Shown in pieces: positions 1 through 50,015 of a stretch of 50,015 bases of DNA. How positions within the stretch are numbered: position 1 is the first letter of the stretch; each line of letters opens with the position of its first letter. Made by a program: the position numbers and the translations under genes. The notes under the pieces were generated by a model, which saw only the letters and a list, made by a program, of their open reading frames with translations, did no database searches and was not told where the DNA came from. Origin of the DNA: Clostridia bacterium (lineage in GTDB: Bacteria > Bacillota > Clostridia > Christensenellales > Borkfalkiaceae); NCBI GenBank assembly GCA_017886545.1, contig JAGHJS010000089.1, positions 1-50,015 on the forward strand, in the 5' to 3' direction.

Positions 1-413
1 CCCCCGCCCGCCAGCACGCGCGGCGCCTCCGCACGGGCACGCTCCGCCGCGTACGCCTCGACGGCGCGCGCGGCTGCCTCCTCGATGCGCCGCTGCCATA
101 TTGCTGCGGGCGCCGCTCCGCCTTCCGCGGCGGGGAACATGCCCCCTTCCGCGGCGGCAGCCTGCCCGCCCGCGCCGCCTTCCGCGGGGCTTTGCGCGTC
201 CTTTTGCGCCTCCCCGCCCGCCGCGGCGAACTTCCCCTCCAATTCGCGCAGGCGCTGACTGCGGCGGGTGAATTCCGCCTCCAGCGAATTGTACGCGTGC
301 AGAAGGGCGTCCACGCTTTTGAACTTCCCGCAGGGCGCCGCCGTGCCCGATCCTTCACGGGCTTCCGCCCCCTGCACCGCCCCTGCGGGCGGAACGTTGT
401 CCTTCTCTTCCAT
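1..413 (-). CDS. Phage scaffold-like protein (partial, runs off the left edge)
   Basis: Reading leftward from an ATG at 411-413, the frame stays open for at least 137 residues to the window edge. A good Shine-Dalgarno (GGGAGG, nine bases upstream) supports the start. The N-terminus is acidic and low in complexity. A conserved-looking helical block around residues 29-60 (KFKSVDALLHAYNSLEAEF, then an Arg/Glu-rich coiled stretch) resembles the short helical proteins encoded just after portal genes in Clostridia phages, which act as scaffolds or head-assembly factors. Residues 61-110 are Ala/Gly/Glu-rich and probably disordered. It begins 22 bases after the portal stop codon, so it is surely in the same operon. 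The gene call is firm. The scaffold role is inferred from position and coiled-coil character, not from a recognised catalytic motif. Confidence 0.72.
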   Translation of the reverse strand, partial: MEEKDNVPPAGAVQGAEAREGSGTAAPCGKFKSVDALLHAYNSLEAEFTRRSQRLRELEGKFAAAGGEAQKDAQSPAEGGAGGQAAAAEGGMFPAAEGGAAPAAIWQRRIEEAAARAVEAYAAERARAEAPRVLAGG

Positions 414-435
414 ATTCCCTTACCTCCCGAAAATT

Positions 436-2301
436 TTATTCTCCGCGCGCCGGAGCCTGCTCTGCCGTTCGCGCAGGATCCTGCGCCTGCTTTGCAAGGC
501 TTTCCCGATGCGCGGCGACGTGCGCGGCAAAGCGCGCCTTCGCCTCCTCGCCGAGTTGCTCGGAGAGCACGTACCGCGTATGTTCGGCGATGTGCGCCCC
601 GTCGTCGTCATACGGCTCGACGGGCACCGCCTGCGAGCGGAGCAGCCGATTTTCCTCCGCCGCCCTGCTCTCCTGCAGGGCGTGCAGTCCGCTCCCGCCC
701 GCAAGATTCGCAAACCCGAGCGCGTTCAGGATGCGCCCGCGCGTTTCGTCGCTGACCTTCCCGTCCTCGCCGGCAAGCAGCCCCATGTTGTACAGCTCGT
801 AGAGCAGCGAACGGCGGCGCGAAGGCGAATTTGCCGCCTCGTCGTCCGTTTCGAACACCACGTCGTGCGCGGTGAGCTCCTTCGCCGTGACGCCGTACGT
901 CTCCGCGCGCCCGTCCGCACACAGCCTGCGCAGCGTGCGCCCCTCGCCCGCGAACTGCCGCATCAGCCGCAGGATATGCCTGCCGATGCGTTTGACCGCC
1001 TGTCTGATGGACTCCGTCGTGACGGCGAGCCGCGTGTCGTCGAGGTCGATGAGCATCTGCAGCCCCGTCGCGCTGGTCACGTTCGTGCGGTTGCGCGAGG
1101 TCGAGCTGATCTCGCTGACGCCGCTGACGAGGATGAACTCCTCTAAAAGCTGCGCCTCCTCCTCGGCGAACTCCGCGGGCAGGCTGTCCGCGCCGAGCAT
1201 CTTCGGCGCGGCGGCGCCCTGGCGGTAGACGAGCACCTTGCCGGGCGGCAGCCCCTCTTCGAGCAGCTCGTCGGTATCGACCGACCCGTCCTCCACGGCG
1301 AGCACGCCCATCGTGAGGCGGTTGAGGTACTCGTGCTTGCGGTTTTTGACCGCGTTGTACGCGCGCTGCACGGGGATCATGCGGTCGATGACGCTGCCGC
1401 CGAAGAACGCGCCCGAAAATTCCAGCGCGCACTGCCGCACGAACGGGTAGCCGCGCCCGCCCTCCTCGTTTTCGTACGGGAGCGCGCCGTCGTAGACGAG
1501 CCGCTCCCCCGCGGCGACGAGCAGCCTGCCCTGCGGGTGCTGCACCGTCGGCTTTTCATAGTATTCGATGACGAGCGCGCAGCCCCTTTTCACATACCGC
1601 GACCCCTCGCCCGCGCCGCCCATGAAGTTCGCCGCCGCCGAATAGGGTGCGAGCGAAAAGCCGTACACGTCCTGCCCCGCCACGCGCACGCCGTACAGCC
1701 GTTCGATCTCCGCGACGGGCAGCGCGCGGACGTGCATGATGCTGCCCTGCTCCGCGACCGACGCGCACGAGAGGTCCTCGGGATAGATCTCGAAGGGCGG
1801 GACTTCGGCGACGCGCACGCGGCCGCCCTGCCCGTTCTCCTCCCAGAATACCTTATAAAACGCCGTGCCGCACGTTTCGCTCCACACCGTCGCGCGGGAG
1901 ATCACCTCGTCCAGCGCGCAGTCCTCGCGCACCGAACGCAGCACGTCGGAGGCGAGCTTCGCCGCGTGCAGGTCGCACGCCTGTTCGGACGCCGCCCGCA
2001 CCGTGAGCTGCGGCCGCACGCGCGCAAGTTTGGCGATGCGCGTATCGATGGCGGGCGCGATGTGGTTGAACACCCGCCTGTACTGCCAGAAGTAGCGCGG
2101 CTGCTCCTCCTCCAGCTCGCCCGCGGGGTTGATGCCGCAGTACTGGTTGCCCGTGAGGAAGTTCATGTTCAGCTCCCACCCGCGCTCGGTCAGCCTGCGC
2201 TCCTCCTGCCTGCGCGCGAATTCCTCGCGCAGGCCGCGCACCGTGCGCTCTTCGTACTTTTCGTCACGCACGGGCGCGCTTTCCCTTCCTTGTCCTTTCA
2301 C
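436..2301 (-). CDS. Phage portal protein
   Basis: This 621-residue protein should form the ring at the capsid vertex through which DNA is packaged. The N-terminal third has the usual portal pattern of an aromatic linker (YFWQYRRVFNHIAPAIDTR), and the middle has a block typical of P22-like portals (SVIDRMIPVQRAYNAVKNRK, then a segment rich in Asn and Arg). The C-terminus is charged and Ala/Glu-rich. I chose a GTG start at 2299-2301 because AGGAGG lies seven bases upstream and because it overlaps the stop of the preceding gene in a GTGA, a common coupling arrangement. The frame stays open far upstream of this start, but that part translates to Arg/Gly-rich nonsense over the neighbouring genes. 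Order (terminase, small protein, portal, scaffold-like) is standard for a tailed-phage late operon. No frameshift was seen, so the gene appears intact. Confidence 0.88.
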   Translation of the reverse strand: MKGQGRESAPVRDEKYEERTVRGLREEFARRQEERRLTERGWELNMNFLTGNQYCGINPAGELEEEQPRYFWQYRRVFNHIAPAIDTRIAKLARVRPQLTVRAASEQACDLHAAKLASDVLRSVREDCALDEVISRATVWSETCGTAFYKVFWEENGQGGRVRVAEVPPFEIYPEDLSCASVAEQGSIMHVRALPVAEIERLYGVRVAGQDVYGFSLAPYSAAANFMGGAGEGSRYVKRGCALVIEYYEKPTVQHPQGRLLVAAGERLVYDGALPYENEEGGRGYPFVRQCALEFSGAFFGGSVIDRMIPVQRAYNAVKNRKHEYLNRLTMGVLAVEDGSVDTDELLEEGLPPGKVLVYRQGAAAPKMLGADSLPAEFAEEEAQLLEEFILVSGVSEISSTSRNRTNVTSATGLQMLIDLDDTRLAVTTESIRQAVKRIGRHILRLMRQFAGEGRTLRRLCADGRAETYGVTAKELTAHDVVFETDDEAANSPSRRRSLLYELYNMGLLAGEDGKVSDETRGRILNALGFANLAGGSGLHALQESRAAEENRLLRSQAVPVEPYDDDGAHIAEHTRYVLSEQLGEEAKARFAAHVAAHRESLAKQAQDPARTAEQAPARGE

Positions 2302-2801
2302 TCTTTCTCCTCCTGCGCGCCCGCGGCGCGCTCCGTTTTTTGCAGCAGCCGCAGCAAACGCCGCTTTTCCGCCGCGAGCTCCTCGTCCGTGAGGGACGCA
2401 AGCGGCTTTTCCGCCTCCAACAGCAGGCGCACCGCCGCCATGTCGGGCGGAAGCTCCCGCTTTTTCACCCGCCGCTTGACGAGCTGCTGCGACCCGTCTT
2501 CGCCGACGGCGTATTCCTCCACGACCTCGTCCGCCGAACAGCCGACCGCGCGCCGATAGAGCGCGCCGAGCACCTCCTCCCTGCCTTCGCCCGCGCTCTG
2601 CGCGGGCGAAGCGGAAAGCTGTTCCCCGTTTTGCACGGGCGCCGCGGGCTTTGCCCCGCCCCGTACGGGCGCTGCATTCTGCACGCTGCCCGCCGCAGAT
2701 GCGGCGGATTTTGCCCCGTATTTTGCGGGTACAGATACGGTGTTTGCCCCGTTTTTTGCAGACGTTGCGGCGTTTTGCGCCGTCTTTTCCGTTTTTTCCA
2801 T
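2298..2801 (-). CDS. Small terminase-associated phage protein
   Basis: A 167-residue protein starting at the ATG at 2799-2801, directly behind GGAGGA. The first 95 residues are a low-complexity Ala/Asn/Lys stretch in which short units built on 'KxGAxxxxxxA' recur. The C-terminal 70 residues look folded and contain a Lys/Arg block followed by ELPPDMAAVRLLLEAE. That motif is common in small proteins encoded beside clostridial large terminases and often labelled terminase small subunit or packaging protein. It begins 17 bases after the terminase stop and overlaps the portal start by four bases (GTGA). The function is inferred from position and the PPD motif. The repetitive N-terminus is unusual and may vary in length between strains. 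Confidence 0.68.
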   Translation of the reverse strand: MEKTEKTAQNAATSAKNGANTVSVPAKYGAKSAASAAGSVQNAAPVRGGAKPAAPVQNGEQLSASPAQSAGEGREEVLGALYRRAVGCSADEVVEEYAVGEDGSQQLVKRRVKKRELPPDMAAVRLLLEAEKPLASLTDEELAAEKRRLLRLLQKTERAAGAQEEKE

Positions 2802-2818
2802 ATCCTCCTCCGCCCGCG

Positions 2819-4246
2819 CTACGGCATGCCCCTGCGCGCACGCCTGCGCACGAGGCGCTCCTTTTCGCGCGCCACAAGGCTCGGCTGCGCGGCGGGCGGG
2901 CGGCTGCGCGGCTTGGTCATCAGGTAGTAGCGCAGCTCGTCCAGCGCGTGATCGTCCTTCTTTTTGGGTACGTCGCCCGCGCCCCAGAAGTAGCCTTTCA
3001 GCTCGCGGATCAGGTTGACGCACCCCTCGAAAATATACAGCCCCGGCCCCTCGCCGCCGAGGTAGCTTTTCACCCGCGCAATGCCCGCGAACAGGTCCTT
3101 GTCCACATGCGTGTCGACGAGGATGCCGTGCTCGTAAAACAGATCCGCCACGCTCTTCACGCTCGCGAGGGTGCGCTGCGACGCGGCGGGGTCGATGAGG
3201 GCGGAAAGCCGCCCCTTTCCGTCGCGGTGCCAGCCGATGCGGTCGCTGACCGCATGGATGCACTTCGCGTGGTAGTCGATGTCCTTTTCCGCCGCATAGT
3301 GCTCGGCGACGACGTACACGTTCCCGTCGTAGTCCGCGCAGTACCAGTGCGCGGAGAGCGGGTTGTGCAGCCCCGGGTCGATGGAGATGGTGTCCTGCCA
3401 GTCCGCGGGCACCGCAAAGGGCGGGATGACGTGCACGCGCTCGTCGAATTCGGGGTAGACCAGCCCTTCGGACGCCGCGAACCTGCCGTAGCGCCGGCTC
3501 TGCAATTCCTTTTCGCCGAGCGTGGCGGCAAGGCTTTTGATCTCGCCTTTCGGCAGGTACGGGTTGTCTGCCCATTCCATGAACTCGTACCACACCTGCG
3601 GGTCGCCGCGCGCGTTCATATAGATCTCGTCGTATAAAAAGGTCAGCCCCTTGAGCGGGGTCATGGTGCCGAAGATGTCGCCCGCGCGGTCGAACACGCG
3701 CATGCGGCACTCCTCGTACACGTCGCGGGGCGGCTCTTCGTCGAACCATACAAAGTCCAGCGAAGCGCCCTGGAACTTCTCCCGCCCCTGGTCGCAGGTC
3801 TTGAACCCGATGACGGACACGCCGCCGAACACGTTTCTGACGCGGATCTGGTCGATCACGCCCGACGGCGAACCGCGTTTTCCCGAGAGCATGGTCACCT
3901 CCTCGATCCATTCGGGCGCGAGGTAGTGCAGGATCTTTTTCTGCGCCACGTCGCGCTGCACCTGCTGCGAAAGGGACACGACCCAGCCGAACACGTCCTT
4001 CCGGTTTTTGCGGTACGGGTGGACGCCGCGCGCCATGTAGACGCACTCGACGGCGCCGCACTCCGTTTTGCCGCTGCGGTTGCCGCCGAACACCCAGCGG
4101 TTGCGCTTTTTGCATTTGTGGAAGGCGAGCTGTTTTTTATGCTTCACCCTGCCCGCGTTGTAGTTTTGCAGGGCGTTCCCCGCCTGCCGCCGCTTTTCCT
4201 CGCCCTCGATCGCGAGCAGGCGGCGCACGATCGTTTCCTCACGCAT
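2819..4246 (-). CDS. terL: Phage terminase large subunit
   Basis: The ATPase and nuclease that pumps phage DNA into the prohead through the portal. From the ATG at 4244-4246 it is 475 residues, normal for the family. A Walker A loop (GGNRSGKT) lies at about residues 54-61 and a Walker B with catalytic acid (LDFVWFDEEP) at 163-172. A motif III-like GTMTP follows, and the C-terminal RNase H-like nuclease has acidic residues in SIDPGL and in DELRYYL. A TTG at 4282 would add twelve residues; its Shine-Dalgarno is only slightly better, so the start is uncertain. The downstream genes for the small protein, portal and scaffold follow in tight succession. The motifs are complete, so the packaging motor could be functional. 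The rest of the phage, if present, lies to the left of the window. Confidence 0.93.
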   Translation of the reverse strand: MREETIVRRLLAIEGEEKRRQAGNALQNYNAGRVKHKKQLAFHKCKKRNRWVFGGNRSGKTECGAVECVYMARGVHPYRKNRKDVFGWVVSLSQQVQRDVAQKKILHYLAPEWIEEVTMLSGKRGSPSGVIDQIRVRNVFGGVSVIGFKTCDQGREKFQGASLDFVWFDEEPPRDVYEECRMRVFDRAGDIFGTMTPLKGLTFLYDEIYMNARGDPQVWYEFMEWADNPYLPKGEIKSLAATLGEKELQSRRYGRFAASEGLVYPEFDERVHVIPPFAVPADWQDTISIDPGLHNPLSAHWYCADYDGNVYVVAEHYAAEKDIDYHAKCIHAVSDRIGWHRDGKGRLSALIDPAASQRTLASVKSVADLFYEHGILVDTHVDKDLFAGIARVKSYLGGEGPGLYIFEGCVNLIRELKGYFWGAGDVPKKKDDHALDELRYYLMTKPRSRPPAAQPSLVAREKERLVRRRARRGMP

Positions 4247-4281
4247 ATGACAAATCCCGTGCCGATCCTCCCTCTTTTTCA

Positions 4282-4310
4282 ACTTTTCCCGCAGGCATGT
4301 ATACTATAAT
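4282..4310 (+). promoter_or_regulatory. Probable promoter of the rightward surface-protein gene
   Basis: A perfect TATAAT lies at 4305-4310, 63 bases before the ATG of the rightward gene, inside the short gap next to the terminase start. The -35 side is poor (no good match 16-18 bases upstream), so the call rests on the -10 hexamer and the position. If used, it makes the surface-protein gene independent of the leftward phage operon. Confidence 0.45.
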
Positions 4311-4373
4311 GGCTGCACACGCCCGCCCGCGGCGGCTCCCCGCCGCGCAAACTTACGGGCGAAGAGGCCGCCT

Positions 4374-5108
4374 ATGTGCAAAAAACTTTCCGCGCTCCTT
4401 CTTGCCGCCGTCCTGCTTGCCGCCCTGTCTGCTCCGTTCGCCGCGCCCCTTGCCGCATACGCGGCGGAGGGCGATGCTGCATTCGCGCGCATCACGCGCG
4501 AGGGCGTATACCTGTATTCCGAGCCGGACGAGGACGCGGGGCTGTTCGAACTCCCGCAGAGCTGGTTCGTGCGCGTGACCGCCCGCCTCGGCGGATACTG
4601 CGCCGTCGCCTACCTTTCGGACACGCCCGAACGCACCGCCGTATACGGCTACTGCAAGGAGGAAGAGCTGACCTTCGTCGGCTATACGCCCGAAACGCCC
4701 TTCCTCTCCTATACGGTGGACGTGACCTTCTCCGCGGGCGATCCTTCCCTCCCCGACGGGTTCCTTACGACCTATACGGTCAGCGCCGCCTATTACGGCA
4801 GCTTTTCGTACGGGTCGGCGACCTATTATTACGTGGAGCTCGAAGGGCGGTTCGGGTACGTGCCCGCCTCCGCCTGCCCCCCGCTCGACCTGCCCGAAAA
4901 CACCGAGCACACCGAAACCGAAACGCCCGTCCCCGACCCCGACGGCAGCCCCGCGGGCAGCGCCGCAGGCGCCGTGAGCGTGGTGCTCGCCTGCGTGCTC
5001 GCCGCGGCGGCGCTGGGCATCGCGTACTTTTTGTTCCGCCCCGCCGCCCGCGCAGGGCGCAGGAGCAAACGGGCGGAACGCGACGAGCGCGAAGACGTCT
5101 ACTTCTGA
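4374..5108 (+). CDS. Secreted, membrane-anchored SH3-like surface protein; moron-like position
   Basis: A 244-residue protein with a signal peptide (residues 1-31, ending AYAA), an extracellular part (32-175) rich in Tyr, Gly and Thr, a Pro/Glu/Thr linker (176-197), one transmembrane segment (199-221) and a short basic then acidic cytoplasmic tail. The ectodomain has two beta-rich segments resembling bacterial SH3-like domains ('VYLYSEPDED' and 'YYYVELEGRFGYVPASA'). The layout (SH3-like region, single C-terminal helix, charged tail) mirrors the C-terminal part of the large protein encoded at 6293-9247. The start is the ATG with GAAGAGG upstream. The gene runs against the flanking phage genes, has its own TATAAT, and its end overlaps the convergent sigma-like gene by ten bases. 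That context suggests a host-altering cargo gene, but the function is unknown. Confidence 0.8.
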   Translation: MCKKLSALLLAAVLLAALSAPFAAPLAAYAAEGDAAFARITREGVYLYSEPDEDAGLFELPQSWFVRVTARLGGYCAVAYLSDTPERTAVYGYCKEEELTFVGYTPETPFLSYTVDVTFSAGDPSLPDGFLTTYTVSAAYYGSFSYGSATYYYVELEGRFGYVPASACPPLDLPENTEHTETETPVPDPDGSPAGSAAGAVSVVLACVLAAAALGIAYFLFRPAARAGRRSKRAERDEREDVYF

Positions 5109-5686
5109 GCGGCGCGCGCGGGCAGCTCCGCTTTCTCGGCGCGTGCGGGCGGTTCCGCCTTTGCCGCACGCATCCCCGCCCTGCTAAAGCGCGCCCTGCA
5201 CTCCAGCCCGCAGCGCAGGCGCTTATCCACAAGGGCACGTTCCCGCCGTTCGCGCACATGCCCGAGCACCTGCCGCACGGCGGGGATGCCGCCGAAGGTG
5301 CGCAAAAACCACCCCTCGTCCATGCCGCGCTGCAAAAATTTTGCGTTCAGCCTGCGTTCCAGCCGCAGCTGCCTGCGGTAATAGGTGCGCGGCGAAAACC
5401 CGAACGGCACGCCGCACGCCTTCGTACGGCGGCGGAAATATTTGTATTCGAGGAGCAGCCGCTCCTCCTCCGTCAGTTCGCCGAGCACGCCGTCCAGCAG
5501 CGCCTTGAGCTGCCCGCAGCACCGCTGCGCATGCGCGCAGTCGATGAGCGCCTGTACGGTCGCCTCCGTATCCTCCCGCCCCAGCGACGAAGCGATCGCC
5601 TTCGCGCGGGCATACTGCCCTATGTCCTCCGCAAACCGCTTCAGACGCGGGTACAGGAACAGCATCGTCTTCTGATAATCCTTCAT
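5099..5686 (-). CDS. Phage sigma-70 region 4-like / ArpU-type late regulator
   Basis: A 195-residue basic protein that probably turns on the phage packaging genes downstream. Residues 1-100 are helical (LYPRLKRFAEDIGQYARA, then a Cys-containing stretch). Around residues 75-110 is a block (LTEEERLLLEYKYFRRR then SPRTYYRRQLRLERR) that reads as a helix-turn-helix of the sigma region 4 / ArpU kind found just before terminase genes in Gram-positive phages. The C-terminal 40 residues are Ala/Arg-rich and probably disordered. I chose the ATG at 5684-5686 (GGGAGG upstream). A more upstream start would add a Lys/Arg-rich leader with no better ribosome site. Its stop overlaps that of the convergent surface-protein gene. 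Confidence 0.75.
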   Translation of the reverse strand: MKDYQKTMLFLYPRLKRFAEDIGQYARAKAIASSLGREDTEATVQALIDCAHAQRCCGQLKALLDGVLGELTEEERLLLEYKYFRRRTKACGVPFGFSPRTYYRRQLRLERRLNAKFLQRGMDEGWFLRTFGGIPAVRQVLGHVRERRERALVDKRLRCGLECRARFSRAGMRAAKAEPPARAEKAELPARAAQK

Positions 5687-5745
5687 CCCCGAATCCACCT
5701 CCCGGCACGCCGCCATGCGGCGTCTTTCATTTTTCCGCGCGAACC

Positions 5746-5860
5746 GCAAAGCGTGCCCGCGCCCTGCCGCAAAGCGTGCCTGCGCCCTGCCGCAAAGCGT
5801 GCCTGCGCCCTACCGCAAAGCGTGCCCGTGCCCAGTCGCAAAGCGCGCCCGCGGCGGCGC
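5746..5860. repeat. Five tandem copies of a 23-bp repeat
   Basis: The core GCAAAGCG(T/C)G recurs at 5746, 5769, 5792, 5815 and 5838, exactly 23 bases apart, with the last two copies diverging. The period is not a multiple of three, so this is not a protein repeat. It lies just upstream of the leftward sigma-like gene and could hold repeated binding sites, or simply be a slippage-prone intergenic repeat. Confidence 0.85.
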
Positions 5861-6214
5861 CCGTCGCGAAGCCGCCTTCCTTCCGCAGAACGCTCCCGCC
5901 TCCGCGGCGTCCTGCGCCGCGCCCCTGCGCGGAACGCTTTCCGCCCTGCCCCGGCAGAAGATCTTCCCGCCCCCGAAGCACGGCGGCGCGCGCATTCCTT
6001 TCGCGCCTCTCACACACCCATTATCGCACAGCCGTCCGCGCAATGCCAGCATACCTGCCAAAAAAACAAACATATGTTCGTATTTTTCTTTCAGTATAGC
6101 GCTTTAAAAAGGCATACGGCTGTCATCTTTTAAATTTTATTGCAAAATATTCCGTCCGTGCAGGGATTTTTTTCGCGCGCGTGTGCGCGCTCCGCAAAAA
6201 AACGTAAAATTTTG
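5861..6214. other. Gene-free G+C-rich spacer turning A+T-rich
   Basis: No convincing gene on either strand. Short open frames here translate to Arg/Ala/Gly-rich sequence with no ribosome site. The left part continues the composition of the tandem repeats. From about 6050 the sequence becomes A+T-rich and leads into the promoter of the large surface-protein gene. This may be the edge of the phage segment, but no attachment-site repeat could be identified. Confidence 0.5.
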
Positions 6215-6243
6215 TCGACAAATCCCGCAGGGTGTGGTATACT
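6215..6243 (+). promoter_or_regulatory. Sigma-A-type promoter of the 984-residue surface protein
   Basis: The -35 is TCGACA (6215-6220) and the -10 is TATACT (6238-6243), separated by 17 bases, with a TG-rich stretch just before the -10. The gene's ATG is 50 bases downstream. Confidence 0.7.
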
Positions 6244-6292
6244 TGTTCTATCTATAAAAAACGCCGCCACAGGGCGGACGGAGCGGAAACGG

Positions 6293-9247
6293 ATGAAAAG
6301 GGCTTTAAAGGCATTGATCATAGGCTTGTGCGTACTTGCATTCGCCTTTTCGGGCGCGGTGACGGCGCTCGCGCAGGGAAGCGCGGGGGACGCCGTGCCT
6401 GCCTCGGAGACGGACGGGACCTCCGCCCGCACCGAGAGCCTGGAACTGTTCCTGCCCTCCTCTCCCGAACAGTTCCTTCCGCTGAACAGCCCGACGGATT
6501 ATGCGATCAATGAAAATTATATTGCGGTCAGTGAAGGCAATACTATCTATCTGTATGATAGAACGTCAAAAGACGGTTATAAGACTTTTACAGACGAATA
6601 CGAAGTCGCTTCACTGAATCTGTATGAATATGACGGCGGAACGTACCTCTATTATGTTTCGCGGCAATCCGGTTCCCTGAACCAGATCCGGTACATCCGC
6701 TGCGATACCGAAGATTTTGCAACACAGGAACCGACCGATACGGGAAGCGGCACATGCTATCGTTTTGTGATCGGGAACGGCTATGTCTGCTTCGTAGACG
6801 CCAGCAAATATGTTTACCTCACTACGATCGGCGGACTTACGATCTCACAGGAAAACCGGCAAATCTTTTTTGACGGTTCCGATATTTATTTTGCCGTATC
6901 GGAAAGCGGAACGATCTATTTTTCGGCAGGCAGAACGATCAAACAGGTGCAGTCCGATTCATTTAATTCCGCTGATTGGCTTACGACCGAAGAAACGGTC
7001 GGTTCCTTCTCCGTGCAGGATAACCCACAAAAAATCTGCTATTACAGCACTTCTGGAACAGAAAACAATACGCTGCGTTTTTGCAACGGCAGTGAAGACC
7101 AAGCCATAACGGGAAGCGACGGCAACGCGATCGGGAATGTTTCCGCTCTGCATTGTTACAACGAAACGCTGTATTTGATCAGTAATGCAGCCATTTGTGC
7201 TTTTACGGCTGACGGGTTCACTGATTATCAGATCACGCAGTACGGCGATCAGACAAACCGCCTCGGGGAAAACGCCTCCTCCTTGTCCCTTTACGGTGAT
7301 ACGCTGCTCATAGCCGACACGCAAAACGGGCGGATTTTGCAGTACCGCGGCGGCGCCTATACCGTTGCCGCTTCCGTTTCCTCTCCGGAAATCATTTGCG
7401 CCGGTCAGGATTCTTTCGCCGTATTCGGAAACAGTTCGTCCTTTTCGATTTACGAAGCGGATGAAACAGGATCATATTCTTTGGTTTATTCGTTCCCGAC
7501 GTCCCTTCCGAATATCATCGGCATTGCCTACTCGTTCGGCAGTTATTATGCATTGGAAAGCAACGGAAGGACCTATGTTTTCACGCCGGACGCGATGGCA
7601 GGTTATTCCCTTCAGACCGGCAGCATTTCCGTTTCCGGAACTTCTATGCGCTCTCTTGCAGCGGGGATCGATGGAAATTTGTACGTCCTCTCCGGAGACA
7701 ACAATGTCTACCGCTACAATGCGGCTGAATTCCTGACCACAACATCGGCGCATACAAGTGTTGCCACATTCAACGATTCCGTCACCGACCTTCTCGTCGA
7801 CTACGCGGGCAACGTGTACGGACTGACGGCGGACAGCGTACTTATGAACGGCACATCGGACGAAACGCCGCTCGGGCTCTCCTCCTTCGTCTCCTACGCG
7901 GACGATGCGCAGGCGGTCGCCTTTGCGTTCGGCTTTGAAACGGGCGACGCATATATCCTCACCGATTCGGGCTTTATCGTAAAATGGAGCTACGGCATCG
8001 AATCGCTGGACAACATCGCGGCGGACGGCGCGTACGACGCGCTGACGGGCGCCGCGGCGTCAGACGCTTACAGCGGCGTTCTGGTCACCGTTTCGCAGGA
8101 CGCAGTCGCAGTCCTGCTGGACGAAAGCGCGTTTTCCGCCGATATGCAGACTCTCCCCACCGACGGCTATGCCCGCGCCGGCTCGCTGAGCAACAGCGCA
8201 AACAGCGGCAAGCCGATCACGGGCGTGAAAGCGTATGAGATCGAGGGAGTCGGCACCGTCGTCGCGCTGTACGAATATGTACCGGGACAGACGGAAGCGG
8301 GCTCGGATTACGTTCCCACGCAGCGCAATTACACCCTCTGCCTCGTGCTCGAAGGCGGCTTGCAGAGCGTGGAACAAGACAGCTACTATACCGCAGAAAC
8401 TTCCGTCGGCTACACGACCAACGCCGTCGGGCTGTACAACCTGCCGCTCATGCGCACGGGCAGTGCGGCGTACAGGCTGGAACTGCCCAAAGGCACGCAG
8501 GTCACGGTGCTCGGGCGCATCTCCTGCGCCGCGTCCGCCGAAGGCGGCTGGGGGCTGGACGCGGATTACTGTTTCGTCTCCTGCACCGTTGACGGGCAGA
8601 CGGTATACGGGTTCCTCCCCGCTCCCTATGTGAGCGCCGCCCCGCCCGCGGGAACGGCGGGTTCGGGCACAGAGGATATCACCTTCCGCTATCTCAAACA
8701 ACAGCAGATCACCCTGTCCGACGGCGAAACGCTGACGATCCTGGGCGATGCGGACGAAGAAGGAAACGTATACGCCACGTATGAATACCGCGGCGTGACC
8801 TACGGCGGCAAAGTGGCGCTTTCGCTCCTCGGCGAAGAGAGCGTAAGCGGCGAAAACACGACCCGCCCGCTTCTGGAAGGGAGCAGCGTCACCCTGTATA
8901 ACACCGAACGGCTGACCGTGTACGGCGGGCCGGACGAAAACGGTCTGGTGCGCGTCAGCTATACGCTGAACGGCAGGAACTATACGGCGCTGATCAGCGA
9001 AGATCTGCTCGCCGACGCGAGCGACTTCGGCACCTGGGTGCTGGTCGCGGTGACGATCGTCACGGCGGCGGTGCTGGCGAGCGCGTGCTACCTCGTCCTG
9101 CGCAAGCCGCCCATGATCACCCCTCCCCTCTCCGCCGAAGAGGCGGAAAGCGGTGCGGACGGCGACGGCGCGGACGGTGAAGCCGACGACGCAGACCGCC
9201 CCGCAGAAGAGCGCGAACGCCCTTCAGACGACGGCGAGGAAGAATAA
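6293..9247 (+). CDS. Large membrane-anchored beta-propeller / SH3-like surface protein
   Basis: A 984-residue protein with an N-terminal signal peptide (residues 1-28). A long ectodomain of short beta-rich repeats follows (about 50-640), several resembling NHL or propeller blades, for example LLIADTQNGRILQY and YVLSGDNNVYRYN. Next come SH3-like segments (about 700-900), one transmembrane helix (about 912-934) and a cytoplasmic tail of nearly pure Asp/Glu/Ala/Gly. It probably sits on the outer face of the membrane and binds something; no catalytic motif was found. I chose the ATG at 6293 because a signal peptide follows at once and a promoter precedes it; an earlier in-frame start lacks both. 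Its C-terminal layout matches the 244-residue protein at 4374-5108. The segment from about 6480 to 7745 is far lower in G+C than either flank, although the frame runs through unbroken. Confidence 0.85.
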   Translation: MKRALKALIIGLCVLAFAFSGAVTALAQGSAGDAVPASETDGTSARTESLELFLPSSPEQFLPLNSPTDYAINENYIAVSEGNTIYLYDRTSKDGYKTFTDEYEVASLNLYEYDGGTYLYYVSRQSGSLNQIRYIRCDTEDFATQEPTDTGSGTCYRFVIGNGYVCFVDASKYVYLTTIGGLTISQENRQIFFDGSDIYFAVSESGTIYFSAGRTIKQVQSDSFNSADWLTTEETVGSFSVQDNPQKICYYSTSGTENNTLRFCNGSEDQAITGSDGNAIGNVSALHCYNETLYLISNAAICAFTADGFTDYQITQYGDQTNRLGENASSLSLYGDTLLIADTQNGRILQYRGGAYTVAASVSSPEIICAGQDSFAVFGNSSSFSIYEADETGSYSLVYSFPTSLPNIIGIAYSFGSYYALESNGRTYVFTPDAMAGYSLQTGSISVSGTSMRSLAAGIDGNLYVLSGDNNVYRYNAAEFLTTTSAHTSVATFNDSVTDLLVDYAGNVYGLTADSVLMNGTSDETPLGLSSFVSYADDAQAVAFAFGFETGDAYILTDSGFIVKWSYGIESLDNIAADGAYDALTGAAASDAYSGVLVTVSQDAVAVLLDESAFSADMQTLPTDGYARAGSLSNSANSGKPITGVKAYEIEGVGTVVALYEYVPGQTEAGSDYVPTQRNYTLCLVLEGGLQSVEQDSYYTAETSVGYTTNAVGLYNLPLMRTGSAAYRLELPKGTQVTVLGRISCAASAEGGWGLDADYCFVSCTVDGQTVYGFLPAPYVSAAPPAGTAGSGTEDITFRYLKQQQITLSDGETLTILGDADEEGNVYATYEYRGVTYGGKVALSLLGEESVSGENTTRPLLEGSSVTLYNTERLTVYGGPDENGLVRVSYTLNGRNYTALISEDLLADASDFGTWVLVAVTIVTAAVLASACYLVLRKPPMITPPLSAEEAESGADGDGADGEADDADRPAEERERPSDDGEEE

Positions 9248-9262
9248 AAAAGAAAAAGCGCA

Positions 9263-9294
9263 GCGGCGCCCGCAATCTTGCGGGCGCCGCTTTT
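9263..9294. terminator. Bidirectional rho-independent terminator
   Basis: A 12-bp G+C stem (GCGGCGCCCGCA, arms 9263-9274 and 9279-9290) with a four-base loop is followed by TTTTGTT on the plus strand and preceded by an A-rich run, which gives a U-run for the minus strand. It can end both the rightward surface-protein gene and the leftward recombinase gene. Confidence 0.85.
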
Positions 9295-9383
9295 GTTGTA
9301 TTGTTTTTTTATATTGTATTGCACACACGGTGTGCCGTTTTTTACACGCGGGCTGCCTTCCCGTACGGAAACCGCGCCGCCGT

Positions 9384-10040
9384 TCAGCGTTCGGCATGCG
9401 GACGGCGCGCGGGCGCGGCATCTTCCCGTGCCCCGCCTCCACGCCCTGCGGCGCGGAGTTTGCGGATATGATAGTAAAAGTTATCCCGCTTGATCGCAAG
9501 CCGCTGCAGGGCGGTCCGCAGCCCGATGCGCTTGCCGAGGTAATCGTCGGCGACGGACAAAAATTCATCGGTATACAGGAAGGACGGGCGGCCGAAGCGG
9601 ACGCCCCTTTCCTTGGCGAGCCGTATCCCCTCTGCCTGCCGCGCCCTGATCTTTTCCCGCTCGTTCTCCGCCACGAAAGACAGCACCTGCAGCACGACGT
9701 CCGCGATAAACCTGCCGACGAGCGAATCCGACCGCACCCGCGTATCCAGAAGCGGCATGTCCAGCACCAGAATATCCGCTCCGATCTCTTTCGTGATCCT
9801 GTGCCACTCCTCGATGATACGGCCGTAACTGCGCCCCAGGCGGTCGATGGACTGTATCACGAGCAGATCGCCCTCTTTCAGCCGCTTCAAAAGGCGCTTG
9901 TATTCCTCCCTCTCGAAGTCTTTGCCGCTCTCTTTTTCCGCAAAAACGCAGTCCTGCGCGATCCCGAACTCGCAGAATGCGGCAAGCTGCCGTTCCAGGT
10001 TCTGATCTTTTGCCGATACCCTCGCATACGCGTACGTCAT
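9384..10040 (-). CDS. Small serine recombinase (resolvase/invertase family)
   Basis: A 218-residue site-specific recombinase. The catalytic serine is Ser9 in YARVSAKDQNLERQ, and the family's other hallmarks follow: the LLKRLKEGDLLVIQSIDRLGRS block with catalytic arginines (about residues 50-75), the RQAEGIRLAKERGVRFGRP hinge (about 135-155), and a C-terminal helix-turn-helix (about 160-195). The size fits resolvases and invertases, not the large serine integrases. The ATG at 10038-10040 has GGGAGG upstream; a start eleven codons earlier is weaker. It is transcribed away from the lipoprotein gene at 10283, and a 28-bp dyad lies in the shared spacer. It may resolve or invert DNA near the surface genes, or be a leftover of a mobile element. 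No second matching site was found by eye. Confidence 0.9.
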   Translation of the reverse strand: MTYAYARVSAKDQNLERQLAAFCEFGIAQDCVFAEKESGKDFEREEYKRLLKRLKEGDLLVIQSIDRLGRSYGRIIEEWHRITKEIGADILVLDMPLLDTRVRSDSLVGRFIADVVLQVLSFVAENEREKIRARQAEGIRLAKERGVRFGRPSFLYTDEFLSVADDYLGKRIGLRTALQRLAIKRDNFYYHIRKLRAAGRGGGAREDAAPARRPHAER

Positions 10041-10124
10041 TGGTCTTTTGTTCCTCCCGTTTCTTTTCAGCATAACGGAAACGCGGCAAAAATTCCACCC
10101 GAAAAAAGCCCTTGAATAAAAAAA

Positions 10125-10152
10125 TTGTAGTAAAATTGTACTTCTACTACAA
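10125..10152. promoter_or_regulatory. 28-bp dyad between recombinase and lipoprotein genes
   Basis: Perfect 8-bp arms, TTGTAGTA (10125-10132) and TACTACAA (10145-10152), flank a 12-bp spacer. Overall length and imperfect centre resemble crossover sites of small serine recombinases, and the recombinase gene starts 85 bases away. An ordinary operator is equally possible. The surrounding 10041-10282 is markedly A+T-rich for this contig. No strong -35/-10 pair was found for the lipoprotein gene; TATAAC at 10204-10209 is the best candidate. Confidence 0.5.
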
Positions 10153-10282
10153 CCAAAAAATTACAAACACACAAGATAAATTCAATGAATTTATCTTTAT
10201 CATTATAACAGATCTTCAAAAAAAAGTAAAGCCATTTCCCTTGAAGAAAAGTACACTTAAACTACGACCACAAGGAGGTATT

Positions 10283-11539
10283 ATGAAAAGAGGCTTTTTC
10301 ACTGCGGCAGCGGCTTTTTTATGCGCCGCCTGCGCCTTCGGGCTTGTCGGGTGCGGACACAGCCACACCTTTTCGGAGGAATGGAGCCACGACGCCGGCT
10401 ACCACTGGCACACCGCGACCTGCGAGCACACCGACGAGCGCTCGGACTACGGCGCACACACCATGGCAAAGACCACGCTCGAAACGTACAACGCCACCGT
10501 CAGCGCCTGCTCCGTCTGCGGGTATACGGAGGGCGACGTCTCCTCGCAGTTCGTAGACGAGGCGGCGTTCACCGCGCAGCTCGGCGCCGATCTTGACAAC
10601 TTCCGCTACGTATATAAGGTCGTCGACCCTGATACGGGCGCGGTGCAGACCGAAGAGGTGGCACAATACGACGGCACCTGCTATGTAAACGAAAACGGCA
10701 CCTATTACATCGGGTACAACACCTATACCGAATCTCCGTACATCGAGGGCGTGTACGAACAGGACCGCCCCGCGACCATCACGGCGGCGCAGCGCGTAGA
10801 GAGCATCTACACGACGCTTGCCCACTTCAAAAAGATCACCGACGAAGGGCTCGGGTTTTCCGATTTCCACTGGTCGGACGAGCATTACCTGAACGCGGAG
10901 CCGGGGTATTTTCTGGATCTGAACGGGCTGAGCATGACCTCCGTGTTCCATAACTACGGCTGGTTCTCGCTCCGTTTTGAAAACGGCACGCTCAAAGCGA
11001 TCGACTCGGGGTACATCAACGGCTACGGGTACCGCGTTTCGTCCACCTTCGAGCTCGGCGCGGCGCAGATCAGCCTGCCCTGGGAGGGCGACGCCCCCGC
11101 CATGGAACACGACGGCAGTTCCTGCCTCCAATACAAGCTGCGGGAAGGCGGCGAGTCATATACCCTGTACAACTATTTCAGCGCCGACCTGGAGAGCGGC
11201 AGCACGGTCCTGACCGTAGCCGATACCTGCAACGGGCTGCCCGTGACGCAGATACGGAGCGGGTGCTTCGAGAACAACGGTATCAGCAGCGGCGGCATTG
11301 TGATCCCCGTGAGCGTCACCTCGTTCGGCAGCAACGCCTTTACGGGAAGCCGCTTTGCAAGCGTCTACTACATGGGCACGGCAGAACAGTGGGCGGCGAT
11401 CAGCGGCCTCAGCCTCAGCGGCATCAACAAGACGGTCAACAGCTATCTGGGCGCGACGGTCTACTGTTATTCGGAGAGCGAGCCTTCGGTGACGGGCAGC
11501 TTCTGGCATTATGTAGACGGCGCACCCACCCCCTGGTAA
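10283..11539 (+). CDS. BspA-like lipoprotein with one His/Cys module
   Basis: A 418-residue lipoprotein starting at the ATG behind AAGGAGG. The signal peptide ends in a lipobox (LVGC), predicting lipidation of Cys24. Residues 25-75 hold one copy of the His/Trp/Cys-rich module (HTFSEEW..., HWHTATCEH...) that is repeated seven times in the next lipoprotein. The middle (about 80-270) is a beta-rich domain of unknown role. The C-terminus (about 290-418) carries BspA-type leucine-rich repeats (VTSFGSNAFTGS, VYYMGTAEQWAAI) and ends with the WHYVDGAPTPW tail common in such proteins. These proteins are usually on the cell surface and bind host or matrix ligands; the ligand here is unknown. It stands alone, with the recombinase divergent on one side and a terminator right after. 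Confidence 0.85.
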   Translation: MKRGFFTAAAAFLCAACAFGLVGCGHSHTFSEEWSHDAGYHWHTATCEHTDERSDYGAHTMAKTTLETYNATVSACSVCGYTEGDVSSQFVDEAAFTAQLGADLDNFRYVYKVVDPDTGAVQTEEVAQYDGTCYVNENGTYYIGYNTYTESPYIEGVYEQDRPATITAAQRVESIYTTLAHFKKITDEGLGFSDFHWSDEHYLNAEPGYFLDLNGLSMTSVFHNYGWFSLRFENGTLKAIDSGYINGYGYRVSSTFELGAAQISLPWEGDAPAMEHDGSSCLQYKLREGGESYTLYNYFSADLESGSTVLTVADTCNGLPVTQIRSGCFENNGISSGGIVIPVSVTSFGSNAFTGSRFASVYYMGTAEQWAAISGLSLSGINKTVNSYLGATVYCYSESEPSVTGSFWHYVDGAPTPW

Positions 11540-11567
11540 CATCCTTTCCGCACACAGACGGCAAGGT

Positions 11568-11599
11568 GCCGCGATCGGCAGATCGCGGCCCTTTTTTTT
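11568..11599 (+). terminator. Rho-independent terminator of the first BspA-like lipoprotein
   Basis: A perfect 9-bp stem (GCCGCGATC / GATCGCGGC) with a four-base loop (11577-11580) is followed by CC and a run of eight T (11592-11599). Confidence 0.9.
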
Positions 11600-11707
11600 C
11601 GTATCGCCGCACTGCCCCGCGGTGACGCTCCTCCTCCCCGTCCGCGCCCTCTCCGCCCTTCCCCTTTACGGAGAAAGAGGCGACGCCGTATGCACATTTA
11701 TGTTACA

Positions 11708-11739
11708 ACCATGTTTCTTAAATCAAAACATGGTATAAT
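11708..11739 (+). promoter_or_regulatory. Extended -10 promoter overlapped by a palindromic operator
   Basis: TATAAT at 11734-11739 is preceded by TGG, giving an extended -10; the -35 region is weak. A perfect 9-bp inverted repeat (ACCATGTTT at 11708-11716, AAACATGGT at 11726-11734) fills the -35/-10 spacer and touches the -10. A repressor bound there would block polymerase. The regulated gene starts at 11832, about 90 bases downstream. Confidence 0.65.
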
Positions 11740-11831
11740 ACGATCGTGGCGTACTATGCAAAAACGGTGCGCGGAATACATCAGGTTCGCCTGCCCGCGG
11801 GCAGAGCTTTCAAACGGGAGGATATAGGAAA

Positions 11832-14555
11832 ATGAAACGCAAACTGCTTGTCCTGCTGCTGGCAGCGTTGACGCTGTTCGCCTGCGCGGCGCTCTTTGCC
11901 GCCTGCGGCGAAGGCAGCGCGGACGGCGACAGTACAGGCGGCGGTGGCGATGAACCGCCGCAGCACACGCACACTTTTGCGGACGATTGGACGTACAACG
12001 AAACGCACCACTGGCATGCCGCAACCTGCGAACACGAGGACGAAGTGAGCGGCATGGCGCCGCACGAGTGGGACGAGGGCACGATCACCCTGCAGCCCGG
12101 CTGCACCGAAGAGGGCGAGCGGACGTACACCTGCGAATGCGGCGCCTTCACAAAGGAACCCATCGCGCCGACGGGGCACACCTATTCGAACGAATGGACG
12201 TACAACGGCACCGACCACTGGCACGCCGCGACCTGCGGGCATACGGGCGAAGTGAGCGGCAAGGCGCCGCACGAATGGGACGGCGGTACGGTCATTGTAG
12301 AGCCGACCTGCACCGAAGCGGGCGAACGGGTCCACTCCTGCGTCTGCGGCGCGGAAAGAACGGACCTCATTGCCCCGCTCGAACATGCCTTTTCGGATAC
12401 ACTGACCTACGACGGCACGCACCACTGGTACCCCTGCACGCGCGAAGGTTGCAAAGCGGAAAAGGACAAAGCCGAACACGCCTGGGACGAGGGAACGGTG
12501 ACGAAAGAGCCGACCTGCACCGAAGAGGGCGAGCGGACGTATACCTGCGCCTGCGGCGCGGCCAGGACTGAGCCGATCGCGCCGACGGGGCACTCCTATT
12601 CGGAGGAATGGACGTACAACGAAACGCACCACTGGCACGCCGCGACCTGCGGGCATACGGACGAGGTGAGCGGCAAAGCGCTGCACGAATGGGACGACGG
12701 CACGGTCACAAAAGAGCCGACCTGCACCGAAGAGGGTGTAAAGACGTTCGCCTGCGAATGCGGCGCGACTAAAACGGAGCCCGTTGCCCCGCTCGAACAC
12801 GCGTTTTCGGATACGCTGACCTACGACGGCACGCACCACTGGTACCCCTGCACGCGCGAAGGCTGCAAAGCGGAAAAGGACAAAGCCGAACACGCCTGGG
12901 ACGAGGGAACGGTGACGACAGAGCCGACCTGCACCGAAGCAGGCGTAACGGCGCTCGCCTGCGAATGCGGCGCGACCAAAACGGAGCCGATCGAGGCGCT
13001 GGGGCACCTCAACAACTATAATCGGAAATACGATGAAACCTACCACTGGTACGAATGCGGACGGGAAGGCTGCAATGCGGCCTTAGAAAAAGCCGAACAC
13101 GCATGGGATAATGGTACGATCACAAAAAACGCGACCTGCACCGAAGAGGGCGAAAGGAAGTACAGATGCATCAATTGCGGCGCGACCAAAACGAAGCCGA
13201 TCGAGCCGCTCGGGCACGCCTTTTCGGAGAGCCTTGCCCACAACGACACGCACCACTGGTACCCCTGCACGCACGAAGGATGCAGCGAGGGCATCGAACG
13301 GGCGGAGCACGTCTGGCAGAACGGCGTATGCACCGAATGCGGCGCAAAAGAGGCGAGCGAAGGGCTTGTCTTCTATCCCCGCGGACAGTCACGGGGGTCG
13401 TATTACGCGGTCACGGGTATAGGAACGTGCACCGACACCGACATCGTGATCCCCTACGAATACAACGGGCTGCCCGTCAAAGAGATCGCACAGGAAGCCT
13501 TCCTTTGGGAATCTTCGCTTACGAGCATCACCATTCCCGACAGCATAACCAAGATCGGCAGAAACGCGCTCGGATACAGCAATTTTTCCTACAATGAGTA
13601 TGAAAACGGCCTGTACCTCGGCAACAGCCACAACCCCTATCTGGTGCTCGTCAAGGTGAAAGACCCTTCCGCTACCTCTTTCACCTGCCACGAAGATACG
13701 AAGATCATTTACAGCAATGCCTTTGAATCGTGCACGAACCTCCGAACCCTGACCCTTGCGGACGGGCTGGTCAGCCTTGCGGAAGACACCTTTGTTTACA
13801 GCGAAAACCTGCGGTACACGACATACAACGACGCCAGCTATATCGGGAGCGCGGATAACCCGTATCTGGTGCTGGTCAAGGCGACGGACTCGTTTTCCTC
13901 ACTGTCCCGCATGCACTCTAAAACAAAATTTATCTTTTATTACGCCTTCCAATCCAGCAATCTCACGTCGATCGATATCCCTTCCTCCCTCGGCGAGCGC
14001 ATCATCTGCGACTATGCGTTCAGCAACTGCACCGCCGCCAAATACATTGCCATCGGCAACGGCGTTACGCAGATCGGCGAAAACGCCTTTTACGGCTGCA
14101 AAAACGTGACATGGGTGCGTATTGTCGGCAACACCGTAAAAACGATCGGCGACTATGCGTTCAACGGATGCTTCGCGATCCAAGATGTGTATATCGATGA
14201 TATTGCAGCATGGTGCGCCATCGAATTCGGCAACAATACAAGCTCCCCGCTGGCAATACGCCAATTCCGAGGGAACATGTATGTAAACAACGTCAGCGTA
14301 ACGGAGCTTGCCCTCCCCGACGGCGTGACGGCGATCAACGACCATGCGTTTGAAAGCAGTAGGCTTACGAGCATCACCATCCCGCAGAGCGTAACGTCGA
14401 TCGGCTACAACGCCTTCGAATATTGCCCGAGCCTCGAAACGATCCACTACCTCGGCACCAAAGCGCAGTGGGAGGCGATCGAAAAGAGCCGTTATTGGAT
14501 AAGCTCGGAAAGCTACATCATCCACTGCACCGACGGCGACATCGTCATCGAATAG
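11832..14555 (+). CDS. BspA-like lipoprotein with seven His/Cys modules
   Basis: A 907-residue lipoprotein. The ATG follows a GGGAGG site and the signal peptide ends in LFAAC, giving a lipidated Cys25. After a Gly/Asp linker come seven modules of 69-70 residues (about 47-505, the last truncated). Each has a His-His-Trp core and three to five cysteines, so a metal- or disulfide-stabilised fold is likely. Two module types occur: type A (HWHAATC, modules 1, 2, 4) and type B (HWYPCTREGC, modules 3, 5, 6, 7). The C-terminal 400 residues are BspA-type leucine-rich repeats (TSITIPDSITKIGRNAL, IGYNAFEYC, YLGTKAQWEAI). It is probably a surface adhesin or receptor. An operator-like palindrome overlaps its promoter. 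It shares both domain types with the lipoprotein at 10283, so the two probably arose by duplication. Confidence 0.87.
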   Translation: MKRKLLVLLLAALTLFACAALFAACGEGSADGDSTGGGGDEPPQHTHTFADDWTYNETHHWHAATCEHEDEVSGMAPHEWDEGTITLQPGCTEEGERTYTCECGAFTKEPIAPTGHTYSNEWTYNGTDHWHAATCGHTGEVSGKAPHEWDGGTVIVEPTCTEAGERVHSCVCGAERTDLIAPLEHAFSDTLTYDGTHHWYPCTREGCKAEKDKAEHAWDEGTVTKEPTCTEEGERTYTCACGAARTEPIAPTGHSYSEEWTYNETHHWHAATCGHTDEVSGKALHEWDDGTVTKEPTCTEEGVKTFACECGATKTEPVAPLEHAFSDTLTYDGTHHWYPCTREGCKAEKDKAEHAWDEGTVTTEPTCTEAGVTALACECGATKTEPIEALGHLNNYNRKYDETYHWYECGREGCNAALEKAEHAWDNGTITKNATCTEEGERKYRCINCGATKTKPIEPLGHAFSESLAHNDTHHWYPCTHEGCSEGIERAEHVWQNGVCTECGAKEASEGLVFYPRGQSRGSYYAVTGIGTCTDTDIVIPYEYNGLPVKEIAQEAFLWESSLTSITIPDSITKIGRNALGYSNFSYNEYENGLYLGNSHNPYLVLVKVKDPSATSFTCHEDTKIIYSNAFESCTNLRTLTLADGLVSLAEDTFVYSENLRYTTYNDASYIGSADNPYLVLVKATDSFSSLSRMHSKTKFIFYYAFQSSNLTSIDIPSSLGERIICDYAFSNCTAAKYIAIGNGVTQIGENAFYGCKNVTWVRIVGNTVKTIGDYAFNGCFAIQDVYIDDIAAWCAIEFGNNTSSPLAIRQFRGNMYVNNVSVTELALPDGVTAINDHAFESSRLTSITIPQSVTSIGYNAFEYCPSLETIHYLGTKAQWEAIEKSRYWISSESYIIHCTDGDIVIE
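11970..13346 (+). repeat. Seven in-frame modules with a 207-bp period
   Basis: Modules start at residue 47 and recur every 69 residues (70 for module 6), a 207-bp DNA period. Modules 3 and 5, 414 bp apart, are almost identical in DNA as well as protein, which implies recent duplication or gene conversion. Copy number may vary between strains, and short-read assemblies may collapse the region. Confidence 0.88.
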
Positions 14556-14575
14556 CGGCACGCCCCATGCGGCGC

Positions 14576-14742
14576 GGCATACCAAAACCAAAGCCCCCAT
14601 GCGGCGCGGCACACCGCCGCCCCGCACTCCGCGCGGCATACCAAAACCAAAGCCACCGCGCTTTGGCGCGGCACACCGCCGCCCCCCGCACTCCGCGCGG
14701 CATACCAAAACCAAAGCCGCCGCGCTTTGGCGCGGCGGCACC
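14576..14742. repeat. Three degenerate copies of a G+C-rich intergenic repeat
   Basis: The string GGCATACCAAAACCAAAGCC starts at 14576, 14635 and 14699, separated by related GCGCGGC and CCGCC blocks. Spacings of 59 and 64 are not multiples of three. No gene was found here. A looser relative of the same pattern occurs at 16430-16637. Confidence 0.75.
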
Positions 14743-14753
14743 CCATAAAAAAT

Positions 14754-14790
14754 ACGGCGTTCACGCTTTGCGTGAACGCCGTTCTCTTTT
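14754..14790. terminator. Bidirectional terminator between lipoprotein and SSB-like genes
   Basis: A perfect 12-bp stem (ACGGCGTTCACG at 14754-14765, CGTGAACGCCGT at 14771-14782) with a five-base loop is followed by TCTCTTTT on the plus strand. The other side is A-rich, giving U-rich sequence for the leftward gene. Confidence 0.85.
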
Positions 14791-14814
14791 CCGCCCCTGC
14801 GGCGGCTGTGTTGT

Positions 14815-15510
14815 TTATGCCCCTTCGTTTTCCTCGTCCGCCCTGTGCTCGCCCGCGTAGAGGGAAAATTCGTGTTCCAGATCGAACTCTTCGGCGCTGT
14901 CAAAGGCGGCGAGTTTGGAGATGGACACCTCATAGGCGGTCATCGTCTTTACCTCGTATTCGCTCAGCTTCTTCTGGTATTCGCGGCTCTGGATGCGCCC
15001 CGAAAGGGCGATGCGGTCGCCCACCTGCAGATTGCGCACGAACCGCGCGTTCCTGCCCCAGGCGATGCACGGGATATAGTCGGACTTGTTGTACGCCCTG
15101 TTCACGGCGACGAGAAGGTCGGCGATCTCGCGGTTAAAGGGGGTCGTGCGGTACACGGGCGGCTTGCAGATGTAGCCGCTCAAAACGATGCTGTTCGGGT
15201 TTTTGGTCGGCGGCGCGTCCACCGTTTCGCGCACGAACACGGTGAGCATGAGGCGCGAACGCCCGTTTTCCAGTTTGTTGTAGGAGCGGAACTGCCCCAG
15301 CGCGCACAGCGTGGCGCCCGGCTTTAAGTCGTGCTCCGAGATCAGCCGTTCGGATACGGTGACAGGCAGAACGTCCGCCTGCCCCGAAAGGCGCATCACC
15401 TTCACTTTCAGCTCGTAAAAGCCTTCCCCGTACACCTCGTGCGAAAACGCCGCTTCGCTGACGATCTCGCCCATGATGAACACCCTGTTGTTCTTCTCGC
15501 TGCCGTTCAT
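14815..15510 (-). CDS. Single-stranded DNA-binding protein-like, tandem OB folds
   Basis: A 231-residue protein with two OB-fold-like halves. The first (residues 5-100) opens with NNRVFIMGEIVSEAAFSHEV, and the second (about 105-200) opens with NSIVLSGYICKPPVYRTTP and contains FNREIADLLVAVNR and IPCIAWGRNARFV, which are typical of bacterial SSB. Ordinary SSB has one OB fold of about 110 residues and an acidic DDDIPF-like tip. Here the fold is doubled and the tail is only generally acidic (EHRADEENEGA), so this is a noncanonical paralogue. It probably binds single-stranded DNA during repair or phage-related replication. The ATG follows GGAGG by a normal spacing. The gene starts 27 bases after the deacetylase gene, likely in one transcript. 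Confidence 0.82.
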   Translation of the reverse strand: MNGSEKNNRVFIMGEIVSEAAFSHEVYGEGFYELKVKVMRLSGQADVLPVTVSERLISEHDLKPGATLCALGQFRSYNKLENGRSRLMLTVFVRETVDAPPTKNPNSIVLSGYICKPPVYRTTPFNREIADLLVAVNRAYNKSDYIPCIAWGRNARFVRNLQVGDRIALSGRIQSREYQKKLSEYEVKTMTAYEVSISKLAAFDSAEEFDLEHEFSLYAGEHRADEENEGA

Positions 15511-15537
15511 AAATTCCTCCGAGGAAAAGTATTTTTG

Positions 15538-16305
15538 TCACGCGGCGGCGTGTTGCCGCCCGTTCGCGTCGATCGTATAGTTTTCGCGCACGATCAGCTC
15601 CCCGACCGTGACGAAGGTATACCCCTTGTTTTTGAGGGTATCCAGCACGACGGGCAGCGCCTCTGCGGTGTGCAGCCCGTTGTTGTGGCAGAGGATGATG
15701 CTCCCCTCCCGCACGCGGTTCACGATGCGCAGGGCGATCTCCTGCGCGGATAAATTTTTCCAGTCCAGGCTGTCCACGTCCCACTGGATGGTATACAGCC
15801 CCATGCTCTGCGCCGTTTCGATGAGCAGGTCGTCGTAATCGCCGTACGGCGCGCGGAACAGCTCCACTTTTTTGCCCGTCACCGCCTCGATGGCGGCGCA
15901 GGAGGAGCGCAGCTCCTCGCGGATCTCCGCCTCGCTTTGGCGGGACATATACGAATGCGTGGCGCTGTGCGTGCCGATCTCGCAGCCTGCCTCGTCGATC
16001 TTTCTGACGTATTCGGGGTACTTTTCCGCCCAGAACTGCACCATGAAAAAGGTCGCGTGCACGCCCTCGCGCCCGAGCGTCTGCAACAGCGAATCGGTGT
16101 ATTCCGTGCCCCACGCGCAGTCGAAGGTGATGGCGACCTTCTTTTCCGCCGTCTCCACGCTGTAAATGGGGAGCTTGCGCAGCGTACCGCCGTAGAACAC
16201 GGCGTATGCGCCCGTCGAGGAGAGCAGGATGCACAGCACGAGCACCGCCGCAGCCGCCAGCGCGGCAAACGCCGCGCGTTTTTTTGTGAACAGGAATACC
16301 TTCAT
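15538..16305 (-). CDS. PdaB-like polysaccharide deacetylase
   Basis: A 255-residue membrane-anchored NodB-domain protein. One N-terminal hydrophobic segment (about residues 10-35) anchors or exports it. The NodB domain then shows motif 1 as AITFDCAWG (Asp62), motif 2 as GTHSATHS (His113 and His117), motif 3 as LFRAPYGDYDD, then IQWDVDSLDW and a late motif IILCHNNGLHT. In motif 1 the second aspartate of the usual TFDDG is replaced, as it is in the sporulation deacetylase PdaB. The likely role is N-deacetylation of peptidoglycan glycan strands, possibly during spore formation. The ATG at 16303-16305 was chosen because the anchor follows at once; an earlier start twelve codons up is possible. 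It is the first gene of a two-gene unit with the SSB-like gene. Confidence 0.88.
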   Translation of the reverse strand: MKVFLFTKKRAAFAALAAAAVLVLCILLSSTGAYAVFYGGTLRKLPIYSVETAEKKVAITFDCAWGTEYTDSLLQTLGREGVHATFFMVQFWAEKYPEYVRKIDEAGCEIGTHSATHSYMSRQSEAEIREELRSSCAAIEAVTGKKVELFRAPYGDYDDLLIETAQSMGLYTIQWDVDSLDWKNLSAQEIALRIVNRVREGSIILCHNNGLHTAEALPVVLDTLKNKGYTFVTVGELIVRENYTIDANGRQHAAA

Positions 16306-16429
16306 CCGCCGCCCTCTATTGTAGTTGCCCGCGCCTGTCAAAATTTATCCTTCTGTGCCGAAAAAAAGGAAAGTTTGTCAAACGCAGCCCCCGCATATTC
16401 TGTAACTATATATATTTGCGCCGCCCGCC

Positions 16430-16637
16430 CGTTATGCCGCCTAGCAGGGCAAAACGGCAGCATAAAAAACGGCGGCGCGTTCCCTTCCGCTTCCGCAAAC
16501 ATACCAAAGCAAGGCTGCCGTGCTTTCCGCGCAAACGGCGCGCATACAAAAACGGCTGCGCTCCTCCGTCGGAACGCAAACGGCGCGCATAAAAAAAAGC
16601 CGCTTCCTTTTCGCGGCAAAACCTGTACGGTAAAAAC
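16430..16637. repeat. Degenerate G+C-rich intergenic repeats
   Basis: The 413 bases between the deacetylase start and the GH78 end hold no gene. GCAAACGGCGCGCATA occurs at 16531 and again at 16576, 45 bases apart, and variants of AAACGGC(T/G)GCG occur several more times. The pattern loosely resembles the repeat at 14576-14742. Function unknown. Confidence 0.55.
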
Positions 16638-16671
16638 GGCTGCGCCCCTTTGCAAGGGGCGCAGCCGCCGT
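16638..16671 (-). terminator. Terminator of the GH78 gene (leftward)
   Basis: A perfect 13-bp stem (GGCTGCGCCCCTT at 16638-16650, AAGGGGCGCAGCC at 16654-16666) with a three-base loop. Read leftward it is followed by GTTTTTACC. It lies about 50 bases past the GH78 stop codon. Confidence 0.85.
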
Positions 16672-16717
16672 ATCGTCTATCCTGTTTTATTGTTTGAAAT
16701 CTGCGCGCGCAGAGCGG

Positions 16718-18967
16718 TCACAGCTTTCTGACCGTAAAGCGCCCGCCCGTACCGTATGCGCGCTCGCTGCCGCCCTCCGCAAAGGCGTAGCCCGCGGGCA
16801 GAACGATCTTTCCGCGCACACCCCGGCAACGCACCGTAAGCGCGATCTCCTCCCCGCGCCGCTCCCAGCGCACGAGGATCCGCCCGTGCGGGAAGGCATG
16901 TTCGCCCTCTGCAAAGGAGAGCTGCCCGATAAAGCAGGGCTGCACGTTCACCTCCGCAGGCGAACAGACGCGCAGACCCGCGATATACCGATAGAACCAC
17001 CCCGAAACAAAGCCCCAGAAGTGGTGGTCGAGCGAGCACATGCGCGGCACGCCGTCCTTGCGGCGGTGCGAGCCTTCCGCGCCCTCTTCGATCTCGTAAA
17101 ACGCCTCCCACAGCGTGGTCGCGCCGTGTTCGAGCATGTAGCCGTAGGACGGGAAACTCTTCTGCACGATCAGGCGGAAGGCGAGTTCCGCCTCGCCCGC
17201 CTCTGCCAGCACGTCAAAAAGCACCCTGCCGCCGAGCACGCCGACGCGGAAGTGCCCGCCGTCCGCGGCGATCAGCTCTTTCAGCCGCGCGACCGCGCCC
17301 GCGCGCTCGTCCTCGTCCGTCCCGCCGTAGGCGAGCGCCATCGCGTACGCCGTCTGCGTATCGCAGGAGAGCGCCCCGCCGCGCACATATGCGGCGCGGA
17401 ACGCTTTGCGCAGCTCTTCGCGCAGCGCACGGGCATATGCCGCCCCTTTCTCCCGCCCCGCGGCGGCAAGCACCCGCGCCGCCTTTGCGCAGATGTCCAT
17501 GCCGACAAGCGTATCCGTCAGCCCGACGGGGGTGCGGTAGTGGTCCTCGCCGACCGTGCCCGCCTCGCACCAGTCGCCCAGCCCGTAGGCGAGCGTGCCG
17601 TCCGCCTCGCGCCTGCCCGCCATGTAATGCAGGTATGTTTCGATGGCGGAAGCCGCCGCCCGCGCGGGGCGTATATCGCCCGTGAATTGCAGGATGCGGT
17701 ACGGCGTTTCGATGAGCGCAAGATCCCACGCGGGACCGCATCCCCATTCAAAGCCCCAGCCGCCCGTGGGCACGATGCCCGGCAGCTGACCGTCCGCCTT
17801 CTGTGCGCGCGCAAGGTCGCCCAGCCACGCCGCAAGGTCCTGCGCACAGCCGAAATTGTACAAAAACTGTTCGCAGCTGAGCGCGATGTCGCCCGTCCAG
17901 CCGTTCTTTTCGCGGTGCGGGCAGTCCGTCGGGAAGCAGACGAAGTTTGCGCGGTCGCTCTGCCGCGTGATCGCCTGTACGGCGTTCGCCGTCTCGTCCG
18001 AACAGGCAAACCTGCCCGCCGAACGGAAGGATGAGCTTATTTCGCACGCCGTAAGAAGATCTGCCGTCGCCTGTTCCGCCGTGACGCCCGTTACATACGC
18101 ATAGCGGAACCCATGGTAGGTGAAGGCGGGTTCGAACACCTCCTCGCCCTCGCCCGCGCAGACGTATACGTCGTGCTGGATATGCTCCATGTCGCTGTGC
18201 TCGCCGAAGCCGATGTTGGAAAAGTCGGGCGCGTTCCTCTCCACGATCTCGCAGAAGCGCAGGTCGACGCGCTGCCCGCGCTCCCCGCGGATGCGCAGCC
18301 GCGGCACGCCCGCCATGTTTTTGCCGAAGTCGTACAGGTACCCGCCGCCCTTCGCCGCCCATACGCGCACGGGCGCATGTTCGGCGATCACGCGCACGGG
18401 GTGTGCCCTGCACCGCAGCAGTTTGCCGCCGTGGTCCTTTGCCGCAAGCGCGGGAACGCCGCCCGAAAGGTGCGCAGGGTCGAGCCGCAGCCTGCCGTCC
18501 GCCCGTTCGCCGCCGCGGACGTCGTCGTACAGAATATGCGAAGGGAGGGTGAAAAAGCCTTCGCGCGAGGTAAGGACTTCCGCCCCGTCGCAGGAAAGCT
18601 CGCACGCGAGAGAGGGAGCGGAGCGGTAAGACGCCTTGGTGAAATCCCAGATGCCGTTGTCCTGCGCGTTCACGAACCCGTTGCCGAGCAGGAAGGCGAG
18701 CACGTTTTCGCCCGCCCGCAACCCTTTGAGGGGGTACACGTCGTACCGGATGCTCTGTTCGGGGTTGCAAAGATAGGGCGCCAGCTTGCCCTTGGTCAGC
18801 TCCTCCCCGTTCAGGAACACCCTGTACAACCCCTGCGCCGCCACCGACAGCGCGGCGCGCACGGGCGCACGCTCCAGCGTGAACCGCCTGTACACCCACG
18901 GCGCCGCAACGTATTGTTCCGCGGTGCAGTACGCGCCGCTCCCCGCTATAAAATGCCTGCACTTCAT
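16718..18967 (-). CDS. Alpha-L-rhamnosidase, GH78
   Basis: A 749-residue enzyme predicted to release terminal alpha-L-rhamnose from glycans or plant glycosides. It has N-terminal beta-sandwich domains (1-300; LYRVFLNGEELTKGKLAPY is typical), the (alpha/alpha)6 catalytic barrel (about 310-660) and a small C-terminal beta domain. The diagnostic motif DCPHREKNGWTGD is at residues 348-360, with Glu353 the likely general acid. A second glutamate in GATTLWEAF is the likely base. There is no signal peptide, so it acts in the cytoplasm on imported oligosaccharides. The ATG has a modest AAGGGG site. It lies downstream of the ROK kinase in the same direction after a 146-base gap with no clear promoter, so it may be read through from the glycan locus or have its own weak start. 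Confidence 0.93.
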   Translation of the reverse strand: MKCRHFIAGSGAYCTAEQYVAAPWVYRRFTLERAPVRAALSVAAQGLYRVFLNGEELTKGKLAPYLCNPEQSIRYDVYPLKGLRAGENVLAFLLGNGFVNAQDNGIWDFTKASYRSAPSLACELSCDGAEVLTSREGFFTLPSHILYDDVRGGERADGRLRLDPAHLSGGVPALAAKDHGGKLLRCRAHPVRVIAEHAPVRVWAAKGGGYLYDFGKNMAGVPRLRIRGERGQRVDLRFCEIVERNAPDFSNIGFGEHSDMEHIQHDVYVCAGEGEEVFEPAFTYHGFRYAYVTGVTAEQATADLLTACEISSSFRSAGRFACSDETANAVQAITRQSDRANFVCFPTDCPHREKNGWTGDIALSCEQFLYNFGCAQDLAAWLGDLARAQKADGQLPGIVPTGGWGFEWGCGPAWDLALIETPYRILQFTGDIRPARAAASAIETYLHYMAGRREADGTLAYGLGDWCEAGTVGEDHYRTPVGLTDTLVGMDICAKAARVLAAAGREKGAAYARALREELRKAFRAAYVRGGALSCDTQTAYAMALAYGGTDEDERAGAVARLKELIAADGGHFRVGVLGGRVLFDVLAEAGEAELAFRLIVQKSFPSYGYMLEHGATTLWEAFYEIEEGAEGSHRRKDGVPRMCSLDHHFWGFVSGWFYRYIAGLRVCSPAEVNVQPCFIGQLSFAEGEHAFPHGRILVRWERRGEEIALTVRCRGVRGKIVLPAGYAFAEGGSERAYGTGGRFTVRKL

Positions 18968-19113
18968 TGCCGTTTCCCCTTTTTGTATCCTTTTTCCGTG
19001 CGCCGCACGCCCGCCTTCGGGCTTGCCGCGCGCCGTTTTCGCTATTATTTGTTTTGGCGCTTACGCCTGTATTTGATTTTGCCGCTTGCGCCTGATGCGC
19101 GTTCTGCCGCTTA

Positions 19114-20085
19114 TTATCTGTTTTCCGCCGCCGCGAGCGCCGCCGTGACCGCGCCGTAGTCGCCGATCTGCTCGCCGAGCTGCGCGGGCACGATGCGCAC
19201 CGCCGCGAGGGCGCGCGGCAGGCACTCCCGCCGCAGAACGTTCTCCATCTCCTCGCGCAGCAGCGCCTCCGCGCGCATGAACACGCCGCCCAGCGCGATC
19301 CGCTGCGGGTTCAGAAGGTCGACAAGCCCCGCCAGCCCCTGCCCGAGCCTGTGCCCGACGCCGCGGAAGATCTCCTGCGCGGCTTTGTCGCCCGCAAAGG
19401 CGGCTTCCGCCACGCTCTTGGCGGTGATTCCGCCCGTGCGCCCGTCCGACGCAAAGGCAACGCGCCCGCCCCGCTGCACGATCGCCTCCGCAACGCCGCG
19501 CGCCGCGCGCGCGATGCCGCCGCCCGAGCAGAACCCTTCAAACGAGCCGCACTTGCCGTAGCCGGCAGGGCCCTCCGCACTGAGGCGGATATGCCCCAGC
19601 TCGCCCGCGTCCGAGCTTGCGCCCTCGTACAGCGCCCCGTTGAGGATGAGCCCCGCGCCCAGCCCCGTGCCGAAGGTGAGGAACACAAAATGGCGCGTCC
19701 ACCTGCCCGCACCCCAGCGCCACTCCGCCAGGGCGCAGGCGTCCGCGTCGTTCATCAGCCGCGCGGGCACGCCGAATTTTTCCCGCACAAAGGCGGCGAC
19801 GGGCACCCCGTCCCAGCCGGGGAGGTTGGGCGGCGAAAGCACCACGCCGCGCGACGCGTCCAGCGGCCCGCCGCAGGAGATGCCCGCCCCCGCGAGGCGG
19901 GATAAATCTGCCCCGCACGCCGCCGCACCCTCTTCCGCGCAGGCAGCGAGCGCGCCGAGCGTATCCGCCGCGCTCCCCACAGTGGGGATCTCGCGGCGGC
20001 ACAGAAAGCGCACCGCGTCCCCTTCCGTTTCCGCAAGCACGGCGGCGCACTTCGTGCCGCCGATATCCAGCCCGAGCAGCAGCAT
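19114..20085 (-). CDS. ROK-family sugar kinase with atypical zinc motif
   Basis: A 323-residue ROK protein that most likely phosphorylates a free hexose in the cytoplasm. The N-terminal ATP motif LDIGGTK (residues 5-11), the substrate-side segment LMNDADACALAEWRWG, and GTGLGAGLILNG are as expected for ROK kinases. There is no N-terminal helix-turn-helix, so it is a kinase rather than a NagC-type repressor. The zinc motif, normally C-x-C-G-x-x-G-C-x-E after a His, is replaced by GKCGSFEGFC, which lacks two of the canonical cysteines. It is coupled to the SIS gene by a one-base overlap (TGATG). Glucose, mannose or an N-acetylhexosamine are possible substrates; the sequence alone does not decide. 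Confidence 0.88.
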   Translation of the reverse strand: MLLLGLDIGGTKCAAVLAETEGDAVRFLCRREIPTVGSAADTLGALAACAEEGAAACGADLSRLAGAGISCGGPLDASRGVVLSPPNLPGWDGVPVAAFVREKFGVPARLMNDADACALAEWRWGAGRWTRHFVFLTFGTGLGAGLILNGALYEGASSDAGELGHIRLSAEGPAGYGKCGSFEGFCSGGGIARAARGVAEAIVQRGGRVAFASDGRTGGITAKSVAEAAFAGDKAAQEIFRGVGHRLGQGLAGLVDLLNPQRIALGGVFMRAEALLREEMENVLRRECLPRALAAVRIVPAQLGEQIGDYGAVTAALAAAENR

Positions 20086-20684
20086 CAGCCCCACCTCTCG
20101 CTTTCGGCGGCGGCGCACAGAAGGTGATACAGCGGCAGATGCAGCTCCTGCACCGCGAACGTCTCCTCTGCGGGCACGTTCAGCAGAACGTCGCAGCAGG
20201 CGGAAAGTTTTCCGCCGCCGCGCCCCGTAAAGGCGACGGTGAAGATCCCCTTCGCGCGCGCCGTTTCCGCCGCGCGCAGTACGTTTTGCGAATTTCCGGA
20301 CGTCGAAAGCGCGATGAGCACGTCGCCAGCCGTCCCCAGCCCGTACACCTGCTGCGCGAACACCCATTCCGCGCCGATGTCGTTCTGCACCGCCGTGGCG
20401 AGCGCACCGCTCCCGCCCAGCTCCACGGCGGGGATCGCCTCTTCCAGTGCGGGAAAAGGCGGCGCCGCCTCCGCCGCACGGCGGAGGCGGAAGGTCTTCA
20501 TCAGTTCGCCGACGATGTGCCCCGCGTCCGCACAGCTCCCGCCGTTGCCGCAGGTCATCACCTTGTTCGGCAGCCGCACCGCGGAAATCGCCGCGGCGGC
20601 GCGCTCCGCCTCCCCGCGCAGGGACGCGCACTGCGGATAACGCGCAAAAAAGGCGGAAAAAAGCTGCTCCGTCTGTTTCTTCAA
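20085..20684 (-). CDS. SIS-domain phosphosugar isomerase, GmhA-like
   Basis: A 199-residue SIS protein close in pattern to sedoheptulose-7-phosphate isomerase GmhA. It has CGNGGSCADAGHIVGELM (GmhA has CGNGGS.ADA.H), ALSTSGNSQNVLRAAETAR, and a C-terminal QELHLPLYHLLCAAAE that holds the GmhA-type active-site Glu and His. I place the start at the TTG at 20682-20684, not the ATG fifteen bases upstream. A consensus promoter ends one base before that ATG, so transcripts would begin at or in it, and GGAGG lies eight bases before the TTG. It is coupled to the ROK kinase. Together they could make or recycle a sugar phosphate. The heptose pathway is possible, but no other heptose genes are nearby. Confidence 0.83.
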   Translation of the reverse strand: MKKQTEQLFSAFFARYPQCASLRGEAERAAAAISAVRLPNKVMTCGNGGSCADAGHIVGELMKTFRLRRAAEAAPPFPALEEAIPAVELGGSGALATAVQNDIGAEWVFAQQVYGLGTAGDVLIALSTSGNSQNVLRAAETARAKGIFTVAFTGRGGGKLSACCDVLLNVPAEETFAVQELHLPLYHLLCAAAESERWG

Positions 20685-20700
20685 GGTCGTTTCCTCCATA

Positions 20701-20729
20701 AGTATACGTTCACCGCGCCCGGCTGTCAA
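20701..20729 (-). promoter_or_regulatory. Consensus sigma-A promoter of the SIS-ROK pair
   Basis: Read leftward: TTGACA (20724-20729), a 17-base spacer, then TATACT (20701-20706). This is a perfect -35 and a five-of-six -10 at ideal spacing, in the short gap after the GH2 stop codon. It implies strong, locally independent expression of the SIS and ROK genes. Confidence 0.85.
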
Positions 20730-20738
20730 GCCTGCGCG

Positions 20739-23006
20739 TCAAAAACCTTCAAATTCGTCCATACCCGCGCGGCGCAGCGCCGCACAGTAACGTTCAAACT
20801 CCAGGTGCGGCAGGTCGGCGCAGAAATGGTTGCGCCCGCAGGCGCCCCCTTCCCACGCAAACAGGTAAAACCCGCCCGCCGCAACGTCCGCCGCATACGG
20901 GAGCGCCGTGACCGAGCGCGGCGCAAGTTCCGCCTTCCCACGCGCCTTTTCCGCTTTCGCGTACAATTCGCGCACGGTGTAGGCGATGCGCACCGCCCCG
21001 TCCGTATCGTTGACGGCGAACAGCCGCCCGTCCTCCTCCATCATCATGCAGACGGGCTGCTGGCTGCGGCGGATAAAAGGGTACGCAAGTTTTTTGCAGA
21101 AGAAATAGTCCACGACCGCGTCCGACACCTGCGGCCAGCCGTCGATGAGGTTCCACCACACGATGCCGCCGTGCGTATCCATGCGCAGGCGGAAACGTTC
21201 GATGAAGTATTTCAGCGCCTCTGCCTGCGAGATCTGGCTGCACTTTGCGAATACGTTTATCTCTTTCGGGACAGAGCCGAACAGCGTTTTCACCTGCTGC
21301 GCCATCAGCCCGATGCGGTAGGCGAACGAGCCGTTCGGGTCAGCGTCGGGTGCGGCGGCGTGCGCGAGGTACTCCCGCGCGGGCGTGCCGTCCGCTTCGA
21401 ACATCCTTTCGGGCGCGGCGAGGAACGCGCGCAGCGACGCGGGCGAAGGGCAGCCGTGGTAGCCGATCTCGGATGCGAACAGGCAGGCGGCGTTCCTGTA
21501 ATAGTCGCCTTTGAAGTAGTCGCGCGGGCCCCAGAGGTGCTCTTCGCTCAGAAGGTCGGGGAAACGGTACCCCTCCCCGTCTATATAGGGCGAGGACGGG
21601 AGATAGTCGCGCTCGGGATCGTGCGCGCGCAGAACGGCGGGCAGCACCTCCCGCGTTAAACGGTTCCCGTTCGGGTCGGGCCAGCGCCCGCCCCATCTGC
21701 CCGCAAAATCGCATTCGTTGTCGCCCGCCCAGAGCACCAGCGACGCGTGCCCGCGCAGCCGCTTGACCTGCTGTTCCGCTTCGATACGCAGGTTTTCGCA
21801 GAACGCCCCGTCCTGCGGGTACACGCCGCACGCCATCATGAAATCCTGCCAGACCAGGATACCGTGCTCGTCGCAATAGTCGTAAAAGGCGTCGCTCTCA
21901 TACACCCCGCCGCCCCATACGCGCACGAGGTTACAGCCGAGCTCTTCGGCGAGCGCCAGGGCGCGTCCGGTGCGCGCAGGCATCTGCGTATGCAGAGCGT
22001 CCGTCGGGACCCAGTTCGTGCCCAGCACGAACACCTTTTTGCCGTTGATACGGAATTCGAACTTGCCCTCCGGCACGGCGAGCGACGTGCGCACCAGCTT
22101 TGCGGTGCGGATGCCCGTGCGGAAGGTGCGCGAATCCGCGGCGCGCCCGTCTTTGTACAGGGTGACGGTCACGCTGTACAGACGCGGCTCGCCTGCGCCG
22201 CGCGGATACCACAGCGCGGGCGACGGCACGCAGATGCGCACGTTCCCAGCCGTGCTCCACGCCTTTGCGGAAACGGAAAAGCGGCTATCGCCGCACACGC
22301 CTTCCGCCCTGACCGTATACCCCTGCGGCGCGCCCGCGCAGCGGAAGGCGTACCAGAGCACGAGCTCTGCCTTCGCCGCGTCCGCCGTCAGGGTATACAG
22401 GTATGCCTCTTCCAGTGCACAGGCGGGGCGTTCCTGCAAAAAAACGCCCTTCCACAGCCCGCCGCAGCAAAGGCGGGGCAGGATGTCCCACCCGAAGGAG
22501 GAAGCGCACTTGCGCACGGAGAGGTACGCGTAGCCGTGTTCCAGCGCCCGCGAACCCGCGCCCAGCCCTTCCGCCCGAAGGACGGGGCGGATATGCACGA
22601 CAAGTTCGTTCCCCCGCTCGGCAAGCGCGGGCAGCGCAAAGGCGTATGTGCGGAACATGTTCTCCGCCCGCCCGAGCAGCTGCCCGTTGCAATACACGTC
22701 TGCGAGCGTATCGATGCCCTCAAACAGCACTTCCGCCTCCGCGAAAGCGGGGCGGTCGAAACGGATGCAATACCATTGGTGCGCGCTCTCCCATTCCTGC
22801 GCCGCCCATACGTTGTCCGAATAATACAGGTCGGGCAGCACTCCTTCGCGCATGAGCACCTGCTCGAAATCGCAGGGTACGCGCACCGCAGCGCGCGCCG
22901 CCCCGCTCTTTTCCAGCAAAGCGGAACTGTTGAGTTCTTCGCCGCTCCACGCGCCTTCGCGAAGGTAATACAGCGTCCAGTCTTTCAGTTGCAATCTCTC
23001 ACGCAT
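20739..23006 (-). CDS. GH2 beta-mannosidase-like glycosidase (first of two)
   Basis: A 755-residue GH2 enzyme. The N-terminal sugar-binding and Ig-like domains (1-320) include LFEGIDTLADVYCNGQLLG and the FGWDILPRL block of beta-mannosidases. In the TIM barrel, the general acid is Glu431 in LWAGDNECDF and the nucleophile Glu513 in FASEIGYHG, both in normal contexts. Further GH2 marks are NLVRVWGGGVYESDAFYDYCDEHG and VWWNLIDGWPQ. There is no signal peptide, so it should remove terminal beta-linked mannose (or a related sugar) from imported oligosaccharides. It differs strongly from the second GH2 enzyme at 23897-26320, so the two probably act on different linkages or chain ends. The ATG at 23004-23006 follows GGAG at normal spacing. 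The gene starts 20 bases after the HAD gene. Confidence 0.9.
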   Translation of the reverse strand: MRERLQLKDWTLYYLREGAWSGEELNSSALLEKSGAARAAVRVPCDFEQVLMREGVLPDLYYSDNVWAAQEWESAHQWYCIRFDRPAFAEAEVLFEGIDTLADVYCNGQLLGRAENMFRTYAFALPALAERGNELVVHIRPVLRAEGLGAGSRALEHGYAYLSVRKCASSFGWDILPRLCCGGLWKGVFLQERPACALEEAYLYTLTADAAKAELVLWYAFRCAGAPQGYTVRAEGVCGDSRFSVSAKAWSTAGNVRICVPSPALWYPRGAGEPRLYSVTVTLYKDGRAADSRTFRTGIRTAKLVRTSLAVPEGKFEFRINGKKVFVLGTNWVPTDALHTQMPARTGRALALAEELGCNLVRVWGGGVYESDAFYDYCDEHGILVWQDFMMACGVYPQDGAFCENLRIEAEQQVKRLRGHASLVLWAGDNECDFAGRWGGRWPDPNGNRLTREVLPAVLRAHDPERDYLPSSPYIDGEGYRFPDLLSEEHLWGPRDYFKGDYYRNAACLFASEIGYHGCPSPASLRAFLAAPERMFEADGTPAREYLAHAAAPDADPNGSFAYRIGLMAQQVKTLFGSVPKEINVFAKCSQISQAEALKYFIERFRLRMDTHGGIVWWNLIDGWPQVSDAVVDYFFCKKLAYPFIRRSQQPVCMMMEEDGRLFAVNDTDGAVRIAYTVRELYAKAEKARGKAELAPRSVTALPYAADVAAGGFYLFAWEGGACGRNHFCADLPHLEFERYCAALRRAGMDEFEGF

Positions 23007-23026
23007 GCCGCACGCTCCGCCTTTTT

Positions 23027-23893
23027 TTATAAAATGTCGTCCAGAAAGTCTGCCAGCGAATCGCGCTTGCGCAGGCAGAGCGCGTCCAGCCCGCTCGCGG
23101 CGATCGTCCCGCCGTTCACGCCCAGCACGGCGTACCCCGCAAAGCGCAGGCTCAGGACGCCCGCCGCCGAATCCTCGATGCCGATCACCCGCCGCGGGTC
23201 GGGCTCGTGCAGCCCGAAGCACGCGAGTTCGGAATACAGGAACGGGTGCGGCTTCGCCGCGATCTCGCCGATGGTGCCGTATTCGCCGCTGTCCTTGCGT
23301 TTGCCGCCCGTGATGACCGCGTCATAAAAGGCGAGCGGGTCGCCCAGCCCTATGGTGCGGAACACGGCGGCGATCTCGGGCACAGCCTTGTACTCCAGCC
23401 CGCTCGTGGCAAGCCCGATCTTCACCCCGCTCTTTTTGAGCGCGAGCAGAAATTCCTTCAGCCCGGGCGCAGGGACGAAGCTGCCCGTGTTCCCCTCGCC
23501 GCGCAGCACGGCGTCCAGCTCGCGGCGCGCGGCGCGGTGGTAGATCGCGTTCGCCTCCGCAAGGCTCTTGCCCGGCGCGTATTTCCCGATGCAGTAGCGC
23601 AGGTGCTCCGCCGTCGTATACCCGCACACGAAGGGCAGGTCCGCCTCCTCCAGCCCGAATTTTTTGTCGCCGAGCAGTTCGCGCATCGTGCATTCGATGA
23701 CGTACACCCAGAACATTTCGCTGGAAAGGGTGGTGCCGTCCAGGTCGGTCATGACGGCGCGGGCGGGCTTTTCAAATACGGCGGGGCAAAGCGGGTACAG
23801 CGCGTGCGACGCGCCGTCCGTGACCCTGCCGTACGTTTCCCCGCCGACCTGCAAAAATTCGATGCCGTGCACTTTAAACGCCGAAGTGTCCAT
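23027..23893 (-). CDS. HAD-superfamily phosphatase / phosphoglucomutase-like
   Basis: A 288-residue HAD hydrolase. Motif I is DLDGTTL with nucleophile Asp50 and acid Asp52, the cap follows (about 60-140), motif II is in LATSG, a motif III lysine is in AAKPHPF, and motif IV is in GIEDSAAG. The helical cap suggests a sugar-phosphate phosphatase or beta-phosphoglucomutase-like mutase. The first 45 residues form a short extension not usual in this family. Sandwiched between two GH2 genes with gaps of only 3 and 20 bases, it most likely handles a phosphorylated sugar from the pathway. AGGAGGGG lies just before the ATG. Confidence 0.87.
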   Translation of the reverse strand: MDTSAFKVHGIEFLQVGGETYGRVTDGASHALYPLCPAVFEKPARAVMTDLDGTTLSSEMFWVYVIECTMRELLGDKKFGLEEADLPFVCGYTTAEHLRYCIGKYAPGKSLAEANAIYHRAARRELDAVLRGEGNTGSFVPAPGLKEFLLALKKSGVKIGLATSGLEYKAVPEIAAVFRTIGLGDPLAFYDAVITGGKRKDSGEYGTIGEIAAKPHPFLYSELACFGLHEPDPRRVIGIEDSAAGVLSLRFAGYAVLGVNGGTIAASGLDALCLRKRDSLADFLDDIL

Positions 23894-23896
23894 CTT

Positions 23897-26320
23897 TTAC
23901 CCCTCCTGCGCGGCGAAATCGGAAAAGCGCAGCGCCGCGGGGTCAATCTCCCGTGCGGACGAGATACGCACCGTGACCGTTTCGCCCGCTTCGACGTCGA
24001 TGAAATTATCCGAATATCTGTACTCGTAGTTCCGGTCGAAGTGCAGGTACAGGCTTTTGAGGAATTTGTTCGCCGTGATGTCGGCAAGCTGGTCGCGCCC
24101 GTCCCTCCGCAGGCGGACGGTATAGTCGCTTTCAAAAGAGGTATCCGCCCACATCGTCGGGGATACGATCTCCTTTACGACGCGCGCGCCGCCGCAAAGC
24201 AGTTCGCCGTACAGGTAATCCCCCGCCGCGCAGGGGGCGGCGCCGATGCGGACGTGCCCGCCCGCAGGGATGCGGACGTCCTCCTCCTTTTTCCACACGA
24301 AGCAGCCGTCCATCCTCTTTTCGCCGTATACGAAGCGCCCCGCAAAATCCTCGCGCGTGTCGTTAAGAACGTAGGCGCCCGTCTCCCCTCCCTGCCCGTA
24401 CGCGAAGGCGGGGCGCAGCGGCGCATAGCAGCGTTTGAGCCTGTAATACGCCTGTTTTGGCTGCAAACTGTGGTCGATCACCGCCCAGGTGCCCGAAGGC
24501 CAGATGTCCGAAAACATCCAGTTCATGAACCCCGAATTTTTCCAGGCGCTGCAGCGGCTGTGGTCCGCCTCCGCCTGCAGGCTCTCCGCGTGCACGCTCA
24601 TCGCCTTGAAAATGAAGTCGTCCAGCCCGCGCGCCTGCCCGTACAGCTCCTCGGCAAAGCGCACTTCCTGCTTCGCAAAAGAAAATTCGACGGTCGCGTA
24701 CGGGTTTTTCATGAAGCGGTCTTCCCAATATTCGTTGATGGGCCACAGCTTGTCTGCGGGGAACATCCGCTCGAACTGTTCGCGCACGGAGGGGCCGAGC
24801 ACGGCGCACTCCGACGTGAACGTGGTCAGTTTTTCCGCAACCGCTTTGCGATAATTGCGCATCCCCCTTGTGAGCGCCTCCTCGAAAGAAGAGCAGTGCG
24901 ACTCGCCCGACGTGCGGTCGTTGCCGTTGTCCGTCAGGCTGAACGGGCTCTGGCGCAGGAAAGGGCGCGTCGCGTCCAGCGTGGCGACCCTGCCGTGCAG
25001 GAGCGTATCCACAAAATAGTCGCCGTGCTGGATCATCTTGCCGCACGAACCCGTCTTTTCGTTCCCGCCGCACCAAAAGACGATGCTCGGGTGCCCCGCA
25101 AGGCGGTCCACCTGGTAGTCGACCTCTTTGAGGCAGTTTTCCACGAACGCCGCGTCCTCTTCGGGAATGTCTGCGCAGGCGAACATGAAATCCTGCCAGA
25201 CCATGATGCCGTATTCGTCGCACAGGTCGTAAAAGAGGCCGCGCTCATAGATGCCGCCGCCCCATACGCGCAGCATATTGAAGTTGCCCTCCGCCGCAAG
25301 GCGGATGAGCCGCTCGTATTTTTCGCGTTTCATGGTGCCCGTGAAGCACTCCGCAGGCACCCAGTTGGAACCGCGGCAGTACACGGGCACCCCGTTCACT
25401 TTCAGCGTAAAGCTGACGCTCGCCTCGCCGAAGGGATGCTGTTCCGCCTCCACCGTGCGGAAGGCGAGCCTGCCGCGGCGTTCGTCGAGGAGGGTGCCGT
25501 CCGCCGCGTACAGCCCGACGCGGTATTCGTACAGGTTCTGCCCGCCGTAGCCGCGCGGCCACCACAGTTCCCTGTCGGGAACATACAGGTTGACAAGGTT
25601 TTTCGTGCCCGTTGCGGCGACCGTACGCTCCGTTTTGCCTTCGGCAAGGGATGCGCCGGGGCGGAGCGCGACCTCCGCGCGGAAGTACACGTCTTCGCCG
25701 CCGAAGTTGAGTTCCGCACGGAAGTTGACGGCGCCGTCTTCATAGGCATACCAGCGCAGGCGATCCATGCGGCGCGCACTGCCATAGCGCAGCGTGACGT
25801 CGTTCCAGATCCCGTACCCGGGCAGATCGGGCGCCCAGTCCCAGCCGAAGTGGCACTGCGCTTTGCGCATGAAGATGCGCGGCACGTTGAAGGTGGCAAA
25901 ATAATTGCCGCAGTCGAAGGACTGCGCGATGCGCGCCGTAGAGCGCATATACACGCGCAGCACGTTTTCGTCGCGCAGGAGCTTTGTCACGTCGAAATCG
26001 TAGCGCAGGAACATGTTCTTTGTTTCGCCGAGAAGAACGCCGTTCAGCTCGACGGAGGCGTATGTATCGATCCCGTAAAAGCACAGGAAGGCGCTCTCGG
26101 CGGAACGCTCCTCCTGCCCGGCACGGAACGTTGTTTCGTACACGAAATCCTCGCCGAGCACCCAGCGCAGACTGCGGTGGTTCAGCCCGAAGTAAGGGTC
26201 GTCGATGACGCCCGCACGGAACAGATCGGCATGGATATCGCCGGGGACTTGCGTCTCCGCGCAGATCCCCTTCTCTTCACAGCGCAAAGCCCATTTCCCG
26301 TTCAACGATCTTTCTTTCAT
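23897..26320 (-). CDS. GH2 beta-mannosidase (second)
   Basis: An 807-residue GH2 enzyme that matches the classical beta-mannosidase layout. The N-terminal domain opens with LNGKWALR and VPGDIHADLFRAGVIDDPYFG, followed by LCFYGIDTYASVELNG and the FGWDWAPDLPGYGIW block. In the barrel the general acid is Glu421 in FWCGGNEKTG and the nucleophile Glu504 in TFTSECAVLG. NMLRVWGGGIYERGLFYDLCDEYG and NSGFMNWMFSDIWPSGTWAVIDH are typical. It has no signal peptide and acts in the cytoplasm, removing terminal beta-mannose. The preceding EamA gene ends 28 bases upstream and the HAD gene follows after three bases, which supports one operon. Confidence 0.93.
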   Translation of the reverse strand: MKERSLNGKWALRCEEKGICAETQVPGDIHADLFRAGVIDDPYFGLNHRSLRWVLGEDFVYETTFRAGQEERSAESAFLCFYGIDTYASVELNGVLLGETKNMFLRYDFDVTKLLRDENVLRVYMRSTARIAQSFDCGNYFATFNVPRIFMRKAQCHFGWDWAPDLPGYGIWNDVTLRYGSARRMDRLRWYAYEDGAVNFRAELNFGGEDVYFRAEVALRPGASLAEGKTERTVAATGTKNLVNLYVPDRELWWPRGYGGQNLYEYRVGLYAADGTLLDERRGRLAFRTVEAEQHPFGEASVSFTLKVNGVPVYCRGSNWVPAECFTGTMKREKYERLIRLAAEGNFNMLRVWGGGIYERGLFYDLCDEYGIMVWQDFMFACADIPEEDAAFVENCLKEVDYQVDRLAGHPSIVFWCGGNEKTGSCGKMIQHGDYFVDTLLHGRVATLDATRPFLRQSPFSLTDNGNDRTSGESHCSSFEEALTRGMRNYRKAVAEKLTTFTSECAVLGPSVREQFERMFPADKLWPINEYWEDRFMKNPYATVEFSFAKQEVRFAEELYGQARGLDDFIFKAMSVHAESLQAEADHSRCSAWKNSGFMNWMFSDIWPSGTWAVIDHSLQPKQAYYRLKRCYAPLRPAFAYGQGGETGAYVLNDTREDFAGRFVYGEKRMDGCFVWKKEEDVRIPAGGHVRIGAAPCAAGDYLYGELLCGGARVVKEIVSPTMWADTSFESDYTVRLRRDGRDQLADITANKFLKSLYLHFDRNYEYRYSDNFIDVEAGETVTVRISSAREIDPAALRFSDFAAQEG

Positions 26321-26347
26321 ATTGTCTCTTCCGAATCCGATTTTTCT

Positions 26348-27310
26348 TTAAAAGAGGAACAGCACCGTCGCCAAAAGGGCGACCGCGAAGCCGATCCACA
26401 TTTTCCAGGTGATGCGTTCCTTGAAGAACACCCGCCCGAACACGGCCGTCAGCACGATGCTTCCGCCCGTCACGATGGGGTACAGTACGCTCGCGGGCAG
26501 ATCGACCGCCCCGTATAATTGCAGCAGGTACCCCGCCCCGCTGATGACGGCATACGCCGCCACGCTCAGAAGCCCCAAAAGCCGCTTTTTGTTTGCGGCG
26601 GGCACGTCCTCCGCTCCCTCCCCTGCGGGAACGGGCGCCGCCTCTGCCGCGCCGCCCTGCAAAAGCACGGGCGCGCTCCGCTTTCTGCGGCGCAGCAGCA
26701 GGCATACTGCCAATGCGAGGGCGGAGAATCCGAACATGAATGCATACGTCATAACGCAATAGTCGATGGTCCCCGACGCCTGCGCGCCGATCTGGTGGCA
26801 CTTTGAAATAATGCTGACTGCGCCGTTAGACACAAAAACGAGCGCGCACAGCCCGTAGAAAACAAGCCTGTTCTTTTTCCCTTCAGGGTTCCCCGCAAGC
26901 GACGTATACACGAGCGCCGCCACGAGCAGGATGCACCCGACGATCCGCCACGCCGTGACAGGTTCGTTCAGAAAGAGCAGCCCGTACAGGAAAGGCAGCA
27001 GCATGCCGCCGAGCATCATCGACATGGTAAATACGGACAGCTTTCCGTACGAAACGGCAAAGATCCCAAGTACCGAATTGAGCGTGCAGGCGAAACTCAT
27101 GCCCAGCGCCATATAGACGGTGAACGCGCTTACGTGTATATCGAACGCGCCTACACACAGAAACAGCAAGCAGGACAGCACTGCCGCCGCGGCGGAAAAA
27201 GCGAAGTTCAGTACGGACGTACTTCCCACTTTGGTCTGATACGTCTTCATGAACACGAACTGCCCCGCTACACAGACGGCTGCGCCGGCGACCATGACAT
27301 AATTCCACAC
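26348..27310 (-). CDS. EamA/DMT-family membrane transporter
   Basis: About 320 residues with ten predicted transmembrane helices in two halves of five, joined by a cytoplasmic Ala/Pro/Glu/Lys-rich loop (about 215-245). The second half ends with the VFFKERITWKMWIGFAVALLATVLF segment typical of EamA (drug/metabolite transporter) proteins, and the first has FGLLFLNEPVTAWRIVG-like features. Substrates in this family range from sugars and amino acids to nucleotide sugars, so import or efflux of a pathway monosaccharide is possible but unproven. The start is uncertain: a TTG at 27334, a GTG at 27310 and an ATG at 27295 are all in frame and none has a strong ribosome site. It lies between the secreted hydrolases and the cytoplasmic mannosidases. 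Confidence 0.83.
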   Translation of the reverse strand: MWNYVMVAGAAVCVAGQFVFMKTYQTKVGSTSVLNFAFSAAAAVLSCLLFLCVGAFDIHVSAFTVYMALGMSFACTLNSVLGIFAVSYGKLSVFTMSMMLGGMLLPFLYGLLFLNEPVTAWRIVGCILLVAALVYTSLAGNPEGKKNRLVFYGLCALVFVSNGAVSIISKCHQIGAQASGTIDYCVMTYAFMFGFSALALAVCLLLRRRKRSAPVLLQGGAAEAAPVPAGEGAEDVPAANKKRLLGLLSVAAYAVISGAGYLLQLYGAVDLPASVLYPIVTGGSIVLTAVFGRVFFKERITWKMWIGFAVALLATVLFLF

Positions 27311-27358
27311 AACGACCACCCGCAGCAGCCGCAAAGGGCTGCCGCGTTATCCTTTTTT

Positions 27359-28951
27359 TCAGCTGCGGCAGAGCATCACGACAGAATTCGCCGGGAGTTC
27401 AAACGTCAGGCACCTGTTTTCGGAAACAAGCGTCTGCGACGCCGCGATCAGAGAATCATCCTCGGGCAGAGAGTCCTCCGCGTACAAGTAATACCCGTAC
27501 GATTGCCCTCCTTCCGTCTCCACCGAATAAGTAACGGGGGTCTCCGTCTGGTTGACAAACAGGTAGGTCGTTTTCCCGTCTGCGGCAAACGCCGTGCCCG
27601 AGATGAACTCGCTGTCGATCTCCATCGGATAGATCTCCGCGCCCTTCGGGATATATTTGGACATGAGCCCGAAACTGTAATACTGCGGACGCACCTGGAA
27701 ATTTTCGGTCAGCCAATTATAGTTACTGTCCATACTGTATTCCGACTTTGCACTCGTCCACAGCCCCGTCTTCATCATGGCGTCATACGAACCCGAACGG
27801 TTATTGTAATAATCCATGATCGTCCAGTAACTCATGCCGCTGGCGCCGTTGTTGAACATCTGCGAAACGATGCGCGCCATCAGCACGCCGCGGCGGTATT
27901 CGTTCATATCCGTCTGCACGGTCGAACCCTCCACCTGGTTGCTGCCGAACTCACCGACAAAGAAGTCCGCGCCGATCGAATTGGCAATGCGGTAATTTGT
28001 TTCCGTCCAGCTTGCGATCGCGGAATTGCCCGTTTCATACCCGAAAATATAGGTATGCGCATTGACCAGATCCGTCTGATCCTGCAGGTCGATGACTGTC
28101 CTTGTCAGCCACTTCTCCGCGCGCGTATCCGTTGCGTCGCCGAGGTTGAACTCAAACAGGTCGCGGATGCCTTCCTCGGTGAACTTTTCATCCAGTTTGC
28201 GTACCATGCTCGCATAGTACGGGAAGAACGGCGTATCGTTCGGCCCGTCCGCCCATGCAACGCCCTCGATCTGGTACGACCAGCACGGCTCGTTCACGGG
28301 CGTGATCTGCTTGATGCAGGTGTACCCCTCGTCCACGCGCAGCACCTTCATGTAGGCGTAAAAGTTTTCGACGAACTCATCCTCCATTTCGTCCTTCGGT
28401 CCCTTGACCCAGTTGTTAGCAAGCCCGGGCGAAGCCCCCTGGTTGTTCGCCGTCATCCAATACGGGGACGAAGACCAGTTGTCGGCGGCAAGCGTCTTGT
28501 TTAAACTCGCGCCCCACAGCACAAAGGTCACGGAAATATCCTGCTCCATGGCAAGATCGAGGAGTTTGCGCAGCGACTGCATTTCCAGGCTTTCCTTGGT
28601 CAGGGCGTCCTCGTTGAGCGTGTCTGGGTCGTCGTTGTCGTTCTCAGGCTCCAGCCATTCAGGAAGCACCATCACGCGGATACAGTCGAGCTTCAGCTCT
28701 CTGACCCGTTCGGTAATGATCTCCCAACCGCCCGTGCCGCTGCTCGGGTCATCGAGCTCGTCAGGGAAATTCTGCGAAAAGTAATGCGGATCGAATTCCG
28801 CCCCCACGCCGCGCACGTTCACGCCCGTGGCGTGCCCCTGTTCGATGAGCGTGCTCCCCGAAGGAACGACCAGCACTTCCTCCGCCTCTGTGCAGGCGGC
28901 AAACGCGAACAGGAGCAGGAAGGAAAAGATCACTGCCAATATCTTTTTCAT
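27359..28951 (-). CDS. Secreted lipoprotein glycosidase, clan GH-A (GH5-like), second copy
   Basis: A 530-residue lipoprotein (signal peptide ending FAAC; lipidated Cys20), so it is anchored outside the membrane. The domain is a TIM-barrel glycosidase of clan GH-A: Glu221 in ITPVNEPCW is the predicted acid/base and Glu334 in FVGEFGSNQ the nucleophile. LKLDCIRVMVLPEWLEP and MSYWTIMDYYNN are typical of the barrel. A C-terminal beta-sandwich (about 430-530) follows. The NEP and GEFG signatures favour GH5, and GH5 endo-mannanase would fit the beta-mannosidases next door, but GH30 or GH39 cannot be excluded. It starts three bases after the other secreted hydrolase stops; the ribosome site GGAGGG lies inside that gene's last codons, so the two are translationally linked. 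Confidence 0.85.
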   Translation of the reverse strand: MKKILAVIFSFLLLFAFAACTEAEEVLVVPSGSTLIEQGHATGVNVRGVGAEFDPHYFSQNFPDELDDPSSGTGGWEIITERVRELKLDCIRVMVLPEWLEPENDNDDPDTLNEDALTKESLEMQSLRKLLDLAMEQDISVTFVLWGASLNKTLAADNWSSSPYWMTANNQGASPGLANNWVKGPKDEMEDEFVENFYAYMKVLRVDEGYTCIKQITPVNEPCWSYQIEGVAWADGPNDTPFFPYYASMVRKLDEKFTEEGIRDLFEFNLGDATDTRAEKWLTRTVIDLQDQTDLVNAHTYIFGYETGNSAIASWTETNYRIANSIGADFFVGEFGSNQVEGSTVQTDMNEYRRGVLMARIVSQMFNNGASGMSYWTIMDYYNNRSGSYDAMMKTGLWTSAKSEYSMDSNYNWLTENFQVRPQYYSFGLMSKYIPKGAEIYPMEIDSEFISGTAFAADGKTTYLFVNQTETPVTYSVETEGGQSYGYYLYAEDSLPEDDSLIAASQTLVSENRCLTFELPANSVVMLCRS

Positions 28952-28954
28952 CGG

Positions 28955-30499
28955 TCAACCCTCCAGCGTCGAATACACGCAGAACGACTGCGCGGGGAGC
29001 GTATCCGTCAGCACCCTGCCGTCGCAGGAGAACCAGCCGTTCGCCGCGATCACACGGTTATCCGTCGGCACGTCGTTCATGTCATAAACGTAGCGCGCCA
29101 TGTGTTCGGGAAAGAGATTGCGGTTGAGGAAGGAAACGTTTTTCGTTGTTTCCGCGGTATTGACCACGCAATACGTCCAGTTTTCCCCGTCCGAGAACGC
29201 GACCGCGATGATATCTTCGTCCGCACATTCGATGGTATAGATGTCCATCCCTTTTTTGACAAAACGGGTGAGCATGGAGTACGAATAATACACGGGGCGG
29301 CAGGCATAATCCTCATCCGCACTGCCCCAAAGCCCCATCTTCGTGTTCATCGACGCAGAAGATTCATCCTCTTCGTCGTAGTAAAACTCATTGAACAGCA
29401 CCCAATAGCTCATACCCTGACTGCCCGCGTTGAACATGTTCAGCGCGATACGCGCCACCTGCAGCCCGCGCTCGGGCGATTTGAACTCCTCCTGGCTCGG
29501 ATTGTTCGTACCGAATTCCCCGAACACATGCGCTTTGCCGTACTTGTTCGCCGTATCCGCAAACGCCTTGAGGTTTTCGTCATACCCGTCGCCGGACATA
29601 TAAGCGTTGGAATCTTCCAGCGTATACGAATAATTGTGGGAATTGAGGATATCCGCGATCTCTCCGAGCTGATTGCCCGACTCTTCCAGCCAGGTCTTGT
29701 TCATCGTATCATCACTGAGGATGAACAGCACGTCGTCGCGCACGCCCGCCTCGGTAAATTCATCATGCATCGCCTGGCACATCTCCACGTAATCCGAAAA
29801 CACATACATCGCGTTCGGCGCATTGTAGGTGAGGCGGAAGGTGGAAGTCGGTTCGTTCACGGGCGTAAAATACTTGATGCAGGTGTAGCCGCGCTCGTTG
29901 ATGAGGTAATCGATAAGATCCGCGCACACCTCCGCAAATACGGTATGGTCGGTGCAGAGCGACCAGTCGTTTTCGGGATTGACCTTCATAAAGTCGGAAT
30001 CCCACAGCCACATCGTTGCGCACACTTCGATCCCGAACGTCTGCGCAACGTCGAGCATGGCGTAAACGCTTTTCATCTGATCGCTGTCCCAATCGTAATT
30101 TTTGGTCGTATATGCCTCTTCATCCGGACAATACCAGGACGTGAGGAACATCATGCGGAAAAATTCGATCCCCATCTCCGCAATGCGCCCTACGAACAGG
30201 TCGTTGAACACATCCCCGTCGATGTAATAGTTTTCGTCTTCGCCGATGATCGTCCTGCCCGCGTTCTGCGTATACCAGTACGGATCGAGCTCGGTACCGA
30301 CAAAGATCACTTCCTTTCCGTTCCCGTCCTGCGGGATCTCCAGCGCGAGCGAACCGTCGGGGACGGTCGTATTTGCGTTCGGATCGCCGTAGTCTTTCGG
30401 CTCATCGCCCGTTTCGGCGGGTCCGCATGCGGCGAACAGCCCCAGCAGCAGTACAGCCAACGCGATACAAAGGATCTTTTTGATCTTTCCTCTTATCAT
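28955..30499 (-). CDS. Secreted lipoprotein glycosidase, clan GH-A (GH5-like), first copy
   Basis: A 514-residue lipoprotein (signal peptide ending LFAAC; lipidated Cys25). The TIM barrel carries predicted acid/base Glu216 in FTPVNEPTST and nucleophile Glu328 in VFGEFGTNN. The strand pattern (IEFFRMMFLTSWYCPDE, CATMWLWDSDF, MSYWVLFNEF) and a C-terminal beta domain match the enzyme at 27359-28951. The two are related but far from identical, so this is old duplication with likely specialisation. As a surface enzyme it should cut polysaccharide to oligosaccharides for the ABC importer encoded upstream. The ATG has only a weak AAGAG site, and a hairpin lies just before it, so expression relative to the binding proteins may be reduced. 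Confidence 0.85.
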   Translation of the reverse strand: MIRGKIKKILCIALAVLLLGLFAACGPAETGDEPKDYGDPNANTTVPDGSLALEIPQDGNGKEVIFVGTELDPYWYTQNAGRTIIGEDENYYIDGDVFNDLFVGRIAEMGIEFFRMMFLTSWYCPDEEAYTTKNYDWDSDQMKSVYAMLDVAQTFGIEVCATMWLWDSDFMKVNPENDWSLCTDHTVFAEVCADLIDYLINERGYTCIKYFTPVNEPTSTFRLTYNAPNAMYVFSDYVEMCQAMHDEFTEAGVRDDVLFILSDDTMNKTWLEESGNQLGEIADILNSHNYSYTLEDSNAYMSGDGYDENLKAFADTANKYGKAHVFGEFGTNNPSQEEFKSPERGLQVARIALNMFNAGSQGMSYWVLFNEFYYDEEDESSASMNTKMGLWGSADEDYACRPVYYSYSMLTRFVKKGMDIYTIECADEDIIAVAFSDGENWTYCVVNTAETTKNVSFLNRNLFPEHMARYVYDMNDVPTDNRVIAANGWFSCDGRVLTDTLPAQSFCVYSTLEG

Positions 30500-30511
30500 A
30501 CTCTTATGTAA

Positions 30512-30530
30512 GGGGCGAGGGAGACGCCCC
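30512..30530 (-). other. Intercistronic stem-loop between binding protein and hydrolase genes
   Basis: GGGGCG and CGCCCC (30512-30517 and 30525-30530) form a short G+C stem in the gap after the binding-protein stop. There is no U-run, so it is not an obvious terminator. It may stabilise the upstream mRNA and lower expression of downstream genes. Confidence 0.5.
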
Positions 30531-30544
30531 GCCCCTGTTCCTCC

Positions 30545-32269
30545 TTACTGAATTTCAATGCTCCACAGCTCTTCAAAGTACGCGATCGAACTTTTTGTCT
30601 GTGCGTCGAGGAAGTTGAGATATTTTTCACAATAAGTATGGAAATACTCCAGCCAGTCGTTATTGAAAACATCGCTCGGGCTGGTAGATCCCTGCCCTGC
30701 CCACGCGGGGCCGCGGATGTACTGCACGAAATTCTGTTCGAGGATCCCCTCCTGGTTGCGGACGGTATTGTCGCTGATCTCAGGCAGCCAGATCCCCTCG
30801 GTAGAGTTGACGTCGTATGCCTCAAACTCATACCGCGCAGTGAGGTACCACGCCTGTTCGTCGGCAGAATAGTCGCCGCGCAGACGATTGGAAATATTGA
30901 TGTTTTCCGTGAGAAGATATTTACCGGAATAGGGCGGGTTGAGCGTGAACTCTTCCCTGTTCGCAAGCGGGAACACCCAGGTTTCGTACTGTTCGCCGTT
31001 CCAGTCGATGGTATCGCCTTCCTCCCAGTGCACACCTTTCACGCCGTATTTGCACAATTCATAGTTTTCTTTGGAAGAGAGCTGCCAGTCAATAAACTTC
31101 AAAAGCACTTCGGTATCCGTATCGCGGTGATCGGGAATGACAAGCGCTTCGGAAGCCTTGTTATCCTTCGCATTTCCGCGCACGATGCCTTCGCCGTTGT
31201 TTTCCGCTGCGTATGCCTGCCCTTCTTCGGTAATGTCGTCCGCGATGGGCGCGATCATGATGTAATCCAGCTGGGAATTGATGCTCTCCACCGTGCGCAT
31301 GGAGGAAATGAGGTACTCCACGTCGGGATAAGACATATACACCGCCGACAGTTCGGAGGAGAACCAACCGATCCTGTCGGTGTCGTCGACTTGCAGCGAT
31401 TCGTTCTCCCATATCCCGTCTTTGGACCATTTCCACATATAGTCGAGCATCATCTGCCCGCCTTCGGTGAAATACCCCGGAACAACCGTCCCGTCCTCCT
31501 GAATGACATTCACACCGTAATCACCGTCGAACACCCCTCCGAACAGACGTACCAGATCCCACGGCTTTGCGGCGACAGGGTAACGCAGGTTCGTATACTC
31601 ATTTTTAATGGCATACATCAGGTCCTCGAACTGGGTAAAAGTCATTTTCTTGTACCCTTCGTTCAGAACGTTATAATCGTCCGGATCCAGCCCCGTTTCA
31701 TCCTGCACTGCGCGCATCATGTCTGCGTTGACGATCATCGCGTAACCGCGGTCGGCGGTTACAGAGGGGATCATGCGCATCTGATAATCCGCTTCGTCCA
31801 TCGTCCCGATGGGAACGTAGGCAGACATCTCCACTTCATGCTGCGGATCGTTCATCCTGATGGCGTTGAGGATGTTCGGATAATCCTCTATATAATCGGT
31901 AAGGTCGATGACGATATCGCGCTCCGCTTTTGCGTACGGCATGATGACGGAACCCGCGTCCTCCCCCATGAACGAAATGACCGCGTCCAGATCCTGTGTA
32001 TATACGCCCATGCCGGTGGAAACGCGCTGCTCCAATTCACTCTGCGAATAGATCGTGACCTGCAGATCGATCGAAATGCCGGTGTCTTCATAGAACTTTT
32101 CTTCGATCGCCTCTTTTACCACGTCATCCTGCGTGCCGTCCGCCTGTCCGGACGCGCGTTCACGGTATACGGTGATGACATATTCGCCGCCCGAGCCGCC
32201 TCCGCCACCGCAGGCGCAGAACCCGAACAGCATCAACACTGCCAAAACAACAACAAGAATTTTTTTCAA
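30545..32269 (-). CDS. ABC sugar-binding lipoprotein (second of two near-identical copies)
   Basis: A 574-residue extracellular solute-binding protein of the LplA-like group, which captures oligosaccharides for ABC import. The start is a TTG at 32267-32269 with AAAGGAG upstream. This gives exactly the length and N-terminus of its neighbour, whereas an upstream start would add 24 residues before the signal peptide. The signal peptide ends FCAC (lipidated Cys20) and is followed by a Gly/Ser linker. It is very close to the copy at 32350-34074: most of the central domain is identical, with differences clustered in short patches and in the last 60 residues. It lies 80 bases downstream of that copy and shares the operon. 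Sugar specificity is not readable from sequence. Confidence 0.92.
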   Translation of the reverse strand: MKKILVVVLAVLMLFGFCACGGGGGSGGEYVITVYRERASGQADGTQDDVVKEAIEEKFYEDTGISIDLQVTIYSQSELEQRVSTGMGVYTQDLDAVISFMGEDAGSVIMPYAKAERDIVIDLTDYIEDYPNILNAIRMNDPQHEVEMSAYVPIGTMDEADYQMRMIPSVTADRGYAMIVNADMMRAVQDETGLDPDDYNVLNEGYKKMTFTQFEDLMYAIKNEYTNLRYPVAAKPWDLVRLFGGVFDGDYGVNVIQEDGTVVPGYFTEGGQMMLDYMWKWSKDGIWENESLQVDDTDRIGWFSSELSAVYMSYPDVEYLISSMRTVESINSQLDYIMIAPIADDITEEGQAYAAENNGEGIVRGNAKDNKASEALVIPDHRDTDTEVLLKFIDWQLSSKENYELCKYGVKGVHWEEGDTIDWNGEQYETWVFPLANREEFTLNPPYSGKYLLTENINISNRLRGDYSADEQAWYLTARYEFEAYDVNSTEGIWLPEISDNTVRNQEGILEQNFVQYIRGPAWAGQGSTSPSDVFNNDWLEYFHTYCEKYLNFLDAQTKSSIAYFEELWSIEIQ

Positions 32270-32298
32270 GACTTTTTCTCCTTTCGGTAAGATCCTAT

Positions 32299-32318
32299 CT
32301 GCCCCGTCGGGGAGGCAG
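32299..32318 (-). other. Intercistronic stem-loop between the two binding-protein genes
   Basis: CTG-CCCC / GGGG-CAG with a three-base bulge forms an imperfect G+C stem in the 80-base gap between the duplicated genes. A second small palindrome, GCGGAGTTCCGC, lies just beside it. There is no U-run. A role in setting mRNA stability between the copies is possible. Confidence 0.4.
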
Positions 32319-32349
32319 CTTTCGGACGCGGAGTTCCGCACCCGACCTT

Positions 32350-34074
32350 TTATGCGATTTCAATGTTCCACAAGTTCTCGAAATATGTGATCGAACTCTG
32401 CGTCTGCTGCGTCAGAAAGTCGAGATAGTCGCCGCAATACTCATAAAAATACGGAATGTATTCTCCTGTCAGCAACTGCGACGGCGCCGTCGTCCCCTGC
32501 CCCGCCCACGCAGGACCCCGCACATACTGTACGAAATTCTGATCGATGATGCCCGCATGGTTGCGGATCGTGTTGTCTGTTATATCCGGCAGCCAGACCT
32601 CTTCTGTGGAATTGGAATCATACGCGGGGAAATCGTACCGCGCCGTGAGATACCACGCCTGCTCATCCACCGTATAATCGCCGCGCAGGCGGTTGGAAAT
32701 ATTGATATTTTCCAGCATCAGGTATTTGCCCGAATACGGCGGATTGAGCGTGAACTCTTCCCTGTTCGCAAGCGGGTACACCCAGGTTTCGTACTGTTCG
32801 CCGTTCCAGTCGATGGCGTCGCCTTCCTCCCAGTGCACACCTTTCACGCCATACAGGCAAAGTTCGTAATTTTCTTTGGAAGAATACTGCCAGTCAATAA
32901 ATTTCAAAAGCACTTCGGTATCCGTATCGCGGTGGTCGGGAATGATAAGCGCTTCGGAAGCTTTAATATCCTTTAGATTTCCGCGTACGATGCCTTCGCC
33001 GTTGTGTTCCGCTGCGTACGCCTGTCCTTCTTCGGTAATGTCGTCCGCGATGGGTGCGATCATGATATAGTCCAACTGCGGGTCGATGCTCTCCACCGTG
33101 CGCATGGAGGAAATGAGATATTCCACGTCGGGATAGGAAAGATATACGGCGGAAAGCCCCGAAGCGAACCAACCGATCCTGTCGGTGTCATCGACTTGCA
33201 GCGATTCGTTCTCCCATATCCCATCTTTGGACCATTTCCACATATAGTCGAGCATCATCTGCCCGCCTTCGGTGAAGTACCCCGGAACAACCGTCCCGTC
33301 CTCCTGAATGACATTTTCGCCGTAATAGCCGAGCAGCGTACCGGCGAATATCCGATTCAGATCCCACGGCTTTGCGGCAATGGGGTAACGCAGATTCGTA
33401 TATTCGTCCTGGATCGCATACATCAGGTCCTCGAACTGGGTAAAAGTCATGTTCTTGTACCCTTCGTTCAGAACGTTATAATCGTCCGGATCCAGCCCCG
33501 TTTCATCCTGCACGGCGCGCATCATGTCTGCGTTGACGATCATCGCGTAACCGCTGTCCGGCGTCACCGCGGGGATCATGCGCATCTGATAGTCCGCTTC
33601 GTCCATCGTCCCGATGGGAACGTAGGCAGACATCTCCACTTCATGCTGCGGATCGTTCATCCGGATGGCATTGAGGATGTTCGGATAGTCCTCTATATGA
33701 TCGGTAAGATCGATGACGATATCGCGCTCCGCCTTCGCATACGGCATGACGATCGCGCCGGAGTCTTCACCGATATACGAAATGACCGCGTCCAGATCCT
33801 GCGTATATACGCCCATGCCGGTGGAAACGCGCTGCTCCAATTCACTCTGCGAATAGATCGTGACCTGCAGATCGATCGAAATACCGGTGTCTTCATAGAA
33901 CTTTTCTTCGATCGCCTCTTTAACCACGTCGTCCTGCGTGCCGTCCGCCTGTCCGGACGAACGTTCACGGTATACGGTGATGACATATTCGCCGCCCGAG
34001 CCGCCTCCGCCGCCGCAGGCGCAGAACCCGAACAGCATCAGTGCAGCCAGAACAATTACTAAAATCTTTTTCAT
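32350..34074 (-). CDS. ABC sugar-binding lipoprotein (first of two near-identical copies)
   Basis: A 574-residue extracellular solute-binding lipoprotein. The signal peptide ends FCAC with a predicted lipidated Cys20 and a following GGGGSGG linker. The two-lobed binding domain shows the pattern of CUT1/Lpl-type proteins (YVITVYRER at the start, VRGPAWAGQG near the end). The ATG follows AGGGGG. It lies 14 bases after the second permease gene, the usual place for the binding protein of such importers. The nearly identical paralogue downstream implies a recent tandem duplication. A binding protein this large (family mode about 430-560) often recognises longer oligosaccharides. Confidence 0.93.
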   Translation of the reverse strand: MKKILVIVLAALMLFGFCACGGGGGSGGEYVITVYRERSSGQADGTQDDVVKEAIEEKFYEDTGISIDLQVTIYSQSELEQRVSTGMGVYTQDLDAVISYIGEDSGAIVMPYAKAERDIVIDLTDHIEDYPNILNAIRMNDPQHEVEMSAYVPIGTMDEADYQMRMIPAVTPDSGYAMIVNADMMRAVQDETGLDPDDYNVLNEGYKNMTFTQFEDLMYAIQDEYTNLRYPIAAKPWDLNRIFAGTLLGYYGENVIQEDGTVVPGYFTEGGQMMLDYMWKWSKDGIWENESLQVDDTDRIGWFASGLSAVYLSYPDVEYLISSMRTVESIDPQLDYIMIAPIADDITEEGQAYAAEHNGEGIVRGNLKDIKASEALIIPDHRDTDTEVLLKFIDWQYSSKENYELCLYGVKGVHWEEGDAIDWNGEQYETWVYPLANREEFTLNPPYSGKYLMLENINISNRLRGDYTVDEQAWYLTARYDFPAYDSNSTEEVWLPDITDNTIRNHAGIIDQNFVQYVRGPAWAGQGTTAPSQLLTGEYIPYFYEYCGDYLDFLTQQTQSSITYFENLWNIEIA

Positions 34075-34088
34075 AGCGTGCCCCCTGT

Positions 34089-34964
34089 TTATTCTTTGAC
34101 GCCGCCCATCGTGATGCCCGTAATGAAATACTTCTGCAAAAACGGATACAGGCAGATGATGGGAAGGGTCGAAACGACGACTGCCGCCATTTCACCGCTT
34201 TCGGAAGGAATAATGCGCCCCGTCGTATTGTTTGCCGCAAGGTTTGCCATCAGATCGCTCATCTTATTCACGACCAGCTGCAGCGTATAATTCCCCTCCG
34301 ATTCGAGGTAAAGCAACGGGCCTGTGTAGCTGTTCCACTGCGATACAGCCACAAAGAGGCAGATCGTAGCGATAATGGGCTTGGACAGCGGCACAAAAAT
34401 ACGGGTGAGGATCGTAAACTGCCCGGCACCGTCGATCTCTGCCGCCTCTGAAAGCGAATTGCTGATGGTGACGAGGTAGTTACGGATGAGGAACGTGTAC
34501 CACGCGGCGATCAGCCCGGGGATGATGATCGACCAGAGCGAATCGCGGAAAAACGTAGTCACGATCAGATAGTTCGGCACCAGCCCGCCGCTGAACAGCA
34601 TGGTGATGACCAGATACAGATTGAAGAACTTTTTCCCCTTGAGTTTGGGGTGACGCAGCGCGTATGCGTATAAAAAACATACCGACGTCGTCAGAACGAC
34701 GCTCACCGCCGTGACCCAAATGGTATTCCAGTACGCCTGCAAAAAGGGCAGGTCCGACGAAAAGATAAATTCGTAGGCGTATACAGAAAATTCGGCAGGG
34801 ATCAGGTTGTAACCGTTCACCAAGAGAGAGGTCTCCGAAGTAAACGACGAACCGATCACCAAAAGATACGGATAAATAAACATGACGGAGAACAGGCACA
34901 TGAGGATGATGTTGATAACATTGAACACCCTGCGCCCTACCGTTTTGTTTTTGACCATAGCCAT
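34089..34964 (-). CDS. ABC sugar permease, LplC-like
   Basis: A 291-residue inner-membrane permease with about six transmembrane helices. The cytoplasmic EAA loop that docks on the ATPase is EAAEIDGAGQFTILTRIFVP (about residues 177-196). LVNGYNLIPAEFSVYAYEFIF and the C-terminal FITGITMGGVKE are typical of the LplC/YtcP group of CUT1 importers. It pairs with the permease encoded ten bases upstream to form the channel. No ATPase gene is in the window, so the transporter probably borrows a shared ATPase of the MsmK/MsiK kind. The ATG at 34962-34964 follows GAGGTG. Confidence 0.93.
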   Translation of the reverse strand: MAMVKNKTVGRRVFNVINIILMCLFSVMFIYPYLLVIGSSFTSETSLLVNGYNLIPAEFSVYAYEFIFSSDLPFLQAYWNTIWVTAVSVVLTTSVCFLYAYALRHPKLKGKKFFNLYLVITMLFSGGLVPNYLIVTTFFRDSLWSIIIPGLIAAWYTFLIRNYLVTISNSLSEAAEIDGAGQFTILTRIFVPLSKPIIATICLFVAVSQWNSYTGPLLYLESEGNYTLQLVVNKMSDLMANLAANNTTGRIIPSESGEMAAVVVSTLPIICLYPFLQKYFITGITMGGVKE

Positions 34965-34973
34965 TCCGTCACC

Positions 34974-36050
34974 TCACCAAAGCGGATTCGCGTCCAGTTT
35001 TTTGACGAGCCAGTTCGCGCCTACCATCAGGATCAGCCCGACAATGCTTTGCAGGAAGGTGACGACCGTTACCTGCCCGTAGTTCCGGAACCCGCCGAGC
35101 ATAGTGCTGTACGCCCAGGTCCCCAATACATTTGTCGTTTCCCCAAGCAGGTCGCTGTTCCCCGTGATCGTATAGATCTTTTCAAAATCGTCGCGGACGA
35201 TGTTCGCGACCGTAAGCGTGAATGTGATACCGATGACAGGCATGATACCCGGAATCGTTACGTGCCACGTCTGTTTCCACCGCCCGGCACCATCCATTTC
35301 TGCCGCTTCATACAGCGTGGGATCGATGCCGCTGATCCCTGCAAGGAAGGTGATCGTACCCCAACCTGTCGTCTTCCAGATCCCGACAAACGTCAGGATC
35401 CACGGCCACCACTTCGGTTCGCTGTACCAACTCACGCGTACCCCGAACAGATCTTCAAGCACATTGTTGATAATGCCCATATCCCTGCTGAAAAAGCTGT
35501 AAACGATCGTTGCAACGATTGCCCAGCCGAGAAAATACGGCAAGTATGAAATGGTTTGCACCGCTTTTTTGAAAGTCTTGTTGCCGAGTTCGTTGATGAG
35601 GAGCGCCAGCACTATGGACGACGGGAACGCAAAGATCAGCCCCAACAGCCCGAGCCAAAGCGTATTACGCAACAGCTCCCAGAACCCATAGGTCGCAAAG
35701 ACTGTTTTGAAGTGATACCAGATATCCCCGTTCACGCCCCATGGACTCTCCCACAGACCGTACTTCGGGATATAATCGCGGAACGCGAGCGTGATGCCGT
35801 ACATCGGAACGTATGTAAAGATCAGCAGGATCACGAACCCGGGCAACAGGCACAGATAGAGCGACCAGTAGCTTTTCAGGTACGTGCCGGCCTTACGGAG
35901 TTTTACGCCGCGCGGCTTCGGAGCAGCTGCCGCCACGGCCGCAGCGCCTCCTTCCTCCGTCCCGGTTGCTGTATCCGTTTTGTCCGGAACTGCATTGCCG
36001 TGCAGCTCTTCGGGCTCAAACGTTTCTTCCTTCCTCATCATTTTTTTCAT
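34974..36050 (-). CDS. ABC sugar permease, LplB-like
   Basis: A 358-residue permease. A cytoplasmic leader of about 60 residues rich in Glu, Thr and Ala precedes the first helix (SYWSLYLCLLPGFVILLIFTY), and about six helices follow. The EAA loop reads YEAAEMDGAGRWKQTWHVTIP. VPMYGITLAFRDYIPKYG and the C-terminal VGANWLVKKLDANPLW are hallmarks of the LplB/YteP group. The long acidic N-terminal extension is unusual for the family. The ATG at 36048-36050 follows GGGAGG; the frame is open further upstream, but that part runs through a hairpin. It is the first permease of the import operon and follows the large lipoprotein gene after 92 bases. Confidence 0.92.
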   Translation of the reverse strand: MKKMMRKEETFEPEELHGNAVPDKTDTATGTEEGGAAAVAAAAPKPRGVKLRKAGTYLKSYWSLYLCLLPGFVILLIFTYVPMYGITLAFRDYIPKYGLWESPWGVNGDIWYHFKTVFATYGFWELLRNTLWLGLLGLIFAFPSSIVLALLINELGNKTFKKAVQTISYLPYFLGWAIVATIVYSFFSRDMGIINNVLEDLFGVRVSWYSEPKWWPWILTFVGIWKTTGWGTITFLAGISGIDPTLYEAAEMDGAGRWKQTWHVTIPGIMPVIGITFTLTVANIVRDDFEKIYTITGNSDLLGETTNVLGTWAYSTMLGGFRNYGQVTVVTFLQSIVGLILMVGANWLVKKLDANPLW

Positions 36051-36078
36051 ATAGTTTTCTTTCCTCCCGTCATAGTTC

Positions 36079-36106
36079 AGGCAGACCCCGCGAGCGGGGT
36101 CTGCCT
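36079..36106 (-). other. Strong intercistronic stem-loop before the permease genes
   Basis: A perfect 13-bp inverted repeat (AGGCAGACCCCGC at 36079-36091, GCGGGGTCTGCCT at 36094-36106) with a minimal loop lies between the large lipoprotein gene and the permease genes. Leftward it is followed by GAACTATG, not a U-run. It is probably an mRNA-stabilising or processing element that separates high expression of the lipoprotein from lower expression of the permeases. Confidence 0.65.
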
Positions 36107-36142
36107 GCCCCATTGACCGATTCTTTTACGGCATGTTTTATG

Positions 36143-39100
36143 TTATGCGACCGTCGCGGTCTCCGCCTTCACGGAGAGCACCGTCAGCGTGCCGCTGCCG
36201 AGCATCTGCACACCGATGCCGCCGTCCGTCAGCCCTGCATTACCGCCGACCAGCCAAGGATAAACGTTGATAGCCGCCGCATAGCCTTGGTTGCCGGTAG
36301 AATACGAGTAATCATACATCACGCCATCGATCCCCGCAAAATCACTGTTGCAGCCCGTAGAACCGGTACGATAGATGTACACATTTTCCCAATTCGAGCC
36401 GTCCGTGCTGAACTTCAGTGCGATATTGATCGCTTTGACATTGTCATTATCATCCAACACATAGCTGACTGCAATGTTAAGGTAGAACGGATCCGTACCG
36501 AGGAAAGCATCCAGATAATTGGTGTTATCGCCGCTTCCGCCCGTCGTACCGGCTTGTTCTTTTATCCAGCCGATGGTCGTTCCTCCGGCCTTGATCGTCG
36601 CATAGCCTTTTCCGTAACTGGAATCGCCGATTACGAGGTCAATGCCGTCGTCGCCCGTACCGAGCAAACGGATCTGCGCATTTACGTTCGTGCCGTCCGC
36701 CCATGCTTCGGAGAACTGCAGCTTCAGCGTAACCGACTGCAAGGTATTATCCGAGAGCGAACGGGTCGTGCCTGTAAGCATCGTGTAACCTTCATCCGCA
36801 GAAGTGACCTGCGCCACAGGAGTAGCTTCATCAGTATCGTCAACAACCCCCGAACCGCCCGCAGGCAATGTGGGATACGCCGCCGTAGCCGCCGTGCAAC
36901 CGTCAGGCAGATCTTCTTCCGTAACGGAGGTACCGTCCACGCGCAGCGCCGCGATGGTCATATTATTTTCAGTACCGCCGAAGCCGCTGTTCGTGCTGAC
37001 CTGCAGGTTACCGCTGTACAGCGAATGATCATAGGTACCCGTGATACCGTTAGCGCCCGTCTTGGGGATCATGATACCGCCGCTGTAACCCGCCGTCGTA
37101 CCGAGCACGCCCATAGCAGAATCATCCGTCGTAGCGCGCAGCTCTACATCGTTGACCCACAGCTGTACGAGGATATAATCCGCATCCTGATAGGTCACGT
37201 CGGTAAGCTGGTACTCGAATTTTACAAACGTATTATCAGCCTTGTACGCATCCCAACCCGTCCAGGATTCAAAGAAACCGTAGCGCCAACCGTTCCAGCC
37301 GCCGACGCGAAGCTGAATGTACCCGTCCGTAATGCCGAGGATAATGCCGTCCGGCCAGTCGTAATTCGTGGAGGCGCCACCCGCAAGCTGCATCATGATG
37401 TTCCAGCCGTCCGCCGAAATGTACGCATTGAGCCACATCGAAACTTTCTGACGGAACACTTCTTCACCCGTATAGCGCCAGTTGCTGTTGTTACGGATAT
37501 TCACCGCCTCTGTAAGCACGTTGCCCTCAGCGGCATGCGCAACGGTGAGCGTAACGGCTTCTTCCGCGCGATTGCCCGTGCTGTCCTCCGCATAATAGGT
37601 GAGCGTGTAGGTGCCCGCCGCCTGCGGCACAAAGGTCGTCAGCTGCCCGTTAGCAAAATAGTTCGCATACGATTCGGGGCCGCTGATCGCCAACCCGAGC
37701 GTAATGCCGTTCGGATCGGTCGCATCGCTGACGGACACATCGGGCAACGTAACTGCCTGCCCCACCGTACCCGTAAGGGCATCCGTGGAAAGATCGATCA
37801 CAGGGTCGTCGCTGTCGGCAAATTCAAGCACGCGTACCGTATATTCGACCCAGTTGATATTTTGCGCCTCGTCTGCCGCTTCGTACGATACATAATAGGT
37901 GCCCGCTTCCGTGAAGGTATAACTCTTCGCCGTGGAGAGGTCGGTGATTTCCGCGACCTGCTTCCTTTCCGCATCGTAGATGTGCACGAGCACGGAGGGA
38001 GCCGTTGCGCCGTCGGCAGCCGTCGCCGACGGGAGCGTAAACGCTTCGTTGATGACCGCGATGGTCTCGGGCACTTCGGAAACGGTAATGACGGGCGGCG
38101 TTGTGTCTGCAAATTCCGTTTCACCCTCTTCATACGCATAAATGCCGCGGATGTGCATTGCGTCATCGTTCCAGACGCCTGCTTCCGTATAGTTGCCGGA
38201 GAATGCGCCGAAGTTCAGGTATCCATACGGGTTGTTCCAGATGACCTCGAACTGGCTGGCGACCAATTCGCCCGTGCCGCTGTTGCTCGTCGATTCGCCG
38301 CAGATGATCTCGGCAGCCATCGTGGGCTCCTCGGTCGGAAGCGTATCGAACCATACGTTGAACACGATGCGCGCGCCTTCCGTATCGTAGGCTTCGTCCG
38401 TCGCACGTTCTTCGCCGACATAGCGCAGTACCTGCATGTACATGACATGAACATTCCCGTCCCTGTACGTTGCCGAATTGTATGCATTGCCGCCTGCCTG
38501 ATTGCCGCTGCCGTCCAGGAAAACCTGCGTAGCGATCGTCGAGAAGCGCAGCACCACGCGCGGCGCGCCGGCGCTTTCATTCCCGTCGGGGATCAGACTG
38601 TTATAGTTCCTCGAAGAAACATAGTTGATATAGAAGTATTCTTCCGGAGCATCTGTCATCGGATCGATCGTGAACACAGTCGAAACGTACTCGCCCTCTT
38701 GGAACTTATACCCTGCCAACGTAGCGGTGGAATTGTCGCCGTCCTGCGCGGTCGTAGACGTTTTGCCGACGACCAGTTCGCCGCGGGAATTGAACGTAAC
38801 GTCATTGCCGATCACGATCGAACCCGTGCTGAGCAGGTTGCCCGCATAGCGCTCTGCCGTATCCGAAACGGCAACGGAGATGCTCTTGCTTTCCGCCGCA
38901 TTGCCCGCCGTATCCGACGCCGTATAGGTCACCGTATAGTTGCCCGCGGGCAGATAGAAGCGCACGCCCTGCGTAGCATACGACGTAACGTTGTTCGATG
39001 CCGTGCCATCCGTCTCCGAAACCGTAACGCGCAGCGCCGTCGCCGTGATGTCTGCATCCGTAGGCGCATCTGTAACGGTCGCCGTCGGGAGCAGAACGCC

Positions 39101-39571
39101 CTGTGCGGACGTCGTAGTGATCGCATCCGACGAGGAGAGCGTAATGACGGGAGCCTCGGTATCCGCCTGCACGGCGATCTTGAACTCTTCCGTATCGGAA
39201 AGCCCCGTGCCCGGATCCTGTGCTCTGTAGATCACCTGGCATTCCGTTACATCGGCGGGAACGGTGAACGAACGGGTCGTCGTCGCCGCCTGTTCCGTCA
39301 TCGCCGTACCGGAGTTTCCGTTGCTCCTTGTTGTCGTCACTCTTACCCCGACCGTGATCGCCGAGCCGTCGGCAGCGTTCGTAGACGTAGCCGTCGGCAG
39401 GTTGATGGTCTGTCCTACATAGGCGGTATCAGGTATTTCGTATTCGGTTCCCATCGTGATGACGGGTGCGTCGCTGCCCGTCTCCTCGGGATCGCCGCAG
39501 CCTGCCAATACCGCAAAAGCCATTGCCAGCACCAGTAGAATTGAAACAATTTTTAATAATCGTTTCTGCAT
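36143..39571 (-). CDS. Large Ig-like / glycan-binding-like lipoprotein heading the import operon
   Basis: A 1142-residue lipoprotein (signal peptide ending LAGC; Cys25). It is built from alternating modules. Short Ig-like domains (about 35-130, 140-235, 515-610, 615-715) contain lines such as PVITLSSSDAIT and GTYTLTYYAEDSTGNRAEE, a pattern of surface Ig-like repeats. Long beta-rich segments (about 240-510, 730-900, 940-1142) contain many Trp, Tyr, Asn and Gly and resemble LamG/concanavalin-type sandwiches. No catalytic motif was seen. As first gene of the transport operon, it probably binds polysaccharide at the surface and hands it to the hydrolases, a Gram-positive counterpart to the surface glycan-binding proteins of Bacteroides. 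GGAGGGG precedes the ATG. A leader of about 370 bases separates it from the best promoter candidate. Confidence 0.85.
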   Translation of the reverse strand: MQKRLLKIVSILLVLAMAFAVLAGCGDPEETGSDAPVITMGTEYEIPDTAYVGQTINLPTATSTNAADGSAITVGVRVTTTRSNGNSGTAMTEQAATTTRSFTVPADVTECQVIYRAQDPGTGLSDTEEFKIAVQADTEAPVITLSSSDAITTTSAQGVLLPTATVTDAPTDADITATALRVTVSETDGTASNNVTSYATQGVRFYLPAGNYTVTYTASDTAGNAAESKSISVAVSDTAERYAGNLLSTGSIVIGNDVTFNSRGELVVGKTSTTAQDGDNSTATLAGYKFQEGEYVSTVFTIDPMTDAPEEYFYINYVSSRNYNSLIPDGNESAGAPRVVLRFSTIATQVFLDGSGNQAGGNAYNSATYRDGNVHVMYMQVLRYVGEERATDEAYDTEGARIVFNVWFDTLPTEEPTMAAEIICGESTSNSGTGELVASQFEVIWNNPYGYLNFGAFSGNYTEAGVWNDDAMHIRGIYAYEEGETEFADTTPPVITVSEVPETIAVINEAFTLPSATAADGATAPSVLVHIYDAERKQVAEITDLSTAKSYTFTEAGTYYVSYEAADEAQNINWVEYTVRVLEFADSDDPVIDLSTDALTGTVGQAVTLPDVSVSDATDPNGITLGLAISGPESYANYFANGQLTTFVPQAAGTYTLTYYAEDSTGNRAEEAVTLTVAHAAEGNVLTEAVNIRNNSNWRYTGEEVFRQKVSMWLNAYISADGWNIMMQLAGGASTNYDWPDGIILGITDGYIQLRVGGWNGWRYGFFESWTGWDAYKADNTFVKFEYQLTDVTYQDADYILVQLWVNDVELRATTDDSAMGVLGTTAGYSGGIMIPKTGANGITGTYDHSLYSGNLQVSTNSGFGGTENNMTIAALRVDGTSVTEEDLPDGCTAATAAYPTLPAGGSGVVDDTDEATPVAQVTSADEGYTMLTGTTRSLSDNTLQSVTLKLQFSEAWADGTNVNAQIRLLGTGDDGIDLVIGDSSYGKGYATIKAGGTTIGWIKEQAGTTGGSGDNTNYLDAFLGTDPFYLNIAVSYVLDDNDNVKAINIALKFSTDGSNWENVYIYRTGSTGCNSDFAGIDGVMYDYSYSTGNQGYAAAINVYPWLVGGNAGLTDGGIGVQMLGSGTLTVLSVKAETATVA

Positions 39572-40117
39572 TTTATCCCCTCCGTTTTTTATTCATTCCA
39601 TTTATAAAACAAACCCGAGCACTCTCCATTACGGCGGTTGCTTTATAAATGCAACTTCCATGCTATGTGTTCCGCCGTTCCGGCATAGAAAAGAAAGAGC
39701 CTCTTCCTTTTTTGCCTATGAGCGGGGAAACTGTTCGTTCTTATGTGCGAAACACGGGCAGATTTTTTAAAAATTTTATCATCTTCCCTGCCCGACAGAA
39801 GCATCTGCGGTATCGCCGTTTATTGGCGCATCCGATGCTTGTTTCGGAAAATTCCGCTCTTTAATGCCGCCGCACCCTCTTTTTCCGCTTTTATCCTTTC
39901 GCTACCCTGAAACAATCCGACATTTTCTGCAATTTGTTCACGCATAGATTGTAGCATAGCATTTTTCGAATTTCTTGCTCATGATTATCAACTTATTGCG
40001 GAATATTATCATATCTCCCTTCCGCTCTTGAAATTTTAATTTTTTGGAATTACACTAATTCCGTTCTTGATACATATACTGCTTTTTGCACAACGGACCG
40101 AACACGGGAATTTCTCT
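39572..40117. promoter_or_regulatory. Divergent control region between import operon and AraC-hydrolase operon
   Basis: This 546-base A+T-rich region has no credible gene. Leftward, an extended -10 (TGC then TACAAT, 39948-39956) is the best promoter candidate and would give a leader of about 370 bases. That leader contains two stems: AAGCATC/GATGCTT (39799-39805, 39834-39840) and CGGGCAG/CTGCCCG (39755-39761, 39788-39794). A dyad GTTGC-N9-GCAAC lies at 39637-39655. Rightward, TATACT at 40075-40080 is 38 bases before the AraC-hydrolase ATG, but its -35 is poor, as expected for an activator-dependent promoter. AraC-type binding sites probably lie here, but no clear pair of repeats was identified. 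Confidence 0.55.
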
Positions 40118-42073
40118 ATGCGATACTGTAAACACGAACATGACTTTAAACGTCCGGACGACGAAGTAAGTTTCCATTTTTTCAATGCGAACTACGGCGA
40201 TCTCCACTATCATAACTATTGGGAAGTTTTTCTGATCCTGGACGGGACGCTGCTTCACAACATCAACAATCACTCCATGATCATCCAAAAAGGCGATCTT
40301 TTCATCATCCGCCCGAAAGATGCGCACGTTTTTCTGCGTTACCGCAACTTTTCTTCCCAACATATCAATTTAATGATTACCGACACGGCGCTGTACTCCA
40401 TGCTGAACACGATCGATCCTTCCCTGTACATGCAGCTTTTGTGCCATCCGAACTATATCCGCACCACGCTCACCCCCGCGCAATACGAGCGCATGAGCAC
40501 ACTGATCGATTCCTTGTATAAGCCGACGGAACTTCCTATCGCTTCCGTTATAAAATTCCTGATCCTCGAAGCGATCTCCGATTGCTACATGAACGGAAGC
40601 ATCCGCAACGAAAGTTTTACCGTAAATTCCATGCCGGAGTGGCTCACGCAGCTGCTGAACCGCATGCATTCGCCCAATAACATGGGGCTTTCCTTCCATG
40701 AACTGTGCGCGCCCGTCAATTTTTCGCAGGTGCACATCAACCGTATGTTCAAGCAATACATGAATGAAACGATCGGCAACTACTTTCAATCCGTTAAAAT
40801 GGAGTACGCCGCCAAACTATTGGAGACGACGGACTTTTCCGTTCTGGAGATCAGCTCCAGGATCGGATACTCCTCCCTTTCGCATTTCATCCATGTATTC
40901 AAAGAAAAATTCAATTGTTCCCCAAAGGAGTACAGAAGAGTGAGCAACCCGCAAGGCAAACAGAAACAGCCGCTGCCCACCTCGAAAAAAAACGAAGCGG
41001 CAACGCGGTTCGGCACAAATTATTACAGTTTATTTTCCTGCACCTTTACGGCTGAAAACGAATATGACTTTCAGCCCGCAGAACGCGGGTTGGCTGTTTT
41101 GGCGGAACACAATATCCATGTGGTCCGTTTCAACGCGTCCGGATTTTATTATCCGAACGACATGCGCCGCTATTTTGCGGATAAAAACGCCTATTTCGAC
41201 GCGCTGCACAAGCTCACGCATCTGGCGGAAATGTATGACATCCGCCTGATCCCCTCTTTTTTCTGGCAGATGACCTGTCTGCCGAACCTGTTCGACGAAG
41301 GATACGAAACGGGATGGGGAAATCAGAAAAGCAACACTTTCCGCTTCATGACAAACTTTACGAAAGAGTACGTGTCGGCGCTCGCAAAGGAAAAAAATAT
41401 CGCCTTCTGGGAGTTCGGAAACGAATTCAATCTTGTTGCAGATCTTCCGAATTTTGAACAAAATTTAAAGACGGATCCCTTGCCCGCCGGCAGCGCACGT
41501 TCTGCACGCAGCGCCCAGGAGGACAAACTGACCACCTCGGGGGTAAACGGCGCTTTCGCGGAATTTGCCAGAATCGTCAAACAGGAAGACGCCCTCGCGC
41601 GTCCTTCGGGGAACGGGAATGCATTCCTGCGCCCTTCGCAATACAATCAATACGCGCACAATACTTTTACGCACGATACGCTTGACGAACACGCAGCCGT
41701 CTGGAAGCTGCTTTGTCCCGCCCCCATGACCTGCGCTTCGGAGCATATCTATCATCCGGATTGGGAAAAACCCGTCATGTACGGAAACCGCGCCGTATCG
41801 CTGGAAGAATACCTGCGGTTCAACAAACAGCTGTGCGACAAAAACGGCTATACGTATTACATCGGCGAGTACGGCGCCATACAAAAAAAAGACCCTTCCG
41901 ATTATTCCGGTTGGGCAGAGATGAGCGAACTGTTCCGAAAATGCGGGATCCCCCTCGCACTCGTATGGAACTATGATCCCGATGAAATCATTGAATACAG
42001 TTTTTCCGAAAAGAGTGCGGAAGGAAAATACATCCTTCGTACACTGAAGGAACTGAATAAGGAGGAACCTTAA
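40118..42073 (+). CDS. AraC-type regulator fused to a clan GH-A glycoside hydrolase domain
   Basis: A 651-residue fusion with no signal peptide. Residues 10-85 form a cupin-like sensor (HYHNYWEVFLILDG, MIIQKGDLFIIRPKDAH). Residues 172-275 are a complete AraC DNA-binding domain with both helix-turn-helix units (FSQVHINRMFKQY; ISSRIGYSSLSHFIHVFKEKF). A Gln/Pro/Lys linker (276-298) leads to a TIM-barrel domain (299-651) of clan GH-A with both predicted catalytic glutamates: Glu436 in FWEFGNEFN and Glu584 in YYIGEYG. The late tryptophan in ALVWNYDPDE is also kept. GH5 is the closest reading. It probably binds imported oligosaccharide and controls the divergent import operon. AraC-GH39 fusions are known to me, so the principle has precedent. 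The ATG at 40118 has a weak GGGA site. It overlaps the next gene by one base (TAATG). Confidence 0.9.
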   Translation: MRYCKHEHDFKRPDDEVSFHFFNANYGDLHYHNYWEVFLILDGTLLHNINNHSMIIQKGDLFIIRPKDAHVFLRYRNFSSQHINLMITDTALYSMLNTIDPSLYMQLLCHPNYIRTTLTPAQYERMSTLIDSLYKPTELPIASVIKFLILEAISDCYMNGSIRNESFTVNSMPEWLTQLLNRMHSPNNMGLSFHELCAPVNFSQVHINRMFKQYMNETIGNYFQSVKMEYAAKLLETTDFSVLEISSRIGYSSLSHFIHVFKEKFNCSPKEYRRVSNPQGKQKQPLPTSKKNEAATRFGTNYYSLFSCTFTAENEYDFQPAERGLAVLAEHNIHVVRFNASGFYYPNDMRRYFADKNAYFDALHKLTHLAEMYDIRLIPSFFWQMTCLPNLFDEGYETGWGNQKSNTFRFMTNFTKEYVSALAKEKNIAFWEFGNEFNLVADLPNFEQNLKTDPLPAGSARSARSAQEDKLTTSGVNGAFAEFARIVKQEDALARPSGNGNAFLRPSQYNQYAHNTFTHDTLDEHAAVWKLLCPAPMTCASEHIYHPDWEKPVMYGNRAVSLEEYLRFNKQLCDKNGYTYYIGEYGAIQKKDPSDYSGWAEMSELFRKCGIPLALVWNYDPDEIIEYSFSEKSAEGKYILRTLKELNKEEP

Positions 42074-43890
42074 TGTTCAAACACAAGAGTAAGGGCATGT
42101 TCCTTGTTTTCGCCGCCGCCCTTCTGGCAGCATCGCTGGCACTCGGCGCAGCCGCTCCCGCTGCGGCGGCGGAAGAGGGATATGCGGAGCTGACCACGGT
42201 ACGCATCGCCGAATACGACGGAAAGGATGAGGACTGCGACACGCTGATCGTCTGCCTGGACGAAGAGCTGAATGTGACCGACCGCAGCGGAAACAGCCTC
42301 GGCACCCTTGACGGGCTGCAGACGGATGCGGTCCTTTGTTACTACATCAAAGACGAACAGACCGCCGCGGCGTTCGCGCAGTATGCCGCCGAACATTCGC
42401 TGCAGACAGGCATGATCCTCTCCGACGACCCCGCCTGCGTGGCTGCGGCACGCAATGCAAACGCCGCCTGTCTGAACCTTTCGGGCGCGGTCGACTTCCG
42501 CGGCAAGACGCCGACGGTCGCCGAAGTGCAGAGTGCCGTCAACGCAAACATGGCAAAAACAGCTCTGTTCGACGCGTCGTTTTTGACCGCAGAAAAGGTA
42601 CGCACACTTCAAAAACTCCTTATCAACGTATGGTGCGACGCGCAGACCGAAGCGGAAGCGTACAGTGCGCTCGCATACGGCTGTACGGGTATCCTGTCAC
42701 GCGCGCTGGACCTTGCCGCCGCCGTTACGGGCAGTGAGTATGCCGTGCTTTCTCCCCGCCCCATATTGGTCGCGCACCGCGGCTGCAGCGAAGGCGCGGG
42801 ACGGGAGAACCTTGAAAACACCGTCGCCGCCGCAAAACTTGCATATGAGCGCGGCGCTGAGGCCGTAGAGATCGACGTCCATGTCACGGCGGACGGTCAT
42901 CTCGTTATCATGCATAACGACACCATCCAGGGAACGACAGACGGTTCGGGATACATAGAACAGCTTTCTCTGCAGGATCTGCGCCGTTACAAGGTAAACG
43001 GCACGGAGGAGATCCCCCTGCTGACCGACTATTTTGAAGAATTTCAGGACGACGATCTCTATTTCTTCATCGAGATCAAATCTTCCAAGACAAACGTCGC
43101 GGCAAAGCTGAAAGAGGCGATCGACGAATACGGCATGCAGCAGAAATGCAGCTTCATTTCCTTCAACGGAACACAGCTTGCCGCCTGCAGATCTTTGATG
43201 CCGGAAATCTCCGTCGGCTACCTGGACGGCAGCATCGTCTGTGCCAACGAAAACGATGACAGCGTTGCCGCGTACACACAGCAGGTGATAGCAAAATGCA
43301 ACGCGCTCAACACAAGTTATCACGGGGATTACAACGTGCTGACCGACCGCGGCATCCGCTCACTGGCGGCACAGAGCGTCGCGACAAACGTATATACGCT
43401 GAACACGTCGCAGGAATTGTTCTCCTATTACGCAGGCAAGGGGGTCGCAAGCGTCACGACTGACTACGCCGTTTGGCTGCAAAACTATGCGCAGGCACTC
43501 ACCGCCGTCGACGATACCGTGACGGGAACCCCCGCAAACCTGTACGCACACTGCACAACTTTTGGCGGCGGCTCCCTCGATTACCGCGCGGAGCTCATCC
43601 TTCTGGACGGGGAAGACGCCGTTTCGCGCGAACAGGACGGCTATGCCGCTCTGCGCACGCAGGACGTAACGGCCGTTGCCGTCATCAACTGCTACGATGA
43701 AAACTATCAGCTGCAATTCACGCTGCTCAGCGCGCCCTTCACGTTGCATGTGCAGGCAGCAGGCGGGTTGGACACGGTTTGGATCGTCCTCATCGCCGTC
43801 GCGGCGGCAGCCGTGCTCCTGTGCGCGGGATATTTTGTGTTCCGAGCCGTAAAAAAACATTCAAAAAAACATACTGACGGAGAAAAATGA
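42073..43890 (+). CDS. Membrane-anchored glycerophosphodiester phosphodiesterase
   Basis: A 605-residue protein with a signal peptide (1-33), an N-terminal region (35-228), a GDPD catalytic domain (about 230-480), a short beta domain and a C-terminal transmembrane helix (about 566-588) with a basic tail. The catalytic domain has HRG at 235-237, ENLENT at 245-250, EIDVH at 267-271 and HND at 281-283, which supply the metal ligands and catalytic histidines. The enzyme should hydrolyse glycerophosphodiesters outside the cell. The N-terminal region contains TPTVAEVQSAVNAN and YGCTGILSRALD stretches that look like a second, catalytically dead barrel fragment. GGAGG lies eight bases before the ATG, which overlaps the upstream stop. 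Its stop overlaps the next start in an ATGA. Confidence 0.9.
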   Translation: MFKHKSKGMFLVFAAALLAASLALGAAAPAAAAEEGYAELTTVRIAEYDGKDEDCDTLIVCLDEELNVTDRSGNSLGTLDGLQTDAVLCYYIKDEQTAAAFAQYAAEHSLQTGMILSDDPACVAAARNANAACLNLSGAVDFRGKTPTVAEVQSAVNANMAKTALFDASFLTAEKVRTLQKLLINVWCDAQTEAEAYSALAYGCTGILSRALDLAAAVTGSEYAVLSPRPILVAHRGCSEGAGRENLENTVAAAKLAYERGAEAVEIDVHVTADGHLVIMHNDTIQGTTDGSGYIEQLSLQDLRRYKVNGTEEIPLLTDYFEEFQDDDLYFFIEIKSSKTNVAAKLKEAIDEYGMQQKCSFISFNGTQLAACRSLMPEISVGYLDGSIVCANENDDSVAAYTQQVIAKCNALNTSYHGDYNVLTDRGIRSLAAQSVATNVYTLNTSQELFSYYAGKGVASVTTDYAVWLQNYAQALTAVDDTVTGTPANLYAHCTTFGGGSLDYRAELILLDGEDAVSREQDGYAALRTQDVTAVAVINCYDENYQLQFTLLSAPFTLHVQAAGGLDTVWIVLIAVAAAAVLLCAGYFVFRAVKKHSKKHTDGEK

Positions 43891-45767
43891 ACATGATCGC
43901 AAAACGCTTTTCTTTACTGAAACTGCTTCTGTGCTGTATCCTCTCCTTCGGGCTGCTTCTTCCGGCGCTTGTATGCGTGCAGCCCGTGTCCGCCGCCGGC
44001 GCGACAAACTCGTACAGCACCGCCGCAAAACAACGCATCGGCGAAAAGTATGCGGGGCTCGTTTCCGATGAAACACTGCAGGCATTGCAAAGCGCGGACA
44101 CGGCGGAGAGCGGCAACGTCGCCGCCGAAACCGTACTCGAGGAGGCAAAAGGGAACAAACTTTTTACTTTCGCCGTCATGAGCGACGTACATATGAACGT
44201 AGACGGCCACGGCGACGCCACCCCTAACGGCGCCCCGGGCGATACGGACGTGCAGTTCCAGAACGCGCTCAACGGGCTGTACCGCACCTTCCCCGAAACG
44301 CAGCTGCTCATCGTGGACGGCGACATCACCTGCAACGGCATGGAGGCGGAATACCAAAAATACCTTATGCCCATCCTCAACTACGACATCCCCGTCCTTA
44401 CGGCGATCGGCAACCATGAATACCGCATCAATGAGACCATCGACGGTGTGAGTTACAGCCGCGATTCCCGCGACCCCGAAGAGCTGGAACGGCTCTCTGC
44501 CCTGACGCGGACGCGTTTTTTGGACACGATCAACGAATACTTTGAGAACAAGGGCATGCCGACCACCGACAAAGTGTACTATGACCGCTACTACGGCGGC
44601 TACCACTTTATCCTGCTCGGGTCCGAAGCCCGTACGAACGATACGTCGGCAACCAAGGTCATGGGCGAAGCCTCCGTCATTTCGGACGAACAGATCGCCT
44701 GGCTGCGCGAAAAACTCGCCGAAACCGACCCCGATCAACCCGTATTCGTCATGACCCACAATCCGCTCAACAATACGGTCACGGAGAGCGAAGATTACCG
44801 CTGGGGACTGGGCGCAGAGGCCAGCGAACAAATCAAAGAAGTGCTTGCCGACTACCCGCAGGCGATCGTCATCAGCGGGCATGTACATAACGGCTACATC
44901 GGCGACGAAGCCACGGTCGTCACTTCGTACGGAACTTTTCTCGACCTGCCCGCCTTTGAGTATAACGTGTTCGACAACATTGCGAACGACATCGGGTATA
45001 TTGCAGACATCTACGACGGATGCGTGCTCTTCACCCCCTACGACTTCACAAACGAGCGCCCGCTGTACGAAGGGATCGTACGCGTAGACAGAGCCGTATC
45101 CGAAACGCTGGCGACCGCGTACGACAAAGACGGCACCGCGGCTCCCGACGGAAACGGGAGCATGATCCTGGATCTGCAGGGCGAAACAAAGGTGGACGGG
45201 CTGCGCGTGATACCCGCAGACGGCGAAACACTGCTTTCGTATAAAGTGGAGATCAGTTCGGATAACGTAACTTACACTACTATCGCCGAAGGCACATTCC
45301 TGAACGACCCCGCGACCAACAATGTATTCGGCTCGGATACGGATTCGTTGACAAACAAAATTTTCTTTGACAAAATATATACGACACGCTATATCCGCTA
45401 TACCACGACCGAAGGAACCTGCGAACAGCCGACGCTTTGTGCTACTTTCCTCGGCGAGGACATGAGTGAACTGCGCGCGCTGTACCGCAGCATTTTGACT
45501 GCGGGCGAACAGAAAAGCGAAGCGCTGGCTGCGGCAATGGCACAGGCGAAATCGGTCATCGAAAACAGAGATTCGGATGCGGAGACGATCGCCGCAGCCC
45601 TGCAGGCGCTGCAAAGCGCGTCCGGCACGGACACGCCGCAGAGCCCCGCAGACAATACGGCGCTCATCGTCGGGCTGAGCGTGGCGGCGGCCGTCGTCGT
45701 CATTGCTGTCGTGACCGCCGTGATCCTTATCAAAAAGAAAAAATCAGCCTCCAAAAAAGAGGACTGA
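43887..45767 (+). CDS. Membrane-anchored calcineurin-like metallophosphoesterase
   Basis: A 626-residue secreted protein. A signal peptide (1-37, ending VSAA) is followed by a metallophosphoesterase domain (about 90-350) with every hallmark: MSDVH (Asp100, His102), DGD (144-146), GNHE (175-178), MTHNP and the SGHVH pair. Next is a discoidin-like (F5/8 type C) beta domain (about 400-520; LRVIPADG, YKVEISSDN, TRYIRYTTT), then a helical FIVAR-like bundle, a transmembrane helix (about 598-618) and a Lys-rich tail. It probably removes phosphate from an extracellular substrate, perhaps the product of the phosphodiesterase, while the discoidin-like part may bind glycan. It overlaps the upstream gene by four bases (ATGA). 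The alpha-galactosidase follows after 35 bases. Confidence 0.9.
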   Translation: MNMIAKRFSLLKLLLCCILSFGLLLPALVCVQPVSAAGATNSYSTAAKQRIGEKYAGLVSDETLQALQSADTAESGNVAAETVLEEAKGNKLFTFAVMSDVHMNVDGHGDATPNGAPGDTDVQFQNALNGLYRTFPETQLLIVDGDITCNGMEAEYQKYLMPILNYDIPVLTAIGNHEYRINETIDGVSYSRDSRDPEELERLSALTRTRFLDTINEYFENKGMPTTDKVYYDRYYGGYHFILLGSEARTNDTSATKVMGEASVISDEQIAWLREKLAETDPDQPVFVMTHNPLNNTVTESEDYRWGLGAEASEQIKEVLADYPQAIVISGHVHNGYIGDEATVVTSYGTFLDLPAFEYNVFDNIANDIGYIADIYDGCVLFTPYDFTNERPLYEGIVRVDRAVSETLATAYDKDGTAAPDGNGSMILDLQGETKVDGLRVIPADGETLLSYKVEISSDNVTYTTIAEGTFLNDPATNNVFGSDTDSLTNKIFFDKIYTTRYIRYTTTEGTCEQPTLCATFLGEDMSELRALYRSILTAGEQKSEALAAAMAQAKSVIENRDSDAETIAAALQALQSASGTDTPQSPADNTALIVGLSVAAAVVVIAVVTAVILIKKKKSASKKED

Positions 45768-45802
45768 CCAAAAAAACGACTATAACAAGGAGTAAAAAAA
45801 CA

Positions 45803-47716
45803 ATGATCCCCTTTTCCTTCCGATACGGTGACCGCCGTATCCGCTCAGACGAACTCTCCTTCCGCATCATGACCGCCGAAGAGGACGGCGTAAAAAAGGA
45901 GACCGCGACAGCCTTGCTCGGCAGTCTGACGGTCACACGCGAAACGCTGTACTACCCGGAAGGCCCCGCAAAGGCGCTCACCTATTTTGAAAACACTTCC
46001 GATACGGACACAGAACAGATCGCGGACGTGCTGGACTTAGACAGCGAACTCGCATGGGATGCTCCCTCCCTGCCCGACGGGTACCGCGGATACGGGAACG
46101 CCGCTTACCTGCGGCTGAAAAAATATTTCGGCTCGAACAACAACGATAAGGAGTTCGCCACGGATATCAACGTGCTCCGCAACGGGCAGTGCGAACGCTT
46201 CGGTTGCCATGACGGACGCAGTTCGCAAGGATACGCCCCCTTCTTCGCCGTCGTAAACGATAAAAAAACAGTACTGTGCGCCGTCGGCTGGACAGGCGAA
46301 TGGCGGGCGCAAGCTGAAAAGCATGAAAAAGCGCTGCACCTTTCCGCAGGTATTCCGGACCTGAACTTCAAACTGTTCCCCGGCGAAAAAGTCCGCACGG
46401 CATCGGTCATGCTCTATGAAACAAGCGAGGGCGAAGCACAAGCACACAACACTTTCAAGCGCACGCTGAAAAACCGCCTTGTACCCGAAGCAGTACGGCG
46501 GCAGGGGCTTCCCTTCTTTCTCTCCTTCTGGGGCGGAAGTTCGACGGACTTCATGCTCCGCCAGCTGGAAACGATCCGTAAAAGCGATGCGGGCGTGACG
46601 GGATTTTGGGTAGACGCCGCCTGGTACGGCGAACGCGGCTCGCAGACACGCAGCGAATTCGGCGACGGCTGGTGCAGGCAGACGGGCAACTGGACGGTCA
46701 ACGAAGAGATCCATCCCGACGGCCTTGAAGCGGTATTCAAAAAGGCGAAGGAATGCGGATTGCGCACGATGCTTTGGGTAGAACCGGAGCGCTGTTACTG
46801 CAAAAGCGAACTTGCCAAGCGCCACCCCGACTATTGCCTGAAAGAAACCGACCACAGCGAATATTACCTCCTTAATTACTCCGATCCCGCTGTCGTCGAT
46901 TATGTGTACGATCTTCTGAGCGGTATCATCCGCCGTCTTGGGCTGGATCTGTACAGACAGGATTTCAACATGGATCCGCTCGGCTTCTGGAGCGTAAACG
47001 ACGAACCGGATCGCAAAGGCATCCACCAAATCAAGCACATCATGGGCATGTACAGCCTATGGGACAGGCTGCGCGAAACTTTCCCCGACCTTGTGATCGA
47101 TAACTGTGCCAGCGGCGGGCGGCGGCTGGACATCGAAACACTCTCCCGCTCCGTTCCGCTCTGGCGAAGCGATTACCAGTGCGAATTTGACTGCGCCCCC
47201 TTCTCCGCGCAGAATAATATGATGGGCATTTCACAATGGATCCCCTATTCCGCAACGGGAACGGGCTTCGGCGTGACGGACACGTACCGCGTGCGCTCCG
47301 CTTACTCCGCCGGGCTATGCAGCAACTTCTTCGGCTACGAAAGTTTTGCGCCGGAAACGATCCCCGACGAACTGAAAGCACTTGCCGCTGAATGGAAGCG
47401 CATCTGCCGCTTCTTCTCCTGTGACTACTACCCCGTATTCGGTTTGCCCGTCACCGAATACGCCTGGGGCGGCTGGCAATTCGACGACCCCGAGAGCGGA
47501 GACGGCATCCTGATGGCGTTCCGCAGGGAAAACTGTCCCACCGACCGCGCCACGGTACAGCTCGGCGGGCTGCGGGAAGACGCAACGTACGAATTCACGG
47601 ATGCCGACACAAACGAACGCTTTACCATAAAAGGGAGCGACCTTAAAAAGAACGGTTTCACGATATGCCTGCCGCAGAAGCGCAGTTCCAAACTGATCGA
47701 GTATAAAATCGTATAA
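45803..47716 (+). CDS. Alpha-galactosidase, GH36
   Basis: A 637-residue cytoplasmic enzyme that removes alpha-linked galactose. The N-terminal beta-supersandwich (1-225) is followed by the TIM barrel (about 235-570), with nucleophile Asp387 in LYRQDFNMD, acid/base Asp457 in LWRSDY, and the diagnostic NCASGGRRLD at 434-443. The C-terminal beta domain completes the fold. It is shorter than the 720-residue classical GH36 because of a trimmed N-terminal domain. There is no signal peptide, so it should act on imported galactosylated oligosaccharides. AAGGAG lies nine bases before the ATG. Last in the AraC-hydrolase operon, and followed by a strong hairpin. With the two beta-mannosidases it points to galactomannan-like substrates. 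Confidence 0.93.
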   Translation: MIPFSFRYGDRRIRSDELSFRIMTAEEDGVKKETATALLGSLTVTRETLYYPEGPAKALTYFENTSDTDTEQIADVLDLDSELAWDAPSLPDGYRGYGNAAYLRLKKYFGSNNNDKEFATDINVLRNGQCERFGCHDGRSSQGYAPFFAVVNDKKTVLCAVGWTGEWRAQAEKHEKALHLSAGIPDLNFKLFPGEKVRTASVMLYETSEGEAQAHNTFKRTLKNRLVPEAVRRQGLPFFLSFWGGSSTDFMLRQLETIRKSDAGVTGFWVDAAWYGERGSQTRSEFGDGWCRQTGNWTVNEEIHPDGLEAVFKKAKECGLRTMLWVEPERCYCKSELAKRHPDYCLKETDHSEYYLLNYSDPAVVDYVYDLLSGIIRRLGLDLYRQDFNMDPLGFWSVNDEPDRKGIHQIKHIMGMYSLWDRLRETFPDLVIDNCASGGRRLDIETLSRSVPLWRSDYQCEFDCAPFSAQNNMMGISQWIPYSATGTGFGVTDTYRVRSAYSAGLCSNFFGYESFAPETIPDELKALAAEWKRICRFFSCDYYPVFGLPVTEYAWGGWQFDDPESGDGILMAFRRENCPTDRATVQLGGLREDATYEFTDADTNERFTIKGSDLKKNGFTICLPQKRSSKLIEYKIV

Positions 47717-47725
47717 CGAAAACAG

Positions 47726-47755
47726 GGGCGCCGAAGCATTCTAGCTTCGGCGCCC
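47726..47755. terminator. Hairpin terminator between convergent genes
   Basis: A perfect 12-bp stem (GGGCGCCGAAGC at 47726-47737, GCTTCGGCGCCC at 47744-47755) with a six-base loop lies between the alpha-galactosidase and the convergent ClC gene. The rightward tail is TTCG, not a strong U-run; leftward it is CTGTTTTCG, which is better. It probably works in both directions. Confidence 0.75.
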
Positions 47756-47794
47756 TTCGCCTGTCATTTTATCCTTTTATGCTCTCCCGCCCTT

Positions 47795-49555
47795 CTATTC
47801 GACGCGGAAGCGCTCTGATCCTGCCTGTTTTTTCTCCTCCGCCCGTTCGCCGAAAAGCTCCGCGAGCGTTTCGCAGACGTCGGCGCAGGCAAGGTTCTCA
47901 CCACCGGCTCCGTCATCTCCGCAAACACGCGCACCGCCGCAGACAGTTCCCGCCGATCCATCGCCCGTACGCACTTCTCTCGCAACGGTAACGAAATCGC
48001 CCGCATGCAGCACAGTGTTGCCGTCGCCCGTACGCACTTCTCCCGCAACGGTAACGAAATCGCCCGCGTGCAGCACGGTGTTGCCGTCGGGCGTGCGCAC
48101 GATCTTTTTCCCTTCCACGCGCGTGACGCGCGTGCCGACGGGCAGAAGGATATCCCGCAGGGCGCGCTCCGCCGCCACGCTGCCCGCCAGAACGCGGAAA
48201 CGCGCCGCAAACGGCCGCACGCCGGACAGCGCGCCCGCCTCGGGCATCTTCTCGAGCAGCCTGTCATAGATGGGCTTCGTACGGAAGAGCAGCCCGACGA
48301 TATACCCTGCGCCCACGCCGATGACGGCGGGCAGCAGGAACAGAAAATCCCAGGTCAGTTCCAGCGTCATGACCAGCCCCGTGATGGGCGCTTTGACGAC
48401 GGAAGTAAAAAACGCCGCCATGCAGATGACGATGAGCGCGTCCGCGTACGACGGATCCAGCCCCATCGCCGCGAACAGAAGGCTCATGAGCGCGCCCAGC
48501 CCCGCGCCGACCGAGAGCATGGGCACGAACGCCCCGCAGGGCACGCCCGCCCCCATATTGACGGCAGTGACCAGCGCCCTGACCGCAACGACAAGGAGGA
48601 TCGTCGCCCAAAGCGGCGTGCCGAACACGGACTGCACCCCTTCCGAGCCGCTGCCAAGGTCAGCGATAAACCCGTGTCCGCCGCCCACGGCATAGACGGT
48701 GACCAGCCCGAGCGCACCCGCCAGCAGGAACGGGGGCAGCATCCTGCCGATCCCCTTCCACAGCCGCACCCGCGCGAAGAGTTTTTTCGCAAGGAAAATG
48801 AGGTGATAAAACCCCACACCCGCCAATGCGCAAACGACCGCCGCACCGAGCACGCAGACATAGAAGAGCGGCGAAAGCAGATCCGCCTCTGCAAACGAAA
48901 AAGTCGTAAGATACGCGCCCGTATCCAGCCCCAACGCACTGCGCAGCAGATTTCGTACGATGACCGCGACGGCGACGGAGGTGAAGGCGCACCCGAACAC
49001 TTCGGGCGTGAAGCGCTTCTGCCCCTCCTCAAAGGCGAACGCCATGCCCGTGAGCGGCGCGTTGAACGCGACTGCCAGCCCCGCGCACGCCCCGCCCGTG
49101 ATCTGGTAGCGGCGCACAAGCGAGCCGCGGCGCAACAGGTCGCTCGTACCGTACCCGCAGCAGCTGCCGATCAGCACGCTCGGCCCTTCCGCACCCGCCG
49201 AAAGCCCCATAAAGACGGTGAACAGGCTCGCCGCGAACATGCCCGTCAGCACGCGGTACCACCTGAAGCGGAGCAGACCGCGCAGCGCGCCCTCCGCCTG
49301 CGGGATACCGCTGCCGCGGATCATGGGCAGAAAGCGCAGCGTGCCGCCCACGACGACCGCGCCCAGAAAGAGCGCGGCAAACAGCAGCGGGATGAATGCG
49401 GGATTATCGCGGAAAAAGCCGTAATACCCGCGCGCAAAGTCCTCCGCCATCACGGCGAGGATATTGTAAAAGGTCACCACGACGCCCGCAAACAGCCCCG
49501 TGAGCATACCGACGAGCACGATCTGCAATCCGTACCCGAGCCTCTTTTTGAACAT
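47795..49555 (-). CDS. ClC-family chloride/proton transporter with repeated C-terminal segment
   Basis: A 586-residue membrane protein of the ClC family. The signature loops are GSGIP (81-85), GAEGPS (121-126), and GAGVPCGAFVPML. The gating glutamate (Glu123) and a second proton-path glutamate (in FAFEE, 176-177) are both present, so a chloride/proton antiporter is more likely than a passive channel. A cytoplasmic C-terminus (about 450-586) includes a TrkA-C-like region in which a 21-residue block around GNTVLHAGDFVTVA occurs twice in tandem. The ATG at 49553-49555 follows a weak site (AAAGAGA), and a near-consensus promoter lies just upstream. A longer open frame exists upstream but only covers repeats. 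It is unrelated in function to the glycan locus and converges on it. Confidence 0.92.
   Translation of the reverse strand: MFKKRLGYGLQIVLVGMLTGLFAGVVVTFYNILAVMAEDFARGYYGFFRDNPAFIPLLFAALFLGAVVVGGTLRFLPMIRGSGIPQAEGALRGLLRFRWYRVLTGMFAASLFTVFMGLSAGAEGPSVLIGSCCGYGTSDLLRRGSLVRRYQITGGACAGLAVAFNAPLTGMAFAFEEGQKRFTPEVFGCAFTSVAVAVIVRNLLRSALGLDTGAYLTTFSFAEADLLSPLFYVCVLGAAVVCALAGVGFYHLIFLAKKLFARVRLWKGIGRMLPPFLLAGALGLVTVYAVGGGHGFIADLGSGSEGVQSVFGTPLWATILLVVAVRALVTAVNMGAGVPCGAFVPMLSVGAGLGALMSLLFAAMGLDPSYADALIVICMAAFFTSVVKAPITGLVMTLELTWDFLFLLPAVIGVGAGYIVGLLFRTKPIYDRLLEKMPEAGALSGVRPFAARFRVLAGSVAAERALRDILLPVGTRVTRVEGKKIVRTPDGNTVLHAGDFVTVAGEVRTGDGNTVLHAGDFVTVAREVRTGDGSAGTVCGGARVCGDDGAGGENLACADVCETLAELFGERAEEKKQAGSERFRVE
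47961..48086 (-). repeat. In-frame 63-bp tandem duplication inside the ClC gene
   Basis: Two copies of a 63-bp unit (47961-48023 and 48024-48086) differ at only a few bases and encode 21 residues each. Being a multiple of three, the duplication keeps the frame, so it is likely recent and perhaps unstable. Confidence 0.88.
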
Positions 49556-49583
49556 TCTCTTTTTCGCTCTCACAACAGAGCAA

Positions 49584-49612
49584 ATTGTAGCACAGCCGCC
49601 AAAAAATGTAAA
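49584..49612 (-). promoter_or_regulatory. Sigma-A promoter of the ClC gene
   Basis: Read leftward: TTTACA (49607-49612), a 17-base spacer and TACAAT (49584-49589), with TGC directly before the -10. The ATG is 29 bases downstream, so the 5' leader is short. Confidence 0.85.
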
Positions 49613-49655
49613 GGAAATTTTCAGCCTCCGCCGCGCGCGTTCGTTCGGGGCTGCG

Positions 49656-49980
49656 CCGCCGCTCCTTCTCGGCGGCTCGTTTTTCGGCTCACAGGGGCTG
49701 AGCCCCTGCAATGCGTCCGCATTGCAGCGGGCATTCGCCCGCGTTCGCCTCAAGCGGAACGCTCGGCTTTGCCCTTGCAAGCAAGCAAAGCCTTCACGTC
49801 CCTTCAGGGTGACGCAAAAGAGTAGCCGCGCCCCTCTGTCATCCCGATCCTGTCGAGGGATCTCTATTAGAATATCGTCATTATTTCCATAGAGATCCTT
49901 CGAAGGCGCGCGTAGTTTTACTTTGCTTGCAAGGGGTAAAACGAGCGCGCCGCAATCGGCGGCATATGGGCGCATGCCCA
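49656..49980. repeat. Gene-free region of nested palindromes
   Basis: No gene was found between the ClC promoter and the window end. Three adjacent hairpins lie at about 49691-49744 (AGGGGCT/AGCCCCT, GCAATGCG/CGCATTGC, GCGGGC/GCCCGC). A larger dyad pairs 49772-49790 with 49921-49936 (CCTTGCAAGCAAAG-like). Inside it, TCGAGGGATCTCTAT (49853-49867) pairs with ATAGAGATCCTTCGA (49889-49903) with one mismatch. One strand reads as the 'HP(E/D)PVEGS' phrase seen in many interspersed bacterial repeats. It may be a MITE-like or REP-like element. Confidence 0.65.
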
Positions 49981-50015
49981 TGGCAACTTGTTGCCGAAAG
50001 CGTCAGCTTTTTTGC

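Follow-up and report, generated by a model that had tools for sequence, protein, structure and literature searches.

A predicted AraC-type regulator joined to a GH5 mannanase-type barrel in a putative beta-mannan locus of a Clostridia bacterium

Can a transcriptional regulator destroy the sugar that switches it on? The question is raised by a gene of a Clostridia bacterium (GTDB family Borkfalkiaceae) located in a 50,015-nucleotide stretch of contig JAGHJS010000089.1 (assembly GCA_017886545.1; the window). An initial annotation, made from the DNA letters and their open reading frames, described its product as one cytoplasmic polypeptide joining a cupin sensor, a full AraC DNA-binding domain and a clan GH-A barrel, and suggested that it might act as a self-resetting sugar sensor, perhaps with chain-length discrimination. 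The relevant features are collected in Table 1. The 651-residue frame is open throughout, and no signal sequence is visible on direct reading of its N-terminus, in keeping with the proposed cytoplasmic location. The DNA-binding domain is indeed complete (HTH_18, 69.9 bits against a Pfam cut-off of 33.6, E = 2.3e-19). The cupin was also recovered, with Cupin_2 (27.5 bits, cut-off 27.2) and AraC_binding (21.3 bits, cut-off 21.1) both scoring barely above their thresholds, and it may be the sole sensor of the protein. ChbR is the best NCBIfam match of this N-terminal half (E = 9e-19 over residues 27–274); however, the score of 68 bits compares with a cut-off of 264, and the ChbR model covers 280 positions and includes no enzyme domain. 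The N-terminal half is therefore not a ChbR.

Table 1. Positions of the fusion gene, its domains and key codons, neighbouring genes and upstream elements in the window.
Feature	Positions	Strand	Basis
Fusion gene, 651 aa (cupin, AraC HTH, GH5-type barrel)	40118..42073	+	open frame, Pfam, PDB match
Cupin stretch, residues 28–72	40199..40333	+	Pfam PF07883
AraC-type DNA-binding domain, residues 196–274	40703..40939	+	Pfam PF12833
GH5-type (beta/alpha)8 barrel, residues 298–651	41009..42070	+	PDB/profile matches, AlphaFold, Foldseek
Glu436 codon, predicted acid/base	41423..41425	+	alignment, AlphaFold model
Glu584 codon, predicted nucleophile	41867..41869	+	alignment, AlphaFold model
Trp617 codon, conserved late tryptophan	41966..41968	+	alignment, AlphaFold model
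GDPD-family protein, signal and C-terminal membrane segment	42073..43890	+	Pfam PF03009; signal and membrane segment read directly
Calcineurin-like phosphoesterase with F5/8 type C domain	43887..45767	+	Pfam
GH36 alpha-galactosidase-like protein	45803..47716	+	Pfam PF02065; PDB AgaB E 8.6e-36
Divergent surface protein, Ig-like/PKD stretches	36143..39571	-	Pfam; 70% conserved in L072
Two ABC permeases and two putative substrate-binding lipoproteins	30545..36113	-	permeases PF00528; binding proteins by inference, without Pfam match
Two exported GH5-like proteins	27359..30499	-	one PF00150 E 6e-5, just below cut-off; other without match
Two GH2 enzymes with HAD-family protein between	20739..26320	-	23897–26320 beta-mannosidase-like
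Tandem direct repeat, candidate operator; half-sites 39975–39989 and 39996–40010 (TTGYNNNNNATTATC, 21 bp apart)	39975..40010	+	repeat family D1
Promoter-like hexamers just downstream of the repeat	40028..40056	+	9/12 matches; weak

A second species, represented by the metagenome-assembled genome (MAG) 'uncultured Clostridia bacterium isolate E01__bin319' (locus L015), encodes the same fusion in the same divergent locus, at 73.7% identity over 650 residues; HTH_18 is found in this second protein, and Cupin_2 reaches 23.2 bits, under the cut-off. The same locus was also retrieved as L017 from genome G468, which belongs to the genus of the window, and L015 lies letter for letter inside locus L072 of G468, so that the fusion-bearing genomes are two rather than three. 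Between the two fusions, identity is 79% over residues 1–170, 85% in the HTH part and 70% in the GH part, and falls to 37% in the linker (7 of 19 aligned residues).

Additional GH5-type fusions were sought in four overlapping samples. Protein searches returned matches in 4 of 396 genomes of the order (the source genome included), 6 of 301 of the family and 9 of 391 of the class, all examined for fusion by full-length tblastn over the retrieved loci, and a profile search of the phylum returned matches in 32 of 398 genomes, for which ORF sizes were compared across L041–L069. No GH5-type fusion beyond those of the source genome (G000) and G468 emerged from these order, family, class and phylum searches. 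Reading by eye revealed no AraC part in the whole of L041 or in the first 330 residues of 12 other phylum loci. Frames of 655 and 666 residues in genome G1073 resembled fusions by size, and the one read (L041) proved to be an exported enzyme. Two scans of viral contigs found no relative, and the source genome holds no second fusion, as only the window's among its 17 HTH_18 matches lies in a frame of more than 500 residues. Among the genomes searched, the GH5-type partner is found in only two, both of one genus. Elsewhere in the source genome (C76, about 34200–34914; L005/L089), an AraC-like match is split between a long frame carrying residues 3–218 and another frame of 61 residues carrying the HTH end, perhaps a broken or misassembled regulator gene.

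The barrel resembles GH5 mannanases in both sequence and predicted fold. Residues 298–647 match PDB 8d89_A ('Glycoside Hydrolase Family 5 Endo-mannanase') with an E-value of 1.4e-32, and the barrel alone matches it at 3.7e-33 with both catalytic glutamates aligned. A profile made from 13 GH sequences reaches 8d89 at 9e-89 and, far more weakly, 3wh9, 1qno and other GH5 mannanases (1e-9 to 1e-8). The closest solved relative by sequence and fold, 8d89 nevertheless shares only about 25% identity with the barrel; its 405-residue chain is matched from residue 77, and no AraC part is reported for it. Presumably it belongs to subfamily GH5_57. The Pfam GH5 model PF00150 scores the fusion protein below the cut-off (E = 0.95) and the closest unfused relative (L155:7018-8292) above it (39.1 bits, cut-off 23.5), and no NCBIfam model matches the barrel.

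An AlphaFold model of the barrel built from three sequences (window, L015 and L016; pLDDT 67.7, pTM 0.74), with low confidence at positions 139–175 and in the last 31 residues, has strands at 2–4, 38–42, 79–86, 134–138, 199–202, 242–249, 282–290 and 317–319 (domain numbering), plus two extra short strands at 256–263. These eight modelled strands are the number expected of a (beta/alpha)8 barrel. In clan GH-A the acid/base glutamate follows strand 4 and the nucleophile glutamate lies on strand 7, and the modelled residue placement is that of the clan, with Glu436 (139) right after strand 4, Glu584 (287) in strand 7, Arg337 (40) in strand 2, His543 and Tyr545 (246 and 248) in strand 6 and Trp617 (320) after strand 8. 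The best Foldseek match of the model is again 8d89 ('a novel GH5 enzyme retrieved from capybara gut metagenome'; E = 5.3e-17, TM 0.73/0.68); the GH1 glucosidases and GH5 enzymes that come next, likewise of clan GH-A, reach TM values of about 0.5. The initial assignment of a GH5-like clan GH-A barrel is supported by this prediction, in which the barrel is present and the glutamates are in place. A model of the whole protein from two sequences was uninformative (pLDDT 41.8).

Both glutamates occupy the positions first proposed for them, within the motifs WEFGNEFN (Glu436) and YIGEYG (Glu584), and, like Trp617, they are kept in all 13 aligned barrels, a conservation that speaks against the pseudo-enzyme considered at the outset. 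The 24 columns invariant in 11 unfused relatives, which include both glutamates, are all kept in both fusions, and for this reason the barrel is likely to be an active enzyme; the window also keeps 42 of the 44 columns conserved in at least 10 of the 11. The GH parts of the two fusions differ at 107 of 354 residues. Values of dN are 0.23 for the GH part, 0.13 for residues 1–170 and 0.09 for the HTH part, while dS (1.3 to 4.3) is saturated and unreliable. Judged from these alignments, the GH part is constrained yet changing faster than the regulator part.

In a tree of the 13 barrels, the fused pair groups together (100/100) and is joined by L010 (from G241, a member of another family of the order) and L016 (a Bacteroidia MAG) to form a set of four (99/99), inside which the branching order is less sure. 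Read by eye, 7 of the 11 unfused relatives begin with a signal or lipoprotein-like sequence (L010, L016, L018, L022, one of two copies in L024, L011 and L013) and two do not (L019 and the other copy in L024); the remaining two (L023 and L026) start outside the retrieved piece and are uncounted. The fusion probably arose within this lineage, when a mannanase-type gene became attached to an ordinary AraC gene.

The repeat in the 546-bp intergenic region of the window consists of TTGCTCATGATTATC and TTGCGGAATATTATC, direct copies with a spacing of 21 bp that are 71% alike and represent one of five short direct-repeat families in the region. Short two-copy repeats often arise by chance. Upstream of the L015 fusion, 29 of the 32 bases of the block at 39981–40012 recur (blastn E = 7e-8), and a 22-bp block over the promoter-like hexamers is conserved at 20 of 22; there the repeat site separates the fusion from a divergent GH2 gene. 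A tandem pattern derived from the two sequences, with up to three mismatches allowed, occurs once in the source genome and is absent from the reversed control. No further operator copies were found in the window or the source genome, and control of the divergent operon therefore rests on the one tandem repeat. A half-site scan, with its pattern one base out of register, gave 10 matches against 6.6 expected by chance; scans for promoters (7 sites versus 3.5 expected) and terminators (8 versus 3.7) are given little weight. AraC-family activators typically have a pair of direct half-sites, separated by about two helix turns, next to a promoter. The tandem repeat is likely to be the binding site of the fusion regulator and is the best candidate for autoregulation and for control of the divergent genes.

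The fusion gene heads a series of catabolic genes that overlap or lie close together, and its end overlaps the start of the GDPD-family gene. On the divergent side, the two exported GH5-like proteins share 30% identity, each has a 41% identical counterpart in G241, and the leftward genes further include those for an EamA-type transporter, a GH78 rhamnosidase and SIS and ROK proteins. L072 retains its counterparts of the surface protein, fusion, GDPD, phosphoesterase and GH36 genes at 63–79% identity, with a GH2 gene (40%) adjoining the fusion. In G241 the neighbours of an unfused barrel gene are related to the binding protein, to both exported GH5-like proteins and to GDPD; SASA and CE2 esterases also occur there. 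Relatives of GH2b and of the binding protein stand beside the unfused barrel gene in 4 of 11 loci (L156, L157, L160 and L161), a set that excludes L072 and L155 and in which several others are short or show the barrel gene only. The mannoside setting described initially is borne out, as a beta-mannoside neighbourhood, by the GH2 beta-mannosidase-like and GH36 relatives nearby, and the gene content as a whole indicates beta-mannan breakdown and uptake as the theme of the locus. Its enzyme set resembles the one described for colonic Bacillota, which comprises a GH5 or GH26 endo-mannanase, GH36, GH2 mannosidase, CE2 and oligosaccharide import (PMC13278490).

The coupling to phosphoesterases that had been highlighted is real, but it belongs to the wider neighbourhood of the enzyme rather than to the fusion as such, given the GDPD genes beside the unfused relative in G241. 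A phosphodiesterase-type gene adjoins the barrel family in three settings: a GDPD gene in the window (42073–43890) and in L072, two GDPD genes in G241 (L155:9643-14361), and a PF01663 phosphodiesterase in the Bacteroidia MAG (L016:3165-4118). A phosphate-bearing glycan may be a target. Other features of the window include two adjacent putative binding-protein genes (30545–34074) that are 86% identical over 573 residues, a recent tandem duplication, and a lipoprotein-like ORF (11832–14555, plus strand) whose translation contains many His/Cys-rich repeats (HTFxxxWTYNxTHHWHAATC-like). The left end carries genes for a phage-type terminase large subunit (PF03237; 2819–4282, minus strand) and a serine resolvase (PF00239; 9384–10073, minus strand), which suggest remains of a prophage or mobile element.

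The explanation that we favour overall, tentatively and at a little under an even chance, is a one-component AraC-type regulator of a mannan locus with a captured, active and signal-clearing GH5 mannanase-type domain. A regulator of a beta-mannan locus, probably of galactomannan type, would have captured this domain at its C-terminus. The cupin half would bind an imported oligosaccharide and the HTH half the tandem 21-bp repeat at 39975–40010, and the protein would activate its own operon and probably also the transport and hydrolase genes that diverge from it. The barrel, having become cytoplasmic, would cleave imported manno-oligosaccharides; inducer and substrate would therefore probably be the same or related, and the regulator would help to clear its own signal. 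The sequence itself shows that regulator and barrel are fused, that the active-site residues are intact and that both the operator-like repeat and the locus are conserved; enzyme activity, ligand and DNA binding are predicted. We infer the substrate of the barrel from its neighbours and one solved relative. The weakest step is that hydrolysis resets the switch, although such self-resetting feedback is plausible.

Alternatively, the barrel could work inside the cell as an active mannanase or mannosidase and be linked to the regulator in one polypeptide simply for the sake of co-expression, its hydrolysis having no regulatory role. The position of the fusion at the head of a catabolic gene run would suit such an arrangement, as would the poorly conserved linker between the halves. 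However, regulators are normally made in small amounts, which would make for a poor enzyme supply, and the recurrence of a comparable architecture with GH39 barrels hints at a functional link. We consider this alternative unlikely, though it fares best among the competing explanations.

The existence of AraC–GH39 fusions, mentioned in the initial annotation, is confirmed by 47 examples. A GH39 search gave matches in 12 of 149 genomes of the phylum, 78 of 167 of one family and 1 of 101 of another family. The examined loci contain 60 ORFs with a GH39 part, of which 47 also have an AraC HTH (L098, L099, L107–L149, L151 and L152; frequent in one family of the phylum); the 13 not counted as fusions include the hand-chosen L150, which has no HTH match. 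Pfam confirmed the architecture in the two scanned, L098 (839 residues) and L099 (828 residues). In this biased sample of best-scoring loci plus 20 hand-chosen, mostly lower-scoring ones, 35 of the 47 fusions keep the WNE acid/base motif and the nucleophile glutamate, and 12 have lost WNE (L099, L137, L138 and L141–L149). In three of the 12 (L145, L148 and L149) the nucleophile motif is missing from its aligned position as well, the alignments of L148 and L149 being weak.

These proteins share with the window's fusion the order of parts in one polypeptide (cupin, AraC HTH, clan GH-A barrel). They differ in that the barrel is GH39 rather than GH5-like, in coming from other families of the phylum, and in being about 190 residues longer owing to a full C-terminal GH39 unit; PF01229 (GH39) has no match in the fusion protein or elsewhere in its genome. 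By these domain assignments, regulator–glycosidase fusions are common in one family of this phylum at the least, and the general architecture is not new. Searches of the literature, mostly outside subscription journals, found no report of AraC/HTH–glycosidase fusions by title or visible abstract, nor did they turn up a sugar-sensing circuit whose signal duration is built into a single protein. The long staphylococcal AraC proteins Rsp and AryK were considered as precedents and set aside; in the part of PMC7241556 consulted, no hydrolase domain is named.

Since 35 of the 47 AraC–GH39 fusions keep both motifs, an intact enzyme on an AraC regulator appears to last elsewhere. Some of the other barrels look non-catalytic, and the loss of the acid/base motif in 12 fusions implies that such barrels can become mere ligand-binding parts; to judge from its motifs, the set grades naturally from enzymes to apparent pseudo-enzymes carried on a transcription factor. 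By analogy with these decayed examples, in which the barrel itself is kept, the GH5-type domain might be an added sensor that binds oligosaccharides and tunes the AraC half without meaningful turnover, its catalytic residues persisting through ligand contact or the youth of the fusion. The lower conservation of the GH part relative to the regulator part accords with such a role, and because only two closely related fusions are known, the conservation of the glutamates could reflect youth. Retention of the complete invariant set in both fusions argues against a sensor-only role, and we judge a purely ligand-binding barrel marginally less probable than an enzyme tethered for co-expression.

The remaining explanation, an assembly or frameshift error joining two separate genes, might draw on the 11 of 13 aligned barrels that have no joined AraC domain and on the nearest AraC paralogue in the source genome (C60), which seemed to align into the start of the GH part and in fact stops right after the HTH, but it is extremely improbable and was rejected, because a second assembly has the same joint, across which the two proteins are 74% identical; this for practical purposes excludes both chance and misassembly.

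Returning to the favoured reading of a regulator with an active, captured mannanase-type domain, its strictest form is a self-extinguishing transcription factor that would turn on the mannan locus upon sensing an imported manno-oligosaccharide and would itself hydrolyse this inducer, so that the lifetime of the signal is set by the regulator's own turnover. We regard this form as rather doubtful. If it is true, the AraC–GH class (GH5-like here, GH39 elsewhere, some members with dead active sites) would form a natural series from inducer-destroying switches to pure sugar sensors of enzyme build. Whether catalysis and regulation are coupled can be tested by comparison within the AraC–GH39 proteins, 35 with intact and 12 with decayed active-site motifs, and the GH5-like case adds a second, apparently separate origin. 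If the two are coupled, the duration of a sugar signal would be built into one protein, yielding a compact circuit.
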